From NCBI GenBank assembly GCA_027296055.1, contig JAPUJT010000033.1:48121-112120 (forward strand): DNA of 64,000 nucleotides. Direction: 5' to 3'. Positions 1 to 64,000 of this stretch are shown here, piece by piece. The position numbers were made by a program, and so were the translations under genes. This DNA is from Planctomycetota bacterium (GTDB taxonomy: Bacteria; Planctomycetota; JAPUJT01). Every line of letters starts with the position of its first letter. Positions within the stretch are counted from its first letter, which is position 1. The notes under the pieces are model-generated. The model was not told the DNA's origin. It did no database searches and saw nothing but the letters and a program-made list of their open reading frames with translations.

Positions 1-1
1 G

Positions 2-844
2 CTGGGTCAGCGGAGGGAAGCGATCGAGCTGCTCGCGCAGGCGGCCTTGGCCGAGGATCTCACCGCGGGGCAGCGCCAGGGCCTGTTCGATCAGATGGCG
101 GGATACAGGGCGGCTCTCGCGGAGGAGGAGCCGGAAGAGGCCATGATACCTCGACTCTACCAGCCGCCGGACATCGACGGTGAGCTGAGGGACTGGTATT
201 CCGATGCGGCTCGCGTCGATTTGAATAGTCCGGCGAACATCTCCAAGATCCTCGGATCGGGCCCCGGGGGGGTTCCCTGGGAGGGTCGTGAGGACCTCTC
301 GGGAACGCTGTACATGGGCTGGGACAACAAGAACTTCTACTTCCTCATCGATGTAAACGACACTGTTCTTCGACCCTACGAGGGCGGTGACGAGGTAAAG
401 GAATGGAAGGGAGACTGCCTGCTGATCGCGATCGACACCCGGAACGATCAGGGGTACAAGCCCCGCGGCGACGACTTTCTCGTGACCCTGGCCCTGCGGG
501 CCCCGGGTGATGACGACGAGGATGAGGAGGAGCGGGAGCGGAACAAGCCCAAGGGGAAGTACTTCGTGAAGCGCAAGGACGACAACAGCGGCCTCGTGTA
601 CGAGGCGGCGATCCCGTGGGAGGTGTTCCGCGACTACGGTGTGGCGAACCTGGATCCGGAAAAGGGGCCCGAGCCGGGGTTCCGGTTCGGCTTCAATCCA
701 GTCCTGACCGACGACGATGGAAATGGCAGGGCGAGGAAGACGCTCTCCTGGACGCCCGGAATCCGGATCAAGGGATTGAGGGGACAGCTCTACGATCCCG
801 GCGAGATTGTGCCGAAGTACTACGGCAAGGTCATCCTGAAATAG
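2..844 (+). CDS. CBM9-like domain protein, C-terminal part (5' truncated by window edge)
   Basis: The reading frame is open from the first bases of the window, so the protein starts upstream; a TTG at 47 is only an internal codon. The first roughly 35 visible residues are helical and resemble the end of a TPR region (GQRREAIELLAQAAL). From about residue 50 it matches the type-9 carbohydrate-binding/DOMON-like beta-sandwich pattern: an 'IDGELRDWYSDA' opening, 'LYMGWDNKNFYFLIDVND' in the middle and 'GDCLLIAIDTRND' after it. An acidic stretch (DDDEDEEERER) interrupts the domain. Such domains bind sugars or haem in exported proteins, often at the end of larger proteins. It stops 14 bases before the nucleotidyltransferase. 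Family call is good; the function of the whole protein cannot be told. Confidence 0.75.
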   Translation: MGQRREAIELLAQAALAEDLTAGQRQGLFDQMAGYRAALAEEEPEEAMIPRLYQPPDIDGELRDWYSDAARVDLNSPANISKILGSGPGGVPWEGREDLSGTLYMGWDNKNFYFLIDVNDTVLRPYEGGDEVKEWKGDCLLIAIDTRNDQGYKPRGDDFLVTLALRAPGDDDEDEEERERNKPKGKYFVKRKDDNSGLVYEAAIPWEVFRDYGVANLDPEKGPEPGFRFGFNPVLTDDDGNGRARKTLSWTPGIRIKGLRGQLYDPGEIVPKYYGKVILK

Positions 845-858
845 ACACCGAGGAATCC

Positions 859-1800
859 GTGTCCGAGTTGCAAGGCGTGATCCTGGCAGCGGGCCGTGGG
901 ACGCGAATGCATCCCATCAGCCCTCGATTTCCCAAGCCCATCCTGCCCATCGGAAACCGGCCACTGGTGACGCTCCAGGCGGAGGCGATGCGAGATGTCG
1001 GTATCACCGAACTGACCGTGGTGATAGGACATCTCGGTCATGAGATCGTCCGCGAGCTCGGCGATGGTAGCGATCTCGGTCTGCGGATCCGCTACGCCGA
1101 GCAGCAGGAGACCCTCGGGATCGCTCACGCGGTAGGCATGCTGGAGGAGCAGATCCGAGGACCCTTCCTCCTCTTCCTCGGAGATATCTATTTCGAGTTC
1201 ATGCAACCAGGCTCGCTCTCCGAGATGATCGAGGAATTCCGGGCCGAGGAGTACAACGCCGTGCTGGCCGTCAAGGAGGAGGAAGCCCCGGAGGCGGTTC
1301 GCAAGAACTTTGCCGTGATCGAGGACGATGAAGGGCGCGTCTGCAGAGTGATCGAGAAACCGCGTTACGCCGAGAGTCGGATCAAGGGGTGCGGGATCTA
1401 CCTGTTCGACTTGCACATTTTTGATGCGATCCGTAGGACGCCCCGGACGGCTCAGCGGGATGAGTACGAGATCACCGACTCCATCCAGATCCTGATCGAT
1501 TACGGTCGAGATGTTCGGGCGCGGAGAATCCTGTCCGAGGATAGAAACCTCTCGGTGCCGGCCGATCTGCTCGAATCCAATCTCCTGGCGGTTCGACGCT
1601 CCGGTGCCGAGTCGATCCTCGGGGTCGACGTGAAACTGCACCCGGGGGCCCGCGTCCTGCGGAGCGTCATCGGGGACGGCGCCGTCGTGAAGGGCCCCAT
1701 ATCGATCACGGATTCGCTGGTGTTCGCCGGTGCGGAGGTGCCAGACAGCAAAGACATCCATCGATCCATCGTGACCCCACAGACCCACATCCGCTGCTGA
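859..1800 (+). CDS. Sugar-phosphate nucleotidyltransferase (RmlA/GlmU-N-like)
   Basis: Transfers a nucleotidyl group to a sugar-1-phosphate to make an activated NDP-sugar. The GTG at 859 is chosen because GAGGAA lies just upstream and the Rossmann signature starts at once: LAAGRGTRM, then FPKPILPIGNRP (the phosphate-binding Lys motif). The usual GDN/GD metal motif appears as 'FLGDIYFEF', and 'VIEKPRY' is the sugar-binding EKP motif. About 313 aa, with a short C-terminal left-handed beta-helix tail (ILGVDVKLHPGARV, SVIGDGAVVKGPI) as in the long RmlA/GlmU types. It precedes wecE and probably supplies its NDP-sugar pathway. Exact sugar and nucleotide cannot be told. The frame stays open upstream of GTG 859, but that part overlaps the preceding gene and has no domain. 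Confidence 0.85.
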   Translation: MSELQGVILAAGRGTRMHPISPRFPKPILPIGNRPLVTLQAEAMRDVGITELTVVIGHLGHEIVRELGDGSDLGLRIRYAEQQETLGIAHAVGMLEEQIRGPFLLFLGDIYFEFMQPGSLSEMIEEFRAEEYNAVLAVKEEEAPEAVRKNFAVIEDDEGRVCRVIEKPRYAESRIKGCGIYLFDLHIFDAIRRTPRTAQRDEYEITDSIQILIDYGRDVRARRILSEDRNLSVPADLLESNLLAVRRSGAESILGVDVKLHPGARVLRSVIGDGAVVKGPISITDSLVFAGAEVPDSKDIHRSIVTPQTHIRC

Positions 1801-1853
1801 AATTCATGACGCGCACCAATTACCAATTGCTCAATCCGTGCGCGTCATGAATT
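1801..1853. repeat. Perfect 16-bp intergenic palindrome, copy 1
   Basis: Left arm AATTCATGACGCGCAC (1801-1816) and right arm GTGCGCGTCATGAATT (1838-1853) are perfect reverse complements around a 21-nt loop. The loop holds its own small hairpin (CAATT 1817-1821 against AATTG 1825-1829). It starts right after the TGA of the nucleotidyltransferase and ends 8 bases before the AGGAGG of wecE. No T-run follows, so it is not a classical intrinsic terminator. A second, diverged copy lies at 53081-53137. Confidence 0.85.
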
Positions 1854-1879
1854 GAATCGCAGGAGGAAGCGTGTGAAAA

Positions 1880-3034
1880 ATGTCGGCTAGACGGAAACCG
1901 AGGCCGGTCCGGTTCCACCGGAGTCTGCACAGCAGAGAAGAGGCCGAGGCGGTTGCCCGCGTCCTCCGGTCCGGTCGAACGGGCGGCGGAGGCAAGGTAT
2001 CCCGCCGGGTAGAAAGCGTGATCCGACGCTGGACGGGGGGCGCCCGGGTGCTCCTGACCCCGTCCGGCTCGGCCGCCCTGGAGATGGCGTTCCAGGCGCT
2101 GCGCCTCCGTCCTGGCGACGAAGTGATCCTCCCATCCTTCGCCTTCGTTTCCGCGGCGAACGCCATCCTTCGCGCAGGTGGCCGACCTGTGTTCGCCGAA
2201 GTCGAGGAGGAGTCGCTGAACCTCTCGCCTGATGACGTTCGGCGGCGGCTGAGCGCCCGGACGAGAGCCGTCCTGCCGGTCCATTACGGAGGCCGCCCGT
2301 GCCGGATGGATGAGTTCCTTGCGATGGGGCGGCAGAAAGGCGTGGCGATCGTCGAGGACGCGGCCCACGCCTACGGCGGCCGGTGGCAGGGCAAACCGCT
2401 GGGCGGCATCGGCGACTTCGGGGTCTATTCGTTTCACGAGACCAAGAGCTTTTCATGTGGCGAAGGCGGGGCCCTCACGATCCGCTCGAAGAAGCTCGTG
2501 CAGCGAGCGGAAGTGATACAGGAAAAGGGAACGGACCGGACGAAGTTTCTGCGAGGGGACGTCGGCCAGTATGTGTGGAGAGAAGTCGGATCGTCGTATC
2601 TCCTCGGAGATGTGCTCGCCGCAATACTGGAGATCCAGATCCGGGACGTCCAGCCGCAGATCGCCAGGAGAAGGCGCTGGTGGCAGATGTATCGGGATGA
2701 GCTCCTGCCACTCGCCGAGTCTGGACGGATCGTCCTGCCGCTCCCTCTGGACGAGGACCGTTCCGCGTGTCACATTTTCCATCTGCAGGTCCGGCCCGTA
2801 CGGGACCGGAATCGTGTCCTCCGGGCCCTGAGCCGGGCCGGGATCGAATCGAGCTTCCACTTCGTTCCGCTCCATTCGTCCCCGTTCGGGAGGCGCGTCC
2901 TGGGAACGCGACGGGGAGACCTGCCCATCACCGAGAGGGTAGCCCGCTCCCTGATCCGGCTCCCTCTCCATCCGCTCTTACGGGAGAGCGAAGTGAAACG
3001 GACGATCCGGGCGGTGAGAAAGGCGGTCGGTTAG
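1880..3034 (+). CDS. wecE: dTDP-4-amino-4,6-dideoxygalactose transaminase (WecE/RffA type)
   Basis: PLP-dependent sugar aminotransferase of the DegT/DnrJ/EryC1/StrS family, making a 4-amino-4,6-dideoxy-NDP-hexose for surface glycan. About 384 aa, full length. Visible motifs: TPSGSAALEMA (cofactor phosphate), VEDAAHAYGG with the PLP-contacting Asp160, and SFHETKSFSCGEGG with the Schiff-base Lys189. The WecE-specific stretches 'EKGTDRTKFLRG' and 'WREVGSSYL' separate it from general DegT enzymes. The ATG at 1880 follows AGGAGG at 1861-1866; the GTGs at 1871 and 1873 run into stops. It is 3 bases from the next gene, so they are probably co-transcribed. Its substrate would come from the nucleotidyltransferase just upstream plus a dehydratase not seen here. 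Confidence 0.88.
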   Translation: MSARRKPRPVRFHRSLHSREEAEAVARVLRSGRTGGGGKVSRRVESVIRRWTGGARVLLTPSGSAALEMAFQALRLRPGDEVILPSFAFVSAANAILRAGGRPVFAEVEEESLNLSPDDVRRRLSARTRAVLPVHYGGRPCRMDEFLAMGRQKGVAIVEDAAHAYGGRWQGKPLGGIGDFGVYSFHETKSFSCGEGGALTIRSKKLVQRAEVIQEKGTDRTKFLRGDVGQYVWREVGSSYLLGDVLAAILEIQIRDVQPQIARRRRWWQMYRDELLPLAESGRIVLPLPLDEDRSACHIFHLQVRPVRDRNRVLRALSRAGIESSFHFVPLHSSPFGRRVLGTRRGDLPITERVARSLIRLPLHPLLRESEVKRTIRAVRKAVG

Positions 3035-3037
3035 GCG

Positions 3038-3850
3038 ATGACAGGGACGAGCGAGCTGAGCCTGATTCTCCCCTGCTACAACGAGGCGGGAATCCTCGAG
3101 CAGAGCGTCCAGGAGATCCTGTCCACGCTCGACTCGGCGGCCATCCGACACGAGATCCTGTTCGTGGACGATGCCAGCCGGGACGGGACGACGCAGGTCA
3201 TCCGTCGAATCCTCCGGGCGAATCCGGAGCGATCGATGCGTCTCATCACCCATTCCGTCAACCGGGGCCGTGGAAGGTGTGTCACGGAGGGGATCCGGTC
3301 CGCGGTGGCGCCCCTCGTCGGATTCCTGGACGTGGACCTCGAGACCCATTGCCGCCACATCCCTCGGGCCATGGACCGGCTGCGAGAAGGCGCGGATCTG
3401 GTCGTCGCGTCCCGGCGGCCGCGGGTGGACTGGAAGAGCCTTCACCGGCAGGTCCTGAGCCGGGGCTACAATCGCCTGGTTCGATCCCTCCTCCGCCTCC
3501 CCTACTGCGACACGGAGGCGGGCTTCAAGTTCTTCCGGCGAGATCGGATTCTCCCCATTCTGGGGCAGATCGAGGCGTCGGGATGGTTCTGGGACACGGA
3601 GGTGGTGGCCCTCTGTCATCACGCCGATTTCAGGATCGAGGAGATGGCCTGCCCCTTCGTCCGCAGATCGGATCACCCGTCCACGGTTCGACCGGTACGA
3701 GACAGCCTCGCCTACCTGCGAAGCCTCATCCGGTTCCGTCGGCGACTGTGGAGAGAGGCGGTCGAAGCGGCCGCAGGTGCCACGAGCGCACCTGTTTCGC
3801 TCGTCTGGGGCCGGCCCGGCTGGAGCCAAGACGACATGAGGACATCATGA
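3038..3850 (+). CDS. Family 2 glycosyltransferase (polyprenyl-phosphate mannose synthase-like)
   Basis: Cytoplasmic GT-A glycosyltransferase that moves a sugar from an NDP donor, probably to a polyprenyl phosphate. 270 aa with no membrane segment, so it is like the soluble DPM1 type. Motifs: 'LSLILPCYNEAG' at the N terminus, 'FVDDASRDGT' (nucleotide Asp pair), 'NRGRGRCVTEGI' and the metal-binding 'FLDVDLET' as the DXD region. The acceptor-side 'DTEAGFKFFRRD' matches the DTqcGfKlF motif of polyprenol-phosphate mannosyltransferases, which strengthens that assignment. Starts 3 bases after wecE and overlaps the acyltransferase start by 4 bases (ATGA). Confidence 0.85.
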   Translation: MTGTSELSLILPCYNEAGILEQSVQEILSTLDSAAIRHEILFVDDASRDGTTQVIRRILRANPERSMRLITHSVNRGRGRCVTEGIRSAVAPLVGFLDVDLETHCRHIPRAMDRLREGADLVVASRRPRVDWKSLHRQVLSRGYNRLVRSLLRLPYCDTEAGFKFFRRDRILPILGQIEASGWFWDTEVVALCHHADFRIEEMACPFVRRSDHPSTVRPVRDSLAYLRSLIRFRRRLWREAVEAAAGATSAPVSLVWGRPGWSQDDMRTS

Positions 3851-4398
3851 AGGCGGTCCGAGAGGTTGGTTGGCGCCGGGTGCTCCTCCGTGTGTGGTGG
3901 GCGGGTGTCATCGGCGTCTTTCGCCTCCTCCCCACTCCACCCCTGCGCAAGGCCTGGATGAAGATCTTCGGCGCTCGCCTCGGGCGGAATACGATTGTCG
4001 AGAGAGTCCGGTTTCTCAACGCGGATCGAGGAGGATTCGCCTCCCTCAGCACGGGGGATTCCGTCTTCCTCGGAGATGACGTCTTGATCGATCTGGCCCG
4101 CGGCGTCGTGATCGGGGATCATGTGACCATCGCCGCACGGGCCAATCTGATCACGCACCTGAACGTAGGGTATTCTGACCATCCCTTGCAGGGAGCGTTT
4201 CCCGCCCGGGAGCAGCCCGTCGTCATCGGGACCGGGTCGTTCATCGGGATCGGCTCGACGATCCTCCCCGGCGTCAAGATCGGGGAGGAGTCGTTCGTGG
4301 CGGCTGGCGCCGTCGTCGACAAGGACGTCCCGCCTCGTCGGCTGGTGGCGGGGGTCCCGGCCAAGGTCATCCGAGAGATCGAGCTATTGCCGGAATAG
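3847..4398 (+). CDS. Hexapeptide-repeat O-acyltransferase (maltose/WcaF acetyltransferase-like)
   Basis: 183 aa. An N-terminal hydrophobic amphipathic stretch (residues about 8-35) is followed by a left-handed beta-helix of hexapeptide repeats: 'VFLGDDVLIDLARGVVIGDHVTIAARANLITH', then 'VVIGTGSFIGIGSTILPGVKIGEESFVAAGAVV' and the closing 'AGVPAKVIRE'. This is the usual pattern of acetyl-CoA dependent O-acetyltransferases that decorate sugars. The ATG at 3847 overlaps the stop of the glycosyltransferase (ATGA), so translation is likely coupled. Context suggests acetylation of the glycan built by its neighbours; the acceptor is unknown. Confidence 0.85.
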   Translation: MKAVREVGWRRVLLRVWWAGVIGVFRLLPTPPLRKAWMKIFGARLGRNTIVERVRFLNADRGGFASLSTGDSVFLGDDVLIDLARGVVIGDHVTIAARANLITHLNVGYSDHPLQGAFPAREQPVVIGTGSFIGIGSTILPGVKIGEESFVAAGAVVDKDVPPRRLVAGVPAKVIREIELLPE

Positions 4399-4462
4399 GC
4401 CCGCGGTGGCTCGAAGATGAAGGGGTCCCCGGGCAGTCCATTCGTAACAAGGACCGTGGTGT

Positions 4463-4882
4463 ATGCGCAGAGGTGTTCCACCTGTCGAGAGGTTCCGGGC
4501 GGCGGCGTGGGCCTTCTTCATCTACGGACTCGTCGATTGGTCCTGGGCGATGCGTCGGGGGAGCCTCCAGATCGAAGGCCAGACGGGGGCATTCTGGTAC
4601 GGGGTCGGGGGGCTCATCCTGGTCGGCGTCCCCTGGGTCCTCGCCGGCGGCACTCAGGGAAGAGGGTATCTCTGGATCTCCCGGATCGTTCCCCTGTTCG
4701 TGGTCTTGCGGATGATCGATCTCGCCCGGGCAATCGTCACTCAGGAGTCCGAGGAGATCCCCGTCCCGATCATCGGGCACCTGTCGACCGGACTCGCCGC
4801 ACAGATCCTTCTTGGATTGGCAGCCATCGCCCTCTTTTTTATCGTCCGGGCCGCCTGGTTCACCAACCCGGAAGAGTATTGA
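4463..4882 (+). CDS. Small four-helix integral membrane protein, unknown
   Basis: 139 aa, not recognised. Hydrophobic segments at about residues 12-30, 45-62, 70-90 and 108-132 predict four membrane helices with short loops. It lies on the same strand as the glycan genes, 64 bases after the acyltransferase, and may belong to that unit. No catalytic motif is visible. It ends 5 bases before the convergent arcC stop. Confidence 0.65.
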   Translation: MRRGVPPVERFRAAAWAFFIYGLVDWSWAMRRGSLQIEGQTGAFWYGVGGLILVGVPWVLAGGTQGRGYLWISRIVPLFVVLRMIDLARAIVTQESEEIPVPIIGHLSTGLAAQILLGLAAIALFFIVRAAWFTNPEEY

Positions 4883-4887
4883 TTGCC

Positions 4888-5832
4888 TCAGTGCCGGATG
4901 CGGGTGCCGGCCCTTCCTGCCAGGGCCTCCTGCAGATCCTCCGCCCTGGTGATGATCGACAGTCCTCGGCGGCCGGAGAGGTAGTTGAGCGCAGCCTCGA
5001 CCTTCGGAAGCATGCTTCCCGCCTGAAAATGCCCCTGGCGGATATACCGCCGAAGGACCCTCGGCTGGATCTCTCCGATCGGCCTCTCGTCGGGCTTGCC
5101 GTAATTCAGGGAGGCGTGAGGGACGCGTGTGAGAATGATGAAGATATCCGCCTTGATCTGGCTGGCAAGGAGAGCGGAGGCCAGGTCCTTGTCGATGACG
5201 GCCTCCACACCGACATAGTCCCCTGACTCGGATCTCCGGATGGGTATCCCCCCTCCCCCCAGGGCGATCACGACGTGACCGACGACGGCGAGCCTTCGAA
5301 TCATCTTGCTCTGGATGATCCGCTCCGGTTTCGGGGACGGCACGACGCGCCGGTATCCCCGTCCCGCGTCCTCGACCATCGCCCAGCCCCTCTCGACTTG
5401 AAGGGCATCCGCCTTATCCTTCTCGAAGAAGGGTCCGATCGGCTTCGTCGGATTCTGGAAGGCGGGGTCGTCCCGACCGACAATCACCTGCGTGATCATC
5501 GTCACGACATAACGTTCCACGCTGTTTCGCCTCAGCTCGTTCAGCAGCGCTTGCTGGAGTATGTATCCCATCGTCCCCTCGGTGGAGCCGACGCAGACGT
5601 CGAGGGGCGCAGGCGGGATCTGGTCCCTCAGAAGCTCGTTCCTGAGCAGGACGCGACCGACCTGGGGACCGTTTCCGTGGGTGATGACAATCGGGTCTCC
5701 TGTCGCGATCAGAGGGAGGAGCTGCTCGCAGGTCCGCTTCGCGATCGCCTCCTGCTCCTCGACGGTCCCTTTTCCTCCCTCGGGGAAGAGGGCGTTTCCG
5801 CCGAGGGCCACGAGTATGATGCGTCGCTTCAC
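4888..5832 (-). CDS. arcC: Carbamate kinase
   Basis: Catalyses carbamoyl phosphate + ADP to ATP + carbamate, in the cytoplasm. 314 aa, typical length. Amino acid kinase fold signatures: 'LVALGGNALF' at the N terminus, 'VITHGNGPQVG', 'CVGSTEGTMGY', 'VVPSPKP' and 'IALGGGGIPI', followed by 'AVIDKDLASALLA', all characteristic of ArcC. Starts at GTG 5832. The usual partners, arginine deiminase (arcA) and ornithine carbamoyltransferase (arcB), are not next to it; upstream on the same strand lies a PtsN-like gene at 97 bases. It may work in purine/allantoin breakdown or run as a stand-alone enzyme. Confidence 0.93.
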   Translation of the reverse strand: MKRRIILVALGGNALFPEGGKGTVEEQEAIAKRTCEQLLPLIATGDPIVITHGNGPQVGRVLLRNELLRDQIPPAPLDVCVGSTEGTMGYILQQALLNELRRNSVERYVVTMITQVIVGRDDPAFQNPTKPIGPFFEKDKADALQVERGWAMVEDAGRGYRRVVPSPKPERIIQSKMIRRLAVVGHVVIALGGGGIPIRRSESGDYVGVEAVIDKDLASALLASQIKADIFIILTRVPHASLNYGKPDERPIGEIQPRVLRRYIRQGHFQAGSMLPKVEAALNYLSGRRGLSIITRAEDLQEALAGRAGTRIRH

Positions 5833-5929
5833 GAGCCGCTATCCTCTGCGATGAGCTGGGTCGGAAATCTGCGGGGAGTGTGGGTTGGGCATCGACGGCC
5901 GGGGGGAACTTCCGTTATCTGAGCGCGAT

Positions 5930-6445
5930 TCAGGCGCCCGCTGGCGCCGAGCTTTCGATCTCCCTGAGCTTCTCGAGGACCTCTCCCTTCGAGCTGGCAC
6001 CGCAGAGATCGTCGGCGAGACCCGGATTTCTCGCCATGCGGGCGATATGGGCCAGGCCCTGCAGGTGGAAGGCGATATCGTCCGGTCGAACGACGAGAAG
6101 GAAGACGACCCGGACGGGCTGGCCGTCGATGGCCTCGAAATCCACGTCGTCGTTCAGGATGAAGAGGAACATCCTCGATCGATCCAGACCCTCCAGGGTG
6201 ACGTGCGGGACCGCCACGCGATTCCCTATGCCGGTGCTCATCACTCCCTCGCGGTGCTTCAGCTTTTGCAGAATTTCTTCGGCCGGCGCTGCCGAGTGCG
6301 TCTCGGATACGAGACCGGCCATCCGCTCCATCAGCGCATCTTTGTCCTCGACGCCGAGGTCGAGATAGATGGCCGCCTCGTCCAGCACATCGATCAGATT
6401 GAGCTTTGTCACAGGTGAGGACCCCCCGGGCATCGATTCTTGCAC
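5930..6445 (-). CDS. PTS EIIA domain protein (fructose/nitrogen type, PtsN-like)
   Basis: Phosphocarrier domain of the phosphotransferase system. 'GIGNRVAVPHVTLEGL' carries the active-site histidine in its usual setting (GiG..vAiPH), and 'FLFILNDDVDFEAIDGQPVRVVFLLVVRPDD' is the core beta-sheet typical of PtsN and FruA EIIA. About 171 aa from GTG 6445; ATG 6433 and GTG 6412 (VTKLNLIDVLDE, the usual EIIA beginning) are alternative starts. No EI, HPr or transporter is seen here, so a regulatory role like EIIA-Ntr is more likely than sugar transport. It sits 40 bases after the TMTC-like gene and 97 before arcC. Confidence 0.85.
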   Translation of the reverse strand: MQESMPGGSSPVTKLNLIDVLDEAAIYLDLGVEDKDALMERMAGLVSETHSAAPAEEILQKLKHREGVMSTGIGNRVAVPHVTLEGLDRSRMFLFILNDDVDFEAIDGQPVRVVFLLVVRPDDIAFHLQGLAHIARMARNPGLADDLCGASSKGEVLEKLREIESSAPAGA

Positions 6446-6485
6446 CCGGAACCTAGGATAGCGAAAGTTGGCCCCCGGTCAATGC

Positions 6486-8378
6486 CTAGTCGAAGCGGCC
6501 CGCAGCGAGACGATTCCGCATCTCCAGGAGTACCGTCGCTTCGGGCCTGCCCTCCCCCTGCCAGGATCGAAGCATCGTGTCGATCGTCGCCAGGTTGGCC
6601 GGATTCTCGATGATCAAGTCCTGGAAGGCCCGCCTGGCCAGATCGTGTCGGCCTTCGAGAAGGTAGGCCTCTCCCAGGATTCGCGCCAGGAATGGATACG
6701 TCGGGTTTCGGGACCGTGCCTTCTCGAGGAATGGAATCGCCTCACCCGGCTTCCCGAGGGCGAGCCGGACCTCCCCTTCAGCGATCCAGATGCGGGCGGC
6801 GTCGGGTCCCGCCTCCCATCCCTCCCCCGCGATCCGGCGCGCCTCATCCAGCCAGGTCTTCGGTGTGTCCTCACGTCCCAGGGCGGCCTCCAGCCTGGCC
6901 AGCTCGAGGAGAGGCGAGAGCCAACCCGGGCGAAGGGATCGCGCTTCAACGAGAAAAATTCGAGCGTCGCCGTGGCCTCCCATTCGCCTCAGAAGTGCGC
7001 CCGCCTTCCAGGCGGCGCTGACGAAGTAATTGTGACCCTGGTTCCCCGAGGCCTCGCAGATCCGTCGGACCTCCATCTGGATCGCCAGGGCATCCGCCCA
7101 CCTTCCGTCCCTCTCGAGGAACATCGCCAGGTTGTTCCGGGCGAGGATGCTGTCCGGCACCTTGCGAATCTGTGCCCTCCAGAGGACCTCGGGGCTGTCC
7201 CATTGCAACGCCCGGCTCACCGTGCCTGCGGCGAAGAGAGAGGCGATGACTACGAGACCGATGACGGTCGGGCGATAGAGGCTCGACGATCGGGAGAGTC
7301 GGGCCAGGGGGACGACGAGGAGGAAGGAGATGCCCACGGATGGGACATAGAGGTATCGGTCGGCGAGGTAGTGTCCATACGGAACCAGAGCAAGCGTAGG
7401 CAGCAGAGAGGCGAAGGTCCAGATCAGCGCGAACATGGCCCTGGGTCGGCGGGCGAGAAACGCGACGATTCCGAGGAGTGCGAGGTTCCCCGCGACGAGC
7501 GCCGTGGTGCTCATCACCACTCCCGGGCGAGGGTAGAAAAGGGCCAGATTCACGGGCAAGACGAAGAGACGAGCGTACGCCGGTCCGATGGATACGACGG
7601 CGCGAACGACATCATCTCCACCCCCGAAGGCCCCCACCGGGAAGCTCTGATTCCTCTGGGCTATCAACATCCCGAGTCCGGCCACGCCTGCGGCGATGAC
7701 GAACGGGGCGACCCGTAGCAGGGACTTCCTCCAATCGATCCGCGCCAGGCAGAGATCATAAGCGATCATGCCTAACGGCAGGAACAAGACGGAGGCCTTG
7801 GAGAGGAGGGCGAGAACGAAGGCGAGAAAGGAGAGGGCGGGGAGTGCGGCCCTTGCGCCCGGACGCCGAGACAGCACATGGAGCTGGAACGAGATCAGGA
7901 CGAAGAAGAGGGAGAGGAGGTCCTTCCTCTGCGAGAGCCAGGCGACGCTTTCGACGTGAGTGGGATGAACGGCGAAGATCAGCGCCCCGAGGAAGGCCGC
8001 ATTCCGAGATCCAAGCATGCAGGTAAACAGGAGATACGCGAGAATAACGTTCGCCGCGTGAAGCAGGACGTTGTCCAGGTGGAGGAGGCCAGGTCGCCAC
8101 CGTCCGCCGATCTGAAATTCGATCGCGTAGGAGAGCATGTGGATCGGGTGATAGGCCCCGAAGTGGGGCCGCGAGAAGTATCCGACCAGACTGGAAGGCG
8201 AGAGGGATCGGAGATCGAGATTTCGTGTGATGAATCGACTGTCGTCCAGATTGATGAACCCGTCATCGAGGGTCGAGGCGAAGCATGCAGCGGTGACGCC
8301 CACCAGGAGAGTCAGAGCCAGTCCGTGTTTCCTCCGGGCTGCAGCCCACGGGCTCGAGCCCTTCTCCACGACCGTCAT
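6486..8378 (-). CDS. TMTC/GT105-like membrane O-mannosyltransferase with TPR tail
   Basis: 630 aa integral membrane protein. The first ~400 residues hold about ten hydrophobic helices and the hallmarks of bacterial TMTC relatives: 'FINLDDSRFITRN' with an acidic pair in the first large loop, 'YHPIHMLSY', 'HLDNVLLHAANVILAYLLF' and 'AVHPTHVESVAWLSQRKDLLS'. In the animal TMTC family (GT105) these belong to a GT-C fold that transfers mannose to protein Ser/Thr. Residues about 400-630 form TPR-like helical repeats. Acceptor and donor in this organism are unknown; bacterial members are poorly characterised. Starts at ATG 8378, divergent from the AAA+ regulator, with 73 bases between. Confidence 0.72.
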   Translation of the reverse strand: MTVVEKGSSPWAAARRKHGLALTLLVGVTAACFASTLDDGFINLDDSRFITRNLDLRSLSPSSLVGYFSRPHFGAYHPIHMLSYAIEFQIGGRWRPGLLHLDNVLLHAANVILAYLLFTCMLGSRNAAFLGALIFAVHPTHVESVAWLSQRKDLLSLFFVLISFQLHVLSRRPGARAALPALSFLAFVLALLSKASVLFLPLGMIAYDLCLARIDWRKSLLRVAPFVIAAGVAGLGMLIAQRNQSFPVGAFGGGDDVVRAVVSIGPAYARLFVLPVNLALFYPRPGVVMSTTALVAGNLALLGIVAFLARRPRAMFALIWTFASLLPTLALVPYGHYLADRYLYVPSVGISFLLVVPLARLSRSSSLYRPTVIGLVVIASLFAAGTVSRALQWDSPEVLWRAQIRKVPDSILARNNLAMFLERDGRWADALAIQMEVRRICEASGNQGHNYFVSAAWKAGALLRRMGGHGDARIFLVEARSLRPGWLSPLLELARLEAALGREDTPKTWLDEARRIAGEGWEAGPDAARIWIAEGEVRLALGKPGEAIPFLEKARSRNPTYPFLARILGEAYLLEGRHDLARRAFQDLIIENPANLATIDTMLRSWQGEGRPEATVLLEMRNRLAAGRFD

Positions 8379-8451
8379 TCAATCGCCCCTTGCTGGCCTC
8401 TATCCTCAATGATAAGCTAAGTTACGAAGACTACGGACCACGGGGGGGGCG

Positions 8452-9534
8452 ATGGTGAGGTGGCCGCCCCGGGCCGCCTCGGGAAACCCATCCGCCATGT
8501 CCATCTCCGAGATCTATCAGCTCCAGAAGGTCTCCTTCAAGAACATCCCCACACGAAATCCCGACATGAAACGGTGCCTCGATGCGGCTGCCGCCGCCGC
8601 CCCTCACGACATGACGGTGCTGATCCTCGGAGAAAACGGCACCGGCAAGAACCTCCTCGCCCAGGCCATTCACAATTCGAGCCCGAGGGCCATGGGACCA
8701 TACATCGCCCTCAACTGCAGCGCCATCGCGGATACGTTGATCGAGTCCGAGCTCTTCGGGCACGAGCGCGGCTCCTTCACCAGCGCGGACCGAGACCGGA
8801 AGGGCAAGTTCGAGCTGGCGAACGGGGGCACTCTCTTCCTCGATGAGGTAGGTGACCTGAGCCCCGCCGCGCAAGCCAAGATGCTTCGGGCCGTGGAGTA
8901 CAAGCAGTTCGAGCGGGTTGGGGGGGAAAAGACGATCAAGGCCAACATCCGGATCATCGCTGCCACCAACCAGGACATCTTCACTCAGGTGGAGACCGGG
9001 ACGTTCCGACGAGACCTGTTCTATCGACTGAAGGAAGTAATCATCGAGTTACCACCTCTGCACAGCCGCAAGGAGGACATCCCCCTGCTGGTGGAGAAAT
9101 TCATCGAGGAGAGCAACAAGAAGTACAATCGAACGGTCCTCGAGATCTCGGACGAGGCTCTCGAGGTGCTCATCAAATATCATTGGCCGGGAAACATTCG
9201 AGAGCTGAGGAGCGTGATCAAGAGCGCCGTGGTGAAGGAGCAGGGGCCCGCCCTTCTCCCGGAGAGGATCCAGATCGCCGGAAGGCGGCCCCCTCCCCGG
9301 AAGGCGCCGCCGATCTTTGTCGAGGCCGAGGAGGAGGAGGATCTCTCCCTCGCGGCCTACGAGAAGAAGCACATCGGGATGGTCCTTGGACGAACGAGCG
9401 GAAACAAGCGCAAGGCCTGCCAGATTCTCAAGATCTCGCGGCCCACACTGGATCGGAAAATCGAATTGTATGGAATCGAGTACCCCGGTCGGTCCAGCCA
9501 GCGCCGCCGCAAGAAGAAGCCCGTCCCACCTTAG
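8452..9534 (+). CDS. Sigma-54 activator-like AAA+ protein with Fis-type HTH, altered GAFTGA loop
   Basis: 360 aa. AAA+ domain of the bacterial enhancer-binding protein class: Walker A GENGTGKN (about 60-67), 'ELFGHERGSFTSAD' where the sigma-54 contacting GAFTGA loop should be (107-112), Walker B GTLFLDEVGD, sensor I 'RIIAATNQD', 'FRRDLFYRL' Arg fingers and 'YHWPGNIRELRS' sensor II. The C-terminal 'NKRKACQILKISRPTLDRKI' is a Fis-like helix-turn-helix. There is no N-terminal receiver or GAF domain, only about 40 residues. The changed loop (GSFTSA) makes true sigma-54 activation doubtful. Start is ATG 8452 or ATG 8497 (MSISEIYQL). Its stop overlaps the convergent methyltransferase stop by 4 bases. 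Confidence 0.85.
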   Translation: MVRWPPRAASGNPSAMSISEIYQLQKVSFKNIPTRNPDMKRCLDAAAAAAPHDMTVLILGENGTGKNLLAQAIHNSSPRAMGPYIALNCSAIADTLIESELFGHERGSFTSADRDRKGKFELANGGTLFLDEVGDLSPAAQAKMLRAVEYKQFERVGGEKTIKANIRIIAATNQDIFTQVETGTFRRDLFYRLKEVIIELPPLHSRKEDIPLLVEKFIEESNKKYNRTVLEISDEALEVLIKYHWPGNIRELRSVIKSAVVKEQGPALLPERIQIAGRRPPPRKAPPIFVEAEEEEDLSLAAYEKKHIGMVLGRTSGNKRKACQILKISRPTLDRKIELYGIEYPGRSSQRRRKKKPVPP

Positions 9535-10487
9535 CGCCGCCTGGCCCGGATGACGTAGTGGAGCCCCAGCCACCGGGAAAGGGCCTTGGCCCGGGACTCC
9601 AGGAATCCCCCTCCCCTGATTACCCAGCGTTCGAGCGCTTCAGGCAGGAACTGGAAGTATGACTCGTGTGGCAGGAAAACGTTCCGTTCGAAGTCCTCGA
9701 CGCGCAGGCCAGCGCGGCGGAGGACGGTGAGGAGCCTGCGAGAGCCGATGGGTTTGTCGTAGGGGTTGGGGACCCGTCGAAAGAGAGTTCCCCGTACGAG
9801 TCGGCGAAGGGCTCCGGGTGGGGCGAACGCCCGCTCCCAGAAATCCGTGGCTGTCAGATTCGGGCTGGAGAGGCAGAGTGTCCCTCCCGGTCTCAGCACT
9901 CGAGCGATCTCATGAAGGGCCGCTTCCGGGTGCTCGATGTGCTCGAGCACCTCGGTGCACGTGATGAGGTCGAACTGGCGGTCTGCAAAGGGAAGCTCTT
10001 CGGCGCTGCCCAGGACAGCAATGAAGTTCGGCTTGCTCTGGAACTTTTTCAGGCTGTGCCGGATCCTCACCGGGACCACGTCGATACCCGCGAAGAAAGA
10101 TCCCCCTGATCCGAGCCTCTTTTCGATCTCGAGGAGGAAGTCGCCTCCGCCGCAACCGACGTCGAGAACCGACCTGGCGCTTCTGTCCTCCCCTGCCCAC
10201 TGGAGGAGGCGGCCCTTGACCCGGGGATACCGGTAGTCCTCGAGGAGATCCGAGATGCCCGACCTTCTCGCATACTCTCGGGTCGAGGCGTATTCGCCGA
10301 ACTTCTCGTATGCCTTTTCGAAGTCCTGGACGTTCCATCCATTGTCGCCATTGGTTGACCTGCAGCGCCTCGGACGGAGGTCACCCATCTCCCATCGCGA
10401 GGGGTATTCCTCGCCACAGCGCCGGCAGGAGAGGGCTTCCGAGCGTCGGATCAGCCGCCCCTTGCAGGCGGGACAGACGAGCACCAT
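9531..10487 (-). CDS. SAM-dependent methyltransferase with N-terminal zinc-ribbon (Trm112-like)
   Basis: 318 aa from ATG 10487, chosen because GAGGAA sits 6 bases upstream and the zinc ribbon starts at once. Residues 1-30 carry two Cys pairs (VCPACKGRL and CRRCGEEYP), the Trm112-like pattern often fused to methyltransferases. A class I Rossmann methyltransferase follows: motif I 'VLDVGCGGGDFLLE', acidic 'GIDVVPVRI', 'GSAEELPFADRQFDLITCTEVLEHIEHPE' and 'LRPGGTLCLSSPN'. This is the ubiquinone/menaquinone-type methyltransferase superfamily; the substrate is unknown, and nearby glycosyltransferases make a lipid or sugar substrate possible. The frame is open further upstream to 10604, but that part has no family features. 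Confidence 0.82.
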   Translation of the reverse strand: MVLVCPACKGRLIRRSEALSCRRCGEEYPSRWEMGDLRPRRCRSTNGDNGWNVQDFEKAYEKFGEYASTREYARRSGISDLLEDYRYPRVKGRLLQWAGEDRSARSVLDVGCGGGDFLLEIEKRLGSGGSFFAGIDVVPVRIRHSLKKFQSKPNFIAVLGSAEELPFADRQFDLITCTEVLEHIEHPEAALHEIARVLRPGGTLCLSSPNLTATDFWERAFAPPGALRRLVRGTLFRRVPNPYDKPIGSRRLLTVLRRAGLRVEDFERNVFLPHESYFQFLPEALERWVIRGGGFLESRAKALSRWLGLHYVIRARRR

Positions 10488-10828
10488 TGTCGGTTCCTCA
10501 CTGGAGGTCACGGCGCCGCCGGAGGAGAAGGCCTGGCCTCCTCGACCTTCCTCACGAAGTCCAGAAACCTCGAGGCTTTGATCATCTCGGTTAGCCTGAA
10601 CCATTCACGATGCCGCACGGTTCTGGCCGGGTCCTGACGTCGATCTCAGCGTTGCGGCTCGTCGCCGACTCTTTCCATTGAGTCTGCTCCCAGCCGCGCC
10701 ACTGACCTCGACGCCAATCCCTCGCCCAGAACAGTCTGTTCGGGTATCAGCAACTCGTCTTTCCTCGGAAGTTCGTGCCATTTCATAGGTTCTCACGTAA
10801 CGGCGCGCGGCCTCATGAATGGTCCAGG
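10488..10828. other. 341-bp gap with weak coding remnants
   Basis: No convincing gene. On the minus strand a 25-codon frame (10585 to 10508) starts with ATG and reads MIKASRFLDFVRKVEEARP before stopping just ahead of the methyltransferase; it could be the tail of a lost gene. At 10605-10886 (-) an open frame contains 'HEAARRYVRTYEMA', whose 'YVRT' shares the 11-base string TACGTGAGAAC with the end of the adjacent GT4 gene, which suggests a duplicated 3' end. Both are low confidence. Confidence 0.4.
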
Positions 10829-11926
10829 CTAGCCTGCGGCTGGCTGCGAAATGCCCACCGTTCTCACGTACTCCGAAACGATACATGGCAGGGAGAATCT
10901 TGCCCTCACATCCCGGAGTGCGTTCGTCGCGAGCCGCTCCGCCTCCCCGGGATCGCTGAGAAGACGCAGGATGGCGCCGTGGAGGTCATCAGGAGACCTG
11001 GGCCTGACGAGGAGCCCGCTCCAGCCATCTGAAACCACCTCCGGGACGCCGCCCACGGCGCTGGCGATGACCGGGACGCCAGCGGCCATGGCCTCGATGA
11101 GGACCCGCCCGAAACCCTCCGTGAGCGACGGTAGAACGAGGAGATCGAAGCCTGGAAGGAGACTGGGCACATCGGTACGCGTCCCAAGGAACTGGACTTT
11201 CTCCCGGAGGCCGGCGTTCGCCACCCTCTCGCGCAACTCGGCCTCGAGGGGCCCGGAGCCGACGAGGATGAGTCGCGCTGCGGGAATGTCATCCGAGACC
11301 ATCCGAAAGGCCTCGATGAGCGACTCGTGGTCCTTCCTCGGATTGAAGTTCGCCACGCAGCCCACGGTAGGACCCTCCCCGTTTCCGTTCCCCTTCTCGG
11401 GGCGCTGGCTTGGTCCTCCGGCGGGGATCGCCACGCCGTGCGGGATGATAGTGAAGATCCGTTCGGGCAGAGACTGCTCTTTCATGAGCCCTTCACGGAT
11501 GGCTTTGCTGGGGACGATCACGCCATCACTCCGGACCATAGCTAGCCGATCCAGAGCACGATAGAGCGAGTTCGGCCACCAGGGCAAGCTTCCCCTCTTC
11601 ACGAAGATCTTGGGCACTCCTGCCAGCCATCCTGCAAGAACTCCAAAGATCGATGCGACCGTTCGCTCGCAGTCCAGGACCTCGATCCGCCTCGCCCGCA
11701 GAAGCAGGATCAGCTGGAGGAGCTTCCACGGGGCGTTCAATTTCGTCAATCGGAGGATATGGACAGGGATGCCAGACCGCTTCAATTCCTCGCCTATCGG
11801 CCCTCCCCCGAAGAGAGTTACGACCATGATCTCGTGGTCTTCATGAATGGAGAAAAGGAGATCCCGGAGGCAGAGCTCGCTTCCCCCGAGCAGAAGATCG
11901 TCAATCAGGAAGGTCATCCGAGACAT
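10829..11926 (-). CDS. Family 4 glycosyltransferase
   Basis: 365 aa GT-B retaining glycosyltransferase, probably cytoplasmic, working on a surface glycan. The N-terminal half shows the glycine-rich acceptor loop 'IDDLLLGGSELCLRDLL'; the C-terminal half has 'VGCVANFNPRKDHESLIEAF', 'LILVGSGPLEAEL', 'VQFLGTRTDVPSLL', and the donor site 'LTEGFGRVLIEAMAAGVPVIAS' followed by 'GGVPEVVSDGWSGLLV', with the E-X7-E pair of GT4 enzymes (E in TEGFG and E in IEAMA). Start ATG 11926; ATG 11917 is also possible. It is followed by a 141-bp gap and then a small membrane protein on the same strand. Confidence 0.88.
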   Translation of the reverse strand: MSRMTFLIDDLLLGGSELCLRDLLFSIHEDHEIMVVTLFGGGPIGEELKRSGIPVHILRLTKLNAPWKLLQLILLLRARRIEVLDCERTVASIFGVLAGWLAGVPKIFVKRGSLPWWPNSLYRALDRLAMVRSDGVIVPSKAIREGLMKEQSLPERIFTIIPHGVAIPAGGPSQRPEKGNGNGEGPTVGCVANFNPRKDHESLIEAFRMVSDDIPAARLILVGSGPLEAELRERVANAGLREKVQFLGTRTDVPSLLPGFDLLVLPSLTEGFGRVLIEAMAAGVPVIASAVGGVPEVVSDGWSGLLVRPRSPDDLHGAILRLLSDPGEAERLATNALRDVRARFSLPCIVSEYVRTVGISQPAAG

Positions 11927-12067
11927 GGCTTGCCGATCGTGGAAATCTGGAGCCTGCGGGGGCAGGAAAGTGCTGGGGCCTCCGATAGGCCCCCGGCCCG
12001 GACGCCCCCCCCTTGGCGTGCAGTCTGAAGAGTATAACCCGGAATCTGGGGGAACGCCGGGCCACCC

Positions 12068-12271
12068 CTATCTTCTGTGCTTGCGCCACCATGGGTAGAA
12101 GATGGCCGTCGCCACCAGGGCTATGCACACCGACTCGATAAGAAGCGACCACCAAGGCCGCTGGAAGGCCCCCCGGATGTGGTCGATCATCTGGTAAAGC
12201 ATCATTACAGCAAGCAGTGCCACCACCAGGCTGCCCACCGCCATCTTTGTCGCGGACCCCCCGCTCTTCAT
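12068..12271 (-). CDS. Small two-helix membrane protein, unknown
   Basis: 67 aa, not recognised. Two hydrophobic helices (about residues 9-27 and 41-58) with a basic C-terminal tail (WWRKHRR). The ATG at 12271 has a GGGGTG purine stretch 6 bases upstream. Same strand as the GT4 gene, 141 bases upstream of it. It may be a genuine small gene but has no family signature. Confidence 0.5.
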   Translation of the reverse strand: MKSGGSATKMAVGSLVVALLAVMMLYQMIDHIRGAFQRPWWSLLIESVCIALVATAIFYPWWRKHRR

Positions 12272-12454
12272 TATTTCACCCCATGAGGGCCATACCGCTC
12301 GGACATTGTATCAGGCCCGGCGACAAGGTAAGGGAAAAGTGGCACGTAATATTACTATTCGTCGATCAAAACGGAATGTTATGTTACCTTCTATATCGCT
12401 TGAAATCGTCATCGAGGCTGGATAATGAGTATTAACCTGTTTATTGATACTATG

Positions 12455-12547
12455 TTACGATAGAAACGGCCGATAGAAATGGGAATGGCATGGAAGTTGA
12501 TATGTAAGCACTTGATGAGAGATAAATAACCTCTTCTCCTTTTTCAC
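12455..12547 (-). CDS. Possible 30-aa peptide with strong ribosome-binding site
   Basis: GTG at 12547 preceded by AGGAGG (complement of 12555-12560) with a 7-base spacer, a near-ideal ribosome-binding site, and 30 sense codons before TAA. The peptide is basic at its start (MKKEKR) and has no recognised motif. It lies downstream of mtnA but beyond the hairpin at 12564-12595. The same bases could instead be the CCTCC motif of a + strand RNA, so confidence is low. Confidence 0.2.
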   Translation of the reverse strand: MKKEKRLFISHQVLTYQLPCHSHFYRPFLS

Positions 12548-12563
12548 CTCCTTACCTCCTCGG

Positions 12564-12595
12564 AACGAAGAGGACCCCTCGGGGTCCTCTTCGTT
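12564..12595 (+). terminator. Strong hairpin terminator
   Basis: Perfect 15-bp stem (12564-12578 with 12581-12595, AACGAAGAGGACCCC and its complement) around TC, so the real loop is 4 nt. On the + strand it is followed by TATG after a short T-run (GTTTAT); on the minus strand no T-run follows. It also lies downstream of mtnA (-) and may stop that operon less efficiently. Confidence 0.75.
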
Positions 12596-12642
12596 TATGT
12601 ACCGCGAACCGCAGCGGCGGCTCTCCTCCAGCTCGGAAAGGG

Positions 12643-13710
12643 TCAGCTGCTCGGCGGAACCGGATTAGCGGCCTCTGCGAAATGGGACCGGATGCGCTCC
12701 CTGTCGGGCCTCTCGATGACTCCCCGCTCGGTGATGATCGCGGATATGTTGCCCGCTGGCGTCACGTCGAAGGCCGGGTTGAATGCGGAGACCCCCTCCG
12801 GAGCGAGGCGCCCTTCCGTTCCATGGGTGATCTCCTCGGGAGGTCTTTCCTCGATGGGTATCTTGGCTCCGTTCGCCAGCGAGAGGTCGAAGGTGGATGT
12901 GGGGGCCGCCACGTAGAAGGGGACGCCATGTTCTCGAGCGAGCACCGAAAGGGTGTAGGTCCCTATCTTGTTCGCTACATCCCCGTTGGACGCGATCCGA
13001 TCCGCTCCAACGAGGATGGCCTGCGCCATCTTCCTCTGGAGTACCCCACCCGCAGCGCTGTCGCAAATGATCGTGACGGGGATGCCTGCCTGCTTCAGCT
13101 CGAAGGCCGTGATGCGCGTTCCCTGCAGGAGAGGTCTCGTCTCACCGGCGATCACCTTGATCCGCTTGCCCTCCTCGACGGCGCGGAAGATGACGCCCAG
13201 GGCCGTCCCGTATTCGGTCGCAGCGAAGGCCCCCGCGTTGCAATGGGTGAGGACGGTATCTCCATCGTTCAGCAAGCGAGAGCCGTGGCGGCCAATCGCA
13301 TGACACCGGGCCCGATCCTCGTTCAGGATACTCAAGGCCTCCCGGAGGAGCCCCTCCTTCACCTCTCCAGCCGGCTGGCCCCGGAGAGACTCGCCCGCCT
13401 TTCGCATGCGATCCAGGGCCCAGAAGAGGTCGGCGGCCGTGGGCCTCGCTGTGGCCAGGTATTCGACGGCATCATCGAGCCTCTCCCATAGCTCCTCTTC
13501 ATCCGCGCCTTGTATGGCCAGCATCGTGCCGAGTGCGCCGGCCACGCCGATCGCAGGGGCCCCGCGTACAGACAGGCGTCGGATCGCCTTCCATACATCC
13601 TCGGAGCTCTCGCAGGTGAGGATTCGAAACTCACCCGGAAGGGCGGTCTGATCGACCAACCGGACTCTTCCGGGAATCGAACCTTCCCAGTCGATCGTCC
13701 TGATCGTCAC
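12643..13710 (-). CDS. mtnA: Methylthioribose-1-phosphate isomerase
   Basis: Converts 5-methylthioribose-1-phosphate to methylthioribulose-1-phosphate in methionine salvage; eIF2B-like aldose-ketose isomerase. Family motifs: 'RLSVRGAPAIGVAGALG', 'VLTHCNAGAFAATEYGTALG' with the catalytic Cys, 'AGETRPLLQGTRITAFEL', 'CDSAAGGVLQRK' and 'VGADRIASNGDVANKIGTYTLSVLA' with the catalytic Asp. The GTG at 13710 is preferred because it overlaps the purE stop (GTGA), as at other junctions of this operon; GTG 13722 is possible. Last gene of the der-ruvC-purC-lipoprotein-purE-mtnA operon. Other methionine-salvage genes are not in the window. Confidence 0.93.
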   Translation of the reverse strand: MTIRTIDWEGSIPGRVRLVDQTALPGEFRILTCESSEDVWKAIRRLSVRGAPAIGVAGALGTMLAIQGADEEELWERLDDAVEYLATARPTAADLFWALDRMRKAGESLRGQPAGEVKEGLLREALSILNEDRARCHAIGRHGSRLLNDGDTVLTHCNAGAFAATEYGTALGVIFRAVEEGKRIKVIAGETRPLLQGTRITAFELKQAGIPVTIICDSAAGGVLQRKMAQAILVGADRIASNGDVANKIGTYTLSVLAREHGVPFYVAAPTSTFDLSLANGAKIPIEERPPEEITHGTEGRLAPEGVSAFNPAFDVTPAGNISAIITERGVIERPDRERIRSHFAEAANPVPPSS

Positions 13711-14231
13711 GAGCCTCCCCACCCCATCTCGCGCATCCGTTCCTGGACGCGGCGGTTCTTATCGCCGACCGATTGCTCGAGGGCCAGCTTCCTGGCCTTC
13801 AGTCTCTCCTTGAGGGCCGTGTCGCCGATCGCGAGGATCTGGGCAGCGAAGATCCCGGCATTGGTCGCCCCCCCCGCACCGATCGCCATCGTGGCGACCG
13901 GGACTCCGGCCGGCATCTGGACCGTGGAGTAGAGGGAGTCAACGCCTCCGAGGGCGTCCGTCTGGATCGGGATTCCGATCACCGGAAGGTTCGTGTGCGC
14001 CGCTATCGCGCCGGCGAGATGCGCCGCCCCGCCGGCGGCGGCCAGGATCACGCGAACCCCCCGCTCCTCGGCGGAGCGCGCGAATTCCACCACGCGGTCG
14101 GGAGAGCGATGCGCTGAGAGGACCTGCACGTCGCATGGGATCTCCAGCTCGGCCAGGGCCTTCACGGTTCCCTCGACCTTTGGCATGTCCGAATCACTCC
14201 CCAGGATCAACGCCACCGGCTTGCTGTCCAT
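13707..14231 (-). CDS. purE: N5-carboxyaminoimidazole ribonucleotide mutase (PurE class I)
   Basis: Moves the carboxylate from N5-CAIR to CAIR in purine synthesis. 174 aa, usual length. Motifs: 'LILGSDSDMP' (phosphate site), 'VLSAHRSPDR' with the catalytic His, 'ILAAAGGAAHLAGAIAAHTNLPVIGIP' and 'SLYSTVQMPAGVPVATMAIG'. Strong AGGAGG site 9 bases before ATG 14231. Directly after the small lipoprotein gene (6 bases) and overlapping mtnA. purK is not here. The SAHRSP pattern fits class I mutase, which needs PurK elsewhere. Confidence 0.95.
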   Translation of the reverse strand: MDSKPVALILGSDSDMPKVEGTVKALAELEIPCDVQVLSAHRSPDRVVEFARSAEERGVRVILAAAGGAAHLAGAIAAHTNLPVIGIPIQTDALGGVDSLYSTVQMPAGVPVATMAIGAGGATNAGIFAAQILAIGDTALKERLKARKLALEQSVGDKNRRVQERMREMGWGGS

Positions 14232-14237
14232 GCTTGC

Positions 14238-14693
14238 TTACCTCCTCTCGGGTAGTTTCTTCACGGGGGGGGTTCGTATGCGCCAGATCTTCCACTCCTC
14301 GCGATCGGGCACGAAATCGAAGTAGAGCACAGCTTCGCGCCTCCCGGGCCGGTCGATCTCGATGGGGACTTTGACGAGGGCATAGACCCCCCCCAGGTCC
14401 TCCGATACCGCCCGCCCGAACTGGATCCGGTCCGCATTGCGACTGTACCATTCACTCAGGGCCTCGCTTCCCAGGATCCTCTCTCCTTCCACGAGGATCT
14501 TGAGCCGACTCGGACTGTAGGACTGCGCCAGGACCTCCAGGTCCCCGGTCCGCCAGGCGGTCAGGAAGGTCTCGTAGGCGCGAAGGGGAGTGCTTCGGTC
14601 GGGATATTTGACGACGCGGCCGGCGCAGCCCGCGGCGACCCCGGCGATGGTGATCAGCGCGAAGGCGGCAAGAAGCGTTGATGGGCTCCTCAT
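14238..14693 (-). CDS. Small lipoprotein, SnoaL/NTF2-like, unknown
   Basis: 151 aa. An N-terminal signal ending in a lipobox (GVAAGC, Cys at about 23) predicts a lipid-anchored envelope protein. The mature part begins 'PLRAYETFLTAWRTGDLEVLAQSYSP', which resembles an NTF2/SnoaL-like fold of the kind seen in proteins that accumulate per-residue scores of solute binding, but I do not see catalytic residues. It overlaps the purC stop (ATGA) and stops 6 bases before purE, so it is translated as part of the purine operon, which is odd for an envelope protein. Confidence 0.7.
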   Translation of the reverse strand: MRSPSTLLAAFALITIAGVAAGCAGRVVKYPDRSTPLRAYETFLTAWRTGDLEVLAQSYSPSRLKILVEGERILGSEALSEWYSRNADRIQFGRAVSEDLGGVYALVKVPIEIDRPGRREAVLYFDFVPDREEWKIWRIRTPPVKKLPERR

Positions 14694-15586
14694 CCGGTCA
14701 GTTCCTTGCCGGTGATCTGCTTGTAGACGTCCAGGTACCTCTCGGTCGTTCCCTGGACCACTTCTGGCGGCAGCGTGGGCGGGGGCGGCGTCTTGTCCCA
14801 GTCGGATTTCTCCAGGAAGTCCCGGACGAACTGCTTGTCCATTGAGTCCTGCGCCCGCCCTTCCTCGTATCGCGATGCGGCCCAGAATCGCGAGGAGTCG
14901 GGAGTGAGCACCTCGTCGATCAGCATGGGACGCCCATCTTCCCAGCCCCATTCCAGCTTGGTATCGCAGAGGATGATCCCTCGCTCCTGCAGGAAGTCCC
15001 GGGCGACCTCGTAGATCCGGATCGTCTTCTCCTTCAGCTCCCGAGCGGGCTCCTCTCCCACGATCGAAACGACCTGATCGTAGTCGATGTTCTCGTCGTG
15101 GCCAGATTCCGCCTTCGTGGCGGGAGTGAATATCGTCTCGCTCAATCGTGAAGACAGGCGCAGGTCCGACGGAAGCGGGATCCCACAGACGGCGCCCGTC
15201 CTCTGGTAGTCCTTCCATCCGGATCCGGCGATATAGCCGCGGGCTACCCACTCCACGGGGAGGACCGTCGCCTTCTTTACCTGGAGACTCCTGCCACGCA
15301 GCACTTCCCGATGGCGCTGCACTTCGGGCGGCATTCGATCGATGTCCGTGGCGATCAGATGATTCGGGGCTATCTCCTCGAGGAATTCGAACCAGAAGAT
15401 GCTCAGCGCCGTCAGAACTTCCCCTTTCCGGGGTATCCCCTGTTCGAAGACGACATCGAAGGCGGAGATCCGATCCGTGGCGACGATGAGGAGGGAATCT
15501 CCCAGGTCGTAGAGATCTCGTACCTTGCCGCGCTTGGTCAGTTCGAGTCCGTCCAGATCCGTCGTGGTGACCACTCGAGTCGTCAT
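14690..15586 (-). CDS. purC: Phosphoribosylaminoimidazole-succinocarboxamide (SAICAR) synthase
   Basis: ATP-dependent ligation of CAIR and aspartate in purine synthesis. 298 aa, the longer SAICAR synthase type. Motifs: 'LTKRGKVRDLYDLGDSLLIVATDRISAFD' (nucleotide-binding start), 'PVEWVARGYIAGSGWKDYQ', 'TKAESGHDENIDYDQ', 'IILCDTKLEWGW' and 'VLTPDSSRFW'. ATG 15586 overlaps the ruvC stop, and its TGA overlaps the next ATG. Context: between DNA-repair and purine genes in one operon. Confidence 0.96.
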   Translation of the reverse strand: MTTRVVTTTDLDGLELTKRGKVRDLYDLGDSLLIVATDRISAFDVVFEQGIPRKGEVLTALSIFWFEFLEEIAPNHLIATDIDRMPPEVQRHREVLRGRSLQVKKATVLPVEWVARGYIAGSGWKDYQRTGAVCGIPLPSDLRLSSRLSETIFTPATKAESGHDENIDYDQVVSIVGEEPARELKEKTIRIYEVARDFLQERGIILCDTKLEWGWEDGRPMLIDEVLTPDSSRFWAASRYEEGRAQDSMDKQFVRDFLEKSDWDKTPPPPTLPPEVVQGTTERYLDVYKQITGKELTG

Positions 15587-16128
15587 GATTTAGCCCCCGC
15601 ATCAATGCGTTCGTTCAATGCCGACCGATGACAATGGCAGAGGGCGATGGCGATCGCGTCCGCTGCGTCCGGGGGAGGAAGCTCCTTCAGGTCGAGCATG
15701 CGGCGGACCATCTCCTGCACCTGGCTCTTCCTCGCCCTCCCGTTGCCCGTGGCGGCCTTTTTCACCTGGGCAGGGGCGTATTCGGCGACGGGGAGATTGA
15801 AGGTGCCAGCTGCGAGGAGGGCGACCCCTCTGCCCTCTCCGATCCGAAGGGCATCCCGCACTGACTTGCCGAAGAAGGCCTGCTCCACGACCACCACGTT
15901 TGGCTCCGTCCTTCGGATCACCTCGACAAGCTCCTCGTAGATCTTCCGGAGGCGCGCCGCGATGTGGGCGCCTCGGGGCGCCCGGATGACGCCGGCCTCG
16001 ACGAACTGCACCTGGCTCCCCTTCTTCTCGAGGAGGGCGAAGCCGACGTTCTGGGTTCCCGGATCGATCCCCACGATCCGGATCGAGTCGGGCCCACCGT
16101 TCGTTCCTTGCGCCGTTGGCCCCGTCAT
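15583..16128 (-). CDS. ruvC: Holliday junction resolvase RuvC
   Basis: Endonuclease that cuts Holliday junctions in recombination repair. 181 aa from ATG 16128. RNase H-like catalytic acids are all visible: Asp in 'VGIDPGTQNVGF', Glu in 'VVVVEQAFFGKSV', and the Asp pair in 'LPPPDAADAIAIALCH'. The frame stays open upstream but the overlap with der and the family length fix this start. RuvA and RuvB are not in the window. Overlaps der by 4 bases. Confidence 0.95.
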   Translation of the reverse strand: MTGPTAQGTNGGPDSIRIVGIDPGTQNVGFALLEKKGSQVQFVEAGVIRAPRGAHIAARLRKIYEELVEVIRRTEPNVVVVEQAFFGKSVRDALRIGEGRGVALLAAGTFNLPVAEYAPAQVKKAATGNGRARKSQVQEMVRRMLDLKELPPPDAADAIAIALCHCHRSALNERIDAGAKS

Positions 16129-17507
16129 TTTGCGAAAGCGGAGACCCTTTGCCGGATCGTGACCCGGATCGGAATCTCGTGGAAGGGCAGCTCGTCGCGC
16201 AGGCGGTTCTGGAGGAATCGACGATAGTCCGCCGTGAAGAGGCGGGCATGGTTGACGAACAGGAGAACATGCGGAGGCCGCGTCCCCACCTGGGCGGCGT
16301 AGTAGACCTTTCCCTGCACGCCCGCGCGAACCCGGGTCGCCCTTTGATCCATGGCAGCCCGGACGACCCGATTGACTTCCGACGTGGACGCCCGCAACCC
16401 TGCTTGCCGATGCAACTCCTCCGCCACCTTCAATGGCGCCAGGATGTCCTTGCCCGTCTTCGCCGAGACGAATACGACGGGAGCGAAGGCGATGCCTGGC
16501 ATCCGTTTCCGTACCTGCCCGGCGATCCTCTCGGTGGTCCATTCGGGTGGGGCGAGGTCCCACTTGTTCACCACCACGACGCAGGGCCGGGGCGATGCTA
16601 CCACCTGGTCGGCTATCTTCTTGTCGATGCGGCTGATCCCCTGGCTCCCGTCAATCAGGATCAATACCAGATCGGCCCGGCGGATGGACTCCTCCGTTCG
16701 AACGCGACTGAAGAACTCGATCGCGTCGTCTAACTTGCCCTTCTTGCGAAGACCGGCCGTGTCGATAGCGACGTAGGTCTTGCCACCCCGCTCGAAGCGA
16801 ATGTCGACCGAGTCCCGCGTCGTCCCCGGCACCTCGCTCACAATCATGCGCTCTTCGCGGGCCAGAGCGTTCACGTAGGTCGATTTGCCAACGTTACGGC
16901 GCCCCACGATCGCGAAGGACATGAGGGGGCTGGATGGGGTCTGCGTCGATTCCGGAAGCAGATCTGTCGCCGTCTCGATCAAGGTCTGGGTTCCGTACCC
17001 CTCGATCGCCGACACGGCGATCGGTTCGCCCAGGCCCAGCTCGTAGAAGTCGGTGGCAGCCACCTCGAGGGCGGGGGTCTCCACCTTGTTGGCCACGAGC
17101 AAGATCGGCTTCTCGAATTCTCGGAGAAGATTGGCCACCTCGTGATCTCGAGGAGTAGGGCCGTCCCGGACGTCGACGATGAACAGCACCACATCCGCCT
17201 GTCGGAGCGCCAGGCGGATCTGATCCTGGATCTGGCGGCCAATCCCGTCGTCCGCGTCCGGCGCGATCCCTCCGGTGTCGATCAGCTCCACGCTCCGGTC
17301 CCCCACCTCGATCACGGATGTGATCCTGTCGCGGGTCACACCGTACGTCGGCTCGACGATGGCGATTCGACGCCGGGCGATGCGGTTAAAAAGGGCTGAC
17401 TTGCCGACATTCGGTCGGCCCACGATCGCCACGACCGGGAGCTGGGCCGCCGCGGACGCGTCACCCTCCCTCTCCGTAGTGTCGTTCTGCCGAGCTGTTT
17501 GTTCCAT
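16125..17507 (-). CDS. der: Ribosome biogenesis GTPase Der (EngA)
   Basis: Double-GTPase needed for 50S ribosome assembly. 460 aa from ATG 17507 with AGGG 7 bases upstream. Two G domains: 'IVGRPNVGKSALFN' with 'DTGGIAPDADDG', and 'IVGRRNVGKSTYVN' with 'DTAGLRKKGK'. The second specificity motif is normal (VVNKWDL), but in the first it reads NKVE rather than NKxD. A KH-like C-terminal domain follows (KVYYAAQVGTRPPHVLLFVN), with the usual 'FYELGLGEP' loop. First gene of the operon that continues with ruvC, purC, lipoprotein, purE and mtnA. Confidence 0.96.
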   Translation of the reverse strand: MEQTARQNDTTEREGDASAAAQLPVVAIVGRPNVGKSALFNRIARRRIAIVEPTYGVTRDRITSVIEVGDRSVELIDTGGIAPDADDGIGRQIQDQIRLALRQADVVLFIVDVRDGPTPRDHEVANLLREFEKPILLVANKVETPALEVAATDFYELGLGEPIAVSAIEGYGTQTLIETATDLLPESTQTPSSPLMSFAIVGRRNVGKSTYVNALAREERMIVSEVPGTTRDSVDIRFERGGKTYVAIDTAGLRKKGKLDDAIEFFSRVRTEESIRRADLVLILIDGSQGISRIDKKIADQVVASPRPCVVVVNKWDLAPPEWTTERIAGQVRKRMPGIAFAPVVFVSAKTGKDILAPLKVAEELHRQAGLRASTSEVNRVVRAAMDQRATRVRAGVQGKVYYAAQVGTRPPHVLLFVNHARLFTADYRRFLQNRLRDELPFHEIPIRVTIRQRVSAFAK

Positions 17508-17597
17508 GATGGGCCCTATTACAGCACAAATGGGGCCATCAGGCCACTCTGTGACGGCGGGCACGCTCCCCGGAAGAGCCGGGCAGTGAGTGACAGG

Positions 17598-17622
17598 CCC
17601 TCTGATCAAATGGATCAGAGGG
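17598..17622 (-). terminator. Hairpin at the 3' end of the PIG-L gene
   Basis: CCCTCTGATC (17598-17607) pairs with GATCAGAGGG (17613-17622) around a 5-nt loop. The stem overlaps the stop codon of the PIG-L deacetylase gene. No T-run follows on the minus strand, so it may be an attenuating hairpin or RNA end-protector rather than a standard terminator. It separates this group from der. Confidence 0.45.
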
Positions 17623-18340
17623 AGAAGCGGAGGCACATGTAGCCCTCCGCCGCCTCCACGGACACCTCCCGCCCGCGAGCGCGGGCCGTGTATTCGACGT
17701 TTTCGATGGAGGCGTGATGGAGGGGGCCCTTGCGCTGAGACTTGTGAAGGGTGAGAGCCTTGAGCTTGTGTTCCAGATAGTCCGTGATGTCGACGTAGAA
17801 GTTCGGATGGAACTTCTCCCTCTCCATGCTCCAGAAAAGCGCCGTGTTGTCGTAGGCCAGCACGATCGGGGGAACTCCCTTCCGAGGGGCCGGGGCGGGA
17901 CGGCAGGCGGTGAAGCCGGCGCGGAAGACTGCCTCGTGATCCTGGTTGTACGAGATCGCCGGGAGAGCGACGATCGTCGGCTCCACCTTCTCCATGGAAA
18001 GCCGGGCCTTCTGCTCGAACTGCTCGATCATCTCCCTGCGGGGCAACGCGTCGAGCCGCTGGTGCCTCTCGGTGTCCGGATAGAGGATTTCGAAGTCGTC
18101 GACCCGCAGGTACTCCATCGCCTCCTGGAATTCCTTCTCACGGGTCTCACAAGTGACGAAGGGCGATCCCTCGCTGAAATGGCGAAGGTCGCCGGCCGAG
18201 ACGACCATCACGAAAACCTTGGCGCCCAGGTCCTTCATGCGAGCGATCGTGCCGGCACATCCATAGGATTCGTCATCCGGATGGGGGGAGATCACGAGGA
18301 GTCGCTGTTTGCTGAGGAACTCGTCCGTCGGGATTGGCAT
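17615..18340 (-). CDS. PIG-L/LmbE family N-acetyl sugar deacetylase
   Basis: 241 aa zinc-dependent deacetylase family. N-terminal 'LLVISPHPDDESYGCAGTIARMKDLGAKV' with the HPDDE metal and catalytic motif, and the third metal ligand in 'YNQDHEAVF' (H). Family enzymes remove acetyl groups from GlcNAc-type sugars or from small thiols. An AAGGAGG 12 bases before ATG 18340 supports the start, which overlaps the WbqC-like gene by 68 bases in another frame. Pairing with WbqC-like and glycan genes suggests surface polysaccharide metabolism. Confidence 0.88.
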   Translation of the reverse strand: MPIPTDEFLSKQRLLVISPHPDDESYGCAGTIARMKDLGAKVFVMVVSAGDLRHFSEGSPFVTCETREKEFQEAMEYLRVDDFEILYPDTERHQRLDALPRREMIEQFEQKARLSMEKVEPTIVALPAISYNQDHEAVFRAGFTACRPAPAPRKGVPPIVLAYDNTALFWSMEREKFHPNFYVDITDYLEHKLKALTLHKSQRKGPLHHASIENVEYTARARGREVSVEAAEGYMCLRFSL

Positions 18341-19043
18341 CTGGATCGTTCCCTCCTTTCAGAATGGATAGGCTCCCGGGACCGGCGTTGAAGAGCAGGT
18401 CGATCGCCGAGAGCCCAGGGATGAAGTCTCCCCCCTGGCACTGCCGGTAGACCGGGTGCTGGTATTCCTGGAAGATCAATTTAATGCCCGCCTCCGCGAA
18501 GACGGCTGGATCCAAGTAGTCGCGGCCGTGCATCCCCGACAGGTAGCTGTCCGCTCCCAGCTCCCGGCAGAAGTTCACGATCATCTCGGCCCCTTTGCCG
18601 GGCACGTTCATGTCCGAAAGCTTGTGGATCTCTGTCTGGATTCCGAAGGATGCAATCATGTACCGGATCAGCTCCTCGCAGAGGGGGGAGAGGCGATCCC
18701 ATTCTCTCGCGTAGATCTCCTCGAAGAAATCCGAATGGTGGGCGAAGTGCGGTGACCTGGCGTAGGCCATCGAGATGGACCTCAGGTGCTTTCTCCTCCA
18801 GGGGAGATGTTCGTCGAGGCCCGCGTCGCAGATTCTTTGATGGAACTTTCCGTGAGTCTTCACCGGGAGCGACAGCCACTGCCATCCGTTCGCCGTCCGG
18901 ATCCGATTCCGGTGCATCCACCCGAACGGCCCCCGCTTGACGAACTGTACCGTGTCCACGATCAGGAAGGCATCGGCGGAGGCGATCTTCTCGAAGAACC
19001 CCAGGTAAGGAAGGTAGTTGGGCTGGTGACCTGTCAGGATCAT
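18273..19043 (-). CDS. WbqC-like family protein
   Basis: 256 aa. The start 'MILTGHQPNYLPYLGFFEKIASADAFLIVDTVQFVKRGPF' and the later 'NRIRTANGWQWLSLPV' are typical of the WbqC-like family, found in O-antigen and sugar biosynthesis loci; some relatives are proposed to act on sugar amines, but the reaction is not established. The body of the domain is present through 'SYLSGMHGRDYLD'. Its last ~23 codons overlap the PIG-L gene start. Followed by the deacetylase, so the two are probably translated together. Confidence 0.85.
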   Translation of the reverse strand: MILTGHQPNYLPYLGFFEKIASADAFLIVDTVQFVKRGPFGWMHRNRIRTANGWQWLSLPVKTHGKFHQRICDAGLDEHLPWRRKHLRSISMAYARSPHFAHHSDFFEEIYAREWDRLSPLCEELIRYMIASFGIQTEIHKLSDMNVPGKGAEMIVNFCRELGADSYLSGMHGRDYLDPAVFAEAGIKLIFQEYQHPVYRQCQGGDFIPGLSAIDLLFNAGPGSLSILKGGNDPDANPDGRVPQQTATPRDLPPSG

Positions 19044-19105
19044 GCGCGCCTGGATAGTCGGAAGGTCGGGGACCCACCCCTCCCCGTGGAATCATCCTGC
19101 AGATT

Positions 19106-20134
19106 CTATTTCGCCTGCCTGGACCTCGCCACGGGTTTTGTGCCGTCCTCCTCCCAGTCGTAGCCGAACCACCGGCGCAGGTCCGCCGGACGGATCGGAA
19201 GATCGCTATCGAGGCGGGAGATGGCCTGTCGGGGCCAGGACCAATGCTCGTGCAGGCGGATGGAGATTTCGCGTCGGTAACGGTTACCGAAGGAGAGAAA
19301 ATAGTAGTTCATCTTCCAGGTGTGGGTATCCCCGGGAGCCACGGTCTCGAGGCGGTCATAGATGTAGAAGGTTATCTCGGCGCCGGACCCGATGCTGACT
19401 ATCTGGACCTCCGACGGGTGGATCACGTGCGGGAGGCTGGACACGGCGGCGCCTCGAAAGCCGTTGCGGAACTCCACGCCCCTGTAGCTGTAGCTCTCCC
19501 GCAAGAGGAGGGATGTCTCGTCGTCGTAGTCGATGCTGGAGTCGACGTAGACGCGGCTCGCGCTACGCCGGTAGGCGGGATTGACGTCGCCCAGCTCGTA
19601 ACCGGCCAGCTCCTCCGGTCGATCCAAGTTTTCCAGGAAGCTGCGGAAGGAGATGTCACAAAGCACGACCCGGTCGGCCGGAAGGTGACAGCGGCCCCGG
19701 ATCGTCTCCTTCTTCTCCTCTATCAGGGTGGGGATGTTCTCGCGGGTCAGGAAGTCCGCGCTGGTGAACGTCTGGAAGTTCACCCCCTTCCCGTCCTGCA
19801 GGTAGATCTTGGAGAGATAGTGCGACATCAGCTTCTCTTCGAATGGAACCGCCTCGATCTCGGCGTCCATGATCTCCCCGAGGAGAGAGAGGGCCTCGTC
19901 GCTGGCTCGAGGAAAGGAGGCCACGATCACCTCGCCTTCCTTCCGCCGGATCGGGATCACCCCGAACGAGGCCGCCACGACGGGAGATATGGTGGAGAGC
20001 AAAGCGTCGCTGCGGGCGGTCTTCTCGAGCGCCCGGATGCGATCTTCCGAGGTCTCCAGCTTCCAGTCGAGCCTTGCCATGTTTCCGTTCTGGTGCGAGT
20101 CGAACAAGAGGATCCGACCTGCCGCCCGGCGCAC
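19106..20134 (-). CDS. GspE/MshE N-terminal (MshEN) domain protein with unknown C-terminal half
   Basis: 342 aa from GTG 20134 (ATG 20080, MARLDWKLE, is an alternative). Residues about 40-112 match the MshEN/T2SSE_N domain of type II secretion ATPases (SDALLSTISPVVAASFGVIPIRR..VIVASFPRASDEALSLLGEIM), which in MshE binds c-di-GMP through spaced glycine and arginine residues. The rest (YSYRGVEFRNGF, YRREISIRLHEHWSW) is not recognised; it has no Walker motifs, so this is not an ATPase. It may be a stand-alone signal-binding partner. The gene has its own promoter (20163-20191). Confidence 0.65.
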   Translation of the reverse strand: MRRAAGRILLFDSHQNGNMARLDWKLETSEDRIRALEKTARSDALLSTISPVVAASFGVIPIRRKEGEVIVASFPRASDEALSLLGEIMDAEIEAVPFEEKLMSHYLSKIYLQDGKGVNFQTFTSADFLTRENIPTLIEEKKETIRGRCHLPADRVVLCDISFRSFLENLDRPEELAGYELGDVNPAYRRSASRVYVDSSIDYDDETSLLLRESYSYRGVEFRNGFRGAAVSSLPHVIHPSEVQIVSIGSGAEITFYIYDRLETVAPGDTHTWKMNYYFLSFGNRYRREISIRLHEHWSWPRQAISRLDSDLPIRPADLRRWFGYDWEEDGTKPVARSRQAK

Positions 20135-20547
20135 GTCCCCCCGAGGTAGGAGCCACCCGTAATGTATAGCCTATAGGCACTTGCGTTGCAACCCGCTCCA
20201 GAGCCCGTTCGCTGCGCCGTTCAGGCACTGCCGGCCAGTCAGTTCCGAGTTCCTTGACGAATCTAGATGGGGTTTGTTTTTTTTCTGGAGGCCATTTCGG
20301 CCACGAGTCAGAAGATCTGCAGTTGCAAAGGCTTGTCACGGGCACATCCCTTCCTCGCGGAAATTCGTAGGCGCCCACGGGACGTGGCCGTCTCCTCCGG
20401 AGCCAAAACGTTCAAATCGTTTAATTTGACAGATTCGAGAGTGTGTTGGATACTTGATGTGAGAATTCTGAGAGAGAACTGAGAGTCCGACTTTTTACAT
20501 GGGGTGGCCCCGACGCTTGCGTTGGGGACTGCTTTGATGGAGTCAGC
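20135..20547. other. 413-bp divergent intergenic region
   Basis: Between the MshEN-domain gene (-) and the SBBP gene (+). It holds the predicted promoter for the former, an AT-rich run (20272-20285) and, close to the + start, a hairpin CCCCGACGC-TT-GCGTTGGGG (20508-20527, one G-T pair) that may sit in the SBBP leader. I see no gene. Confidence 0.6.
20163..20191 (-). promoter_or_regulatory. Predicted sigma70 promoter for the MshEN-domain gene
   Basis: Minus strand TTGCAA (20186-20191), 17-bp spacer, TATACA (20163-20168); each box matches the consensus at 4 of 6 positions. It overlaps a small palindrome (TATAG-C-CTATA, 20165-20175). About 30 bases upstream of the GTG at 20134. Prediction only. 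Confidence 0.45.
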
Positions 20548-22713
20548 ATGCGGACCTCACGTTCTACCTTCCGGAAGGCCGCGCTCAGGACCGGCGGCCT
20601 CTTCTTCTTCTTCCTGGTAATTTCGTGTAGTGGCCCGTCGAGCGACGAGCCAGACGAGAGCCCTCCTCTCGCCGGGACCTTCATCCAGAACGAGGGCCAG
20701 GTCGGGGACTCCAAGATCGTCCTCTACCACACCTCCCATCGGATGGCGGCCGGCTTCCTCGAGAGCGCCATACTGATCAAGCTGGTAGAGCCGTCCACAG
20801 AAGAGGCAGGTGAGGGAATCGCCGAGGTGACGAGCCCTCCGGCGCTGGACGACACGGAGGTCACCCGGGGGGTCCAGTTCGAGTTGAGCTTCCCCGGGTC
20901 TCATCGGGTCCGTCCGGAGGGACGTGGGGAGATCGGCTATCCGACCCACTACCTGAGCGGTTCCGACCCGGCAGGCTGGCAAATCGATGTGGCGCGTTAC
21001 CGCGAGGTGGTCTATCCGGATCTCTACGATGGTATCGACCTGGTTTACAAGGCGGGAGCGGAGGGACTGAAGTACGAGTTTCATGTCAGGCCCGGCGCGG
21101 ATCCCACCCGGATCGAAGTGGCGTACGACGGGATCGACGGACTCGATCTTGGACAGCAGGGGGACCTGCTGGTGCATACGTCTCTCGGCGATGTCCGGGA
21201 CTCCGTTCCTGTCACCTACACGACCACGACGGAGGGGGCATCCTCGGACGGGTCCGCGTCCTCCGAGAAACCGCTCGAGAGCCGGTACGTGCTGAAATCG
21301 CCGCTCTCCTTCGGGTTCGAGGTATCCGGCTGGGACGGCGGGAGCCATCTCGTCATCGACCCGCTCGTCTACTCCACGTGCCTGGGCGGCGGGCAGACCG
21401 AGTACGTCCGGTCGATCGCCGTAGACCCGGATGGTTTCACGTATCTGTGCGGCTGGACCGTTTCCGGGGACTTCCCGATCGCCCGCGGGGCGTTCCGGGA
21501 GCGCGGGAAGGGCTGGGAGGCGTTCGTCGTGAAGATGAGAACGAACGGCCGCAAGCTGGTCTGGGCAACCTTCCTGGGTGGTTCCGGGCAGGATGACGCC
21601 TTCTCGATCAAGGTGGACAGCGATCGGTTCGTCTACGTCGGGGGGTACACCCGGTCGTTGGACTTTCCCGTCACGGACGGATCGTCGCACAGCGGCGGCC
21701 GGTTCGATGCCTTCCTGACCAAGCTGGACCCGTCGGGTAGCTCTCTCGCCTACAGCGGCTACGTCGGAGGGAGCGGCGACGACTTCGGTTGCTCGATAGC
21801 GATCGACGCCAGTGGATTCGCCTATGTGGCGGGATTTACCTACTCCACCGACTTTCCCACGACCCCGGGGGCCTTCCAGGTGGCGCACAGGGGAGGGGTC
21901 CTGGATGGTTTCGTGGCGAAGGTTGATCCGCACGGCGGCGGCCACGTCTGGGCCAGCTACCTGGGGGGCAGCTCCATCGAGTATCTCTGGGCCATCGCCG
22001 TGGACGCGATCGGCTCGGCCTTCGTGACAGGGGGCACCATGTCCAGGGATTTCCCGATCACGCCGGGCACGTTCAACACCGCCTACCGGGGGGCCCAGGA
22101 CGCCTTCGTGGTCAAGTTTCTCCCCAACGGGGGCGGCCTGGTCTACGGGATGTATCTTGGGGGCACAGGCTTCGACCGCGGCTTCGCGATCGCCGTGGAT
22201 GCATCGGGGTACGCCTATGTCGGCGGGGTCACGAAGTCGTATGACTTCCCCGTGACGACGATAGCGGCCGATTCGATCTACGACGGCGGCGGGGACGGAT
22301 TCGTCGCGGCGCTGGATCCGGCCGGGGGCAGCCTGGCGTTCGCCACTTATCTCGGAGGGACGGGTCACGATGAGATCCGCGGGATCGCCGTGGACTACAT
22401 TGGCCGCGTGGTCCTCACCGGTTTCACGTCATCGTTGGACTTTCCTGTCACCCCGGGCGCCCTCAACATCTCTCATAACGGAGGGGACGACGCCTTCGTG
22501 ACCTGGCTCTCGCCTGACGGCAGCTTCCTGATGGACTCCACCTTCCTCGGAGGGAGCGGCCTGGACCGAGGATTCGCCGTGGCGGCCAGGCCCGACTCGG
22601 ACGTGGTGTGTGTCTCCGGAGAGACACGCTCGACGGACTTCTTCACGACCGATAAGGCCTTCCAGCCGAAGCTCTCCGGCAATCTGGACGGCTTCGTCGT
22701 CAAATTCCGGTAA
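20548..22713 (+). CDS. SBBP-repeat seven-bladed beta-propeller lipoprotein
   Basis: 721 aa. Signal peptide with lipobox (LVISC, Cys at about 27) predicts an outer-envelope lipoprotein. Residues about 40-270 match the N-terminal domain of SBBP proteins (TFIQNEGQVGDS, YDGIDLVYKAGAEGLKYEF). From about 275 come seven repeats of the form 'xYLGGxGxDxxxxIAVD..G.xYVxGxTxSxDFPxTxGAF', one per blade (starting at TCLGGGQTEY, TFLGGSGQDD, GYVGGSGDDF, SYLGGSSIEY, YLGGTGFDR, YLGGTGHDE, TFLGGSGLDR), exactly a closed propeller. ATG 20548 has GGAG 6 bases upstream. Role unknown; such proteins are often surface binding scaffolds. Confidence 0.9.
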   Translation: MRTSRSTFRKAALRTGGLFFFFLVISCSGPSSDEPDESPPLAGTFIQNEGQVGDSKIVLYHTSHRMAAGFLESAILIKLVEPSTEEAGEGIAEVTSPPALDDTEVTRGVQFELSFPGSHRVRPEGRGEIGYPTHYLSGSDPAGWQIDVARYREVVYPDLYDGIDLVYKAGAEGLKYEFHVRPGADPTRIEVAYDGIDGLDLGQQGDLLVHTSLGDVRDSVPVTYTTTTEGASSDGSASSEKPLESRYVLKSPLSFGFEVSGWDGGSHLVIDPLVYSTCLGGGQTEYVRSIAVDPDGFTYLCGWTVSGDFPIARGAFRERGKGWEAFVVKMRTNGRKLVWATFLGGSGQDDAFSIKVDSDRFVYVGGYTRSLDFPVTDGSSHSGGRFDAFLTKLDPSGSSLAYSGYVGGSGDDFGCSIAIDASGFAYVAGFTYSTDFPTTPGAFQVAHRGGVLDGFVAKVDPHGGGHVWASYLGGSSIEYLWAIAVDAIGSAFVTGGTMSRDFPITPGTFNTAYRGAQDAFVVKFLPNGGGLVYGMYLGGTGFDRGFAIAVDASGYAYVGGVTKSYDFPVTTIAADSIYDGGGDGFVAALDPAGGSLAFATYLGGTGHDEIRGIAVDYIGRVVLTGFTSSLDFPVTPGALNISHNGGDDAFVTWLSPDGSFLMDSTFLGGSGLDRGFAVAARPDSDVVCVSGETRSTDFFTTDKAFQPKLSGNLDGFVVKFR

Positions 22714-22726
22714 CCGGCCAGGTACC

Positions 22727-22828
22727 CTTGCCCCGCGGGGCCGGGCAGTGACGATCCTCGAGCCGAGCGAAGAGATCAGGCGCCTCCTTGACACGGCGGA
22801 GAAGGAAACCAAACCGGTGCAGGACTGA
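22727..22828 (+). pseudogene. Remnant of a PilZ-protein gene 3' end (duplicate of 22970 gene)
   Basis: Just after the SBBP stop, an open frame ends 'VTILEPSEEIRRLLDTAEKETK..' then TGA. It matches the last ~30 codons of the PilZ gene at 22970 (VVVIEPSEEIRRILETSESES), with a 22-base identical string around GAGCCGAGCGAAGAGATCAGG and similar bases before it (GCCCCGCGGGGCC against GCCCCTCGGGGCC), in a shifted frame upstream. No start or PilZ domain is left, so this is a truncated copy. The SBBP gene replaced its 5' part. Confidence 0.75.
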
Positions 22829-22908
22829 GTTCGGCGCTCAGGCGATGGATCAATCCCTCCGACTTACGTAACCCTCGTCTCGATAACGAGTTTCGCACAC
22901 TCCGCCCC

Positions 22909-22937
22909 TTGCCCCAAATCCTGCTATGCACTATGCT
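22909..22937 (+). promoter_or_regulatory. Predicted sigma70 promoter for the double-PilZ gene
   Basis: TTGCCC (22909-22914), 17-bp spacer, TATGCT (22932-22937), each 4 of 6 to consensus, about 32 bases before ATG 22970. Prediction only. Confidence 0.4.
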
Positions 22938-22969
22938 TAGGAGGATAGGCCAGAAAGGACAGCGGGTTC

Positions 22970-23881
22970 ATGAATCGGCGCAAGTACAAACGTGTCCCTC
23001 TCGCATTTCCCCTTGGAGTGAGGATCGGGGATATGGACCGATCGGTGGGAGAGCACGCGATCAATCTGAGCAAGGGGGGCATCTTCGTCAAGATGAACTG
23101 CCCGCCGCCAGTCGGGACGAAGGTGTTTGTCGATTTCTATCTGGAGTTGGTCGAGAAGACGATTCGCGCCGAGGGGGAGGTGGTCCGTTCCGTCACGGAG
23201 GGAGCGAAGGGCAAATCCCCGTCGGGGATGGGCGTTCGTTTCACCGAGCTCGGCGAGGATGGACAGCAGATCATCGAGCTGTCGGTCCAGAGGTTCAGCA
23301 AGTTCCGCCGAAAGCAACCATCGATGTTCCTTGAAGTTTCAGAGGGACTCGTCGACAGAGTACATGCGGAGATTCAGGCAACCCGCGCCCCCCGCGCCAA
23401 GATAGCGCTGGACGAGAGTACTATCGAGAAATTAAATGCCGAGCTTCAGCCAGACCCCGCCCCCGGCGCCAAGAAAGCGCCGGACAAGAGAACTCTCGAC
23501 GAAGTAAAGGCGAAGATTCAGGCTGCCCTCGCCCCCGGCCCCAAGAAATCGCCGGGCAAGATGACTCTCGACTTCCTTATTCGCAGACAGGGACAGGAGA
23601 AGCTCGAGAGCAGGCGCGGTCATACCCTCCGGGGCAGAGAGCTGTTCATCTCGGCGGATAATCCGACCCCCGTCGGTGAGACCGTCGTGTTCCGGGTTTT
23701 TCTCACGCAGGAAGAGCGATGGGCCTCGACAACGGGCAAAGTGGTGCGGCACGTCTATTCCGACGGTTCGGATGGTTGCCCCTCGGGGCCTGGGATTTCA
23801 GTCGTGGTCATCGAGCCGAGCGAAGAGATCAGGCGCATCCTCGAGACGTCGGAGAGCGAGTCCAGGTCGGTGAAGGCCTGA
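22970..23881 (+). CDS. Double PilZ-domain protein with a 24-residue tandem repeat linker
   Basis: 303 aa. N-terminal PilZ domain with both c-di-GMP motifs: RRKYKR (RxxxR type) at residues 3-8 and NLSKGG (DxSxxG type) near 34. Residues about 134-205 are 24-residue repeats ('APGAKKAPDKRTLDEVKAKIQ'-like). The C-terminal PilZ-like domain (RGHTLRGRELFISADNPTPVGE...) has lost the clear RxxxR motif. Gliding-type proteins with TIGR02266-like PilZ domains are a possible relation. It sits 141 bases after the PilZ remnant and next to the convergent cyclase gene. It probably responds to c-di-GMP; the partner is unknown. Confidence 0.8.
   Translation: MNRRKYKRVPLAFPLGVRIGDMDRSVGEHAINLSKGGIFVKMNCPPPVGTKVFVDFYLELVEKTIRAEGEVVRSVTEGAKGKSPSGMGVRFTELGEDGQQIIELSVQRFSKFRRKQPSMFLEVSEGLVDRVHAEIQATRAPRAKIALDESTIEKLNAELQPDPAPGAKKAPDKRTLDEVKAKIQAALAPGPKKSPGKMTLDFLIRRQGQEKLESRRGHTLRGRELFISADNPTPVGETVVFRVFLTQEERWASTTGKVVRHVYSDGSDGCPSGPGISVVVIEPSEEIRRILETSESESRSVKA
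23369..23577 (+). repeat. 72-bp (24-codon) in-frame tandem repeats
   Basis: Three units within the PilZ gene start at 23369, 23441 and 23513, the last one partial. Each encodes a variant of I/L-Q-x-x-A-P-x-x-K-x-x-x-D-K-x-T-L-D/E. DNA similarity is high in the middle (CCAAGAAAGCGCCGGACAAG region), which points to recent duplication. Confidence 0.85.
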
Positions 23882-24048
23882 AGTCATTTCCGCACTCCCC
23901 GCATCCGATACCACGCCACGGGCCAGCGACAGCGGAAGTGTCTCCTACTGGAATGCTCAAGGCATTTCGAGGGGAAGGCGGCTTTCTGGGGGTCGGCGGA
24001 TTGATGCCACGGCGGGAATCGGCGGCCCCTTCCGGGAAAGGACTGCTC

Positions 24049-25431
24049 CTACCTGACACCTTCCAGGCGGTACAGCGTGATGGCTTGCTTCCGCCCCTTG
24101 ACTTTTACTGGTTCGAGGGCCTCGACGAAGACGGAGTCGCGAATCAGATCCAGAGTCTCTTCCGTGATGAGCACCTCTCCACCCTTGGCCACCCCCTGGA
24201 TGCGGGCCGTCACGTTCACTGTGTCGCCGATGGCGGTGTATTCCATTCTCCGGGGGGAGCCGATGTTCCCCACGACAACCTCTCCGGTGTGAATTCCGAT
24301 CCCGACGCCGGACATCAGGCGTTCGGTCTTCGGAGCGAAGCTTCGTCCCTCCTGACGCCATCGCATGCGCAGAACCGGTAATCGCGCCTGCATCTTGACG
24401 GCGGCGCGCACGGCTCGCAGCGCGTGGTCGGGCAACGGAGTCGGCGCGCCCCAGAAGGCCATGATGCCATCTCCGGTAAACTTGTCCAACGTACCTTTCT
24501 CGGCAAGCAGATCGTCCACGACTCCGGAGAAGTAGTCGTTGAGCATCTCCACGGCTTCGGACGGTTTGAGCTGTTCCAGCAGTGTCGTCCAGCCTCGAAT
24601 GTCCGCGAAGAGGACCGTGACGACCCGCGTGTCGCCGCCCATCTCGACGGATTGATCCCCGGCGACGATGCTGGCTGCCACGTCCTCGGCGAAGTATCTT
24701 CTGAGTTTGTCCCAGTTCCTCTCCGCGCGAGCATTTCTCTCGATGAGGTCCTTGTGCACCATGGCAGTCCCGATATAGCCGGCGTAGCGCCTGAGGAACT
24801 CCATTCCATCCGGGCAGAACATCGGATTATTCGCAGTCCCATCCAGGTAGATCGCGCCGATTCCTTCGTTGTTCTTGTCCACGATGGGGAGGCACATGAC
24901 CGCTCCGAGACCGGCCGCCGTCTCGACCTCGAACTTTCCCAGACCGGGGTGGGACCTGGCGTCGGGGGCCAGGATTGGACAGAGGCCCTGGACGACGTGT
25001 CTGGCAATCGCCATCGGCAGGTTCTGGCCACGGGCTGAGCGAATCGTCTGTTCGAAGTTCTTCGACGCCCGGGTGACGAGCTCGCCCTCCTCGTTCCGGA
25101 TCAGGAGCATGCCGCGACGGGCCTTCAGCGTGGCCACCACCTTCTCTACCGATCTGGCGAACGCTTCGGAGAGGCTCTGGCTCTGATGGATCGTATCGGC
25201 GATCTCGGCCAGCGCTTCGCTCAGAACCTGGCTCTGCTCGAGCTGGCTGACCACTCGTTCCGCGCTACCGATGCGATCGAGAAGATCCCGAGCCGACCCC
25301 GTGAGCGCTCCGGCTTCCGCCCTCGGACTCTGGTCAGAGAGGGAATCACCTGCCTTGGCAGGCCCTGATTCCCGCCGAGGATCCGTGACGACGGTGGCCG
25401 ACCGTTCCTGGGAGTTGTGGTGCTTGGACAT
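24049..25431 (-). CDS. GAF-domain class III adenylate cyclase
   Basis: 460 aa from ATG 25431 (MSKHHNSQ). Residues about 60-245 form a GAF domain (LLIRNEEGELVTRASK, VMCLPIVDKNNEGIGAIYLDGTA). The C-terminal class III cyclase domain is complete: metal Asp in 'VTVLFADIRGWTTL', the Lys and second metal Asp in 'DKFTGDGIMAFWGAP', and the transition-state Asn/Arg in 'YTAIGDTVNVTARIQ'. The Lys in DKFTGD favours ATP over GTP. Start overlaps nothing; it follows the GAF coiled-coil gene by 32 bases, so the pair is probably one signalling operon. cAMP would be the product; what it controls is not seen. Confidence 0.93.
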   Translation of the reverse strand: MSKHHNSQERSATVVTDPRRESGPAKAGDSLSDQSPRAEAGALTGSARDLLDRIGSAERVVSQLEQSQVLSEALAEIADTIHQSQSLSEAFARSVEKVVATLKARRGMLLIRNEEGELVTRASKNFEQTIRSARGQNLPMAIARHVVQGLCPILAPDARSHPGLGKFEVETAAGLGAVMCLPIVDKNNEGIGAIYLDGTANNPMFCPDGMEFLRRYAGYIGTAMVHKDLIERNARAERNWDKLRRYFAEDVAASIVAGDQSVEMGGDTRVVTVLFADIRGWTTLLEQLKPSEAVEMLNDYFSGVVDDLLAEKGTLDKFTGDGIMAFWGAPTPLPDHALRAVRAAVKMQARLPVLRMRWRQEGRSFAPKTERLMSGVGIGIHTGEVVVGNIGSPRRMEYTAIGDTVNVTARIQGVAKGGEVLITEETLDLIRDSVFVEALEPVKVKGRKQAITLYRLEGVR

Positions 25432-25462
25432 GTCGTAGCCCTGGACGTTGGAGAGTGCCCGA

Positions 25463-26233
25463 TCAGACGCGAGAGACGTCCAACGTGGTCTTGGCGTGAA
25501 TGGACGTGCAGTAGAGCGCCGTGGCCGCGTGGGTCGCCAGGAGCTCGAACAGTTCGTGGTCGACATCTTCAAAGCCGGATTTCTGCTCCAGCAAACGGAA
25601 GATAGCGATCACTCCGGTGACTCTCTCATCAAGAACAAGAGGGATGCAAGCGCTGGGCGAATCTCCGTCCGAACCTGCTGGCCGATCGTGTTCGTCGGCG
25701 ACGTAGAGTTCCCCCGTCGCGGCTGCGCCGCCGATCAAGCCGGACCCGAAGGGAATCCTCTCGTAGCCGCCGGCTTCCACTCCCTCGGAAAATACCAAGG
25801 AAAGCTCCGTCCCCTCGGCGTTGGCCTCGAATACGGCCAACTCCTCGGATCCGATCAGATCCGAGACGATCTCTCGAATCGCTGCGAATACTTCCTTCCG
25901 ATCGAGAGTGCTGTGCAACCTGTAGCTGGCATCGTACAGGTTGGCGAGATTGGCGTTTCTCTGCTGCACGGAGAGATACTGCTCTGTGAACTGCTCCCTC
26001 TCGGAGTTCATGTCCAGAAGATTCTGGTGCAGCTCCTCTTGTTTGCGGAGCTGGCTCTCCGTCGCCACCGACAACTCCTGGAGCCTGAGCGTGAGTTCCT
26101 CCCTCTGGACGGCGAGAGAGTCGGCGAGGGTTCGAAGAGCCTCGTTTTCGTCCAGCAGCTTCCGCACGTACTGCCGCGTCTCCTCGAGGACTCCTCGGAC
26201 GTATCTCCCTTGTGTCTTTTCTTTCTCTTGCAT
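25463..26233 (-). CDS. Coiled-coil GAF-domain signalling protein
   Basis: 256 aa. Residues about 10-100 are a long coiled coil (RKLLDENEALRTLADSLAVQREELTLRLQEL...), and residues about 105-245 a GAF domain (ANLYDASYRLHSTLDRKEVFAAIREIV, IPFGSGLIGGAAATGELYVADE, ACIPLVLDERVTGVIAIFRL). No catalytic output domain, so it is probably an adaptor or dimerising sensor for the cyclase downstream. It lies 8 bases after the broken receiver gene, suggesting an ancient receiver-GAF-cyclase unit. Confidence 0.85.
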   Translation of the reverse strand: MQEKEKTQGRYVRGVLEETRQYVRKLLDENEALRTLADSLAVQREELTLRLQELSVATESQLRKQEELHQNLLDMNSEREQFTEQYLSVQQRNANLANLYDASYRLHSTLDRKEVFAAIREIVSDLIGSEELAVFEANAEGTELSLVFSEGVEAGGYERIPFGSGLIGGAAATGELYVADEHDRPAGSDGDSPSACIPLVLDERVTGVIAIFRLLEQKSGFEDVDHELFELLATHAATALYCTSIHAKTTLDVSRV

Positions 26234-26241
26234 GCGACTTC

Positions 26242-26459
26242 CTACCAGTCAGACAAATAGTTATCGACCTTTTTCAAGAGCTCCACGCGGTCGATAGGCT
26301 TCGTCACGTAGTCGTTACAGCCGCTGGATAAGCCTTCTCGACGCCCTCCTCCCCGTCGTGGGCCGTGATGAGGTCATAGGAAGGCTTGTCCAGGATCATC
26401 TGCATGATCATCAGGACGGTCTTGGAGTCGTCGACGAGCAGTATCTTCTTCTGGTTCAT
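26242..26459 (-). pseudogene. CheY-like receiver gene with internal deletion and frameshift
   Basis: ATG 26459 (AAGGAG 7 bases upstream) gives 'MNQKKILLVDDSKTVLMIMQMILD..DLITAHDGEEGVEKAY', a perfect receiver start, then after 'AY' the frame runs into a stop. In the next frame the sequence continues 'GCNDYVTKPIDRVELLKKVDNYLSDW' then TAG (26242-26244), the normal receiver end. About 50 middle residues, including the phosphorylated Asp, are missing and the frame is shifted. Could be a real deletion or an assembly error. Confidence 0.8.
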
Positions 26460-26725
26460 ACCATCTCTCCTTCGAGGCGATCCTCTCGGCGCAATTGGCA
26501 TGCCCCGGAGCCAAGCAGGACATTCGATCTGGGGTCAGTTCTTGTAACCGCAAGGCATGTCAGAGGATGAGTGGTATCCTCTCCCGTCCCACCTTAGGCC
26601 TATTCGGGTCCGTCAAGCTCGGGAATCAGGTGCTTTCCCGTTCCAGGGATGTCCGTCCCACAGGGGGAATCGAGCAGCGGACGGCTCCCGGCTCATCCGG
26701 ATCATGGAACCTTATGGCCATCCGC

Positions 26726-26872
26726 TCATGTGCCGACCGGTTGCGTCCGGGGGCTTTCGATACGCTGGAGGATCCGTTCAGGAATCGAACCGAGCGGAGC
26801 TACGGATTCCGCGGCGCCCAGGCGTATGGCCTCTTCGGGCATGGCGAAGACGGCGCCCCGGGCGACCTTCCG
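26726..26872 (-). pseudogene. 3' remnant of a cheB-like methylesterase gene
   Basis: A frame on the minus strand reads 'VARGAVFAMPEEAIRLGAAESVAPLGSIPERIL' before TGA, matching the C-terminal end of CheB methylesterase domains (..GMPxxAIxxGAxxxVxPLxxIxxxIL). There is no catalytic Ser/His/Asp region and no start; the upstream side is occupied by the 188-aa gene. So only about 49 codons remain. Together with the broken receiver downstream, it indicates the loss of a chemotaxis-type operon. Confidence 0.65.
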
Positions 26873-26879
26873 ATCCGAG

Positions 26880-27446
26880 TCATGGGGATGTCTCCAGATC
26901 CACTTGGGTCCACTCGTCTTCCGGTATGGACAGGACGAGCAAGATCGGGGAGGCCTTGACGACAAGCGTCTCCTGCTCCAGGGCCTTCCAGGCACCCAAG
27001 GGGTTTTTCATATGTTTCTTGTTGAGAGTGTACAGCCCTTGCCCTAATGATTCCTCGCTCGCGTCCTGAGAAAAGTAGCTTTCCAGGATGGATCGCCGCT
27101 CGTCGGAGGGGCAATAGGCGGCGATCCGCACGTGCATCTTGCCCGTCAGCACCATGCGAGTCCTGGGTTGGTCGCTGAACCGGTATATTCTGAGTGCGCT
27201 GCACATCCGAGTGAATTGCGACATGAGGAGGGTTCGTAGATCGGGGTTCACCTTCAGAAGGTAGGGACCCCCCTCAGCCATCTGCGAACATTCCCGGACT
27301 GCGACGGAGTAGCTCGTACTGGCCAGGCTGTCCGAGGCTTCCGGGGCCTGGAAGTCCAGAAGGATCTCGTCCATCACCTCCTTCAAGTCCTCGCGTCCGC
27401 TCTGCAGGACGATGGGCTTGAATGGCGACCTGGTGGCGCTACTCAT
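26880..27446 (-). CDS. Conserved-looking protein of unknown function
   Basis: 188 aa from ATG 27446, not recognised. Soluble, no signal or membrane helix. Contains 'LRTLLMSQFTRMCSALRIYRF', 'TGKMHVRIAAYCPSDERRSILESYFS' and a C-terminal 'ASPILLVLSIPEDEWTQVDLE'. It lies immediately upstream of the cheB fragment. A role in signal transduction is possible from context only. Confidence 0.6.
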   Translation of the reverse strand: MSSATRSPFKPIVLQSGREDLKEVMDEILLDFQAPEASDSLASTSYSVAVRECSQMAEGGPYLLKVNPDLRTLLMSQFTRMCSALRIYRFSDQPRTRMVLTGKMHVRIAAYCPSDERRSILESYFSQDASEESLGQGLYTLNKKHMKNPLGAWKALEQETLVVKASPILLVLSIPEDEWTQVDLETSP

Positions 27447-27528
27447 CTCGGCGATCCCCGCGCGATGGAGATGTAGGGAGGCGCCGGGGCCCTCCTGGCC
27501 ATCCGTTGGTCTTCGGTATCGTGTATCA

Positions 27529-27927
27529 CTATCCCGCGGAACTACTGGCTGCCCGGATCTCGCCCTGGATCAGGTTTTTCAGGAAGTCCCAACCGATTCT
27601 CCCTTCGGTGGCGAACTGTATGCCCATCCCGGCCGGGGCGCTTTCATCTTCTGGCACAGGGATAGATCGGACGACCCATCCCTTGGCCCCGATGGTGAGG
27701 CCCAAAGGCTCGAGGTAGAGCTGCAGATCTAGTCTCGTTCCCGTGGGGTGTGGGGAATCGGTGGGGATGAAGATCCCTCCGGCGCTGACGTTAGTCGTCG
27801 TATACTCGACTACTTCATCTTCGCCTTCGATGCAGATTTGCACCGGGATCGGCATCTTCGCCCTGACCCCGGCCCTTCTCTCCTTCTGCTCGGTTCCCTT
27901 CACGGTCAAGTCCTCCTTCACATCCAT
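27529..27927 (-). CDS. PilZ-domain protein
   Basis: 132 aa from ATG 27927 (MDVKEDLTVKG). A PilZ domain of type-2 style: 'RRAGVRAKMPIPVQICIEGEDEVVEYTTTNVSAGGIFIPTD' with the D/NxSxxG-like motif (NVSAGG) and an upstream ERRAGVR; then 'GTRLDLQLYLEPLGLTIGAKGWVVR' as the rest of the barrel. Longer starts at ATG 27954 or 28023 exist; none has a clear ribosome-binding site. Single-domain PilZ proteins relay c-di-GMP to motility or polysaccharide systems. Same strand as the cyclase group. Confidence 0.75.
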   Translation of the reverse strand: MDVKEDLTVKGTEQKERRAGVRAKMPIPVQICIEGEDEVVEYTTTNVSAGGIFIPTDSPHPTGTRLDLQLYLEPLGLTIGAKGWVVRSIPVPEDESAPAGMGIQFATEGRIGWDFLKNLIQGEIRAASSSAG

Positions 27928-28184
27928 GCTATAGACGGGTCCCCATGCCGTCATGTCCGGTCGCAAGGCTCGTGCCGGTTCGGTTCCGACGAGCAGAGCG
28001 AGCGAGACCAAGCACTCGAACACCTTACGCCTTCATATCTTAGAGCACTTCGGCATCTGGAGCCATCATGAGGAGGAACGCGCTTTTTGCCCCTGGATCT
28101 CATCGAGCCGTCTCAGCAGCGAGACTGCAGAATCCCCATCGGGGAACAGACAGGACCCTCAGCGATCTCAGCGGGCGATTCGGG

Positions 28185-30869
28185 TCAGGCGGGGGCTCCG
28201 GGGCGGAAGCGGCGGATCGCGATGTCGAAGGGATAGAGTAGCAGGGCAGCGATCAGGGCCCAGTGCCAGATCAGGTAGCGCGCGGTAGGGATGGGCGTGG
28301 TGAAGGTGACGGCCTCCTCCGGAGTCGGCTCGATCTCGCCGCCGGTCTCGGCGGCCATCCGTTCGAGGAAGGGTCGGTCGGTCCCCTGCGCCCGGTATTC
28401 AGGGGAGTAGGGCTCGATCACGGCGAGGGTCTGCTGGTTGATCTCCTCACCCTCCAGGCTCTGTCTCACGGCGAGGCGATAGAAGGTGCCGTACTCCCCC
28501 AGTGGGAAACTCGCCTCGTAAAGTCCGGGGGCGACCTGCGGCATCGGAATCCGGCCCTTCTTCACCTCTCCCTCGAACAGGATCGCCTCGTTCTCGATCC
28601 CGTCGATGTACCGGCCCGACAGGTCGGAGACGTCCAGGCTCGCCCGGACGATCCCACCGGTCAGACGAATCTCTGCCCGACTCTGGACGAGATTCTGCGA
28701 GCCGGTCCCCATCACGGAACGCACCGCCTGGGCCCAGAGCTTCGAGAAGCCCTCCCAGTCGAGCCAGTCGGAGGCCCACCGGGTCTTGGCATCCGACGTG
28801 AAGGCGATCGTCTTGCCCAGTCCCGCCTGCCACCGGACGAGGATCGGCTCTCCCCGGTCCGAGGCGAGGATGAGGCGAGCGGTAGGCTTCGCCTCCGTCA
28901 CGACGTACCCGAGGAGGTAGGGTGCCGTCTCGAAGTCGATCCCGCGTATGATCTCGTCATCCATGTTCACGATCACCTCGATCGGTTCCTCGACCATCAT
29001 CGATTTCGATGCCTTGAGGGTCTCCTTCGTGAAGATCTTGGGAATGTGCGAGAAATCCGACGTGAAGTAGTAGCGGCCCCCACCCGCCTCGGCCATGCGC
29101 GACAGCAGATCCTCATCCGCCCCCTGCCCTATCGCCACCGTCGTGAGGGTGATGTCATCCTCGAACATCTCGCGGGCCAGATCCTCGTACCCGAACCCCT
29201 CCGAAATGCCATCCGAGAGGAGGATCACGTGCTTCAGCTTGGTATTGGAGGCGCGCATGTCCTCGTAGGCGTGCTTCAAGGCGGGATAGATGTGGGTCCC
29301 CCCTCCCGCCACGATCTGCGATATGCTGTCCACGATCGTCTGCTTCTCCCGGGCCCGCGTCAATTCGAGGACGACGTGAGCGAACGAGTCGAACGCGACG
29401 ACCCCCACCATGTCCTGAGGTTTCAGGACCTCGGTTGCGGCGATTGCCGCCTCCTTGGCTAGCTGGATCTTCTGGCCTCCCATGCTCCCCGAGCGGTCGA
29501 GGACCATGTAGAGGGTGAGGTTGGGCTTCTCGATCTGCTTCTTGGCCGGCATCTTGACGGGAAGAATCTCCTCCACGGGGGTCCGGTAATACCCTCCGAG
29601 ACCGAAGGAGTCCTCACCGCCCAGCATGATGAACCCGCACCCGAGATCACGCACATACGAACGAAGGATTCGCATCTGGTGCTCGGTCAGCTCTGTCGCC
29701 GGGACGTCGCTTAGGATCACGACGTCATAGTGCAGGAGCTCGTTCAGGTCCGTAGGAAACCCGAAGGAGGGACGGACCTCCACGTTCATGTCCTCCAACC
29801 GGAGGGCCTCCGCCAGGTATCGCGACTGCTTCTCCTCCCCTTCCACGTACAGGATGCGAGGCTCTCCACGCACGAGCACGACACCCTTCGTCACGTTGTT
29901 CTCGGGACTCGTGTCCCGCGTCCCGGAGACGACGGCCTCGAACTCGTGGAACCCCTCTTCCAGGGAGATCTTCGGGAGCGTCACCTGGTTCGTCCCCACC
30001 TTCAGGTCGAGCGCCAGCCGGGAGACAAGGAACTTGTTCCGGTAGACGGCCAGTTGCGACGGTCCGTCGAACGTCGACTCGATGATCACGTCGACGTCGA
30101 ACGGCTGCTTCTTCTTCACCTGCGATGGGAGTCGCATCCGGCGGGCCACCACTTCGTCCCGGTCCGGTATCCCGGCTGGAAAGACATCCACTGTAACCCC
30201 GATGTCTTTCAGCAAGGAGACCTCCCGATTCGCCTCTCCCTGCGTGGCCACGCCGTCAGTGAACAGGATCGTCCTCTTCCGATCGTTCTCCGGGAATACC
30301 CCCCTTGCCAGCATCAGGGCCTGCTCCAGATCCGTCTCGTCCCCGCGGATCTCCTCCCGAAACTTCCGGATCGCCTCCAGTCTCTCGCGAAGGGAAACGA
30401 TCTTCTCTCTCCCCTCCCCGGCGAACTCACGCTCGGCCGCCTGAAGCTCCTGCTCCAGCTCCTCCTTGCGAGTGGAGTGGAGGATTCGATCCTCGAGATC
30501 TTCCTCGATCTCCCACTTGTCCTTCTCCTGCAGGGGTATGGCCAGACGGGCCTCGCCCGCGAAGAGGATCAGTCCGATCTTCGGGCCTGACGGAAGCTCA
30601 GCGATCGTTTCCCAGGCCTCCCCCACCGCTTCGGGCGGCATGCTGTCGGAGACATCCAGGAGCAGGAGGATGCTCTCGTCACGGTGGGCAAGGAGAAGGG
30701 AGACGTCGGAGAGGGATGCGAGCAGGAACAGCACGACGGCGAGCCGTATGGCGATGGACAGGGTGCGCTGCCGGGGCCCGAGGTGCGCATAGTTCTTGCG
30801 CGCCGCCAGCCACAGGAAGAAACCTGCGGGGACGACCAGCAGCAAGAGGATGGGATGATCGATTTCCAT
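28185..30869 (-). CDS. Membrane protein with two VWA domains and a GATase1-like domain (BatB-like)
   Basis: 894 aa from ATG 30869. Two N-terminal membrane helices, then VWA 1 with a MIDAS-like DVSDSM (about residue 70), a glutamine-amidotransferase-like domain (PRILYVEGEEKQSRYLAEALR, DVVILSDVPATEL, GCGFIMLGGEDSFGLGGYYRTP), and VWA 2 with a full DRSGSM MIDAS and 'TLTTVAIGQGAD'. A C-terminal helix (YLIWHWALIAALLLYPFDIAIRR) anchors it. A coiled-coil stretch (ELEQELQAAEREFAGEG) is inserted in VWA 1. It is the last gene of the six-gene MoxR-type operon, 4 bases after the BatA-like gene. Probably a periplasmic protein-interaction platform. Confidence 0.87.
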   Translation of the reverse strand: MEIDHPILLLLVVPAGFFLWLAARKNYAHLGPRQRTLSIAIRLAVVLFLLASLSDVSLLLAHRDESILLLLDVSDSMPPEAVGEAWETIAELPSGPKIGLILFAGEARLAIPLQEKDKWEIEEDLEDRILHSTRKEELEQELQAAEREFAGEGREKIVSLRERLEAIRKFREEIRGDETDLEQALMLARGVFPENDRKRTILFTDGVATQGEANREVSLLKDIGVTVDVFPAGIPDRDEVVARRMRLPSQVKKKQPFDVDVIIESTFDGPSQLAVYRNKFLVSRLALDLKVGTNQVTLPKISLEEGFHEFEAVVSGTRDTSPENNVTKGVVLVRGEPRILYVEGEEKQSRYLAEALRLEDMNVEVRPSFGFPTDLNELLHYDVVILSDVPATELTEHQMRILRSYVRDLGCGFIMLGGEDSFGLGGYYRTPVEEILPVKMPAKKQIEKPNLTLYMVLDRSGSMGGQKIQLAKEAAIAATEVLKPQDMVGVVAFDSFAHVVLELTRAREKQTIVDSISQIVAGGGTHIYPALKHAYEDMRASNTKLKHVILLSDGISEGFGYEDLAREMFEDDITLTTVAIGQGADEDLLSRMAEAGGGRYYFTSDFSHIPKIFTKETLKASKSMMVEEPIEVIVNMDDEIIRGIDFETAPYLLGYVVTEAKPTARLILASDRGEPILVRWQAGLGKTIAFTSDAKTRWASDWLDWEGFSKLWAQAVRSVMGTGSQNLVQSRAEIRLTGGIVRASLDVSDLSGRYIDGIENEAILFEGEVKKGRIPMPQVAPGLYEASFPLGEYGTFYRLAVRQSLEGEEINQQTLAVIEPYSPEYRAQGTDRPFLERMAAETGGEIEPTPEEAVTFTTPIPTARYLIWHWALIAALLLYPFDIAIRRFRPGAPA

Positions 30870-30873
30870 AAGG

Positions 30874-32742
30874 CTAATCCGTGACCCTCCGCTGGAAGAG
30901 ACCCCATTCGGCGAAGACGAGGAAGAGAGCGATAGCCGCGAACGCCCGCCAGAACTCCCGGTGAAGGAGCAGGCTCGCCTGGGCAACCTCCGCGTCGGCC
31001 GACTCCCGGGTCGGCCCGATCGCAGACTCGTATCGGTCGGCAAGGTTCACGCAGGTCAGGTACGAATCGTCGCCGGCATCTATGCGTACCGGGCCCTGGA
31101 AGGTCGTCCCGGCGAAGGCGAAGCGGCCGTGGCTCAACTTCAGGGAGGCCAGCTCGGCCGTCCCCTCTCCTGGAAACTGGACGAGCGCCTCCTCTCCCGG
31201 CAGGTCCCTGAGAGGAGAGATCACCGCGCCGGTCCGGTAGACAGGCTCGAAGACGCGGGTCTCCTCCTCGTGAAACCACGCGAGGATGTTCCTGAGTAGC
31301 ACCGGGAAGCCGATCCGGAAGGGGAAGTCGGCCTGGATCACATCGAATCCCAGGTAGACGGCCCTCCGATCCGGCTGCACCCGGGAGGCAACGAGTGCGC
31401 CGCCAAAGGTCTCGACGAGGGCTCCTTCCCGGGTCCCGAGGGCAGGGAGGCAGGACGGGACCTCGAGGCCTTCCCACGAGACCATCCGGTTGATCGGATG
31501 CGTCTCGTCCCAGTCCTGGATCACCGGTAGGGTCTCCTCCCTCCCTGTCCGGAATGGAAGGCGGTCGCCGGAAACGGCGATAAAGATCAGGTTGCCCTGC
31601 TCGGGCACGTTCTCGGGGAGCCGATCCTGAAAGATCGTGGCGTCCGCCGCCCGTTCCTCCGGGGCAAGCTGATCGTACGCCTCGGGGGTGATGATCCGGC
31701 TGCCGACCAGGTCGACGACCTCCTCCATCGATTCACAGGCGGCGCGCAGGAAGAAGTCCCTCCCCTCAGGGCAGACGATGATCAATCGTTGCTGTTTCTG
31801 CGGAAGGACCACGGCCCAGGCCCGGTTGTCGACCTCCAGGGCGTCCTCGATATCCAGGGAGACCTCGAGCACTCCTCCCTCGGGAAGCTGCAGATCGATC
31901 GACTCGCGGTGACTCTCCCCCGCCGCGATCTCGAGAGGGATGACCCTCCGGGTCTTCCCATCGACGCGAAGCTCCATCGATAGCGACTTCGCTTCCTGGG
32001 AGGCATTCATCACCTCGACATGGATCGTGTCGGTGCCCATCGCTATGTTCTTCCTCGCCCGGAATCCTGTGATGCCGACGTTGTCGCTGGTCTCCCCCAC
32101 CACGATGGCGTGGATGGGGATCTCCTCCACCAGCGGGAGGTCCTGCAGCTGGCCGGCCCCACCGTCGGAGATCACCACGAGCATAGGGTTCTGCCGCCCT
32201 CGAAGCAGACCCGTCGCGAGGCGATAGGCAGCGGGGAGATCCGTGGCGAGAGGAAGCGGCTGGACCTCGTCGAGTATCTCGATCAGCCTCCTGCGGTCCC
32301 GGGTCAGGGGCGAGACGACCTCCGTCCGGGTCGAGCCGAGCACGATCATCACCTCGTCGAGAACGCTTCGCTCCTCGACAATCTCGCGGGCGCGTTCGCG
32401 CGCTATCTCGAATCGAGACCGTCCATCCTTCTCGATCGACATCATGCTGGCCGAGTTGTCGAGCACTATCGCGATGCTCTTCCGCTGGATGCCCGAGAGA
32501 TCCAGCTCGGGGCGCGCGAGAGCGAACACGATCACGCTGGCGATCAGGAGCTGGAGCAACATCGAGAAGATCCGTCGGAGTCTCTTCAGCCAGGAGGTGA
32601 ACTTGGTCTCGTGGACGAGACGCTGCCACAGGGCGAGAGAGGGCACCGGCTCCGTCCGCCTGCGGATGCGGAACAGGTAGAGCAGAACGATCGGAATACC
32701 GACGAGCAGGAACGCGAAGGCGGCGGGGCTGGCGAAGCTCAC
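30874..32742 (-). CDS. BatA-like VWA membrane protein
   Basis: 622 aa from GTG 32742, overlapping DUF58 by 4 bases (GTGA). N-terminal BatA/BatD-like region with two membrane helices (FAFLLVGIPIVLLYLFRI and IFSMLLQLLIASVIVFALA), then VWA with MIDAS 'IAIVLDNSASMMS' (DxSxS) and 'LVVISDGGAG', then long beta-rich extracytoplasmic segments (EVSLDIEDALEVDNRAWAVVLPQ), and a C-terminal helix (FWRAFAAIALFLVFAEWGLFQ). BatA proteins work with MoxR and DUF58 in envelope stress tolerance. No catalytic function expected. Confidence 0.88.
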   Translation of the reverse strand: MSFASPAAFAFLLVGIPIVLLYLFRIRRRTEPVPSLALWQRLVHETKFTSWLKRLRRIFSMLLQLLIASVIVFALARPELDLSGIQRKSIAIVLDNSASMMSIEKDGRSRFEIARERAREIVEERSVLDEVMIVLGSTRTEVVSPLTRDRRRLIEILDEVQPLPLATDLPAAYRLATGLLRGRQNPMLVVISDGGAGQLQDLPLVEEIPIHAIVVGETSDNVGITGFRARKNIAMGTDTIHVEVMNASQEAKSLSMELRVDGKTRRVIPLEIAAGESHRESIDLQLPEGGVLEVSLDIEDALEVDNRAWAVVLPQKQQRLIIVCPEGRDFFLRAACESMEEVVDLVGSRIITPEAYDQLAPEERAADATIFQDRLPENVPEQGNLIFIAVSGDRLPFRTGREETLPVIQDWDETHPINRMVSWEGLEVPSCLPALGTREGALVETFGGALVASRVQPDRRAVYLGFDVIQADFPFRIGFPVLLRNILAWFHEEETRVFEPVYRTGAVISPLRDLPGEEALVQFPGEGTAELASLKLSHGRFAFAGTTFQGPVRIDAGDDSYLTCVNLADRYESAIGPTRESADAEVAQASLLLHREFWRAFAAIALFLVFAEWGLFQRRVTD

Positions 32743-33620
32743 TGGATCAGTCCCCCCTGCCGGAGCATGGTCATGACGAGATCATCGAACGGGATGGAGG
32801 TTCGCCCGAGGCAGTAGCCGATCTCGTTCTTCATGCAGAACTGGCGCACTCTTTCGATGTGCTCCCGCAGGGCGCGCCGGTATTTCGCCCGCAGGCCGTC
32901 CGTGATCGTGAGGTCCCGGTTCGCTCCCGTCTCCATGTCGGTGAGACGGAGGTCTCCCCTGAGGGGAGGGTCCTCCTCCTTGGTGTCGAGGATGTGGATC
33001 GCGAAGACTTCGTTCCTGTAGTAACGCAGGGCCTTCAGTCCCTCCGCGAATCCGTCCAGATCCAGGAAGTCGGAAATGACGATCGCGAGGCCTCGCTTTC
33101 GCACCTTCTGGGTGTAGGCGCGCATTACCGAGGCGAGGTCCGTCTGTCCCCCTGCGTCGAGCCTCCTCAGGTACTCGAACACATCGAAGATCTTCCCCTT
33201 CCCTCGAAGACCGAGGAGCCCGCCGTTCAGGGAGTTGGTGAAAGGAACGATGTGAACCCGGTCGAGATTACAGAGGCCGATGTAGGAGATCGCCGCCCCG
33301 ACGCGTCGCGAGTAGTCGAACTTGTCCGAGACCCCGTAGGCCATCGAGCGGCTGGAGTCGAGCAGCACGGTGATGGTGAGCTGCTCCTCCTCCCGGTAGA
33401 GCTTCAGGACGAACTCCCCCAGTCGGCGGTAGATGTTCCAGTCGACCCGGCGAAAGTCGTCCCCCTCGGCGTAGGGTCGGTAATCGGCGAATTCCACGCC
33501 GGTTCCCCGGCGGACGCTCTGCCGATGGGCCCTGAGCTGCCCGGAGAGGATCTTGCGTGCGATGACGTTGAGGACTTCCAGCCTCTGCAAGAAGTCCTCG
33601 TCGAAGAGATCTTCGGCCAT
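32739..33620 (-). CDS. DUF58 domain protein
   Basis: 293 aa soluble protein. The DUF58 core 'RRGTGVEFADYRPYAEGDDFRRVDWNIYRRLGEFVLKLYREEEQLTITVLLDSSRSMAYG' is intact and contains a VWA-like MIDAS (LDSSRSM). Follows MoxR by 38 bases and precedes the BatA gene, the standard MoxR-DUF58-VWA order. It is thought to act as a partner or substrate of the MoxR AAA+ ATPase. Confidence 0.92.
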   Translation of the reverse strand: MAEDLFDEDFLQRLEVLNVIARKILSGQLRAHRQSVRRGTGVEFADYRPYAEGDDFRRVDWNIYRRLGEFVLKLYREEEQLTITVLLDSSRSMAYGVSDKFDYSRRVGAAISYIGLCNLDRVHIVPFTNSLNGGLLGLRGKGKIFDVFEYLRRLDAGGQTDLASVMRAYTQKVRKRGLAIVISDFLDLDGFAEGLKALRYYRNEVFAIHILDTKEEDPPLRGDLRLTDMETGANRDLTITDGLRAKYRRALREHIERVRQFCMKNEIGYCLGRTSIPFDDLVMTMLRQGGLIQ

Positions 33621-33658
33621 GGTGACCCGGTTACGGAATAGGTGAACGTCCCCTTCTA

Positions 33659-34642
33659 CTACTCGAGTACGGCTTCGATGATCTGGTCGGGAGAGATCTC
33701 CTCGGCTTCGCCCTCGAAGCTCAGGATGACCCGGTGCCGCAAGGCCGGGACCGCCGCGTAACGGATATCCTCCTCGCTCACGTTGAACCTACCCTCGAGG
33801 ATCGCCTTGATCTTCCCGCCGAGGATCAACGCCTGGATGCCGCGGGGACTGGCGCCGTACCGTACGTACCGCCGGACGATATCCGGGCTCCCGTCGCGCC
33901 CCGGGTGGGTCCCCATCACGGTCCGGATGGCGTACCGCTTGACGTGATCCGCCGCGGCGATGTGGCGAACCGTCTCCTGCATCTCGTGGATCTCCTTCCG
34001 CCCCAGGACTGCCGAGACCTTGGGCTCCCGGGCGGCGGTCGTCCGATCGATCACCTCCACCAGGTGGTCCTCCTCCACGAATTCGATCTGCAACTTGAAG
34101 AAGAAGCGATCCACCTGGGCCTCGGGGAGAGGATAGGTCCCCTCCATCTCGATCGGGTTCTGGGTTCCCAGGACGAAGAACGGCGTCTCGAGGGCGTGGG
34201 TGGTTCCACCGGCGGTGACCGTCAGTTCCTGCATCGCCTCCAGGAGGGCCGACTGCGTCTTCGGTGTGGCGCGGTTGATCTCGTCCGCCAGAACTATGTT
34301 GGCGAAGACCGGACCCTGCCGGAAACTGAAATCTCTCTCCCCGTTCTCCGATTCCGCCATGATCGTCGTCCCCGTGATATCGGCGGGCATCAGGTCGGGG
34401 GTGAACTGGATCCGAGAGAAACGGAGGGACAGGGCATCGGCGAGGGTCCGCACGAGGAGGGTCTTCCCGAGACCCGGCACTCCCTCCAGGAGGACGTGCC
34501 CCCGCGCGAAGAGGCAGATCAGGACCTTCTCGATCAGGTCCTCGTACCCGACGATCCGCTTCTGCACCTCCTTCGACACACGCTCGAACTGCTGCCGGAA
34601 CGTCTTCGTCCTGTCTTGCATCTTCGTCTTGGTCAGCGCCAA
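33659..34642 (-). CDS. MoxR family AAA+ ATPase
   Basis: 327 aa. Walker A 'LLEGVPGLGKTLLVRTLADAL', Walker B 'IVLADEINRATPKTQSALLEAMQE', sensor 'FFVLGTQNPIEMEGTYPLPEAQVDRF' and the C-terminal lid 'YVRYGASPRGIQALIL' are complete. TTG 34642 with AAGGA 7 bases upstream is preferred; ATG 34621 is an alternative. Chaperone-type ATPase, likely acting on the neighbouring VWA proteins. Starts 4 bases after the coiled-coil protein. Confidence 0.94.
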   Translation of the reverse strand: MALTKTKMQDRTKTFRQQFERVSKEVQKRIVGYEDLIEKVLICLFARGHVLLEGVPGLGKTLLVRTLADALSLRFSRIQFTPDLMPADITGTTIMAESENGERDFSFRQGPVFANIVLADEINRATPKTQSALLEAMQELTVTAGGTTHALETPFFVLGTQNPIEMEGTYPLPEAQVDRFFFKLQIEFVEEDHLVEVIDRTTAAREPKVSAVLGRKEIHEMQETVRHIAAADHVKRYAIRTVMGTHPGRDGSPDIVRRYVRYGASPRGIQALILGGKIKAILEGRFNVSEEDIRYAAVPALRHRVILSFEGEAEEISPDQIIEAVLE

Positions 34643-34646
34643 TCGA

Positions 34647-36065
34647 TCATTCCTTCTCTTCAGGCTGTATCAGGTCGAAATACCGCTTGATGTACTCACG
34701 GTATCCGACGGGGATCTCCTCTCGATAGAGGACGTCCTCCGCCAGTTGCTTGTACTTCGCGTACTTCTCCCGGTAGGAGAGGGCCGAGCGACCCGACTCC
34801 TGGGGGGCCTTCAGAACCGAGGAGGAAGACTTCCCTTTCCCTTCCTTGGCCCTCACACCCTGTTCGTCCGTCTCCTCCGGCTCGTCCCGTTTGGGATCGC
34901 CGAACGGGGACTCCGTCGTGCCCCTCCCCCACCGGTCCGCCGCCCGGCGCCCCTGCTGCTGCTGCCTGCCCTCGCGCTGCTTTGGCCGGGGCGGGCGATT
35001 TGGATTCTGCCAGAACTCGAAGTCGTCCGGATCCATCCAATCGCTCAGCTCCCCGATCTCCCCCTCCAGCTCCTCGAGGAACTGCAGGACTTTGTTGACG
35101 AACCGGAGGTCCTTGTTGAGATTCCGGAGCCTCCTGAGGAGGGCCTTCAGCTCCTCCTCTCCGACGTCTCCGAGATCTTCCATCTGGATCCGCTTGTCGG
35201 CCAGCTCTTCGAGCACCCTCTCGAGCATGCGAGTGGCCTGCGAGAAATGCGCCGACTCGATCTCCAGAGCGATCGGCTTGAGCAGGGGCACCTCCTTCAT
35301 CCGCTCGAGCAGTGAGGACATGTCCTTGGCCCGTTTCTGGATCATCTTCTTCTTGTCCGAGCGCATCTCGGCGATCACCTTGCCCGTACTGGCGAGGATC
35401 GACCGCTTGGTCACCGGCTTCTTCCCCAGCTCATCCGCCAGTCGGCGAAGCCGGTCGAGGGCCGCCTCCTTCTCCGGGGAGAGAGTGCCGGTCTTCTCCG
35501 CCTCCAGGAAGTCCTCGAGGGCCTCCCGGCGCTCATCGACGGCAGCGAGGAACTCGAGCGGCGGGCCGGGCGGCGGGGGAAATATCATCAGGGGGATCGC
35601 CACGAGCGCGAGGATCGGAAGGGGAAGGTAGTACGCCTCCCGGGGAGACCGGAACGGGATCACCTGTCCGGGCCGGATCCTCTTGGCCATCAGGGCCGCG
35701 TCTTCCATGACCGCCTCCGCGACTCCTGTCGTTCGCGGTGAAAGATCCACAGCGGTGCTGAGGCGGTCCGCCAGTCCCCCGTGATCGTCCAGCAACTTGG
35801 CGAGGGCGATCGGATCGCGCCGGCGGAGGAGTGTCGCCACGGCGGCGACGAGGAGGGCGAGCCCCCCCGCCCCCGCGGCCAGTATCGGAATCGCCTCGCC
35901 TCGCAGGAGGAACGCCCCCGCGGCGGCGGCGCAGCAGGCATAGAATCCGGTCCTCAGGAACGTCCGTCCGAACGAGGTGAGCCGCGCTCGGCGGAGGAGA
36001 GCGGAAACCTTGAGGCGAACGACGTCCCTCGAATCCGCCTTATTTTGCGTAGGCTCGGATGGCAT
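34647..36065 (-). CDS. Coiled-coil membrane protein of the MoxR operon (DUF4175-like)
   Basis: 472 aa. Two N-terminal membrane helices (about 35-85) and a third near 150 (YYLPLPILALVAIPLMIF), a long helical/charged region (about 180-340), a low-complexity Gln/Arg-rich stretch, and the C-terminal motif 'EEIPVGYREYIKRYFDLIQP'. That ending ('IPxGYRExVxRYF') recurs in proteins next to MoxR/BatA genes. ATG 36065 has AAGGA 8 bases upstream inside the TPR gene and overlaps its 3' end by 26 bases. Probably an inner-membrane scaffold. Confidence 0.72.
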   Translation of the reverse strand: MPSEPTQNKADSRDVVRLKVSALLRRARLTSFGRTFLRTGFYACCAAAAGAFLLRGEAIPILAAGAGGLALLVAAVATLLRRRDPIALAKLLDDHGGLADRLSTAVDLSPRTTGVAEAVMEDAALMAKRIRPGQVIPFRSPREAYYLPLPILALVAIPLMIFPPPPGPPLEFLAAVDERREALEDFLEAEKTGTLSPEKEAALDRLRRLADELGKKPVTKRSILASTGKVIAEMRSDKKKMIQKRAKDMSSLLERMKEVPLLKPIALEIESAHFSQATRMLERVLEELADKRIQMEDLGDVGEEELKALLRRLRNLNKDLRFVNKVLQFLEELEGEIGELSDWMDPDDFEFWQNPNRPPRPKQREGRQQQQGRRAADRWGRGTTESPFGDPKRDEPEETDEQGVRAKEGKGKSSSSVLKAPQESGRSALSYREKYAKYKQLAEDVLYREEIPVGYREYIKRYFDLIQPEEKE

Positions 36066-39000
36066 CGATGTCTTCCTTGAACTCTTCGTCCTGTCGCTTG
36101 TGCAGATCCGGTCCGATCAGCTCCTCCGCCCTCTCGAGTAGACGGCTCGCTTCATCCGCCTTCCCCCTGTGGTGAGCCGACAGGGCGCGGCCCAGGAGAA
36201 GCGCGCCATCATCCTTGCTACCGAACAGGTCCAACAAGGACTGCGACTTCTCGAAGGCGGTCGCGGCCGCCTCCGCATCTCCCTTCCGGAGCTGAATCCA
36301 CCCGAGACTGCTCCAGCCTGTCGAGGAGAAGGGTAGACCCTCTGCGTTCGTCGTCGCCGCCGAGACCGCGGCGTCCCAGTCCTTCGTGAAGTTGGCATGG
36401 AGGTTGGCGATGCTCGAGTAGGTGTTCACGTTCCAGGGCTTCTTGCTGAGCTGCTCCTCCAGGGAGGCGATTTGCTCCCGGGCGATCGGCTCTGCCTCCG
36501 CCAGGCGATCCAGCTTCTTGAGGTATCTCATCTTCAAGGTTCTGATGGAGGTCTGCTGCCTCTCGAGCGCCTTCTCGTCGTCCAGCTCATCCGGCGCGAC
36601 CCTGTCCGCCCGCTCGATCCACCGCAGGGCCTCTTCGTAGAGCTCGTGGCCCGCAAGAAGGCGAGCCGCCTCGATGAAATAAGCGTGCGTTCGACCCCTG
36701 TAGCCTCGGAGGATATCCTCTTCGAGATCGGCTGCCTTCTCGTCCTTGCCGAGCGCCTCGTAGACGAGCAGGAGCAGGTTTCCCGGGGCCTTCCGGCTGG
36801 ACCTCCACCGCCCCTGATTGTAGCTCTGGGTCACCACTGTGCTGCCACCGACGAAGTAGCTGATCATGCTGGAAGAACTCCGGAGTGAGCGGATACCCTT
36901 CTTCCAGAGCTCCTCGAGCATCGGCAGGGCCTCCTCGTACTGCCCCTCCTTGGCCAGGCGGGTGGCCACCTGTTGCTGGAGCGATTGGTTGTCCTTATCC
37001 TTCTCGTAGGCCTCACGGTAGAGATCGATGGCGAGCTGGGGCTGTTCGATCTGGTCGTAGATGGAGGCGAGGAGCTTCCGGAGCCGTTGATTCGCAGGCT
37101 GGAGCTCGAGCTGCTCTTTTATCGGGTCCAGGATCGCCTCCTGACGGCCTGGGTCCTTCACCGTGCGCCTCAGCCGGGTGGTCAACGATCCGTTGATGAA
37201 GGATGCCTCCATCTCGTATTCGAACGCTTTGGTTTCGTCTCCACTCCGCCGGAGGATCTCGGCCGCCTTCGTGAGCGCGCCGCGGTGGGAGAGGCGGCCG
37301 AGTGCCACGTCCCGCTCGATCTCCCCCATCGCCCGATCGTCCAACTCGTATCGAGTCAAGCGATCGATCAGCGTGGACCGGCCGCTCGGTGAGCTGCTGT
37401 AGTATCGATTCTGGTACTCGTACAGGGGATACTTCGCAGTCCTTCCGGCCCGCCTCCAGGACGCCACGGCCTCCTCGGATTGGCCCCGCCTCTGCTGAAG
37501 GTCGCCGATCTTCCAGAGGAGGCTCGAGACCTTCCCCTCGTCTCGCTCCTCCGTCTCCTTCCAGCCGAAGCAAGCCTTCAAGGCGGAGTCCAGGTCTCCG
37601 CTCCTGCGCGCACTCAGGTAGAGGCCTCCCCACGCCGCCTTGTCGTATGGAGCCTCCTCCACACGTATCCGGAAGATCCGGGATGCTTCCTTCAGGTCAT
37701 CGGCGAAGAGCCGTTCCAGTCCGAGGAGCAGGACCTGATTTGCCGTTCTGTCCGCCGCGGCAGCGGAACGCGCCTCATCGAGAAGCTCACCCGCCGTGTC
37801 ATCGGCGAGCAGGTACCGCAGGATCGCCTCGGACGATATGAGCGACGCCGGAGTGGTCTTCCCACCGAAGGCCTCCAGGTAGGTCTGCAGCGCGCCCTTC
37901 AGGTCTCCCGATTCGAGGAGGGCGCTGGCCAGGCTGGTGCGGATCGAGTCCATGCTCCTCCCTGTAGGGGCCAGTCGAATCGCCTCACGATAGGCCTCCA
38001 CCGCTTCGTCATACAGCTTGTTGGATGCGAACGTTCTCCCCAGAGTCTGCTGGGAGGAGTAGGATTGCAGATCCCTCTGTCCCGCCTTCCAGTATTCGAC
38101 GGCCTTATCCTTCTCGCCGATCTTCATGTAGAGTCGCGCCAGCTCGCTGGAACGAGACTTCTTCTCGTTGGGAAAGATCTCGATGATGTGCTCGACTGTT
38201 TCGATAGCCTTGGCCCAGTCTCTGTCTTCCTGGTAGATCTCGGAGACCGCCTGGAGGGGCTCCTTGCTGGAAGGGTGCTCTTCCGCGGCCTTCTGCAGGT
38301 ACGACTTCGCCTGATCCAGCTCTCCCCTGGAGCGGTACGCCTTCGCGAGAAACAGTAGGGTCGGCAGCGCCTTCGGATCCTCTACCAGCTTCGCCTTGAG
38401 CTGGTAGAGCAGCACGTCGAGGTTTTTCTCCTCCTTGTAGATCGTTTCCATCGCCTGGTAGACCTGATGCTCTTGCCGATCGCCCGTGGCAATCTCCAAT
38501 GCCTCTCCGAGCACCACGAGCGCTTCCGAGGACTCTCCGATCTGCTTCAGCATGTGCGAGAGCCGGATGAGGTGCTGGGAGCTACGATCGGGCGCCTTCT
38601 CGATGAAGGTCCTCATTGCCTCCACCGCCTCCTCGTGGAAGCGGGCCCGGTCGAAAGCGTCGGCGAGTTGCATGTAGGTGTGGGGCTTCGTCTTGTCCTC
38701 CAGCTTCAGGATGTACTCCTTCGCCTTTTCCAGGTCCCCCGCTCGCCGGTACAGGTGGGCCAGGGTGCTGTAGCCTCCCTTCTTTCCGGTAGGCGGGGCC
38801 TGGTACATGTAAGGGGAGAAGCTCATCGGGCTGGAGGCAGTGAAGCTCTGGGTGTCAGCGGGAAGGGTGGAGAGCCAACGTTCGCCCCAGGCGATCGCCT
38901 CTTCCATCCGCCCCATTCCCTGGTACTCGTCCATCAGCATCTTGAGGATGCGTTGCTCGTGGGGCCTGGCCTCGAGCGCTCGGTTCAGGACCTCCATCAT

Positions 39001-42000
39001 TTCCGGTATCTTCCGGTGCGCCTTCAGCGTGGCGGCGAGCAGAAGCCATACGTCCGCGTCATCGCCCTTTACCTCCGCCAGCGTCCTGAGGATTCCAATG
39101 AACTTGTCGCCCTCGAGGGAGACCCGGAGAATATTCGCGCCCCGATTGCCGGAACTGAACAGGCCGTAAACGAAGCCCGGCTGCATCTCACGCAACTGAT
39201 CAAGGAGCTTCATCGCCTCGGGAATCTGATCGCGGTAAAAGGCGAGCCTCGCGGCCTGGGTGACGATTTCAAACCCGCGCCAGTGGTACTTGGCGCCCGC
39301 CTCGAGCCCCTTCCTGTAGATCTCCGCCGCGAGGTCATCGCGCTGGAGCTCGAGCAGGAAGTTGCCGAGCGACATGTAGGAGTTGGCGTCTTGCGGTGAG
39401 ACCATATCCATCCAGGATTCTCTGGATGCTTCGCCATCTGCTTCCATGTCGAGGAGGTTTCCCAGGACATAGTAGAGGGCGGTACGTTCCCCGGCTCCGG
39501 TGCGAAGCTCGATCTCCTTGCGTAGGTCGGCTATCGCCCCCTTCCGGTCACCCCGGGCTATGTGGACCTTTCGACCGAGCTGGTGGACCTCCGGGAGGTA
39601 GGGCGCTTCCTGGCGCAAGAGGACCAGGTGCTTCGCCGCCTCCTCGAACATCTCCTGCGAGTTGTAGAGCCGGGCCAGCTTCAGCCGCTTCTTGATGTTC
39701 CTCGGGTTTTCCTCCACCGCGGCGGCCAGGTCGGTGAGAATCTTTTCCGACTTACCCGTTCGCTGGTACAGGACCTTCAATCTCCGCTCGGATTCACGAA
39801 AGTAGTAATCGTTGTTGGTGGATGGAAAGTCCGTCAGGATCGACTCGTACTGCTCGATGGCATCTTCCCACTCCTCCCCCTTCTCGAGGGCGCGAGCGTA
39901 GTCCATTTTCTGCCAAGGGTACTTCGCCTTCTCCATGCCGAAGAGACGGAAGAGGGGGAGGATCTCCGCCTGCAGATCGTTGGCCTGGGCAAACCGCTGG
40001 ATCTCCCACGAGTAATGGCTTTGCCCGGGGTTTTCGCGGTAGTACCTCATCAGAGCGCGCACTCCCGCCTTCGGCTCCCCCTTCTTCGTGAACAGGTCCG
40101 CCATCGCGAAGTAGTTCTCTCGCGTGTCGAATCGGGTGGAGAATCCCGTCCGGGCGGCTCGCCCGTAAGACCGACGGGAGTACTGGAAGGAGCTTCCGGT
40201 CGGTCCCGCGTGGGTTGGCACGAGAGGGAGGCCTTTCCTCTCGCGGTACCGGGCTATATCGCTGTTCATTTCCTTCTTCAGGGAGATCATCTGCCGCTGC
40301 GCCTCGATCGCTTCGTCCAGCTCGCGCTCCTTCTCATGGAGGGTGGCGATGGCGGTCCAGAGGGCTACGGCCAGATCGGGTGTGCAGTGCTCCAGGGCCT
40401 CTCGATAGACGGCGATCGAATCCTCTACCTGATCTTCCTCCTCGAGGATTTCCGCCAGCTTGACGGTGGCCTCGAGGTAAGCCTTGCGGGCCTCCTCGCG
40501 CTGCTCCTCGTCCTCTCCCCCCATCGCGGGCAGGCTCTCCTCCATCTGGCTGCGGTATCGCTCCTGCGCCACTTCGGCGAGCTTTCCCTCCTTGTACGCC
40601 ACCTTGGCGTCGTTGGTGTAACCCCCCTCCCGGAGGGAGTCGTACGCCCGCATGAATTCCTTCCGCTTCTTGTAAATCAGGCCGAGGTTGCGGATCGAGC
40701 GCCGGGAAATGCCGCTCGCGTTGTGCCGGTAGTGCCACTCGTGAACGGGATTCTTCATCCGCGCTTTCGAGTCGGCCTGGGCGCGCAGGTAGAGCTCCTC
40801 GGCTTCATCGTACTTCTCGTTCTGGAAGTAGATGTCACCCACGAAGGTGAGGTTGAGGAAGTCGTCCCCTTGCTCGAGGATCTCATCGAGGGCCTGCTTC
40901 GATTGTCCGTCGCCTCCCATCTTGAAGGCCGAACGCGCCAGGGCGGCGAGAATGTCCCGCTCCGATGGGACCCACCGGTTCATCCGCCGTTCCCTCTTTT
41001 GATCCGTGACCACGAGATCGATCACGGCGTCGATCTGCGCCTTGGTGGCGTTGTCTCGTATGTAGAAGGGAATGGAGTTGCGAGTGTTCGTGCGTAGCTT
41101 CTTCTCCTCCTTTTCCGTCATCTCGTTCGGGTCCTCCCGCACTCGCTCGATGAGTGTCCGGTAGTGCCCGACTGCCTCCTCGTCCTGATCATCCGATGCC
41201 GCGCGCCTCGCCAGGAGGGCGACGAAGCGAGAGCTGTCCGGGAGCGATTCGGCCCCCTTCCGGAGGGTCTCCCCGGACTCCTCCTGCATCCCCGACTGGA
41301 CATAGAGCGCCGCCAGCTCGAGAGTCTCCTCTCTCGTGCGATCCTCCTTCGCCTGCAGGGCCTCGAGTCGCTCCTGACGGATGTCCGCGCGGCGCCCGTG
41401 GATGTTCTGGATCAGCTGCCAGATCTCCTCCTCCGGTTCCTTGGGCCGGACGTAGGTCTGGGGGTACCACCAGGTCTGAATCGCTTGCCAGATCTGGGTG
41501 AAGACGTCCTTGTCCCATTCCTTCTCCAGCATCCCACGATAGATCTCGAGGGCCTTGGCAGGCTGACTCAGCTCCCTCTCGTAAATCATTGCCAGGCTGA
41601 GCAGGGCCTCGAGGTTCATCGGAGTCTGGGCGATTTCCTCCTCCAGGATCTCGGCGAACTCTGCCAGGAGGCCGTGCTTCTGGAAGTAGTCTCTCGCCAG
41701 GCGAAAATTGCTGCGCTTCTTCGTGTTGGATCCGGAGTAATACCAGTATCCCCAGGATGAGTCGTAGATCAGCTCGTCCTTATCACCCCTCTTTTTCTTT
41801 TTCTTCTCCTCCTTCGATCCGAGGAGCCTTCGTCCGACATCGACCGCCTTCTCCTTCTGCTTCAGATCCATCCAGAGGGCGCCAAGCTCGTTGAGGGCCT
41901 TCCGGTGCGTCGGCTTGACCTCCAGCACCCTCTGGTAGGCGTCCGCCGACCTCTCTCGCTTTCCCATTTTTCTCAGGACGCGGGCCTTTTCGATCCATAG

Positions 42001-44778
42001 CGTCGGATCGGTCGGGGCCTTGGCGAGCAGGGTGTCGTAGCGAGCGAGTGCCTCCTCGGCCATCTGGTTCTCGCGCAGAAGCTCTGCTTCGGCGAGCCTG
42101 TCGCTCAGCGATGCCCAGGCCTCCGCCGCCTTGTCCCGGTTCCCCATCTTCGAGTGTGCCTTTCCTATCTCTTCGTAGGCGACATCTCGATGGGACCCCT
42201 TCAGGTTCAACGTCATCTCGTACACTTCGATCGCTTGCTCTTGCTCCTCCATCTCGATCAGGAGCCGCGCCTTCTGCATCAGGAGGGAGGGATCGCCCCT
42301 CTGGAACGGAATCACGCGATCGAGCATCTCGATCGCGCGAGGAAACTCGTAGGCGCGCAGGAAGAAGTCGGTGAGGAGAAGGGCCGCCTCGACATCGTAA
42401 GGATTCTCCTCGACCGTCTTCTCGAGCCCCAGGATTTCCTGCTCGAGCGTCCCACGGCTCCGATACAGCTCGAAGATCCTCTTGCGGACATCACGGCGAT
42501 CCTCGTCCTTCTTCGCCTCCGACAGAGCGATGTGAAGCTCCTCGAGGGCGGCCTTATCGTCCTGCTTGCTGGCCAGGACACCGGCGAGGTCCAGCCGGAT
42601 CTCGACGGGATCCGATGGGGACCTCTGCAGGGCCTGGCGGTAGTGCTCGATCGCATCGTCGGGGAGACCGAGCCGCTTGTACTCCTTGGCAACGTCCTTG
42701 TAGACGACGGGGTTGTCCGGCTGGGACCGGATCATCCGCTTCCACGTCTCGAACGCCTTCTCCCGATCCTCCCGCTTGAGATGGATCTCGGCGATCTTCT
42801 TGAAGATGGGCCTTTCCTTGCCTGGTCGAAGGGACAGGACGCGCTCGAAAGATTCGACCGAGGCGTCGAGGTCTCCTCCGGACAGATAAAGATCAGCGAG
42901 CCTCTCCACGACCCCGATCTCTTCCGGGATCCGCTCGAGGAGCTCCCGGTAGACGTCGATGGCCCGCGCGGTTTGCCGCGTACGGGTGAACGCCTCGCCG
43001 AGGATGAGGTAGGGAACCGGATCATCCGTCCCCTTCCTGGACTCCTCCGCTTCGATGAGAATGTCCGTCGCCTCGGCCGATTCGTGCAGGGATACGACGG
43101 TGGTGATAGCCTCGTCGCGGAGGGAATCGGTCTTCGCCAGGTCGGCCGCCTCGCGGGCCGCCTCGTACGCCGCCGCCGGATCGTCCAGGGCGCGGTGGAT
43201 CTCGGAGAGGAGGAGATAGAGTCTTGCCTCGCGAACGCCTTTCTCTCGAATTGCATCCGCGATCTCGAGGGCTTCCTCCTCGAACGCGTGGCCGAGGAGG
43301 ATCTCCGCGAGCGTCATCTCGGCCGCTTGACCGAGGGTCTTGATCTCCGACCACCTGGCGAGGGCCTCGTCCTTGCGGCCCAGGGAGTAGAGGTAGGACC
43401 CCAGAGCGACCCGATGGGACTTCTCCTTCGGGGCGATCTGGATCGCCAGCTCGTGGGATCGGATCGCGTCTTCCACAAGATCGAAGCGGGCGTACAGATC
43501 CGCGAGACGCAGGCATAGATTCGGATCCCGGACCTCTTCCGCCAGCAGGCTCTCCCACTGCAGCTTCGCCTGCGAGAACTTCTCCTCCCGGGCGAAGATC
43601 CGGCCGAGCTCGATGTAAAGGTCGACTTCCTCGGGGTGCCGGGCGATCAGGCGCTGGTACTCCTGAATCTGGGTTTCGGAATCTCCGATGTCCCGCAGGA
43701 GGGCGATGCGTCTCTTTCCGAGGTCCAGGTCGTCCGGGAAGATCCTCGTCGCCGCGCCGATCGCCTCGGCGGCGCGATCGACCTCCCCTTTCTCCTCCAG
43801 GACCATGGCGAGGAAGATGTGTGGATCGATGTCCTGTGGATTCGCCTCGATGCGCTTCCTGACTTCCTCTTCAAGCGAGTCGAGAGTCCCGCGCTCGCGA
43901 TGAACACGGACGATCCGACTCTCGATATCCGCCTTCATCCAGTTGCCGCGGCGAAGGAGTTGGGCCGCTCGCGTGTAATGATCCAGGGCCTCGTCGAAAT
44001 CCTTCCGCCTCTCGTGGATCCTTCCCATCTCCCTGAGGACGGCGCATCGTTTGCTGGAGTCATCCCGCGCGAGATCCAGAAGGGCGCGCCAGTCGCCGAG
44101 GGCCTCCTCCAGGAGTCCGCCCTCGGCCAGCGTCTCGGCCACTCCTTGACGGAGATAGAACGATTCCGGGTCGATCTCGATGATTCTGCGGTAGGCGGCC
44201 GCGGCCTCCCCTTTCTTCCCCTGCGCCAGATGGAGGTCGCCGATAGCTCGATAGAGTTTTCGAAGGCTCTTCTCGTCCTTGGCCTGCTCGGCCGCGTTCT
44301 CCAGGGTCTCCGCCGCTCGAAGGAATTCGCCCTGCTGGGTGTAGATCTCCCCGAGGAGGCCGAGGAGGTGACCGTTGGTCTCCGCAATCTGCTCGAGCTC
44401 CGCGACAGCTTCGACCAACCGATCGCCCCGCTGATAGAGCCGGGCGAGAATGAACCTGTAGCCAGGCTCGGAGGCGTTCTCCCGGACGAGCGACTGGAAC
44501 TCCTCCACGAGAGCGTCGATGGTGTTTTCTTCCGCGGCGAACTGCAGGACCTTGGTCAAGGCGAGATCGTGATACGGATTGCGCTCCAGCATCGCGCGGT
44601 ACTTCTCCTTCACCCGTTTCCGCCGAGCTCTCGACTTGGTTCTCTCGTCGTTTCCGGAGGCGGCGGCCCCCCCGTCCTGTATCGAAGCGGGAGCCGCTTC
44701 AGCAGGAGAAGAGCTGTACTCGAAATGGAGAATGAAAGCAGACAGGAGAAGGAGGGGGTAGGCCACCCGTCGAACCAT
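36040..44778 (-). CDS. Giant TPR-repeat exported protein (about 2,912 aa)
   Basis: ATG 44778 (GGGGAG 9 bases upstream) gives a signal peptide 'MVRRVAYPLLLLSAFILHFEYSSSPAEA', so the protein is exported or anchored at its N terminus. After a low-complexity basic linker (about 30-60), dozens of TPR-type helical pairs run to the end (for example 'AYRRIIEIDPESFYLRQGVAETLAEGGLLEEALGDWRALL' and 'YEKDKDNQSLQQQVATRLAKEGQYEEALPML'). Some non-TPR inserts have Tyr/Ser-rich loops (YDSSWGYWYYSGSNTKKRS, PMSFSPYMYQAPP). No catalytic domain visible. One of the largest genes expected in such a genome. It opens the MoxR operon. Confidence 0.88.
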   Translation of the reverse strand: MVRRVAYPLLLLSAFILHFEYSSSPAEAAPASIQDGGAAASGNDERTKSRARRKRVKEKYRAMLERNPYHDLALTKVLQFAAEENTIDALVEEFQSLVRENASEPGYRFILARLYQRGDRLVEAVAELEQIAETNGHLLGLLGEIYTQQGEFLRAAETLENAAEQAKDEKSLRKLYRAIGDLHLAQGKKGEAAAAYRRIIEIDPESFYLRQGVAETLAEGGLLEEALGDWRALLDLARDDSSKRCAVLREMGRIHERRKDFDEALDHYTRAAQLLRRGNWMKADIESRIVRVHRERGTLDSLEEEVRKRIEANPQDIDPHIFLAMVLEEKGEVDRAAEAIGAATRIFPDDLDLGKRRIALLRDIGDSETQIQEYQRLIARHPEEVDLYIELGRIFAREEKFSQAKLQWESLLAEEVRDPNLCLRLADLYARFDLVEDAIRSHELAIQIAPKEKSHRVALGSYLYSLGRKDEALARWSEIKTLGQAAEMTLAEILLGHAFEEEALEIADAIREKGVREARLYLLLSEIHRALDDPAAAYEAAREAADLAKTDSLRDEAITTVVSLHESAEATDILIEAEESRKGTDDPVPYLILGEAFTRTRQTARAIDVYRELLERIPEEIGVVERLADLYLSGGDLDASVESFERVLSLRPGKERPIFKKIAEIHLKREDREKAFETWKRMIRSQPDNPVVYKDVAKEYKRLGLPDDAIEHYRQALQRSPSDPVEIRLDLAGVLASKQDDKAALEELHIALSEAKKDEDRRDVRKRIFELYRSRGTLEQEILGLEKTVEENPYDVEAALLLTDFFLRAYEFPRAIEMLDRVIPFQRGDPSLLMQKARLLIEMEEQEQAIEVYEMTLNLKGSHRDVAYEEIGKAHSKMGNRDKAAEAWASLSDRLAEAELLRENQMAEEALARYDTLLAKAPTDPTLWIEKARVLRKMGKRERSADAYQRVLEVKPTHRKALNELGALWMDLKQKEKAVDVGRRLLGSKEEKKKKKRGDKDELIYDSSWGYWYYSGSNTKKRSNFRLARDYFQKHGLLAEFAEILEEEIAQTPMNLEALLSLAMIYERELSQPAKALEIYRGMLEKEWDKDVFTQIWQAIQTWWYPQTYVRPKEPEEEIWQLIQNIHGRRADIRQERLEALQAKEDRTREETLELAALYVQSGMQEESGETLRKGAESLPDSSRFVALLARRAASDDQDEEAVGHYRTLIERVREDPNEMTEKEEKKLRTNTRNSIPFYIRDNATKAQIDAVIDLVVTDQKRERRMNRWVPSERDILAALARSAFKMGGDGQSKQALDEILEQGDDFLNLTFVGDIYFQNEKYDEAEELYLRAQADSKARMKNPVHEWHYRHNASGISRRSIRNLGLIYKKRKEFMRAYDSLREGGYTNDAKVAYKEGKLAEVAQERYRSQMEESLPAMGGEDEEQREEARKAYLEATVKLAEILEEEDQVEDSIAVYREALEHCTPDLAVALWTAIATLHEKERELDEAIEAQRQMISLKKEMNSDIARYRERKGLPLVPTHAGPTGSSFQYSRRSYGRAARTGFSTRFDTRENYFAMADLFTKKGEPKAGVRALMRYYRENPGQSHYSWEIQRFAQANDLQAEILPLFRLFGMEKAKYPWQKMDYARALEKGEEWEDAIEQYESILTDFPSTNNDYYFRESERRLKVLYQRTGKSEKILTDLAAAVEENPRNIKKRLKLARLYNSQEMFEEAAKHLVLLRQEAPYLPEVHQLGRKVHIARGDRKGAIADLRKEIELRTGAGERTALYYVLGNLLDMEADGEASRESWMDMVSPQDANSYMSLGNFLLELQRDDLAAEIYRKGLEAGAKYHWRGFEIVTQAARLAFYRDQIPEAMKLLDQLREMQPGFVYGLFSSGNRGANILRVSLEGDKFIGILRTLAEVKGDDADVWLLLAATLKAHRKIPEMMEVLNRALEARPHEQRILKMLMDEYQGMGRMEEAIAWGERWLSTLPADTQSFTASSPMSFSPYMYQAPPTGKKGGYSTLAHLYRRAGDLEKAKEYILKLEDKTKPHTYMQLADAFDRARFHEEAVEAMRTFIEKAPDRSSQHLIRLSHMLKQIGESSEALVVLGEALEIATGDRQEHQVYQAMETIYKEEKNLDVLLYQLKAKLVEDPKALPTLLFLAKAYRSRGELDQAKSYLQKAAEEHPSSKEPLQAVSEIYQEDRDWAKAIETVEHIIEIFPNEKKSRSSELARLYMKIGEKDKAVEYWKAGQRDLQSYSSQQTLGRTFASNKLYDEAVEAYREAIRLAPTGRSMDSIRTSLASALLESGDLKGALQTYLEAFGGKTTPASLISSEAILRYLLADDTAGELLDEARSAAAADRTANQVLLLGLERLFADDLKEASRIFRIRVEEAPYDKAAWGGLYLSARRSGDLDSALKACFGWKETEERDEGKVSSLLWKIGDLQQRRGQSEEAVASWRRAGRTAKYPLYEYQNRYYSSSPSGRSTLIDRLTRYELDDRAMGEIERDVALGRLSHRGALTKAAEILRRSGDETKAFEYEMEASFINGSLTTRLRRTVKDPGRQEAILDPIKEQLELQPANQRLRKLLASIYDQIEQPQLAIDLYREAYEKDKDNQSLQQQVATRLAKEGQYEEALPMLEELWKKGIRSLRSSSSMISYFVGGSTVVTQSYNQGRWRSSRKAPGNLLLLVYEALGKDEKAADLEEDILRGYRGRTHAYFIEAARLLAGHELYEEALRWIERADRVAPDELDDEKALERQQTSIRTLKMRYLKKLDRLAEAEPIAREQIASLEEQLSKKPWNVNTYSSIANLHANFTKDWDAAVSAATTNAEGLPFSSTGWSSLGWIQLRKGDAEAAATAFEKSQSLLDLFGSKDDGALLLGRALSAHHRGKADEASRLLERAEELIGPDLHKRQDEEFKEDIDAIRAYAK

Positions 44779-45150
44779 ACGACCGATCTCCCCTGGCTCG
44801 AACAATGAACTCTGGCACGCGTATCCGACCGCGTCCGCGAGTAGATCCCGGCGCCCGGGCCCGTCATGAGCCATTCGTGAGCCGCAAAAGAAGGACCAAG
44901 TCACTCGCAAGCGCCGATCCTGGCCTCCTGGCCGGCTCGGCAAGTCGGGTTGTTATCGCCGGAACTTCCGGCATTCTTGGAGATTAGGTAGGGGTCCCCC
45001 CGACGATGCCGAACCGCGATCGGACCTGGATCTCAATCGCGCCCGATGGTCCGGTGCCCGAAAAAAAGTAATGATCTATGGTTTTCAGACGGTAACAATT
45101 TCTGGCACTGTCTTACTTTGAGCGCACGTCCGTGAAGGTTCGATGAAAGG
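44779..45150. other. 372-bp region upstream of the TPR operon
   Basis: No gene found. Contains a small GCCGGAA-C-TTCCGGC palindrome (44958-44972) and an AT-rich tract around 45060-45115 (GAAAAAAAGTAATGATC and ACGGTAACAATTTC), the likely place for the promoter of the TPR operon on the minus strand. No convincing -35/-10 pair was assigned. Confidence 0.5.
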
Positions 45151-45579
45151 TCATCTCCGAACAAGGTGGGGGAAGGGCAGCTCCCCCGTCACCATATAGT
45201 CAGCCAGAATGTGAGCGTTCCGGTCGGCCGTCCTCCGGTGGTAGGAGTTGCCGCAGAAGCACCGGACGGCGAAGGTAGACTCAGAACCTCCGATCACGCG
45301 AGTAATGGAGTATCCGAATTCCACTTTTGTTTTGGTTGGGTTATAGGTCTCGATCGCGTAGTCGGAGACGATCTGTAGCTTCTTCGAGGCGTATCGCGCC
45401 GTGAAGTCGTGGGCCCTGGACCAAGCCTCAATCGCCACATCATTGGCCAGGGAGAAGTTGACCGATTGTTTCATCACCCTCTCGACATAGGCAACCTCAT
45501 GGGGCGTCCCGGGAGGCGGGATTGCCGCGCAGCCGACGGCAAGGTAGAGGAGGGCCAGCAAGATTCCGATCTTCCGCAT
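45151..45579 (-). CDS. Small lipoprotein, unknown
   Basis: 142 aa from ATG 45579 (GGGGAAGC upstream). Signal peptide with lipobox (AVGCAAI, Cys at 16) predicts a lipid-anchored protein. The rest ('VNFSLANDVAIEAWSRAHDFTARYASKK', 'KVEFGYSITRVIGG', 'SYHRRTADRNAHILADYMVTGELPFPH') is not recognised. Last of three small genes on this strand. Confidence 0.7.
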   Translation of the reverse strand: MRKIGILLALLYLAVGCAAIPPPGTPHEVAYVERVMKQSVNFSLANDVAIEAWSRAHDFTARYASKKLQIVSDYAIETYNPTKTKVEFGYSITRVIGGSESTFAVRCFCGNSYHRRTADRNAHILADYMVTGELPFPHLVRR

Positions 45580-45604
45580 CGCTTCCCCTTGTGAATACAC
45601 GGGC

Positions 45605-45883
45605 CTACCTCGGCGGCCTACAATTAGAGCAGGCTCCATAGGAGGCTCTTGCTCTCTGGAGCGTCACAGGTATTTGACTCTTCCTTAAATGCCGACACCC
45701 TGATCGGTGATACTTCTTTCCGGTTCTTGTGAGATAGACAGTGACGGATTTGGTGGCTTCCGGGGCTTGCTCAGTCGTTGACTCCCGATTGGGACTCCAA
45801 TTGCTACCGACAAAACAAGAGGAGACCGATATCACGGCGATGACTAGCCCGATTCCGATCGTCTTCACTTCTTGGCTCCTCAC
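45605..45883 (-). CDS. Small exported protein with Cys/His zinc-type motif
   Basis: 92 aa. N-terminal hydrophobic signal (IGIGLVIAVISVSSC, lipobox-like), a Ser/Thr/Gln-rich linker, then 'VYLTRTGKKYHRSGCRHLRKSQIPVTLQRARASYGACSNCRPP'. The T-x-x-G-K-x-Y-H-x-x-x-C...C-x-x-C-x-P pattern is a recurring small metal-binding module found attached to nucleases and competence-type proteins. Here it stands almost alone. Overlaps the upstream gene by 4 bases. Confidence 0.75.
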   Translation of the reverse strand: MRSQEVKTIGIGLVIAVISVSSCFVGSNWSPNRESTTEQAPEATKSVTVYLTRTGKKYHRSGCRHLRKSQIPVTLQRARASYGACSNCRPPR

Positions 45884-46371
45884 TCTCGAGTGGCGATCAC
45901 GCTGCCCTGAAGAACGTGAAGGATCTCAAAGCCCATGCTCTGATCTTCCAGCGTCCCCATCATATTGACGTCCGTCTGGTCTCCCGGAAACGTGCCGAAG
46001 ATGCTTGCGCCAACGGCGATATCCATGAGTCCGAAGGGATCGGTTTGCGCGTTGGCGACGTACCGGGTTCCATCTGGGTCTATGAGGGTCATCTCCGGGT
46101 CGCTGTTGGCCGTATCCCCGAAAACGGGGGCATCTGTGGACCAGAGGATCTCGATTTCCCAGCCGAAGGAGCCGGTGCAGCGGATCATGGAGCCGAGGAG
46201 TGGATCGAATGTATGGTCTCCTGTGAAGAATTGGATCGTCGATGTCTGCCCGGAGGCATCCTGTAGGGATATGGATCCTGACCCGAGAGTAGACGGCGGG
46301 GGGCTGGAGTTGCCCCCATCGGAGCACCCGAAGAGGAGCATTGCTGCCATAGCGATTCCGAGGGTCTTCAT
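45880..46371 (-). CDS. Small lipoprotein, unknown
   Basis: 163 aa from ATG 46371, supported by GAGGAACTC 6-8 bases upstream. The lipobox (LLFGCSD, Cys near 15) predicts a lipid-anchored protein. The mature chain is Gly/Ser-rich and beta-like (GSGSISLQDASGQTSTIQFFTGDHTFDPLLGSMIRCTGSFGWEIEILW); no family recognised. It starts the three-gene group. Confidence 0.7.
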   Translation of the reverse strand: MKTLGIAMAAMLLFGCSDGGNSSPPPSTLGSGSISLQDASGQTSTIQFFTGDHTFDPLLGSMIRCTGSFGWEIEILWSTDAPVFGDTANSDPEMTLIDPDGTRYVANAQTDPFGLMDIAVGASIFGTFPGDQTDVNMMGTLEDQSMGFEILHVLQGSVIATRE

Positions 46372-46727
46372 TTTGAGTTCCTCCAGACAAAGAGCGCCAC
46401 CCGCGATATCCCAGGTAGCACCCCCGCAAGAGGGCATGGACCGGAGACACGAAGGTGACGCCATCCTTCACGCCTGGAGTCCGGTCCATAATTTACGGAA
46501 CGCCTGGCTCCGCTTGCGGTTCGCTACCTGGGACTAAAGGCTAACGTATCATCTCCTTTAGGTTCATCCAAGTAGTTCTTTAGCTACCTGTCAGATCTAA
46601 CAGGGGGGGGGCATGCCGAGCCGGCATCGCACCGACAGATATATTCCAGAAGGATGTTGTAATCGCAGCCGAGGTGTGATACAAGATATTCATCACCCTA
46701 TCCCACAGAGAGGAAGAGGAGAGCACG
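46372..46727. other. 356-bp intergenic region with + strand promoter
   Basis: Lower GC than surrounding genes. It contains the predicted promoter for the winged-helix gene (46657-46685), a G9 homopolymer near 46604 and a small TGCCG-AGC-CGGCA hairpin. No gene seen. A boundary of a mobile island may lie here. Confidence 0.5.
46657..46685 (+). promoter_or_regulatory. Predicted sigma70 promoter for the winged-helix gene
   Basis: TTGTAA (46657-46662), 17-bp spacer, TACAAG (46680-46685) with an upstream TGTGA; each box matches 4 of 6. GTG 46728 lies about 42 bases further, with AGGAGA before it. Prediction only. Confidence 0.4.
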
Positions 46728-47063
46728 GTGGACTTTAAGGCTAAGGCGGACGAGTTGAGATCTGAGGCTAGGGGACACCTGGAGTTAGCAAAAAGGCTAG
46801 AGCTGGCCGCTAGCGTCCTGGAGGGCAAGGACCCGACTATCCGGGCCGGCAGGGTGAATCAAACGGATGGAAGGCTCGGCAAGATAAGAGCTTACATCAT
46901 CGATCATGGGCCCAGCTTGCGAAAGGACATCGTCACTGGGCTTGGAATCCCCAAGGGAACCATGTCGATGCTTCTCAAAGAAGAGAATGGACTTGTGAAG
47001 CTCGGGAACGGGCTTTGGGATGTAGAAAAAGCCTCGGCTGGAGGGAGCAGCAAGGAACCTTAG
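46728..47063 (+). CDS. Small winged-helix-type DNA-binding protein
   Basis: 111 aa starting at GTG 46728 with GAGGAAGAGGAGA upstream. The N-terminal half is helical; residues about 50-100 (GKIRAYIIDHGPSLRKDIVTGLGIPKGTMSMLLKEENGLVKLGNGLWDV) fit a winged helix: three helices with 'GIPKGTMSMLLKE' as recognition helix and a beta wing. Length and arrangement suggest a small transcription regulator. It sits between unrelated genes and ahead of an IS1-type transposase, so may belong to the mobile island. Confidence 0.7.
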   Translation: MDFKAKADELRSEARGHLELAKRLELAASVLEGKDPTIRAGRVNQTDGRLGKIRAYIIDHGPSLRKDIVTGLGIPKGTMSMLLKEENGLVKLGNGLWDVEKASAGGSSKEP

Positions 47064-47246
47064 CCTACCCGGCAGGACTTGCTGATTCTCTCCAGTCGAG
47101 GCCCTTTAAACCAGCGTACCGGCCTCATCCGTGAAAGTTGAGCCGGCACGCGCAGTAGAGTCCCGAAAGACTCCAGAGCTCATTGTAGAGGGAACCAGGC
47201 AAAATACAAGGAGAATCTGGATTCTAGGGGCCTGGAAGGCTCTAGA

Positions 47247-48071
47247 ATGCGAGTCCTACCCTGTTCGAAGCAGCTCGAGGTGCTCCAATTACTGACGGAG
47301 GGTTGCTCGATCCGTTCGATCGAGCGAATCGCCAAGGTGAACCGGAACACCGTCCTGCGCTACATTCTCAAGATGGGCAAGGGATCCGAATTCCTCACCG
47401 ATACTCTCTTCCGAAACCTGAGACCCAAGGTAGTCGAGATCGACGAGATCCATACGTTCGTCTTCAAGAAGCAACACCGGCTGTCCGACTGGCAGCGAAC
47501 CGACCCAGATTGTCCGTGGGGAGACCAGTACACCTACACAGCTATCGATCCCAAGAGTCGCTCGCTCTTGGCGACTCACACCGGCAAGCGTGACATGCTG
47601 AATACGATGGAGTTCATCGGGAAGCTCAAGAGAACTCTCGAGGATAATCATCGTGTGCAGCTCGTGTCCGATGGCTGGGAAGCGTACGTCTACGCCATCG
47701 GGAGTATCTTCGGTGGGCAAAACGTGGACTACTCCCAGGTGGTCAAGCCCTTCAACGATTCTGTCCGACGTGGAGATCCGATGACAATGGACATCCGCAG
47801 GTGCTTCGGCAAGCCTGACCCTCGGTTCGAGACTACCACCAAAGTAGAACGCCAGAATCTCCTCATGCGAACACAGATCAAGAGATTCACTCGGCGCACC
47901 AACGGCCACAGTAAGGTACTCAAGTATCTCAGGGCCGCGGTGCACCTTCATTCCGCGTGGTACAACCTCGTGCGGCGCCACTCCAGCTTGGCTGGATTCA
48001 CGCCAGCCTATGCGATTGGAGTGACTGAGAAGGTTTGGAGCTTGGAGGACCTACTCTGGGAAATCGTGTAA
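47247..48071 (+). mobile_element. IS1-type transposase gene (single ORF)
   Basis: 274 aa. An N-terminal helix-turn-helix (EGCSIRSIERIAKVNRNTVLRYI) and an IS1-type DDE core: first Asp in 'VVEIDEIHTFVFKKQ', second in 'QLVSDGWEAYVYAI', Glu in 'KVERQNLLMRTQIKRFTRRTNGHSK', then the usual 'AWYNLVRRHSSLAGFTPAYAIGV'. Unlike classical IS1 with a frameshift, this is one frame. I could not find convincing terminal inverted repeats in the ~150 bases on either side, so ends and target duplication are unknown. Probably intact and active-looking. Confidence 0.88.
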
Positions 48072-48170
48072 ATCAAAAGCAGACAGTACCCAATTTCTAC
48101 CCCACGAGCGACGGATCTCATTATATCGACGAGAATTGGGGGTAGCAACCAGGGCCGGAGGGGAGGTGGA

Positions 48171-49349
48171 TCAGGGGGCGGCGAAGAGTCGGGTCACGTC
48201 GCTCGCCAGGGCCTCGAAGAGGCTTACGGCGGATCCCCAGGCGTACCTTGCCGCCGCGTGGCTCCTGCACCGCTCACGCAGCGTGGGATCGTCCCACCGG
48301 CCGTTCCGGCCCGCGTCGATTCCCTTGGCAATCGCATCGGAGTCGGTGCTCGTGAGCAGCAAGTCCACGTCCAGGTCCCGGAGGATCTCCGGATTCGCGC
48401 CCACCGGCGTGGCGAGGACGGGAGTGCCACAGGCGAGCGACTCCAGCGTGGCCAGACCGAAGCCTTCCAGATCGATTGATGGCACGACGCACAGATCGGC
48501 CGCCGCGTAGAGGTTGGGCGCGTCCGCCTCGGGGACATGCCCGAGGAAGCGCACACGGCCCTTGCCTCTCTTCTCGGCCAGATTTCGGAGCTTTGTCTCC
48601 TCGGGACCGGTGCCCCCGATCCATAGCTGCACTGGACGTGGCTTGTCGGAGAGGCTCGCCACCGCCTCCACCAGACGCTCGACCCCCATTCTCGGGACGA
48701 GCCGTCGCAAGGTAAAGATGAGAAGGCCCGGTGGGACCCCGAGACGCTTCCGCAGTTCCACCCGATTTGCCGACGGCCGAAAGCGGTCGAGATCCACACC
48801 GCCCGGAATGATCGCCATCCGACCCAGCCCAAGACCGTACAGGCGCCTCGCTTCATCCTGCATGTAGCGGCTTTCCGTAGTCACGCGGAAGGCCCGACGG
48901 AGGGCCCGACCCTCCAGCGATTGCCGGAGACTGGCGCCCAGATGGGCGATGCGTCCCCGCCGGCCGATCATGTGCTCGCGGGGCCAGGGGGAATGGAACA
49001 TATAGATGATCGGAATCCCCGCCGAATCGACCAGGTCCAGGAGGGCGTTGGCCGAAAGCGGCTGGTGGAACACGACGAGATTCGGCGCGGCCTGATCGAG
49101 GCGCTGCCGCCACTGCGAACGTAGCTGAGCCACGGATCGAAGCAGTCCCGATGACCCGTTCGCCGGGTACCGGAAAGCGAAGCGAGGAATGCCGGCCGAG
49201 AGTTCGGGCGGAGGCTCTCCTGGATGCCCCGCGAGGAGCGCCGGTTCATGGCCCCGGCGGGCCAGTTCGATGAGATGGGCCTCGATCAGGCTGGTAGAGC
49301 CTCCGGGCACCTCGAGGTCGAAGTAGTCGCTGATATGGAGGATCTTCAA
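48171..49349 (-). CDS. Family 4 glycosyltransferase
   Basis: 392 aa. The start is TTG 49349, because it overlaps the preceding GT2 stop (TTGA) and the coding signal 'LKILHISDYFDLEVPGGSTSLIEAHLIELARRGH' begins there. GT-B fold: 'FTLRRLVPRMGVERLVEA', 'LWIGGTGPEETKL', 'VRFLGHVPEADAPNLYAAADLCVVPS', 'LEGFGLATLESLACGTPVLATPVG' with the E-X7-E pair. Works with the neighbouring GT2 and polymerase-like genes on a surface glycan. Confidence 0.88.
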   Translation of the reverse strand: MKILHISDYFDLEVPGGSTSLIEAHLIELARRGHEPALLAGHPGEPPPELSAGIPRFAFRYPANGSSGLLRSVAQLRSQWRQRLDQAAPNLVVFHQPLSANALLDLVDSAGIPIIYMFHSPWPREHMIGRRGRIAHLGASLRQSLEGRALRRAFRVTTESRYMQDEARRLYGLGLGRMAIIPGGVDLDRFRPSANRVELRKRLGVPPGLLIFTLRRLVPRMGVERLVEAVASLSDKPRPVQLWIGGTGPEETKLRNLAEKRGKGRVRFLGHVPEADAPNLYAAADLCVVPSIDLEGFGLATLESLACGTPVLATPVGANPEILRDLDVDLLLTSTDSDAIAKGIDAGRNGRWDDPTLRERCRSHAAARYAWGSAVSLFEALASDVTRLFAAP

Positions 49350-50281
49350 AGGATCGATCCAGCCGGTGCTGGTGCGAGAAGGGCGGATCGCCAGATGTGG
49401 ATGCGGTCCCCGATACGTCGCTCGAGATGAACGCTCCGGGGGCGGGGGGCCGGGGGCGCCTCGTGGTTCAGGAATTCGGCGACGAAGCCCGCGCTGTAGG
49501 AGAGGTCGGCAGATAGGCGCACCCATTCCCCCTGGAGGAGCGCCCGTGCAGTCCGCCATACCCTTCGTGCGACCCGATACCCCAGGGGTCTATGCTCCTT
49601 GAACCGGCCCCCCTGGGACCCATCGCCCAGCTCGAACACCCTGTCGGGGAAGTGACGCGCAGCGAAGGCGGAGCCGCGGCCGTTCCGAAAGTACATCCGG
49701 AGAAGCCCCGCCGCTGTGGCCGGCGGGCGATGGTAGAACCACGTATTGGGGACGATGACCACGCGCAGTCCCAGGGCGCGCACACGCGTGCGGATGATCG
49801 GATCCAGACCCCTCACGAGATCTTCGTCCTCCCCACCGATCTTGAAGAACAGGTCACGCCTCATCGCCAGGCATCCGTGCTGAACCATGTCGCTGTCAGT
49901 TACCTCGCGGACCACCGGAAAGTACCGACGCGGGATCTGTCTCAGGGCGGCCCTCTGGAACGGCGTGGCGTCCGCGGGGATGGGACACGACGCCCCCGTC
50001 ATTCCGACCGACGGGTCGCTGTCGAGGAGGCCCACCAAGGACTCCAGGACGAGGCTATCCCCCAGCTCCACGTCGTCGTCCATCGTGCTCAGCAAATGGC
50101 CGGAAGCCCGTCGGGCCCCTTCGTTGATGGCCCGTCCCTGCCGGTTGTCCCCGACGACCACGTGCACCTCGAAGTCCTGAAACGTCTGAGCGGGGAGTTG
50201 CTCGTGCAGGAGGCGATGGAGAGCGGGCTCGATGGGTCCACGACGACTGGGAATTACGATGGAGAGATGGTGACGCGGCAT
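49346..50281 (-). CDS. Family 2 glycosyltransferase
   Basis: 311 aa. 'LSIVIPSRRGPIEPALHRLLHEQL' and the DXD-type 'LSTMDDDVELGD' are the nucleotide and metal sites; 'MTGASCPIPADATPF', 'DMVQHGCLAMRRDLFFKIGGEDEDLVRGLDPIIRTRVRALGLRVVIVPNTWFYH' is the catalytic C-terminal part with a possible GEDEDL base region. A C-terminal membrane-associated helix may be present but is not strong. Divergent from the O-antigen-ligase-like gene across a 243-bp gap with palindromes. Confidence 0.87.
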   Translation of the reverse strand: MPRHHLSIVIPSRRGPIEPALHRLLHEQLPAQTFQDFEVHVVVGDNRQGRAINEGARRASGHLLSTMDDDVELGDSLVLESLVGLLDSDPSVGMTGASCPIPADATPFQRAALRQIPRRYFPVVREVTDSDMVQHGCLAMRRDLFFKIGGEDEDLVRGLDPIIRTRVRALGLRVVIVPNTWFYHRPPATAAGLLRMYFRNGRGSAFAARHFPDRVFELGDGSQGGRFKEHRPLGYRVARRVWRTARALLQGEWVRLSADLSYSAGFVAEFLNHEAPPAPRPRSVHLERRIGDRIHIWRSALLAPAPAGSIL

Positions 50282-50361
50282 AGAAGGGCCACATTATACA
50301 ACGCGGGTCCACCCCGTGGCGCAAGATCGCCTTGAAAAGCGTCGATAATAAGTCCATCCCA

Positions 50362-50386
50362 GGAATTCCGGGAAGCCCGGAATTCC
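50362..50386. repeat. Perfect 11-bp hairpin GGAATTCCGGG-AAG-CCCGGAATTCC
   Basis: Arms 50362-50372 and 50376-50386 with a 3-nt loop, in the divergent gap between GT2 and the ligase-like gene. Downstream (50395-50450) GGG-TATCC-like short motifs repeat several times. Could be an operator or an mRNA leader hairpin; not a known site. Confidence 0.6.
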
Positions 50387-50524
50387 CGAGGTAATGGGCT
50401 ATCCTGGGAATCGGGTATTCTGGATATCCCGGGAAATGGGGTATCCTCTTATTTGGGGGATCTGGGGGGACTCCGGGCCCGATCGGGACATTTCGATAGA
50501 TCTCGGGGGGATTTGGCGGACAGG

Positions 50525-51919
50525 ATGGGATTCGCGAGCGTGAGGTCTCATTCGGGCTGGGAACCCTACCGCGTCATCGGTCCCCTCCTGTTTCTGGGGG
50601 CCGGATTGATTCCCCTGGCCCTTCTGGGCGACGGGGGGACGCAGGGCGTGATCGCCGTTGCAGTCGCCGCCGTCTTCTACGTTCTGATCTTCATCCACAT
50701 CCACCTGGGGCTCGGGCTCCTCGTCGTCTGCTTCGGCCTCTCGCCGGAGTTCGAGATCGCCGGGATCTCGAACTTTCGCCTGGAGGACCTCTTTATCCCC
50801 GTCGTGATCCTCGCCTGGGCCACGCGCCTCAGCATGCGCCGCGAGAGTCTCGAGCCGACGGACTTGAAGGTTCCGATCCTATGCCTGATCGCTCTTTCGG
50901 CGATCAGCACCCTGCTGAACTACGCCTGGTGGGATCTGCCCTTGCTCATGAGCGTCCTGTACCTCGGCAAGACGGTGGAGTACTACCTGATTTTCCTTGT
51001 TGTGATGAACGTGGTGAAGACGCGGGAGCAGGTCGTGGCCTACGCGACCCTGCTCATCGCCGTCAGCCTGGCTGGAGGCCTGTTCGGCCTCCACCAGTAT
51101 CTCACCGAGGGCCTCGGCATCGCCGGCGCGAGGGTGAGCGGCCCTGGCGGGGAGACGGCAAACATCTTCGGAGGCTACCTGGCCTTCCATATGCTACTGG
51201 CTGCGGGAATGGCGATCTCGATCCCGGGCATCTTTGCCCGGATCGTCCTGGGAGCCTACCTGTTCGTGAACATGTTCCCGTTGCTCTACACCTTCTCCCG
51301 GACGACGTTCGCCTCCTTCGTCGGGGGGTTGCTCGCGCTCGGCATGCTACGCAGGGGGCGAGCCCTGGTGGGTGTGATCCTGCTCCTGGTTTGTCTTCCC
51401 CTCGTCTTCCCGGACCAGGTCTCCCAGAGGTTCGGAACCATCCTCAGTATCTTCTCGGACTCCCCCCCGCCATCCTGGACTGCTCGCCTGGGAGCCTGGC
51501 AGAAGTTTGGTGGGACGGTTCGCGGGAGTCCCCTGATAGGCCGCGGAATCGCCAGCGTTCCCGCGGGCCACATCGACAACGAGTACGTGAAACAGGCGAA
51601 CGAACTGGGCTTGATCGGTCTGATCGTACTCTTCTGGCTACTCTTCCGGATCTTCCGGACAGCGCTCTTCACGATCGATCGCGTTGATGATCGCAGGCTG
51701 CTCGGATTCTGCACGGGGTTCGCCGCCGGATTTGCCGCGATCCTCATCCACAACCTCGGGGCGACATCCCTCACGTCGATCCGTATCGCGGAACCGTTCT
51801 TCTTCGCCACGGGATTGCTCTACGCCGTCCGAAACCACATGCTTCCCGAGGGAGGCGCGGAGTCAGAGATGGAACCCCCGGAGGTGGAGGCCGGCGATCC
51901 GGCCCTGGACATGACATGA
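50525..51919 (+). CDS. O-antigen ligase/polymerase-like membrane protein
   Basis: 464 aa from ATG 50525 (MGFASVRS); the frame continues upstream to a TTG at 50453 but has no features there. About eleven to twelve hydrophobic helices. The family signature of Wzy/WaaL-like proteins appears as 'YEYYLIF'-type loop (GKTVEYYLIFLVVMNVVKTREQ), 'GGYLAFHMLLAAGMAI', 'TFSRTTFASFVGGLLAL' and the large periplasmic loop with 'GSPLIGRGIASVPAGHIDNEYVKQANELGLIGL' (the H-x-N-x-Y motif near the active site). Overlaps the WecA-like gene by 4 bases. Confidence 0.85.
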   Translation: MGFASVRSHSGWEPYRVIGPLLFLGAGLIPLALLGDGGTQGVIAVAVAAVFYVLIFIHIHLGLGLLVVCFGLSPEFEIAGISNFRLEDLFIPVVILAWATRLSMRRESLEPTDLKVPILCLIALSAISTLLNYAWWDLPLLMSVLYLGKTVEYYLIFLVVMNVVKTREQVVAYATLLIAVSLAGGLFGLHQYLTEGLGIAGARVSGPGGETANIFGGYLAFHMLLAAGMAISIPGIFARIVLGAYLFVNMFPLLYTFSRTTFASFVGGLLALGMLRRGRALVGVILLLVCLPLVFPDQVSQRFGTILSIFSDSPPPSWTARLGAWQKFGGTVRGSPLIGRGIASVPAGHIDNEYVKQANELGLIGLIVLFWLLFRIFRTALFTIDRVDDRRLLGFCTGFAAGFAAILIHNLGATSLTSIRIAEPFFFATGLLYAVRNHMLPEGGAESEMEPPEVEAGDPALDMT

Positions 51920-53070
51920 TTCACATACTCAATTACCCGCATCTCTGGAATCTGCTCCTGGCCTGGTTCCTCGTCTATCTGACCATGCCCGCGGTGATCG
52001 CCATCGCCAGAAAGGTCAGGGCGATGGATCGTCCCGGCGGGCACAAGGCGCACGGCCGGGAGGTCGCGTTCCTCGGCGGAGTGGGGATCTTCATCGCCTT
52101 TTCGATCGCCGTCCTCTCCACGATCCGGCTCTTCCCCAACGATTCGCTTCTCGACTTCATCGCCCGCGGGGAGAGCCGAAGCCTTTTCGGCGTCGTGCTG
52201 GGATCGCTGATCGTCCTGATCCTCGGGCTGATCGACGACTTCCACCCGATCCGCGCGATCGTGAAGCTAGGCGTGATCGTTGCCGTGACGGTCCTGATCT
52301 ATTTCTTCGGTGTCCAGATGACGATGGTCCACACCGCTTCTCCGCTGGCCAACATCCTCTTGAATGTACCGCTGACCGTGTTGTGGATCGTCGGGGTCAC
52401 GAGCGCGATGAACAGCCTGGACAACATGGATGGAGTCGCTTCGGGGACCGCTGCGGTTGCATCGATCGTGATATTCTATATCGCCTGGGGCACTTCGCCA
52501 CAGGACGCACAGCCCTGGCTCTCGTATCTGGCGGTCGCCCTCTTCGGGGCCTGTCTCGGATTCCTGCGGTTCAACTTCCTTCCCGCCCGCGTGTTTCTCG
52601 GCGACAACGGGAGCTTTCTCCTCGGATTCCTCCTGGCCAGCATGCTGGTGCTGGGCCGCTGGTCGCCCGATCCCGTCAAGTCGGCCGTGATCCCCTGTGT
52701 GATCCTGACCGTCCCCCTATTCGACATCACTCTCTCCACGATACTCCGCATCAAACACGGCATCGTCCGGACGATTCCACAGGCGATCGCCTATTCGGGG
52801 CGCGACCACATCTCGCACCGGTTCCAGGCGCTTGGGCTCTCCCCCACGGTGACCGTGCTCACGATCTATCTGTTGGCCTGCCTCTCGGGATTCATCGCGG
52901 TATGGATCTTCAAGACGGAGGGCGGCCCTGGAGCGTATATTCCCATCCTCGCCTTCTACACCGCGTTTCTCATAGTTCTGGGGGTCTGGCTCGACCGCGC
53001 GCCCGTCTACCGGCAGGAAGTTGACGTCCCCTCCCCCACCGAGAAGCCCCAAGAAGTCGAAGTACCCTGA
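51916..53070 (+). CDS. WecA/MraY-like polyprenyl-phosphate sugar-1-phosphate transferase
   Basis: 384 aa with about eleven membrane helices. Initiates glycan assembly by moving a sugar-1-phosphate to undecaprenyl phosphate. Visible catalytic motifs: 'LGLIDDFHPIRA' (the DD pair), 'TSAMNSLDNMDGVASG' (NxxNxxDG), 'ARVFLGDNGSFLLGF' and 'YSGRDHISHRFQALG' (the HIHH-like loop). The last motif resembles WecA/TagO rather than MraY. With the ligase-like gene it forms a pair for an O-antigen or capsule-type polymer. Confidence 0.9.
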   Translation: MIHILNYPHLWNLLLAWFLVYLTMPAVIAIARKVRAMDRPGGHKAHGREVAFLGGVGIFIAFSIAVLSTIRLFPNDSLLDFIARGESRSLFGVVLGSLIVLILGLIDDFHPIRAIVKLGVIVAVTVLIYFFGVQMTMVHTASPLANILLNVPLTVLWIVGVTSAMNSLDNMDGVASGTAAVASIVIFYIAWGTSPQDAQPWLSYLAVALFGACLGFLRFNFLPARVFLGDNGSFLLGFLLASMLVLGRWSPDPVKSAVIPCVILTVPLFDITLSTILRIKHGIVRTIPQAIAYSGRDHISHRFQALGLSPTVTVLTIYLLACLSGFIAVWIFKTEGGPGAYIPILAFYTAFLIVLGVWLDRAPVYRQEVDVPSPTEKPQEVEVP

Positions 53071-53080
53071 TCTCGATAGA

Positions 53081-53137
53081 TTCGTGACGCGCGCCAACCC
53101 CCCCCCACCGAACCCCGAGTTTAGTGCGCGTCATGAA
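53081..53137. repeat. Palindromic intergenic element, copy 2
   Basis: Left arm TTCGTGACGCGCGC (53081-53094) and right arm GTGCGCGTCATGAA (53124-53137) are the same sequence as the element at 1801-1853. The two changes in the left arm make G-T pairs, so an RNA stem of 14 bp is still possible. Loop of 29 nt is different and C-rich. Lies between convergent WecA-like and amidohydrolase genes. Confidence 0.8.
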
Positions 53138-53196
53138 ATTATTTGGATGATATCGGAATGGGGGGCCAGGGGCGCGGGCGGTCGATCGCGTCAGGA

Positions 53197-55860
53197 CTAG
53201 CGGACCGGGACTGCGCCTTCTTTTTCGGTCTCGGCGGCCTCTTCGGAGGGGCGCCGTCCGAAGGGGGCGAAGACGGGACTCTTGTTCTTCTCGTAATAGA
53301 CCTTCCCGTTCACCATCGCCAGGGTCACGAAGGAGCGGTAGTCCAGGGGATGGCCGTCGAGGAGGATGATGTCCGCGTCCTTGCCCGGCTCGATGCTCCC
53401 GACCCGGTCGGCCACTCCCAGGGCTCTAGCGGCCGTGATCGTGATCGACTCCAGGGCGGTCTGCTCGTCGAGGCCGCGCCCCACGGCGAATGCGGCGTCG
53501 ATGGGCAGGGTGACCATGTCTTGACCTGCGATTCCGCCGGTGGATAGAGACGCGTTCGGGGAGAGGATGGCGAATGGGACACCCGCCTTGCGGAGGAGCG
53601 CGGGCATCCGGAGATTCGACCCGCTGGGCCTGTCGACCGTCTTGTCGGCATGGGCCTTTCGGCGCGGCGTGATGACGAGACAGACATCCCGCTTGGAGAT
53701 CTCCTCCGCCACGATCCAGGATTCATGCGCCCCTTCCAGGACAAGGCGGATCCCGAACTCATCCGCTAGCTCGAGGGCGGCGAGAATGTCGTCCGCCGAG
53801 CTGGCCGCGATGCGGGCCGGGACCTCGCCCCGGATCAGGGGCAGGAGGGCCGCCGCTCTTCCGCCCTGCCGCGGAGGCTTCCCGGCCTTCCCCTTCGCCT
53901 TTTCCTCCTTCAGCTTCCTCGCGTAGTCCACAGCCTTTCTCAGAAGTTCCTTCAGGGCGAACTTGGCGGAGGCACTCGCCCCCGAGTAGCGGATCTGAAC
54001 GCAGGCGGGCTCGCGCACCAGCATCCCCCCCAGGTCTTCCTCCGTCATCTTGATGACCGCCGACGTGCCCTGGATGAGACCGGAGCCCCCCGATCGGCTC
54101 GTGATAAAGGCCGTCGTGATCCCGGACGCGAGGGCCAGGTGGACGGAGAAGGCGTACGGGTCGAGGGCATCGGCTAGCTTGCCGCCTCCCGGTCCGCGCC
54201 GTCGGATGCCCAGGCCGCGACATCGCGCCGCCACGAATCCGGGGCAGGCGACGAGGCCCTTGGCATCGATCACCTTCGCCCCCTCGGGGACCGGCAAGTC
54301 CGAGCCGACCGATTGGATCTTCCCGTCCTCGATGATGATCGTGCCACGGCGGATCTTGCCGTTCGTGATCGTGAGGATGTCCGCACCGACGATGGCGACG
54401 GGAGGGTCCTTCTTCTTCTTCTCCTCCTCTTTCGCCAGATCCTTCTTTCCCTTGTCTTTCCCTGCCGGTTTTGACTCGGACTCGCCCTTCTTGCCGTCGG
54501 GCTTCGGTTTGGCCGGAGGGGTCTTCTTGGCCAGACGGGGTGTCTTATCTTCGAGGAGGGCGGTCGTGTCCGGCCGCTCGCCGAACCGATGGACCACCTT
54601 TCCCTGGAGGATGACCTGGTCGATCCGTGTCGCCCCATGGAACGGATCGCCACTCAGGATCACGAGGTTCGCATCCTTGCCCTGCTCGATGCTGCCGACC
54701 CTCCTGTCCAGACCCAGGATCTTGGCGGGAGTGAGCGTTACCGCCTCCAGAGCATCCTGGCGGCGCATCCCGTGCTTGACCATCTGGGCGGCATAGAGGA
54801 GGAAGTTCTGTATTCCCTCCTCGCTGTCAGACCCCGGGATGAGGGCCACGTCGATACCGGCGGCCGACAGGATCGCCGGCGGACAGACGCGGTTTCGAGT
54901 GTTCCGCTCGTAGCTGATAAGGGCAGGCAGGATCACGGCGACGTTCTTGTCCTCGAGCAGCTCGACGGCCTGCCACATCCCCGGCGTGGCGTAGAGGGTA
55001 GGGCGCGTTTTGTAAGGATCCTTCCGGTACTCCTCGAGGATGGGGAAGAGATGGGCGGCCGCGGCCGTGTCCTGACATCGGATGATCAACGGCAGATTGC
55101 CTTCCAGCACGTCAACGAGGGGCTGGACCTTAGGGTCGGGCTTCGGGGGCTCGTCCTCTTTCTTCTTGGCCACTCTCCGTTTCTTCTTGGGAGCCGCCGT
55201 CTTCTCCTTCTTCTTCGCCTCTTGCTTCTTTTTCTCTTCCGCTTCCTTCTTCTTCTTGCGAGCCTCGATCGCCTTCTTGCCTCGGGCTAGCTCGCCCCGG
55301 AGAGTCGATTTACTCGAGGTGGTAGCGTCTATGCTCATGAAGAGCGCGGAGGATTCCCGCAGAGTCACATCTTGTCGCGGGCCTCTGCGGGCGCTGATGG
55401 TCACGGACTGACCCATGACGCCTCCGCCGGACGGCATGAGGTTCAAAGTGGTCACTCCCCCCGCGAGAAGACGTTCGTACGTGTTCCGGTAGGCATCCAG
55501 CTCATCCAGCACGCGGTGATGTGGACTCTTCCGGGTGCCTCTGGATGATCGGGAGAGGCCGATGCGTGAGGCGACGAGAACGAGGCCGGGGATCACCGTT
55601 CCCTCCCCCACGTCGATCAGCTCGGCCCCCTCGGGAATGGGAAGGGCCCTGCCCACCTCGGCGATCTTGCCATTCCGGATGATGATCACTCCATCCCGGA
55701 TCGACCCCTGCGAGATCGTCTCGACGCGGGCCGCCGCGATCGCGATCACCTTGTCCTTCTCCTCCGCAACCCCCTGGATCGGCAGCGAGATGAGCCCGAT
55801 CAGGGCGGCGCCCAGGAGGGCGATGCACAGCTGCAGAGAGATGTTTCTCCGGGTTCTCAC
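53197..55860 (-). CDS. Secreted double amidohydrolase-like protein, catalytic residues lost
   Basis: 887 aa. Signal peptide (ISLQLCIALLGAALIGLISLPIQG). Two COG1228-type amidohydrolase-like domains (about 35-420 and 515-870), each with the N-terminal beta-sandwich ('GVIIIRNGKIAEVG', 'GTIIIEDGKIQSVG') and the end signature 'VGSIEQGKDANLVILSGDPF' and 'VGSIEPGKDADIILLDGHPL'. But the HxH motif is missing (VIPGLVLVASRIG; ACPGFVAARCRG), and the later metal histidines and Asp are replaced (IAASSADDI, LEGAHE, ILSPNAS). Lys-rich linkers lie inside and between (about 195-245, 455-515). Last gene of the array. Confidence 0.85.
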   Translation of the reverse strand: MRTRRNISLQLCIALLGAALIGLISLPIQGVAEEKDKVIAIAAARVETISQGSIRDGVIIIRNGKIAEVGRALPIPEGAELIDVGEGTVIPGLVLVASRIGLSRSSRGTRKSPHHRVLDELDAYRNTYERLLAGGVTTLNLMPSGGGVMGQSVTISARRGPRQDVTLRESSALFMSIDATTSSKSTLRGELARGKKAIEARKKKKEAEEKKKQEAKKKEKTAAPKKKRRVAKKKEDEPPKPDPKVQPLVDVLEGNLPLIIRCQDTAAAAHLFPILEEYRKDPYKTRPTLYATPGMWQAVELLEDKNVAVILPALISYERNTRNRVCPPAILSAAGIDVALIPGSDSEEGIQNFLLYAAQMVKHGMRRQDALEAVTLTPAKILGLDRRVGSIEQGKDANLVILSGDPFHGATRIDQVILQGKVVHRFGERPDTTALLEDKTPRLAKKTPPAKPKPDGKKGESESKPAGKDKGKKDLAKEEEKKKKDPPVAIVGADILTITNGKIRRGTIIIEDGKIQSVGSDLPVPEGAKVIDAKGLVACPGFVAARCRGLGIRRRGPGGGKLADALDPYAFSVHLALASGITTAFITSRSGGSGLIQGTSAVIKMTEEDLGGMLVREPACVQIRYSGASASAKFALKELLRKAVDYARKLKEEKAKGKAGKPPRQGGRAAALLPLIRGEVPARIAASSADDILAALELADEFGIRLVLEGAHESWIVAEEISKRDVCLVITPRRKAHADKTVDRPSGSNLRMPALLRKAGVPFAILSPNASLSTGGIAGQDMVTLPIDAAFAVGRGLDEQTALESITITAARALGVADRVGSIEPGKDADIILLDGHPLDYRSFVTLAMVNGKVYYEKNKSPVFAPFGRRPSEEAAETEKEGAVPVR

Positions 55861-57197
55861 CGTGTCGGTATCGTTTCAATCAGGGACGCGCCTTCCGAAG
55901 GCTCCCAGTCGGCGCGACGATAGACGAGACGTCCTTTGATGAACACGGCGTCGACAGACGATCTCGGATCGAGAGGGTGGCCCCCTCGAATCACGATGTC
56001 CGCCTCCTTACCCACCTCGATACTTCCGACCCGGTCGGCGATTCCGACTGCCTCGGCCCCCCGGATGGTGACGGCGGCGATCGCCGCCCGCTCGTCCAGC
56101 CCGTATCGGACCGCCATCGCCGCCTGGACGAACAGATCTTCCTGGGGGACGACGGGGGCGTCGGTATTGATGGAAAGGTTCTCCACGCCCGCCTTGTAGT
56201 ATTCCGCCCCGAGACCGATGAACGTGCCCTTGGCAGCAAAGCGGAAATCGATCTGCCGCGGCCCGAGGTTGATGTTCATTCCCCGCTTCGCCGCCTCGTG
56301 GGCCACACGGTAGCCGTTGAAGGTGGCGTGCGAGATGATGGTCCAGAGCTTGTACCGGTCATTGAACATACGTATCGTCGACATGACGTCCCGTGCGCCG
56401 GCGGTGTGAATGATGACCGGGTACTCCTTCCTGAAGAGGCCCTTGAGTTGCTCGAGTTCCGGACGGAACTCGGGGGCGTCCTCGACGTTCCCCGCCTCGT
56501 AGGCATCCCAGGCGTCGGTATAATCCTTCCCCTCATCGAGCAGGTGGGTCAGCCCCCAGGACATCCCCATCCGGGTGAGGCCCAGGTCGCCCCCTAGTCG
56601 CTCGGGGTTGTACCCCTGGGCGACCTTCATCGCCCCCGGCGAACGGACGACGAGATCTTCCAACGTGTCCCCCGCCGTCTTGATCAGAGCGCCAAACCCG
56701 GAGATGTTCGTCCCGCTCCCGGGGATCACGAGGATCGTCGTGACGCCTCCCGTCAGAGCGTCCTTCAGTTCCGGACTCCTGGGATCCAGAGCCTCCAGGA
56801 TGCGAAGGTCGGGGTTGGTCGGGAGCGCCATGTCGTTGATGTCCCGTCCGGCCGTCCCGATGTGTGAGTGCAGATCGATCATGCCGGGGAGGACCCACTG
56901 ATCCGTGGCATCGATGAAGACCGTGTCTCCCGGGGCGGCCACGTGGGTGCCCACCGCGGCGATCATGCCGTCCCGGATGAGGATGAGACCGTTGTCGATC
57001 ACTCCTTTCGTCACCGTCAGGATCTTCAGGGCTCGGATCCCTAGAGGGGGACCTCCCTGTTCCCCGGCGAGAGGTGTTCGCTTCGTTTCCTCATCGGCAA
57101 ACGCATTCACTCCCGGAGTCGCGCTTCCGAGGGCGATCAGGGAGATCAGGCCCAGGGCCAGCGCGCTGCGGCCGAACCGCCAGTGCTCAGTCTTCAT
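55857..57197 (-). CDS. Secreted amidohydrolase, full metal-binding set (imidazolonepropionase-like)
   Basis: 446 aa from ATG 57197; longer frame begins at 57233. Signal peptide (RSALALGLISLIALGSATPGVNA). The only member of this array with all metal ligands: HSH in 'VLPGMIDLHSHIG' (110-112), a Lys in 'AMKVAQGYNPER' (191), His in 'VIIHTAGARD' (264), His in 'WTIISHATFNG' (290), and Asp in 'LSINTDAPVV' (346). COG1228 family, distantly like imidazolonepropionase and prolidase-type enzymes. Substrate unknown. Overlaps its upstream neighbour by 11 bases and its downstream one by 4. Confidence 0.9.
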   Translation of the reverse strand: MKTEHWRFGRSALALGLISLIALGSATPGVNAFADEETKRTPLAGEQGGPPLGIRALKILTVTKGVIDNGLILIRDGMIAAVGTHVAAPGDTVFIDATDQWVLPGMIDLHSHIGTAGRDINDMALPTNPDLRILEALDPRSPELKDALTGGVTTILVIPGSGTNISGFGALIKTAGDTLEDLVVRSPGAMKVAQGYNPERLGGDLGLTRMGMSWGLTHLLDEGKDYTDAWDAYEAGNVEDAPEFRPELEQLKGLFRKEYPVIIHTAGARDVMSTIRMFNDRYKLWTIISHATFNGYRVAHEAAKRGMNINLGPRQIDFRFAAKGTFIGLGAEYYKAGVENLSINTDAPVVPQEDLFVQAAMAVRYGLDERAAIAAVTIRGAEAVGIADRVGSIEVGKEADIVIRGGHPLDPRSSVDAVFIKGRLVYRRADWEPSEGASLIETIPTR

Positions 57198-59547
57198 GAA
57201 CCAACTCTCCATCCAGGAATACTTTCTGCACACGAGCCCTCAGGTCCATCGGATCTGCAGAGAAGACCACCAGGTCGGCGTCCTTGCCCACCTCGATGCT
57301 TCCCACTCGGGAATCGATGCCCGCCATTCTCGCCGGACCCAGGGTCAGCGCGCGGAGCGCCGTCGCTTCGTCCAGGCCGTGGCGGACCGAGTACGTGGCC
57401 GAGAGCGGCAGGGCCCAGGACCCCGTCGCCGCTTCCGACTGGAACGCCAGGGGTACGCCGGATTCGGCCAGGCGGAGAGGAAGCGAGATCCATTCACCAT
57501 CCACTCGCTGAAGAGTGACCGGGCCCACCGCCACGGAGACCCCGCGTTTCCGGATCTCCTCCGTCAGGACGTGGGATCCCTCCGCGCCGATGAAGACCAG
57601 GCGGACGTCAAATTCGTCGACGAAGACTTCAAGAGCGGCGAGGATTTCCGAGGGACGAACCACTCTCACGAAGGCGGGGATCTCGCCCTTGAGGAGGCCG
57701 CGCAGCGGCTCGAGCGTCTCGTCCTCCTTCACCTCCTTGGCCTTGTCGTCGTCCTTCTTCCGAGGGGCATCGCGCTTCTCGCCGTACTCCTTGACCTTCT
57801 TGAGCAGCGACCGGATCGTCCACGGTGTTGCGGGACTCGCGCCACTCGCCAGGTTGAATCGGATCCCCGCGGGGTCAGCAATGATTCGTGATTCGAGATC
57901 GGCCCCTCCACACTTCAGGGCCACCGCTTGCCCTCCGATCGTGCCCGACCCGCCCGGTATCACGACGACGGTCGTGATACCGACAGCGAGGGCCGCATCG
58001 AACCCCGGGTCGTCGGGAACGATCGCCGCCGATGCTTTGATCTGTCCGCCAGCGGGACCGGCGAGCGGCGAGGCCGGCGGAAGCCATACGGCCTCCTCTC
58101 CGGGCAACCCGAGCCTCGACTGGAGGTCGATGAAGCCCGGAACGACGACCGAATCGGGCAGATCGATGACCTTGGCTCCGTCGGGAATCGGCACCTGCTC
58201 TCCCACGGCCCGGATCTTGCCCCCCTCCATCAGGATCGTGCCGTTCCGGATCTCACCGTGAGAAACCGTGAGGATCCGGCCCGCCTTGATGGCGGTCCAT
58301 CCCTTTCCTCCGAACTTGATGAGCCTCCGCGCTCTGGGCTTCGACTTGTAGACCACGTCTCCGCCGGCAATCACGACCTGGGGGAGCGACCGTGTCTCGA
58401 AGGGTCCGCCCGAAAGGATCACCAGATCAGCGTCTTTGCCCGCCTCGATGCTGCCGATCCGATCCTCGACGCCGAGGATCTTGGCGGGTCCGAGCGTGAT
58501 CGCGTGTAGCGCCTGCGCCGAAGTGAGGCCGGCCGCGTGGGCCCTTGCTGCCAGGACGAGAAGATCGGGAAGCTCGGCATCGGCCGGCGGAATCAGGGCT
58601 ATCGGCACCCCGGCCTTTGCGAGCACTGCCGCGGTCGCCGGGTCGGCCCGTACCGACTCCGGATCGGGCTGGGTGTATTCGGGCGGCCTCGCGCCGGGCC
58701 AGTAAGGGGACTCGATCGCCGCGCCGGAGCCGGCCTCGGCAATCATCTCGGCCAGACGAATCGCCTCGGCGCCCCCCTGGATCACGATGCGGGCGTCGTA
58801 TTCCTGCGCCAGCTCGAGCACTCTTCTGATATCCCGGGCGGCCTGACAGCGGACGAACAGGGGCGCCTTCCCGTCCCGGACGGCGGCCAGCGGACTGTCC
58901 TCTTCGGCTTCCCTCAGGGCCTTCCGGAGCAAGAAGAACGATCCGAGACGCGTCGAAGGGAGCTGGCGCTCCGCCGGTCGGATCGGGTCCGTAGGGGAAG
59001 GAGGCAGCGGAGGCTCGAACAAGGATGGGGGTGACTCCGGGGCCTCGCCGAGGTTTACCTGGATCCCGACGGTGGCGCGCAGGATTCTGTTTGCGGCATC
59101 CCCCCCGGCGAGACGCACCACGGAACCTTGGCCCGAGAGGAGTCGCCTCTTGCCAGGAGAAATGTAAGCGGCGGTGACCCCACCGGCGAGCACCGAGTCC
59201 CTCCGGGCGAAGAAATCGAACCCGTCGATCGCCTGGACGTCGGGGCTCAGCGATTCGAGGGGGTCGGCCCCCCCTTCGGCGAGCGTCGAGTAGGCGGCCA
59301 CGAGACCGGGGATCACCGTCCCCTCCGGAAAGCGTAGTTCCTTCGCCCCCGCAGGAATCTCGAGCCCCTGGCCCACCGCTCGGATCTTGCCGTCCTCGAT
59401 CAGGATCACGCCGTCCGTTATCGGATCGCCGGAGACGGTAAGGATTGTCCCGGCTACGATCGCGATGATCGGCTTCTTCGCTTCATCCTCGGCGTGGGCG
59501 AGGGTGGCCGCGATGGCGAGGACGATGCTCAGTGGAAAGGCTTTCAC
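57187..59547 (-). CDS. Secreted double amidohydrolase-like protein, catalytic residues lost
   Basis: 786 aa from GTG 59547 (MKAFPLSIVLAIAATLAHA, signal peptide); a TTG at 59565 is an alternative. Two domains (about 25-415 and 425-785). Fold markers kept: 'GVILIEDGKIRAVG', 'IGSIEAGKDADLVILSGGPF', 'GTILMEGGKIRAVG', 'VGSIEVGKDADLVVFSADPM'. Metal ligands lost in both: 'VIPGLVAAYSTLA' and 'VVPGFIDLQSRLG' replace the HxH, 'FVRCQAARD' and 'FVRVVRPSE' replace the strand-5 His, 'IPPADAE' and 'FQSEAAT' replace the Asp region. Confidence 0.85.
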   Translation of the reverse strand: MKAFPLSIVLAIAATLAHAEDEAKKPIIAIVAGTILTVSGDPITDGVILIEDGKIRAVGQGLEIPAGAKELRFPEGTVIPGLVAAYSTLAEGGADPLESLSPDVQAIDGFDFFARRDSVLAGGVTAAYISPGKRRLLSGQGSVVRLAGGDAANRILRATVGIQVNLGEAPESPPSLFEPPLPPSPTDPIRPAERQLPSTRLGSFFLLRKALREAEEDSPLAAVRDGKAPLFVRCQAARDIRRVLELAQEYDARIVIQGGAEAIRLAEMIAEAGSGAAIESPYWPGARPPEYTQPDPESVRADPATAAVLAKAGVPIALIPPADAELPDLLVLAARAHAAGLTSAQALHAITLGPAKILGVEDRIGSIEAGKDADLVILSGGPFETRSLPQVVIAGGDVVYKSKPRARRLIKFGGKGWTAIKAGRILTVSHGEIRNGTILMEGGKIRAVGEQVPIPDGAKVIDLPDSVVVPGFIDLQSRLGLPGEEAVWLPPASPLAGPAGGQIKASAAIVPDDPGFDAALAVGITTVVVIPGGSGTIGGQAVALKCGGADLESRIIADPAGIRFNLASGASPATPWTIRSLLKKVKEYGEKRDAPRKKDDDKAKEVKEDETLEPLRGLLKGEIPAFVRVVRPSEILAALEVFVDEFDVRLVFIGAEGSHVLTEEIRKRGVSVAVGPVTLQRVDGEWISLPLRLAESGVPLAFQSEAATGSWALPLSATYSVRHGLDEATALRALTLGPARMAGIDSRVGSIEVGKDADLVVFSADPMDLRARVQKVFLDGELVHED

Positions 59548-59548
59548 G

Positions 59549-60790
59549 TTATCGTACTGCCTCAAGCTTTTCGAGAGTCTTGTCCTTCGATCTTTCGTAG
59601 ACGACCTCGCCTTCGATCATCACCGTGTCCACCCAGGTTCGGATGTCGAGGGGGTCTCCCGTCAGGATCAACAGGTTGGCGTCCTTGCCCTTCTCCAGGC
59701 TGCCCACCCGATCTGCGATTCCGATGATCTGCGCGGGGGCGAGAGTGATCGCCCTCAGGGCCTCCTCCCGGGTGAGGCCGTGCCGCACAGCCTTGGCCGC
59801 CTGGAACCAGAGGAAACGGGTCCCGAGAGTCGACGACGTGCTCTGGAGCGCGAAGTTGATGCCCGCATCTCTCAGTACGGTCGGGTTGGCGTGCGGAATT
59901 TCCTCTCCCGTCTCCTGGTCGCGCTCCCAGTGGATGAGCCTCGGATCCACGATGGCGGGAAGCTTGGCCTTCGCCAGCACCTCCGCCGCCTTGTAGCCGT
60001 CCGAACCGAGAACGGGAATGATACGAATGCCGAACTCCTTGGCGAGGGCCACGGCCCGGATGACGTCGGAGGCAGTCTGGCAATAGACGAAGGCCGGAAA
60101 CCTTCCTTCCAGCAAGTCGGCCAGGGCCCTCTTCTTGTCACCGACCAGATCTCGCGCTGTCTTCCTGTCCTCCTCTTTCTTCTCGGCTTCCTGCTTCCTT
60201 GTCTCCGCAAGCTCGGTCTTCATGTCACGCAGGACCTTGCGAAGCTCGCCTATATGGGACATGCGGGAGCGCCCTCCCGTCGGCCTCAGGGAGATCTTGA
60301 GTCCCACGTCCGACTTGACCGCCATCTCTTCGACCGTCGATCCCCACGGCTTGAGAATCATCGTCTGGCCGCCGATCAGGGTGTCGTTTCCGGGCGTGAT
60401 CAGTATCGTGGTGACCCCGTCCTTGACCGCGTCCTCGAAGTAAGAACTCCGAGGGTCGATCGAATCGAACACGGAGACGAAGGGGACGTTGGGGACTCGC
60501 TCGTTGGGTCGATCCAGGCCTCGGGAGGTATGAGGCTCCACGAGACCAGGCATCACCACGCGGTCCGCAGCGTCGATGACCCGGGCATCCCAGGGGATCT
60601 CCACGTCCTTCCCTATCGCCTCGATCCTCCCGTCCTTGATCACGATCACGCCCCCGCGAATCTCATCCCCGGCGATGGGAATGATGCGACCCGCCTTGAT
60701 GGCGACGACCTCGTCGGACAGGACGGGGGCCGAGGCCAGGGCGACCAGAACGCCCGCAAGAAGCGGAAGAGATGGGCGGTTCATCGTCAC
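59549..60790 (-). CDS. Secreted amidohydrolase-like protein, most catalytic residues lost
   Basis: 413 aa. Signal peptide (LPLLAGVLVALASAPVLS). One domain; 'VMPGLVEPHTSRG' keeps one His of HxH, and 'GLKISLRP' keeps the Lys, but 'FVYCQTASD' replaces the strand-5 His, 'PVLGSDGYK' the strand-6 His and 'LQSTSST' the Asp. The end signature 'VGSLEKGKDANLLILTGDPL' is intact. A charged helix (AETRKQEAEKKEEDRKTARD) is inserted before the barrel. Ends one base before the GTG of the next gene. Confidence 0.87.
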   Translation of the reverse strand: MTMNRPSLPLLAGVLVALASAPVLSDEVVAIKAGRIIPIAGDEIRGGVIVIKDGRIEAIGKDVEIPWDARVIDAADRVVMPGLVEPHTSRGLDRPNERVPNVPFVSVFDSIDPRSSYFEDAVKDGVTTILITPGNDTLIGGQTMILKPWGSTVEEMAVKSDVGLKISLRPTGGRSRMSHIGELRKVLRDMKTELAETRKQEAEKKEEDRKTARDLVGDKKRALADLLEGRFPAFVYCQTASDVIRAVALAKEFGIRIIPVLGSDGYKAAEVLAKAKLPAIVDPRLIHWERDQETGEEIPHANPTVLRDAGINFALQSTSSTLGTRFLWFQAAKAVRHGLTREEALRAITLAPAQIIGIADRVGSLEKGKDANLLILTGDPLDIRTWVDTVMIEGEVVYERSKDKTLEKLEAVR

Positions 60791-60808
60791 GAATCCTCCT
60801 GTGCGACC

Positions 60809-62110
60809 CTAAGGCCTTCGGTTCATCGATGCGGGTTCCGGAGACGAGTCGGGATACGTCTCTCCCGCCGCCGTGGGGCCGGCGCTCGCCGACTTTGTCG
60901 TGGATAGAAATTCGACCCTACCGTCAATCATCACGAAGCTAACGCGCGAGGTCACCTGGAGAGGGTCGCCATCGAAGGCGACGAGGTCGGCGTCCTTTCC
61001 CTTCTCCAGCGTGCCTATCCGATCCGAGACTCCGAGAATCTCCGCAGCATCCGCCGTCACGGCGCGCAGGGCTGCCGTGGCGGGGAGACCATACCTGTAG
61101 GCCAGGGCCGCGGCATCCTGTGGGCCTGCCGTGCCGGGGTCGGACCATGTAGCGAGGGCGAGCCGGACGCCTGCCCGATGGAGCTGCGCGGCGGAATCGA
61201 CCGCCACGTGACCGAATTCCGCCACCAATCGATTGTGGGGATCCACCGTCACCCGGAGGATCACGGACACCTTCGCCCTGGCGATATCCGATGCGTTACG
61301 GTACGCCTCCCCCGCGTCATCGATGATGAGGATGAATCCGTAATCCGAGGCCAGCTTCAGGGCGGAGACGATATCGGAAGATCTCCGAGCCGTGAACCGC
61401 AGCGGGATCTCCCCTCTCAGGGCCTCGGCGAGACCCAGGGCGTCCTTCTCCTTGCCCGCCTCGAAGAGCGCTCGCCGGATGATCGATGTCACGCCCATCC
61501 GATTCGTCGGGCGTCGATAGTAAAAGTTGTGGGGCCTGCCGCTCCGGGGGCTGCGATTCCCCCTGGTCGGGTCCCTCCCCAGGGTCGCCTGGATCGCCAC
61601 CCGCTCTGACAGCCAACGATTCTCGCCGGATGTCTTGCATACCGCCCCTGCACCGGAGATGACATTGCGCGTTCCCGGGGTAACGTACGCGGCGGTCACG
61701 CCGGCGCGGAGCGCACGCTGGAAGCCCGGGTGACTCAGATCGATCGAGTCGGCAGCCCTCACGTCCGGGGTGACCTCCTTGTATTCCTCGTTCTCGCCGC
61801 CGGTCATGCCGTATGTCGCGCGGGCGTCGATCAGGCCCGGCGTGAGGATCGCCTCGCCGAGATCGATCACCGTCGCCCCCTCCGGGATCGGGAGTCCCAC
61901 CCCGACCGCCTCGATCTTGTCGCCGCGGATCACGACCATGCCGTTCTCGATCGGCGGCCCCGAGATGGGGAAGACCTGAGCAGCCTTGATCACCTGCACC
62001 GTTTCTTCCGACGAGGCCCGCGGAAGCGTCCCGACCCCCCCGAGGCCGATGAAGATCACCAGGGCCAGGGAGGCGACCCCCAGATCGCGGATGGCCTTGG
62101 TTCGCCTCAT
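60809..62110 (-). CDS. Secreted amidohydrolase-like protein, catalytic residues lost
   Basis: 433 aa. Signal/anchor near the N terminus (GVASLALVIFIGLGGVGTLPRAS). Fold markers: 'GMVVIRGDKIEAVG', 'ILTPGLIDARATYGMTG' (HxH gone), 'FTARRSSDI', 'IIDDAGEAY', 'LATWSDPG' (metal residues gone), and 'IGTLEKGKDADLVAFDGDPL'. Overlaps the upstream gene by 4 bases and is 18 bases from the next. Confidence 0.86.
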   Translation of the reverse strand: MRRTKAIRDLGVASLALVIFIGLGGVGTLPRASSEETVQVIKAAQVFPISGPPIENGMVVIRGDKIEAVGVGLPIPEGATVIDLGEAILTPGLIDARATYGMTGGENEEYKEVTPDVRAADSIDLSHPGFQRALRAGVTAAYVTPGTRNVISGAGAVCKTSGENRWLSERVAIQATLGRDPTRGNRSPRSGRPHNFYYRRPTNRMGVTSIIRRALFEAGKEKDALGLAEALRGEIPLRFTARRSSDIVSALKLASDYGFILIIDDAGEAYRNASDIARAKVSVILRVTVDPHNRLVAEFGHVAVDSAAQLHRAGVRLALATWSDPGTAGPQDAAALAYRYGLPATAALRAVTADAAEILGVSDRIGTLEKGKDADLVAFDGDPLQVTSRVSFVMIDGRVEFLSTTKSASAGPTAAGETYPDSSPEPASMNRRP

Positions 62111-63279
62111 GGCTTCTCCTTCGCCTTCTTCCGCCTGTAGACGCTCTCTCCGTCGAGGAACACCTCTTCGACGCGACTGGAGAGATCCAGCGGATCGCCG
62201 TCCATGATGAGAAGGTCAGCCGACTTGCCCGCCTCCAGGCTTCCCAGCTGATTCGAAACGCCCGCCAGCTCGGCGGCGTTGATCGTCAGCGCCTGCAGGG
62301 CGGCCCTCCGGCTCATTCCATGGCGCACGGCGAGCGCCGCCGTGACGAGGAGCGAATCCCGCGTGCCGATCGGGGCGTCGGAGCCGAAGGCGAGCTTCAC
62401 TCCCTTGCCTTCGAGAGCGCCCGCCGTCTCCAGGAGCTCTCGGGGATCGGTCAGCTGTAGGGGTCCGATCACACAGGCCACTCCGCTCTTCAGGATCTCT
62501 TCCGCAAGGTCTCTTCCCCAGGACGCGTGCACCAGGGCCCCCCGTAGGCGGAACTCCTTGATCACACGGAGAGCCGTGGCAATCTCGCCACGGCTGGTCG
62601 CGTCGACGAAGACCGGCCAACGCCCCGCCAGGGCTTCTCCCAGCTCGTCGGACCGCTCGTTCGAGGCTGCCTTCTCGCGGAAGAGAGCCACGGCGCCGGC
62701 CCGGGAAGTTGGTCTTCGATCGCGCCGGAGGGATCCGGAGGAGAAGGAGAGCTTCAGCCCGGCCTCGTCGGTGAGCACTCGCGCACCGCCGTCTCCGCTG
62801 GACGGCTTGATCACGGCGCAGACGCCGGCGATCGTGTTGTCCCCTCTCGGGGCCAGAAGGTGGCAGGTGATTCCGTCCCGTAGGGCGGCTTCGAGAGAAG
62901 GATGATAGGGATCCAGGGCGTCCGCGGCGCGCACTCCCGGTGTCGTTGCGGTCACCGTCTCGGCGAGATCAAGATAGCCGCCGATATGGGAGTGCCCGTC
63001 AACGAGACCCGGCATGATCACGCTCTTCCCCAGATTCCGGATCTCGACTCCGTCGGGAAGATCGAGCTTCTCTCCGATGGCTCGGATCTTTCCGTTCTCG
63101 ATCCAGATCATTCCATTCTCGATCGGCTCTCCCGAAACCGGAAAGATCCGGGCCGCCTGCAGACAGAAGGCGGCGGCGTCCATGGACACCGGTGGCTCGT
63201 CTGCCGCTCCCGGGTGGATGGTGGCAACGGCCAGCGCCAGCCCCGAGATCGCCGTGAGGATGATCGACTGACGTCTCAC
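62107..63279 (-). CDS. Secreted amidohydrolase-like protein, partial metal set
   Basis: 390 aa. Signal peptide (ILTAISGLALAVATIHPGAA). Keeps HSH in 'VIMPGLVDGHSHIG' (96-98), Lys in 'GLKLSFSS' (176), His in 'GALVHASWG' (251) and Asp in 'LAFGSDAPIG' (301), but the strand-5 His is Asp226 (VFVDATS). So it is the second most complete domain of the array and might still bind one metal. 'LGSLEAGKSADLLIMDGDPL' marks the end. It starts 1 base before the partial gene stop. Confidence 0.87.
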   Translation of the reverse strand: MRRQSIILTAISGLALAVATIHPGAADEPPVSMDAAAFCLQAARIFPVSGEPIENGMIWIENGKIRAIGEKLDLPDGVEIRNLGKSVIMPGLVDGHSHIGGYLDLAETVTATTPGVRAADALDPYHPSLEAALRDGITCHLLAPRGDNTIAGVCAVIKPSSGDGGARVLTDEAGLKLSFSSGSLRRDRRPTSRAGAVALFREKAASNERSDELGEALAGRWPVFVDATSRGEIATALRVIKEFRLRGALVHASWGRDLAEEILKSGVACVIGPLQLTDPRELLETAGALEGKGVKLAFGSDAPIGTRDSLLVTAALAVRHGMSRRAALQALTINAAELAGVSNQLGSLEAGKSADLLIMDGDPLDLSSRVEEVFLDGESVYRRKKAKEKP

Positions 63280-63280
63280 G

Positions 63281-64000
63281 TCAAAAATCCCTCCTGCGGG
63301 GTGCGGGGGCGGTCACGCGGATTACCTTCTCCCCGCGGATCACATGGGTGACTCTCGACAGGCTCTTCAGGGGATCTCCGTCCAGGATCACGAGGTCGGC
63401 ATCCTTCCCCTCGGTGATGCTCCCGATGCGGTCCGAGACGCCCAGAATTTCCGCCGGTACGATCGTGATCGCTTTCAGGGCCGCCTCGCGATCCATGCCA
63501 TGACGGACCGCCAGGCAGGCCTGGTACCTGAGGTACCTGGAGCCGAGAGCCCCTCCTCCCCCGCTGCCGATCGCCACCTTGATCCCCGATGCTGTGAGCA
63601 GCCCTGCCTTCTCGGCCTTCGACCGGGCGGCGTCCACGCCCTGCAGCGGTGAGGTCACGATCGGTCCCACGATCACGGAGATCTCGGACTCGACGAGGGA
63701 AGCGGCGAGAGTCATCGCATCCGCCCCTCCCTCCAGGACCCAGTTCAGGTCGAATTCGTCGGCGAGGTGGAGGGCGTTGCGAATCGAGTCGTGCCACTCC
63801 GTCTGCAGGCGGACGGGAATCTCTCCCGCCAGGGCGCGCACCAAGACCTCCTGATCCGGCTTCTTGGAGGGCTTCCTGGGCTTCTTGGGCTTCTTGGGGG
63901 GGGCCGGCTTCTTTTCCTTGGACTTTCCAGCCTTGTCCTTCTTGTCATCCGGCTTCTTCTTTTCGACCTTCTTCCTCGCTTCCTCCTTCTTGTCGAACTC
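63281..64000 (-). CDS. Amidohydrolase-like protein, C-terminal part (runs off the window)
   Basis: Open to the right edge; 239 visible residues. A Lys/Pro-rich stretch (about the first 50 visible residues, AAG/CCC-rich, KKPKK-like) precedes a degenerate barrel: 'VRLQTEWHDSI' where a HAH-type motif is expected, 'VLEGGADAM' and 'IGSGGGG' for the strand-6 and strand-8 sites. End signature 'IGSITEGKDADLVILDGDPL' is intact. Same insertion position of the basic linker as in the 887-aa protein, so probably a close relative. First known gene of this array; upstream extent unknown. Confidence 0.85.
   Translation of the reverse strand, partial: EFDKKEEARKKVEKKKPDDKKDKAGKSKEKKPAPPKKPKKPRKPSKKPDQEVLVRALAGEIPVRLQTEWHDSIRNALHLADEFDLNWVLEGGADAMTLAASLVESEISVIVGPIVTSPLQGVDAARSKAEKAGLLTASGIKVAIGSGGGGALGSRYLRYQACLAVRHGMDREAALKAITIVPAEILGVSDRIGSITEGKDADLVILDGDPLKSLSRVTHVIRGEKVIRVTAPAPRRRDF

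Follow-up and report, generated by a model that had tools for sequence, protein, structure and literature searches.

Why would a bacterium keep nine domains of one hydrolase superfamily side by side when nearly all of them lack part or all of the metal site on which catalysis depends? The question is raised by seven open reading frames, all on the minus strand, at 53197-64000 of a 64,000-nucleotide stretch of planctomycetotal DNA (hereafter the window, meaning that whole stretch).

Nine domains in seven genes

Amidohydro_1 or Amidohydro_3 (PF01979/PF07969) matched above the curated Pfam cut-off in all seven proteins, and the 887-aa and 792-aa proteins each contained two matching stretches, which brings the total to nine domains. 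A whole-genome profile scan also placed nine matches on this contig. Adjacent reading frames overlap or lie at most 20 bases apart, so the initial annotation of seven adjacent, coupled genes with nine domains of one superfamily was borne out. We number the domains D1 to D9 in transcription order, from g7 (D1), g6 (D2), g5 (D3) and g4 (D4) through g3 (D5-D6) and g2 (D7) to g1 (D8-D9).

The first gene, g7 (63281..64000), encodes only the C-terminal 239 aa of D1, because the contig (C134) stops at the window edge. This product groups with D1 of other genomes, and its HxH motif cannot be judged since the N-terminal half is missing; a search of the same genome with a relative's D1 returned no separate piece for that half. 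Signal-peptide-like N-termini are found in D2 (g6, 62107..63279, 390 aa), D3 (g5, 60809..62110, 433 aa) and D4 (g4, 59549..60790, 413 aa). The 792-aa product of g3 (57187..59565) joins D5 (about 58309-59565) to D6 (about 57190-58317), g2 (55857..57233) encodes D7, and the 887-aa product of g1 (53197..55860) joins D8 (about 54550-55860) to D9 (about 53254-54465). By a signal-peptide heuristic, the likely starts of g3 and g2 are near 59547 and 57197. No NCBIfam equivalog, including HutI TIGR01224, reached its cut-off among the best 25 matches for six of the proteins and all 20 for the last. Lysine-rich runs are present in D1 and D8, and elsewhere in the window a 2967-aa reading frame occupies 36040-44943 (minus strand).

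One complete metal site in the window

The complete catalytic set of an amidohydrolase (HxH, strand-5 His, strand-6 His and strand-8 Asp) is found in D7 and in none of the other domains. D7 has H122 and H124 in an HSH motif (56862-56870), the strand-4 Lys203 (56625-56627), H276 (56406-56408), H302 (56328-56330) and D358 (56160-56162). D2 keeps HSH, H251 and D301, with Asp226 replacing the strand-5 His. In D4, the first of the four metal histidines (H87) alone remains, and all four are gone from D3, D5, D6, D8 and D9; D1, assessable at the later ligand histidines only, lacks those. Locating the ligands thus confirmed that only 55857-57197 retains HSH, two further His and Asp, and that 62107-63279 retains most of them, Asp226 being its sole exception. 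The accompanying claim that the other seven lack both the HxH and the later His holds for D3, D5, D6, D8 and D9, and has to be qualified for D4, which has H87, and for D1, whose HxH is lost at the contig end.

The array in related genomes

With D4 as query, 43 of 59 relative genomes gave matches at E <= 0.001, and in many of these such domains followed one another in long series; a contig search with D5-D6 yielded one locus, a weak match. Twenty loci were retrieved, 18 of them whole or partial arrays and two a pair or triad, and 11 of the 18 had all nine domains in the order D1-D2-D3-D4-(D5-D6)-D7-D8-D9. Position profiles built from these first loci were then used to classify 47 more loci found through D4 and 20 found through D7, the latter coming from 17 of the 45 genomes with a D7 but no D4 match at threshold and from second contigs of three genomes. 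All 67 were collinear, 42 of them with all nine domains, and the classification margin fell below 15 bits in 4 of 533 domains (2 of 369 and 2 of 164, the latter read by eye). Altogether, 86 of 86 loci (80 genomes, counted by handle; 681 domains) were collinear and on one strand, and 54 had all nine domains; positions in the first 19, window included, were set by order, and the independent test of order comprises the 67 only. Partial loci, which lie mostly at contig ends, are a weaker test of order, and the sample is not random, every locus having been reached by way of D4 or D7. Far from being a local oddity, the nine-domain set is conserved as a unit: the initial annotation had proposed looking in related genomes for this gene order and these residue losses, and both recur in the phylum.

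Two genomes from a single genus carry D1-D6 on one contig and D7-D9 on another (L090/L144 in G177; L094/L145 in G148), and in G177 both halves are well inside their contigs. Joint transcription is therefore not essential. At two loci (L106 and L114), D1 is divided between two reading frames by a frameshift or an assembly error.

Among 392 genomes drawn from the phylum, a D4 orthologue (E <= 1e-60) was present in 61, a D7 orthologue (E <= 1e-62) in 101 and either in 106; about a quarter of the sampled species of the phylum carry the array. The organism names among the best 120 of 586, 2325 and 2200 protein matches, most of them nameless, were confined to Planctomycetes/Planctomycetota, Phycisphaerae/Phycisphaerales and Sedimentisphaerales. 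In 20 flanking stretches from 12 genomes and the window, five gene families were common to at least three genomes, the most widely shared occurring in six at varying distance from the array, and no neighbor gene was consistently shared.

The positions are also recognizable by descent. In a tree of 158 domains, D2 to D9 each formed one clade by position (support 95-100), and D1 was weak. In a FastTree of 690 rows, D7, D4, D5 and D9 were strongly supported clades, and D3 and D8 were each set apart from all other rows by a single, weakly supported branch. In that tree D2, D6 and D1 required 2, 2 and 4 changes, and its strongly supported branches force 2 changes for D6 and at least 3 for D1.

Ligand loss by position

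All five ligands were present in 93 of 93 assessable D7 copies (95 rows, two cut by contig ends). At the eight other positions, 586 domains (all four His assessable in 548) include a single complete one, the D2 of L083. None of the 514 domains at D1, D3-D6, D8 and D9 had all five ligands (480 judgeable at all four His). At D2, where 1 of 72 was complete, a further copy (L062) retains four His and is truncated ahead of the Asp, and two (L133, L134) are one His short. These complete or nearly complete copies occur in families f77, f4 and f51, and a single enzyme per array is therefore not universal; the D2 losses were repeated, with 6-10 changes per ligand on the larger tree. In family f85 (L085, L086) the D7 site at first seemed to be lost, but this was a misalignment: HTH, H, H and D can be read in the sequences, and ligands were called with position profiles thereafter. 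The 54 complete loci contain one D7 copy in 44 cases, two in 5, three in 3, four in 1 and five in 1, and this range of copy number is a poor fit to a fixed stoichiometry.

Several replacements are characteristic of their position. The strand-6 His of D1 is Gly in 51 of 56 rows, and the second His of HxH is present in 35 of 60 D6 rows. Across 63 D4 rows, the first His is retained in 48, the strand-5 position is Tyr in 34 and the strand-6 position is Leu in 51. An alignment of 48 close relatives has H87, K165, S167, R184, C237 and Q330 of D4 invariant.

Selection and the fate of the old site

Median dN/dS was 0.080-0.165 over all positions and 0.10-0.17 at the eight degenerate ones; it reached 0.21-0.37 in one sister pair, and several other pairs were saturated. 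The initial annotation had named dN/dS near 1 as the sign of simple decay, and the values are far below 1 at every position.

To see what selection preserves, we ranked the metal-site columns, six in number (the strand-4 Lys plus five ligands) or five where one was gapped, by conservation among all columns of their own position. The mean percentile was 98 in D7 and 49, 38, 40, 60, 34, 44, 15 and 16 in D1, D2, D3, D4, D5, D6, D8 and D9, respectively, with no excess conservation of these columns outside D7. Compared with random columns, the site is eroded in D8 and D9 (P 0.0008 and 0.0012), and D1-D6 are indistinguishable from random. Compared with columns conserved in D7, D2, D3 and D5 are also low (P 0.003-0.012), and D1, D4 and D6 show no erosion beyond chance. 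Conservation of the whole domain is 0.474 in D9, close to the 0.500 of D7, which means that whatever selection maintains, in D8 and D9 at least, is not the old site. D4 appears to be a different case, as its first His, strand-4 Lys and strand-5 position stand at the 81st-86th percentile; judging from these residues, its pocket may have been reused, and D4 may itself bind or convert something.

The annotation had also allowed that metal ligands might have moved to other positions. Columns with His or Cys in at least 60% of rows recover the four His of D7, each in 93 of 93 copies. Relocated His or Cys ligands can be set aside in D1, D2, D3, D5 and D6, five of the eight degenerate positions, which have no such column; D4 has three (two His and one Cys), and D8 and D9 have one His each. 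In D1, D6 and D8 of the array loci, the TRMG helix is separated from strand 5 by a long, charged segment (median 35-45% K/R/E/D), whose median length is 121, 203 and 94 residues, respectively, versus 55 in D7.

Fold, fusions and export

The TIM barrel and beta-sandwich of the amidohydrolase superfamily are predicted to be present, and in two models the fold is retained in D4 and in D5-D6. The view that fold outlived the ligands thus stands for the three of eight degenerate domains modeled. The D5-D6 model has a pTM of 0.65, and the arrangement of its two domains is for that reason not established.

D5 and D6 form one polypeptide in 75 of 75 loci with both. Other fusions join D1 to D2 (9 of 68 loci), D2 to D3 (3 of 71) and D8 to D9 (1 of 64, the window only). 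Single fusions of D3 to D4 (of 77; L085) and D4 to D5 (of 76; L114) were set aside, as both loci contain N; N was tallied for just nine loci, and L088, one of the nine loci with a D1-D2 fusion, also has 10 N. D7 was never fused to D6 (0 of 69), D8 (0 of 70) or another D7 (0 of 22). Fusions between pseudo-domains hint at contact and are not proof of it. The 1-2, 5-6 and 8-9 fusions had suggested five dimers in register, an idea dropped on account of a 1-2-3 fusion in three f66 loci (L095, L098, L146).

That the domains are secreted, as first proposed, is in keeping with N-terminal export signals predicted by a home-made heuristic in the first loci. Signal-peptide-like N-termini were scored for 13/16 D1, 13/16 D2, 14/17 D3, 16/16 D4, 16/17 D5, 17/20 D7 and 15/15 D8, with D9 weakest at 8/14 and the internal D6 at 3/17.

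Simpler forms

The genome of the window also encodes an active-pseudo fusion (L010:9400-11967, contig C96) and an adjacent active-pseudo gene pair (L011:7416-10011, contig C163), whose domains belong to none of the array positions in the 158-row tree and branch close to D7 and 3ooq. Among ten other loci inspected, many were pairs (L030, L031) or pseudo-active-pseudo triads. Some triads are single reading frames of about 1500 aa (L151:2964-7682, L153:2351-6961, L154:4276-8724), others are split over neighboring frames (L150, L152, L156, L157), and L155 has one intact domain, alone. The degenerate-intact-degenerate triad might represent a step from pairs towards the nine-domain array.

What the array may be

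Our preferred reading, to which we give a probability of roughly 0.6, is that the nine paralogous, predicted exported domains form one hetero-oligomeric envelope complex, with D7 as the hydrolase and the other eight as structural or substrate-binding subunits. It builds on the nine domains and their fixed order, the loss of ligands by position, purifying selection and the D5-D6 fusion, together with the modeled fold and predicted export; from these we infer the complex, its compartment, its activity and its substrate. The idea in the initial annotation, of binding or scaffold roles around one active envelope enzyme, is supported in part. A homo-oligomeric metallohydrolase of the 3ooq type may have been duplicated repeatedly, its duplicates specializing into subunits of one assembly. 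Catalysis would have been kept throughout by the D7 lineage only, now present as one to five intact tandem copies, and the loss of ligands in D2 would have been late and repeated. Within the exported hetero-oligomer, D7 might hydrolyze an amide or peptide-type substrate, while the eight pseudoenzymes would form the assembly and perhaps also a substrate channel. An amide or peptide bond is the best guess because the nearest solved families are COG1228-type amidohydrolases, dipeptidases and carboxypeptidases. A more ambitious version, in which the array is an envelope machine whose paralogous subunits, nine or more and all obligate, share one fold, with one metal hydrolase surrounded by eight dedicated pseudoenzymes and the whole inherited as an ordered unit across the phylum, is tentative, and we put it a little short of even odds.

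The same complex might also have arisen by a neutral ratchet, its pseudo-subunits gaining nothing beyond being required for assembly once a homo-oligomer had been duplicated. Pairs, triads and the nine-domain array do form a graded series, and no lineage other than that of D7 has preserved the site throughout. Against it, neutral models by themselves leave unexplained the persistence of one set of nine positions with hardly any further loss or gain, and only D7 varies in copy number; we consider this origin somewhat unlikely. Its weight overlaps with that of the preferred reading, because the two share one architecture, and adaptive and neutral reasons for a complex are indistinguishable here.

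It is less probable still that the degenerate domains are separate exported binding proteins, holding ligands in remodeled barrels that are delivered to or sensed for D7, with no stable complex. The stable, position-specific substitutions in D1, D6 and D4 and the invariant D4 residues would suit such proteins, but D8 and D9 conserve few of their parts less well than the old site, and the ordered set with its fixed D5-D6 fusion stays together across families. Purifying selection at every position would equally be expected of new enzymes using non-canonical residues in a nine-step or nine-substrate pathway, in favor of which D4 can be cited, with H, K, R and C in its pocket region and three conserved His/Cys columns. 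Such a pathway seems doubtful, given the lack of conserved His/Cys columns in D1, D2, D3, D5 and D6, the single ones in D8 and D9, the absence of excess conservation in metal-site columns outside D7 and the flanks without a constant neighbor. Simple decay of a tandem duplication array into pseudogenes would account for lost ligands in eight of nine domains and for the repeated losses in D2, but we set it aside as very improbable on the low dN/dS and conserved order across families, to which the long open frames and the intact predicted fold of the three modeled degenerate domains can be added.

Comparison with known systems

The findings suggest that many "amidohydrolase family" annotations in this phylum denote non-hydrolases. 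The array shares its fold, the C-terminal GSIExGKDADL-type motif and the D7 ligand set with COG1228/imidazolonepropionase-like proteins such as the 3mtw carboxypeptidase, the 2qs8 Xaa-Pro dipeptidase and ochratoxin hydrolases. 3ooq, the Thermotoga maritima amidohydrolase of gene TM0814, which is not known to have an assigned function, has an intact metal site, in contrast to the eight altered copies in the array. We know of no array of pseudo-paralogues beside it, and our literature search found no paper naming 3OOQ or TM0814. That search, with most subscription papers outside its reach, found, among the titles listed, none on a fixed nine-position set with eight pseudoenzymes.

The pseudo-dihydroorotase pDHO is a single pseudoenzyme that serves a non-homologous enzyme in the cytosol, whereas the array has eight pseudo-paralogues beside a homologous enzyme and is predicted to be exported. 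According to a report on the Pseudomonas aeruginosa ATCase-pDHO complex, the inactive dihydroorotase homologue is required for the activity of its complex (PMC7053772), so that an enzyme-pseudoenzyme heteromer in the amidohydrolase fold, such as we infer for the array, is already known in kind. CRMP/dihydropyrimidinase-related proteins were among the weak PDB sequence matches to D7. These proteins have the amidohydrolase fold and form non-enzymatic oligomers; they differ from the array in being eukaryotic and cytosolic, with few paralogues and no operon.

If its products assemble, the array would be an unusually large bacterial pseudoenzyme ensemble, with a graded series of pairs, triads and nine in one phylum. 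It could then serve as a test of what pseudoenzymes do and of how a homo-oligomeric enzyme becomes a many-subunit heteromer, with position-by-position ancestry. The 20S proteasome and CCT are heteromeric rings of paralogues with many fixed positions, the proteasome being only partly catalytic. Their folds are unrelated to that of the array, and their assembly is demonstrated where ours is proposed, but the subunit diversity of such an envelope complex would be comparable to that of the proteasome or CCT.
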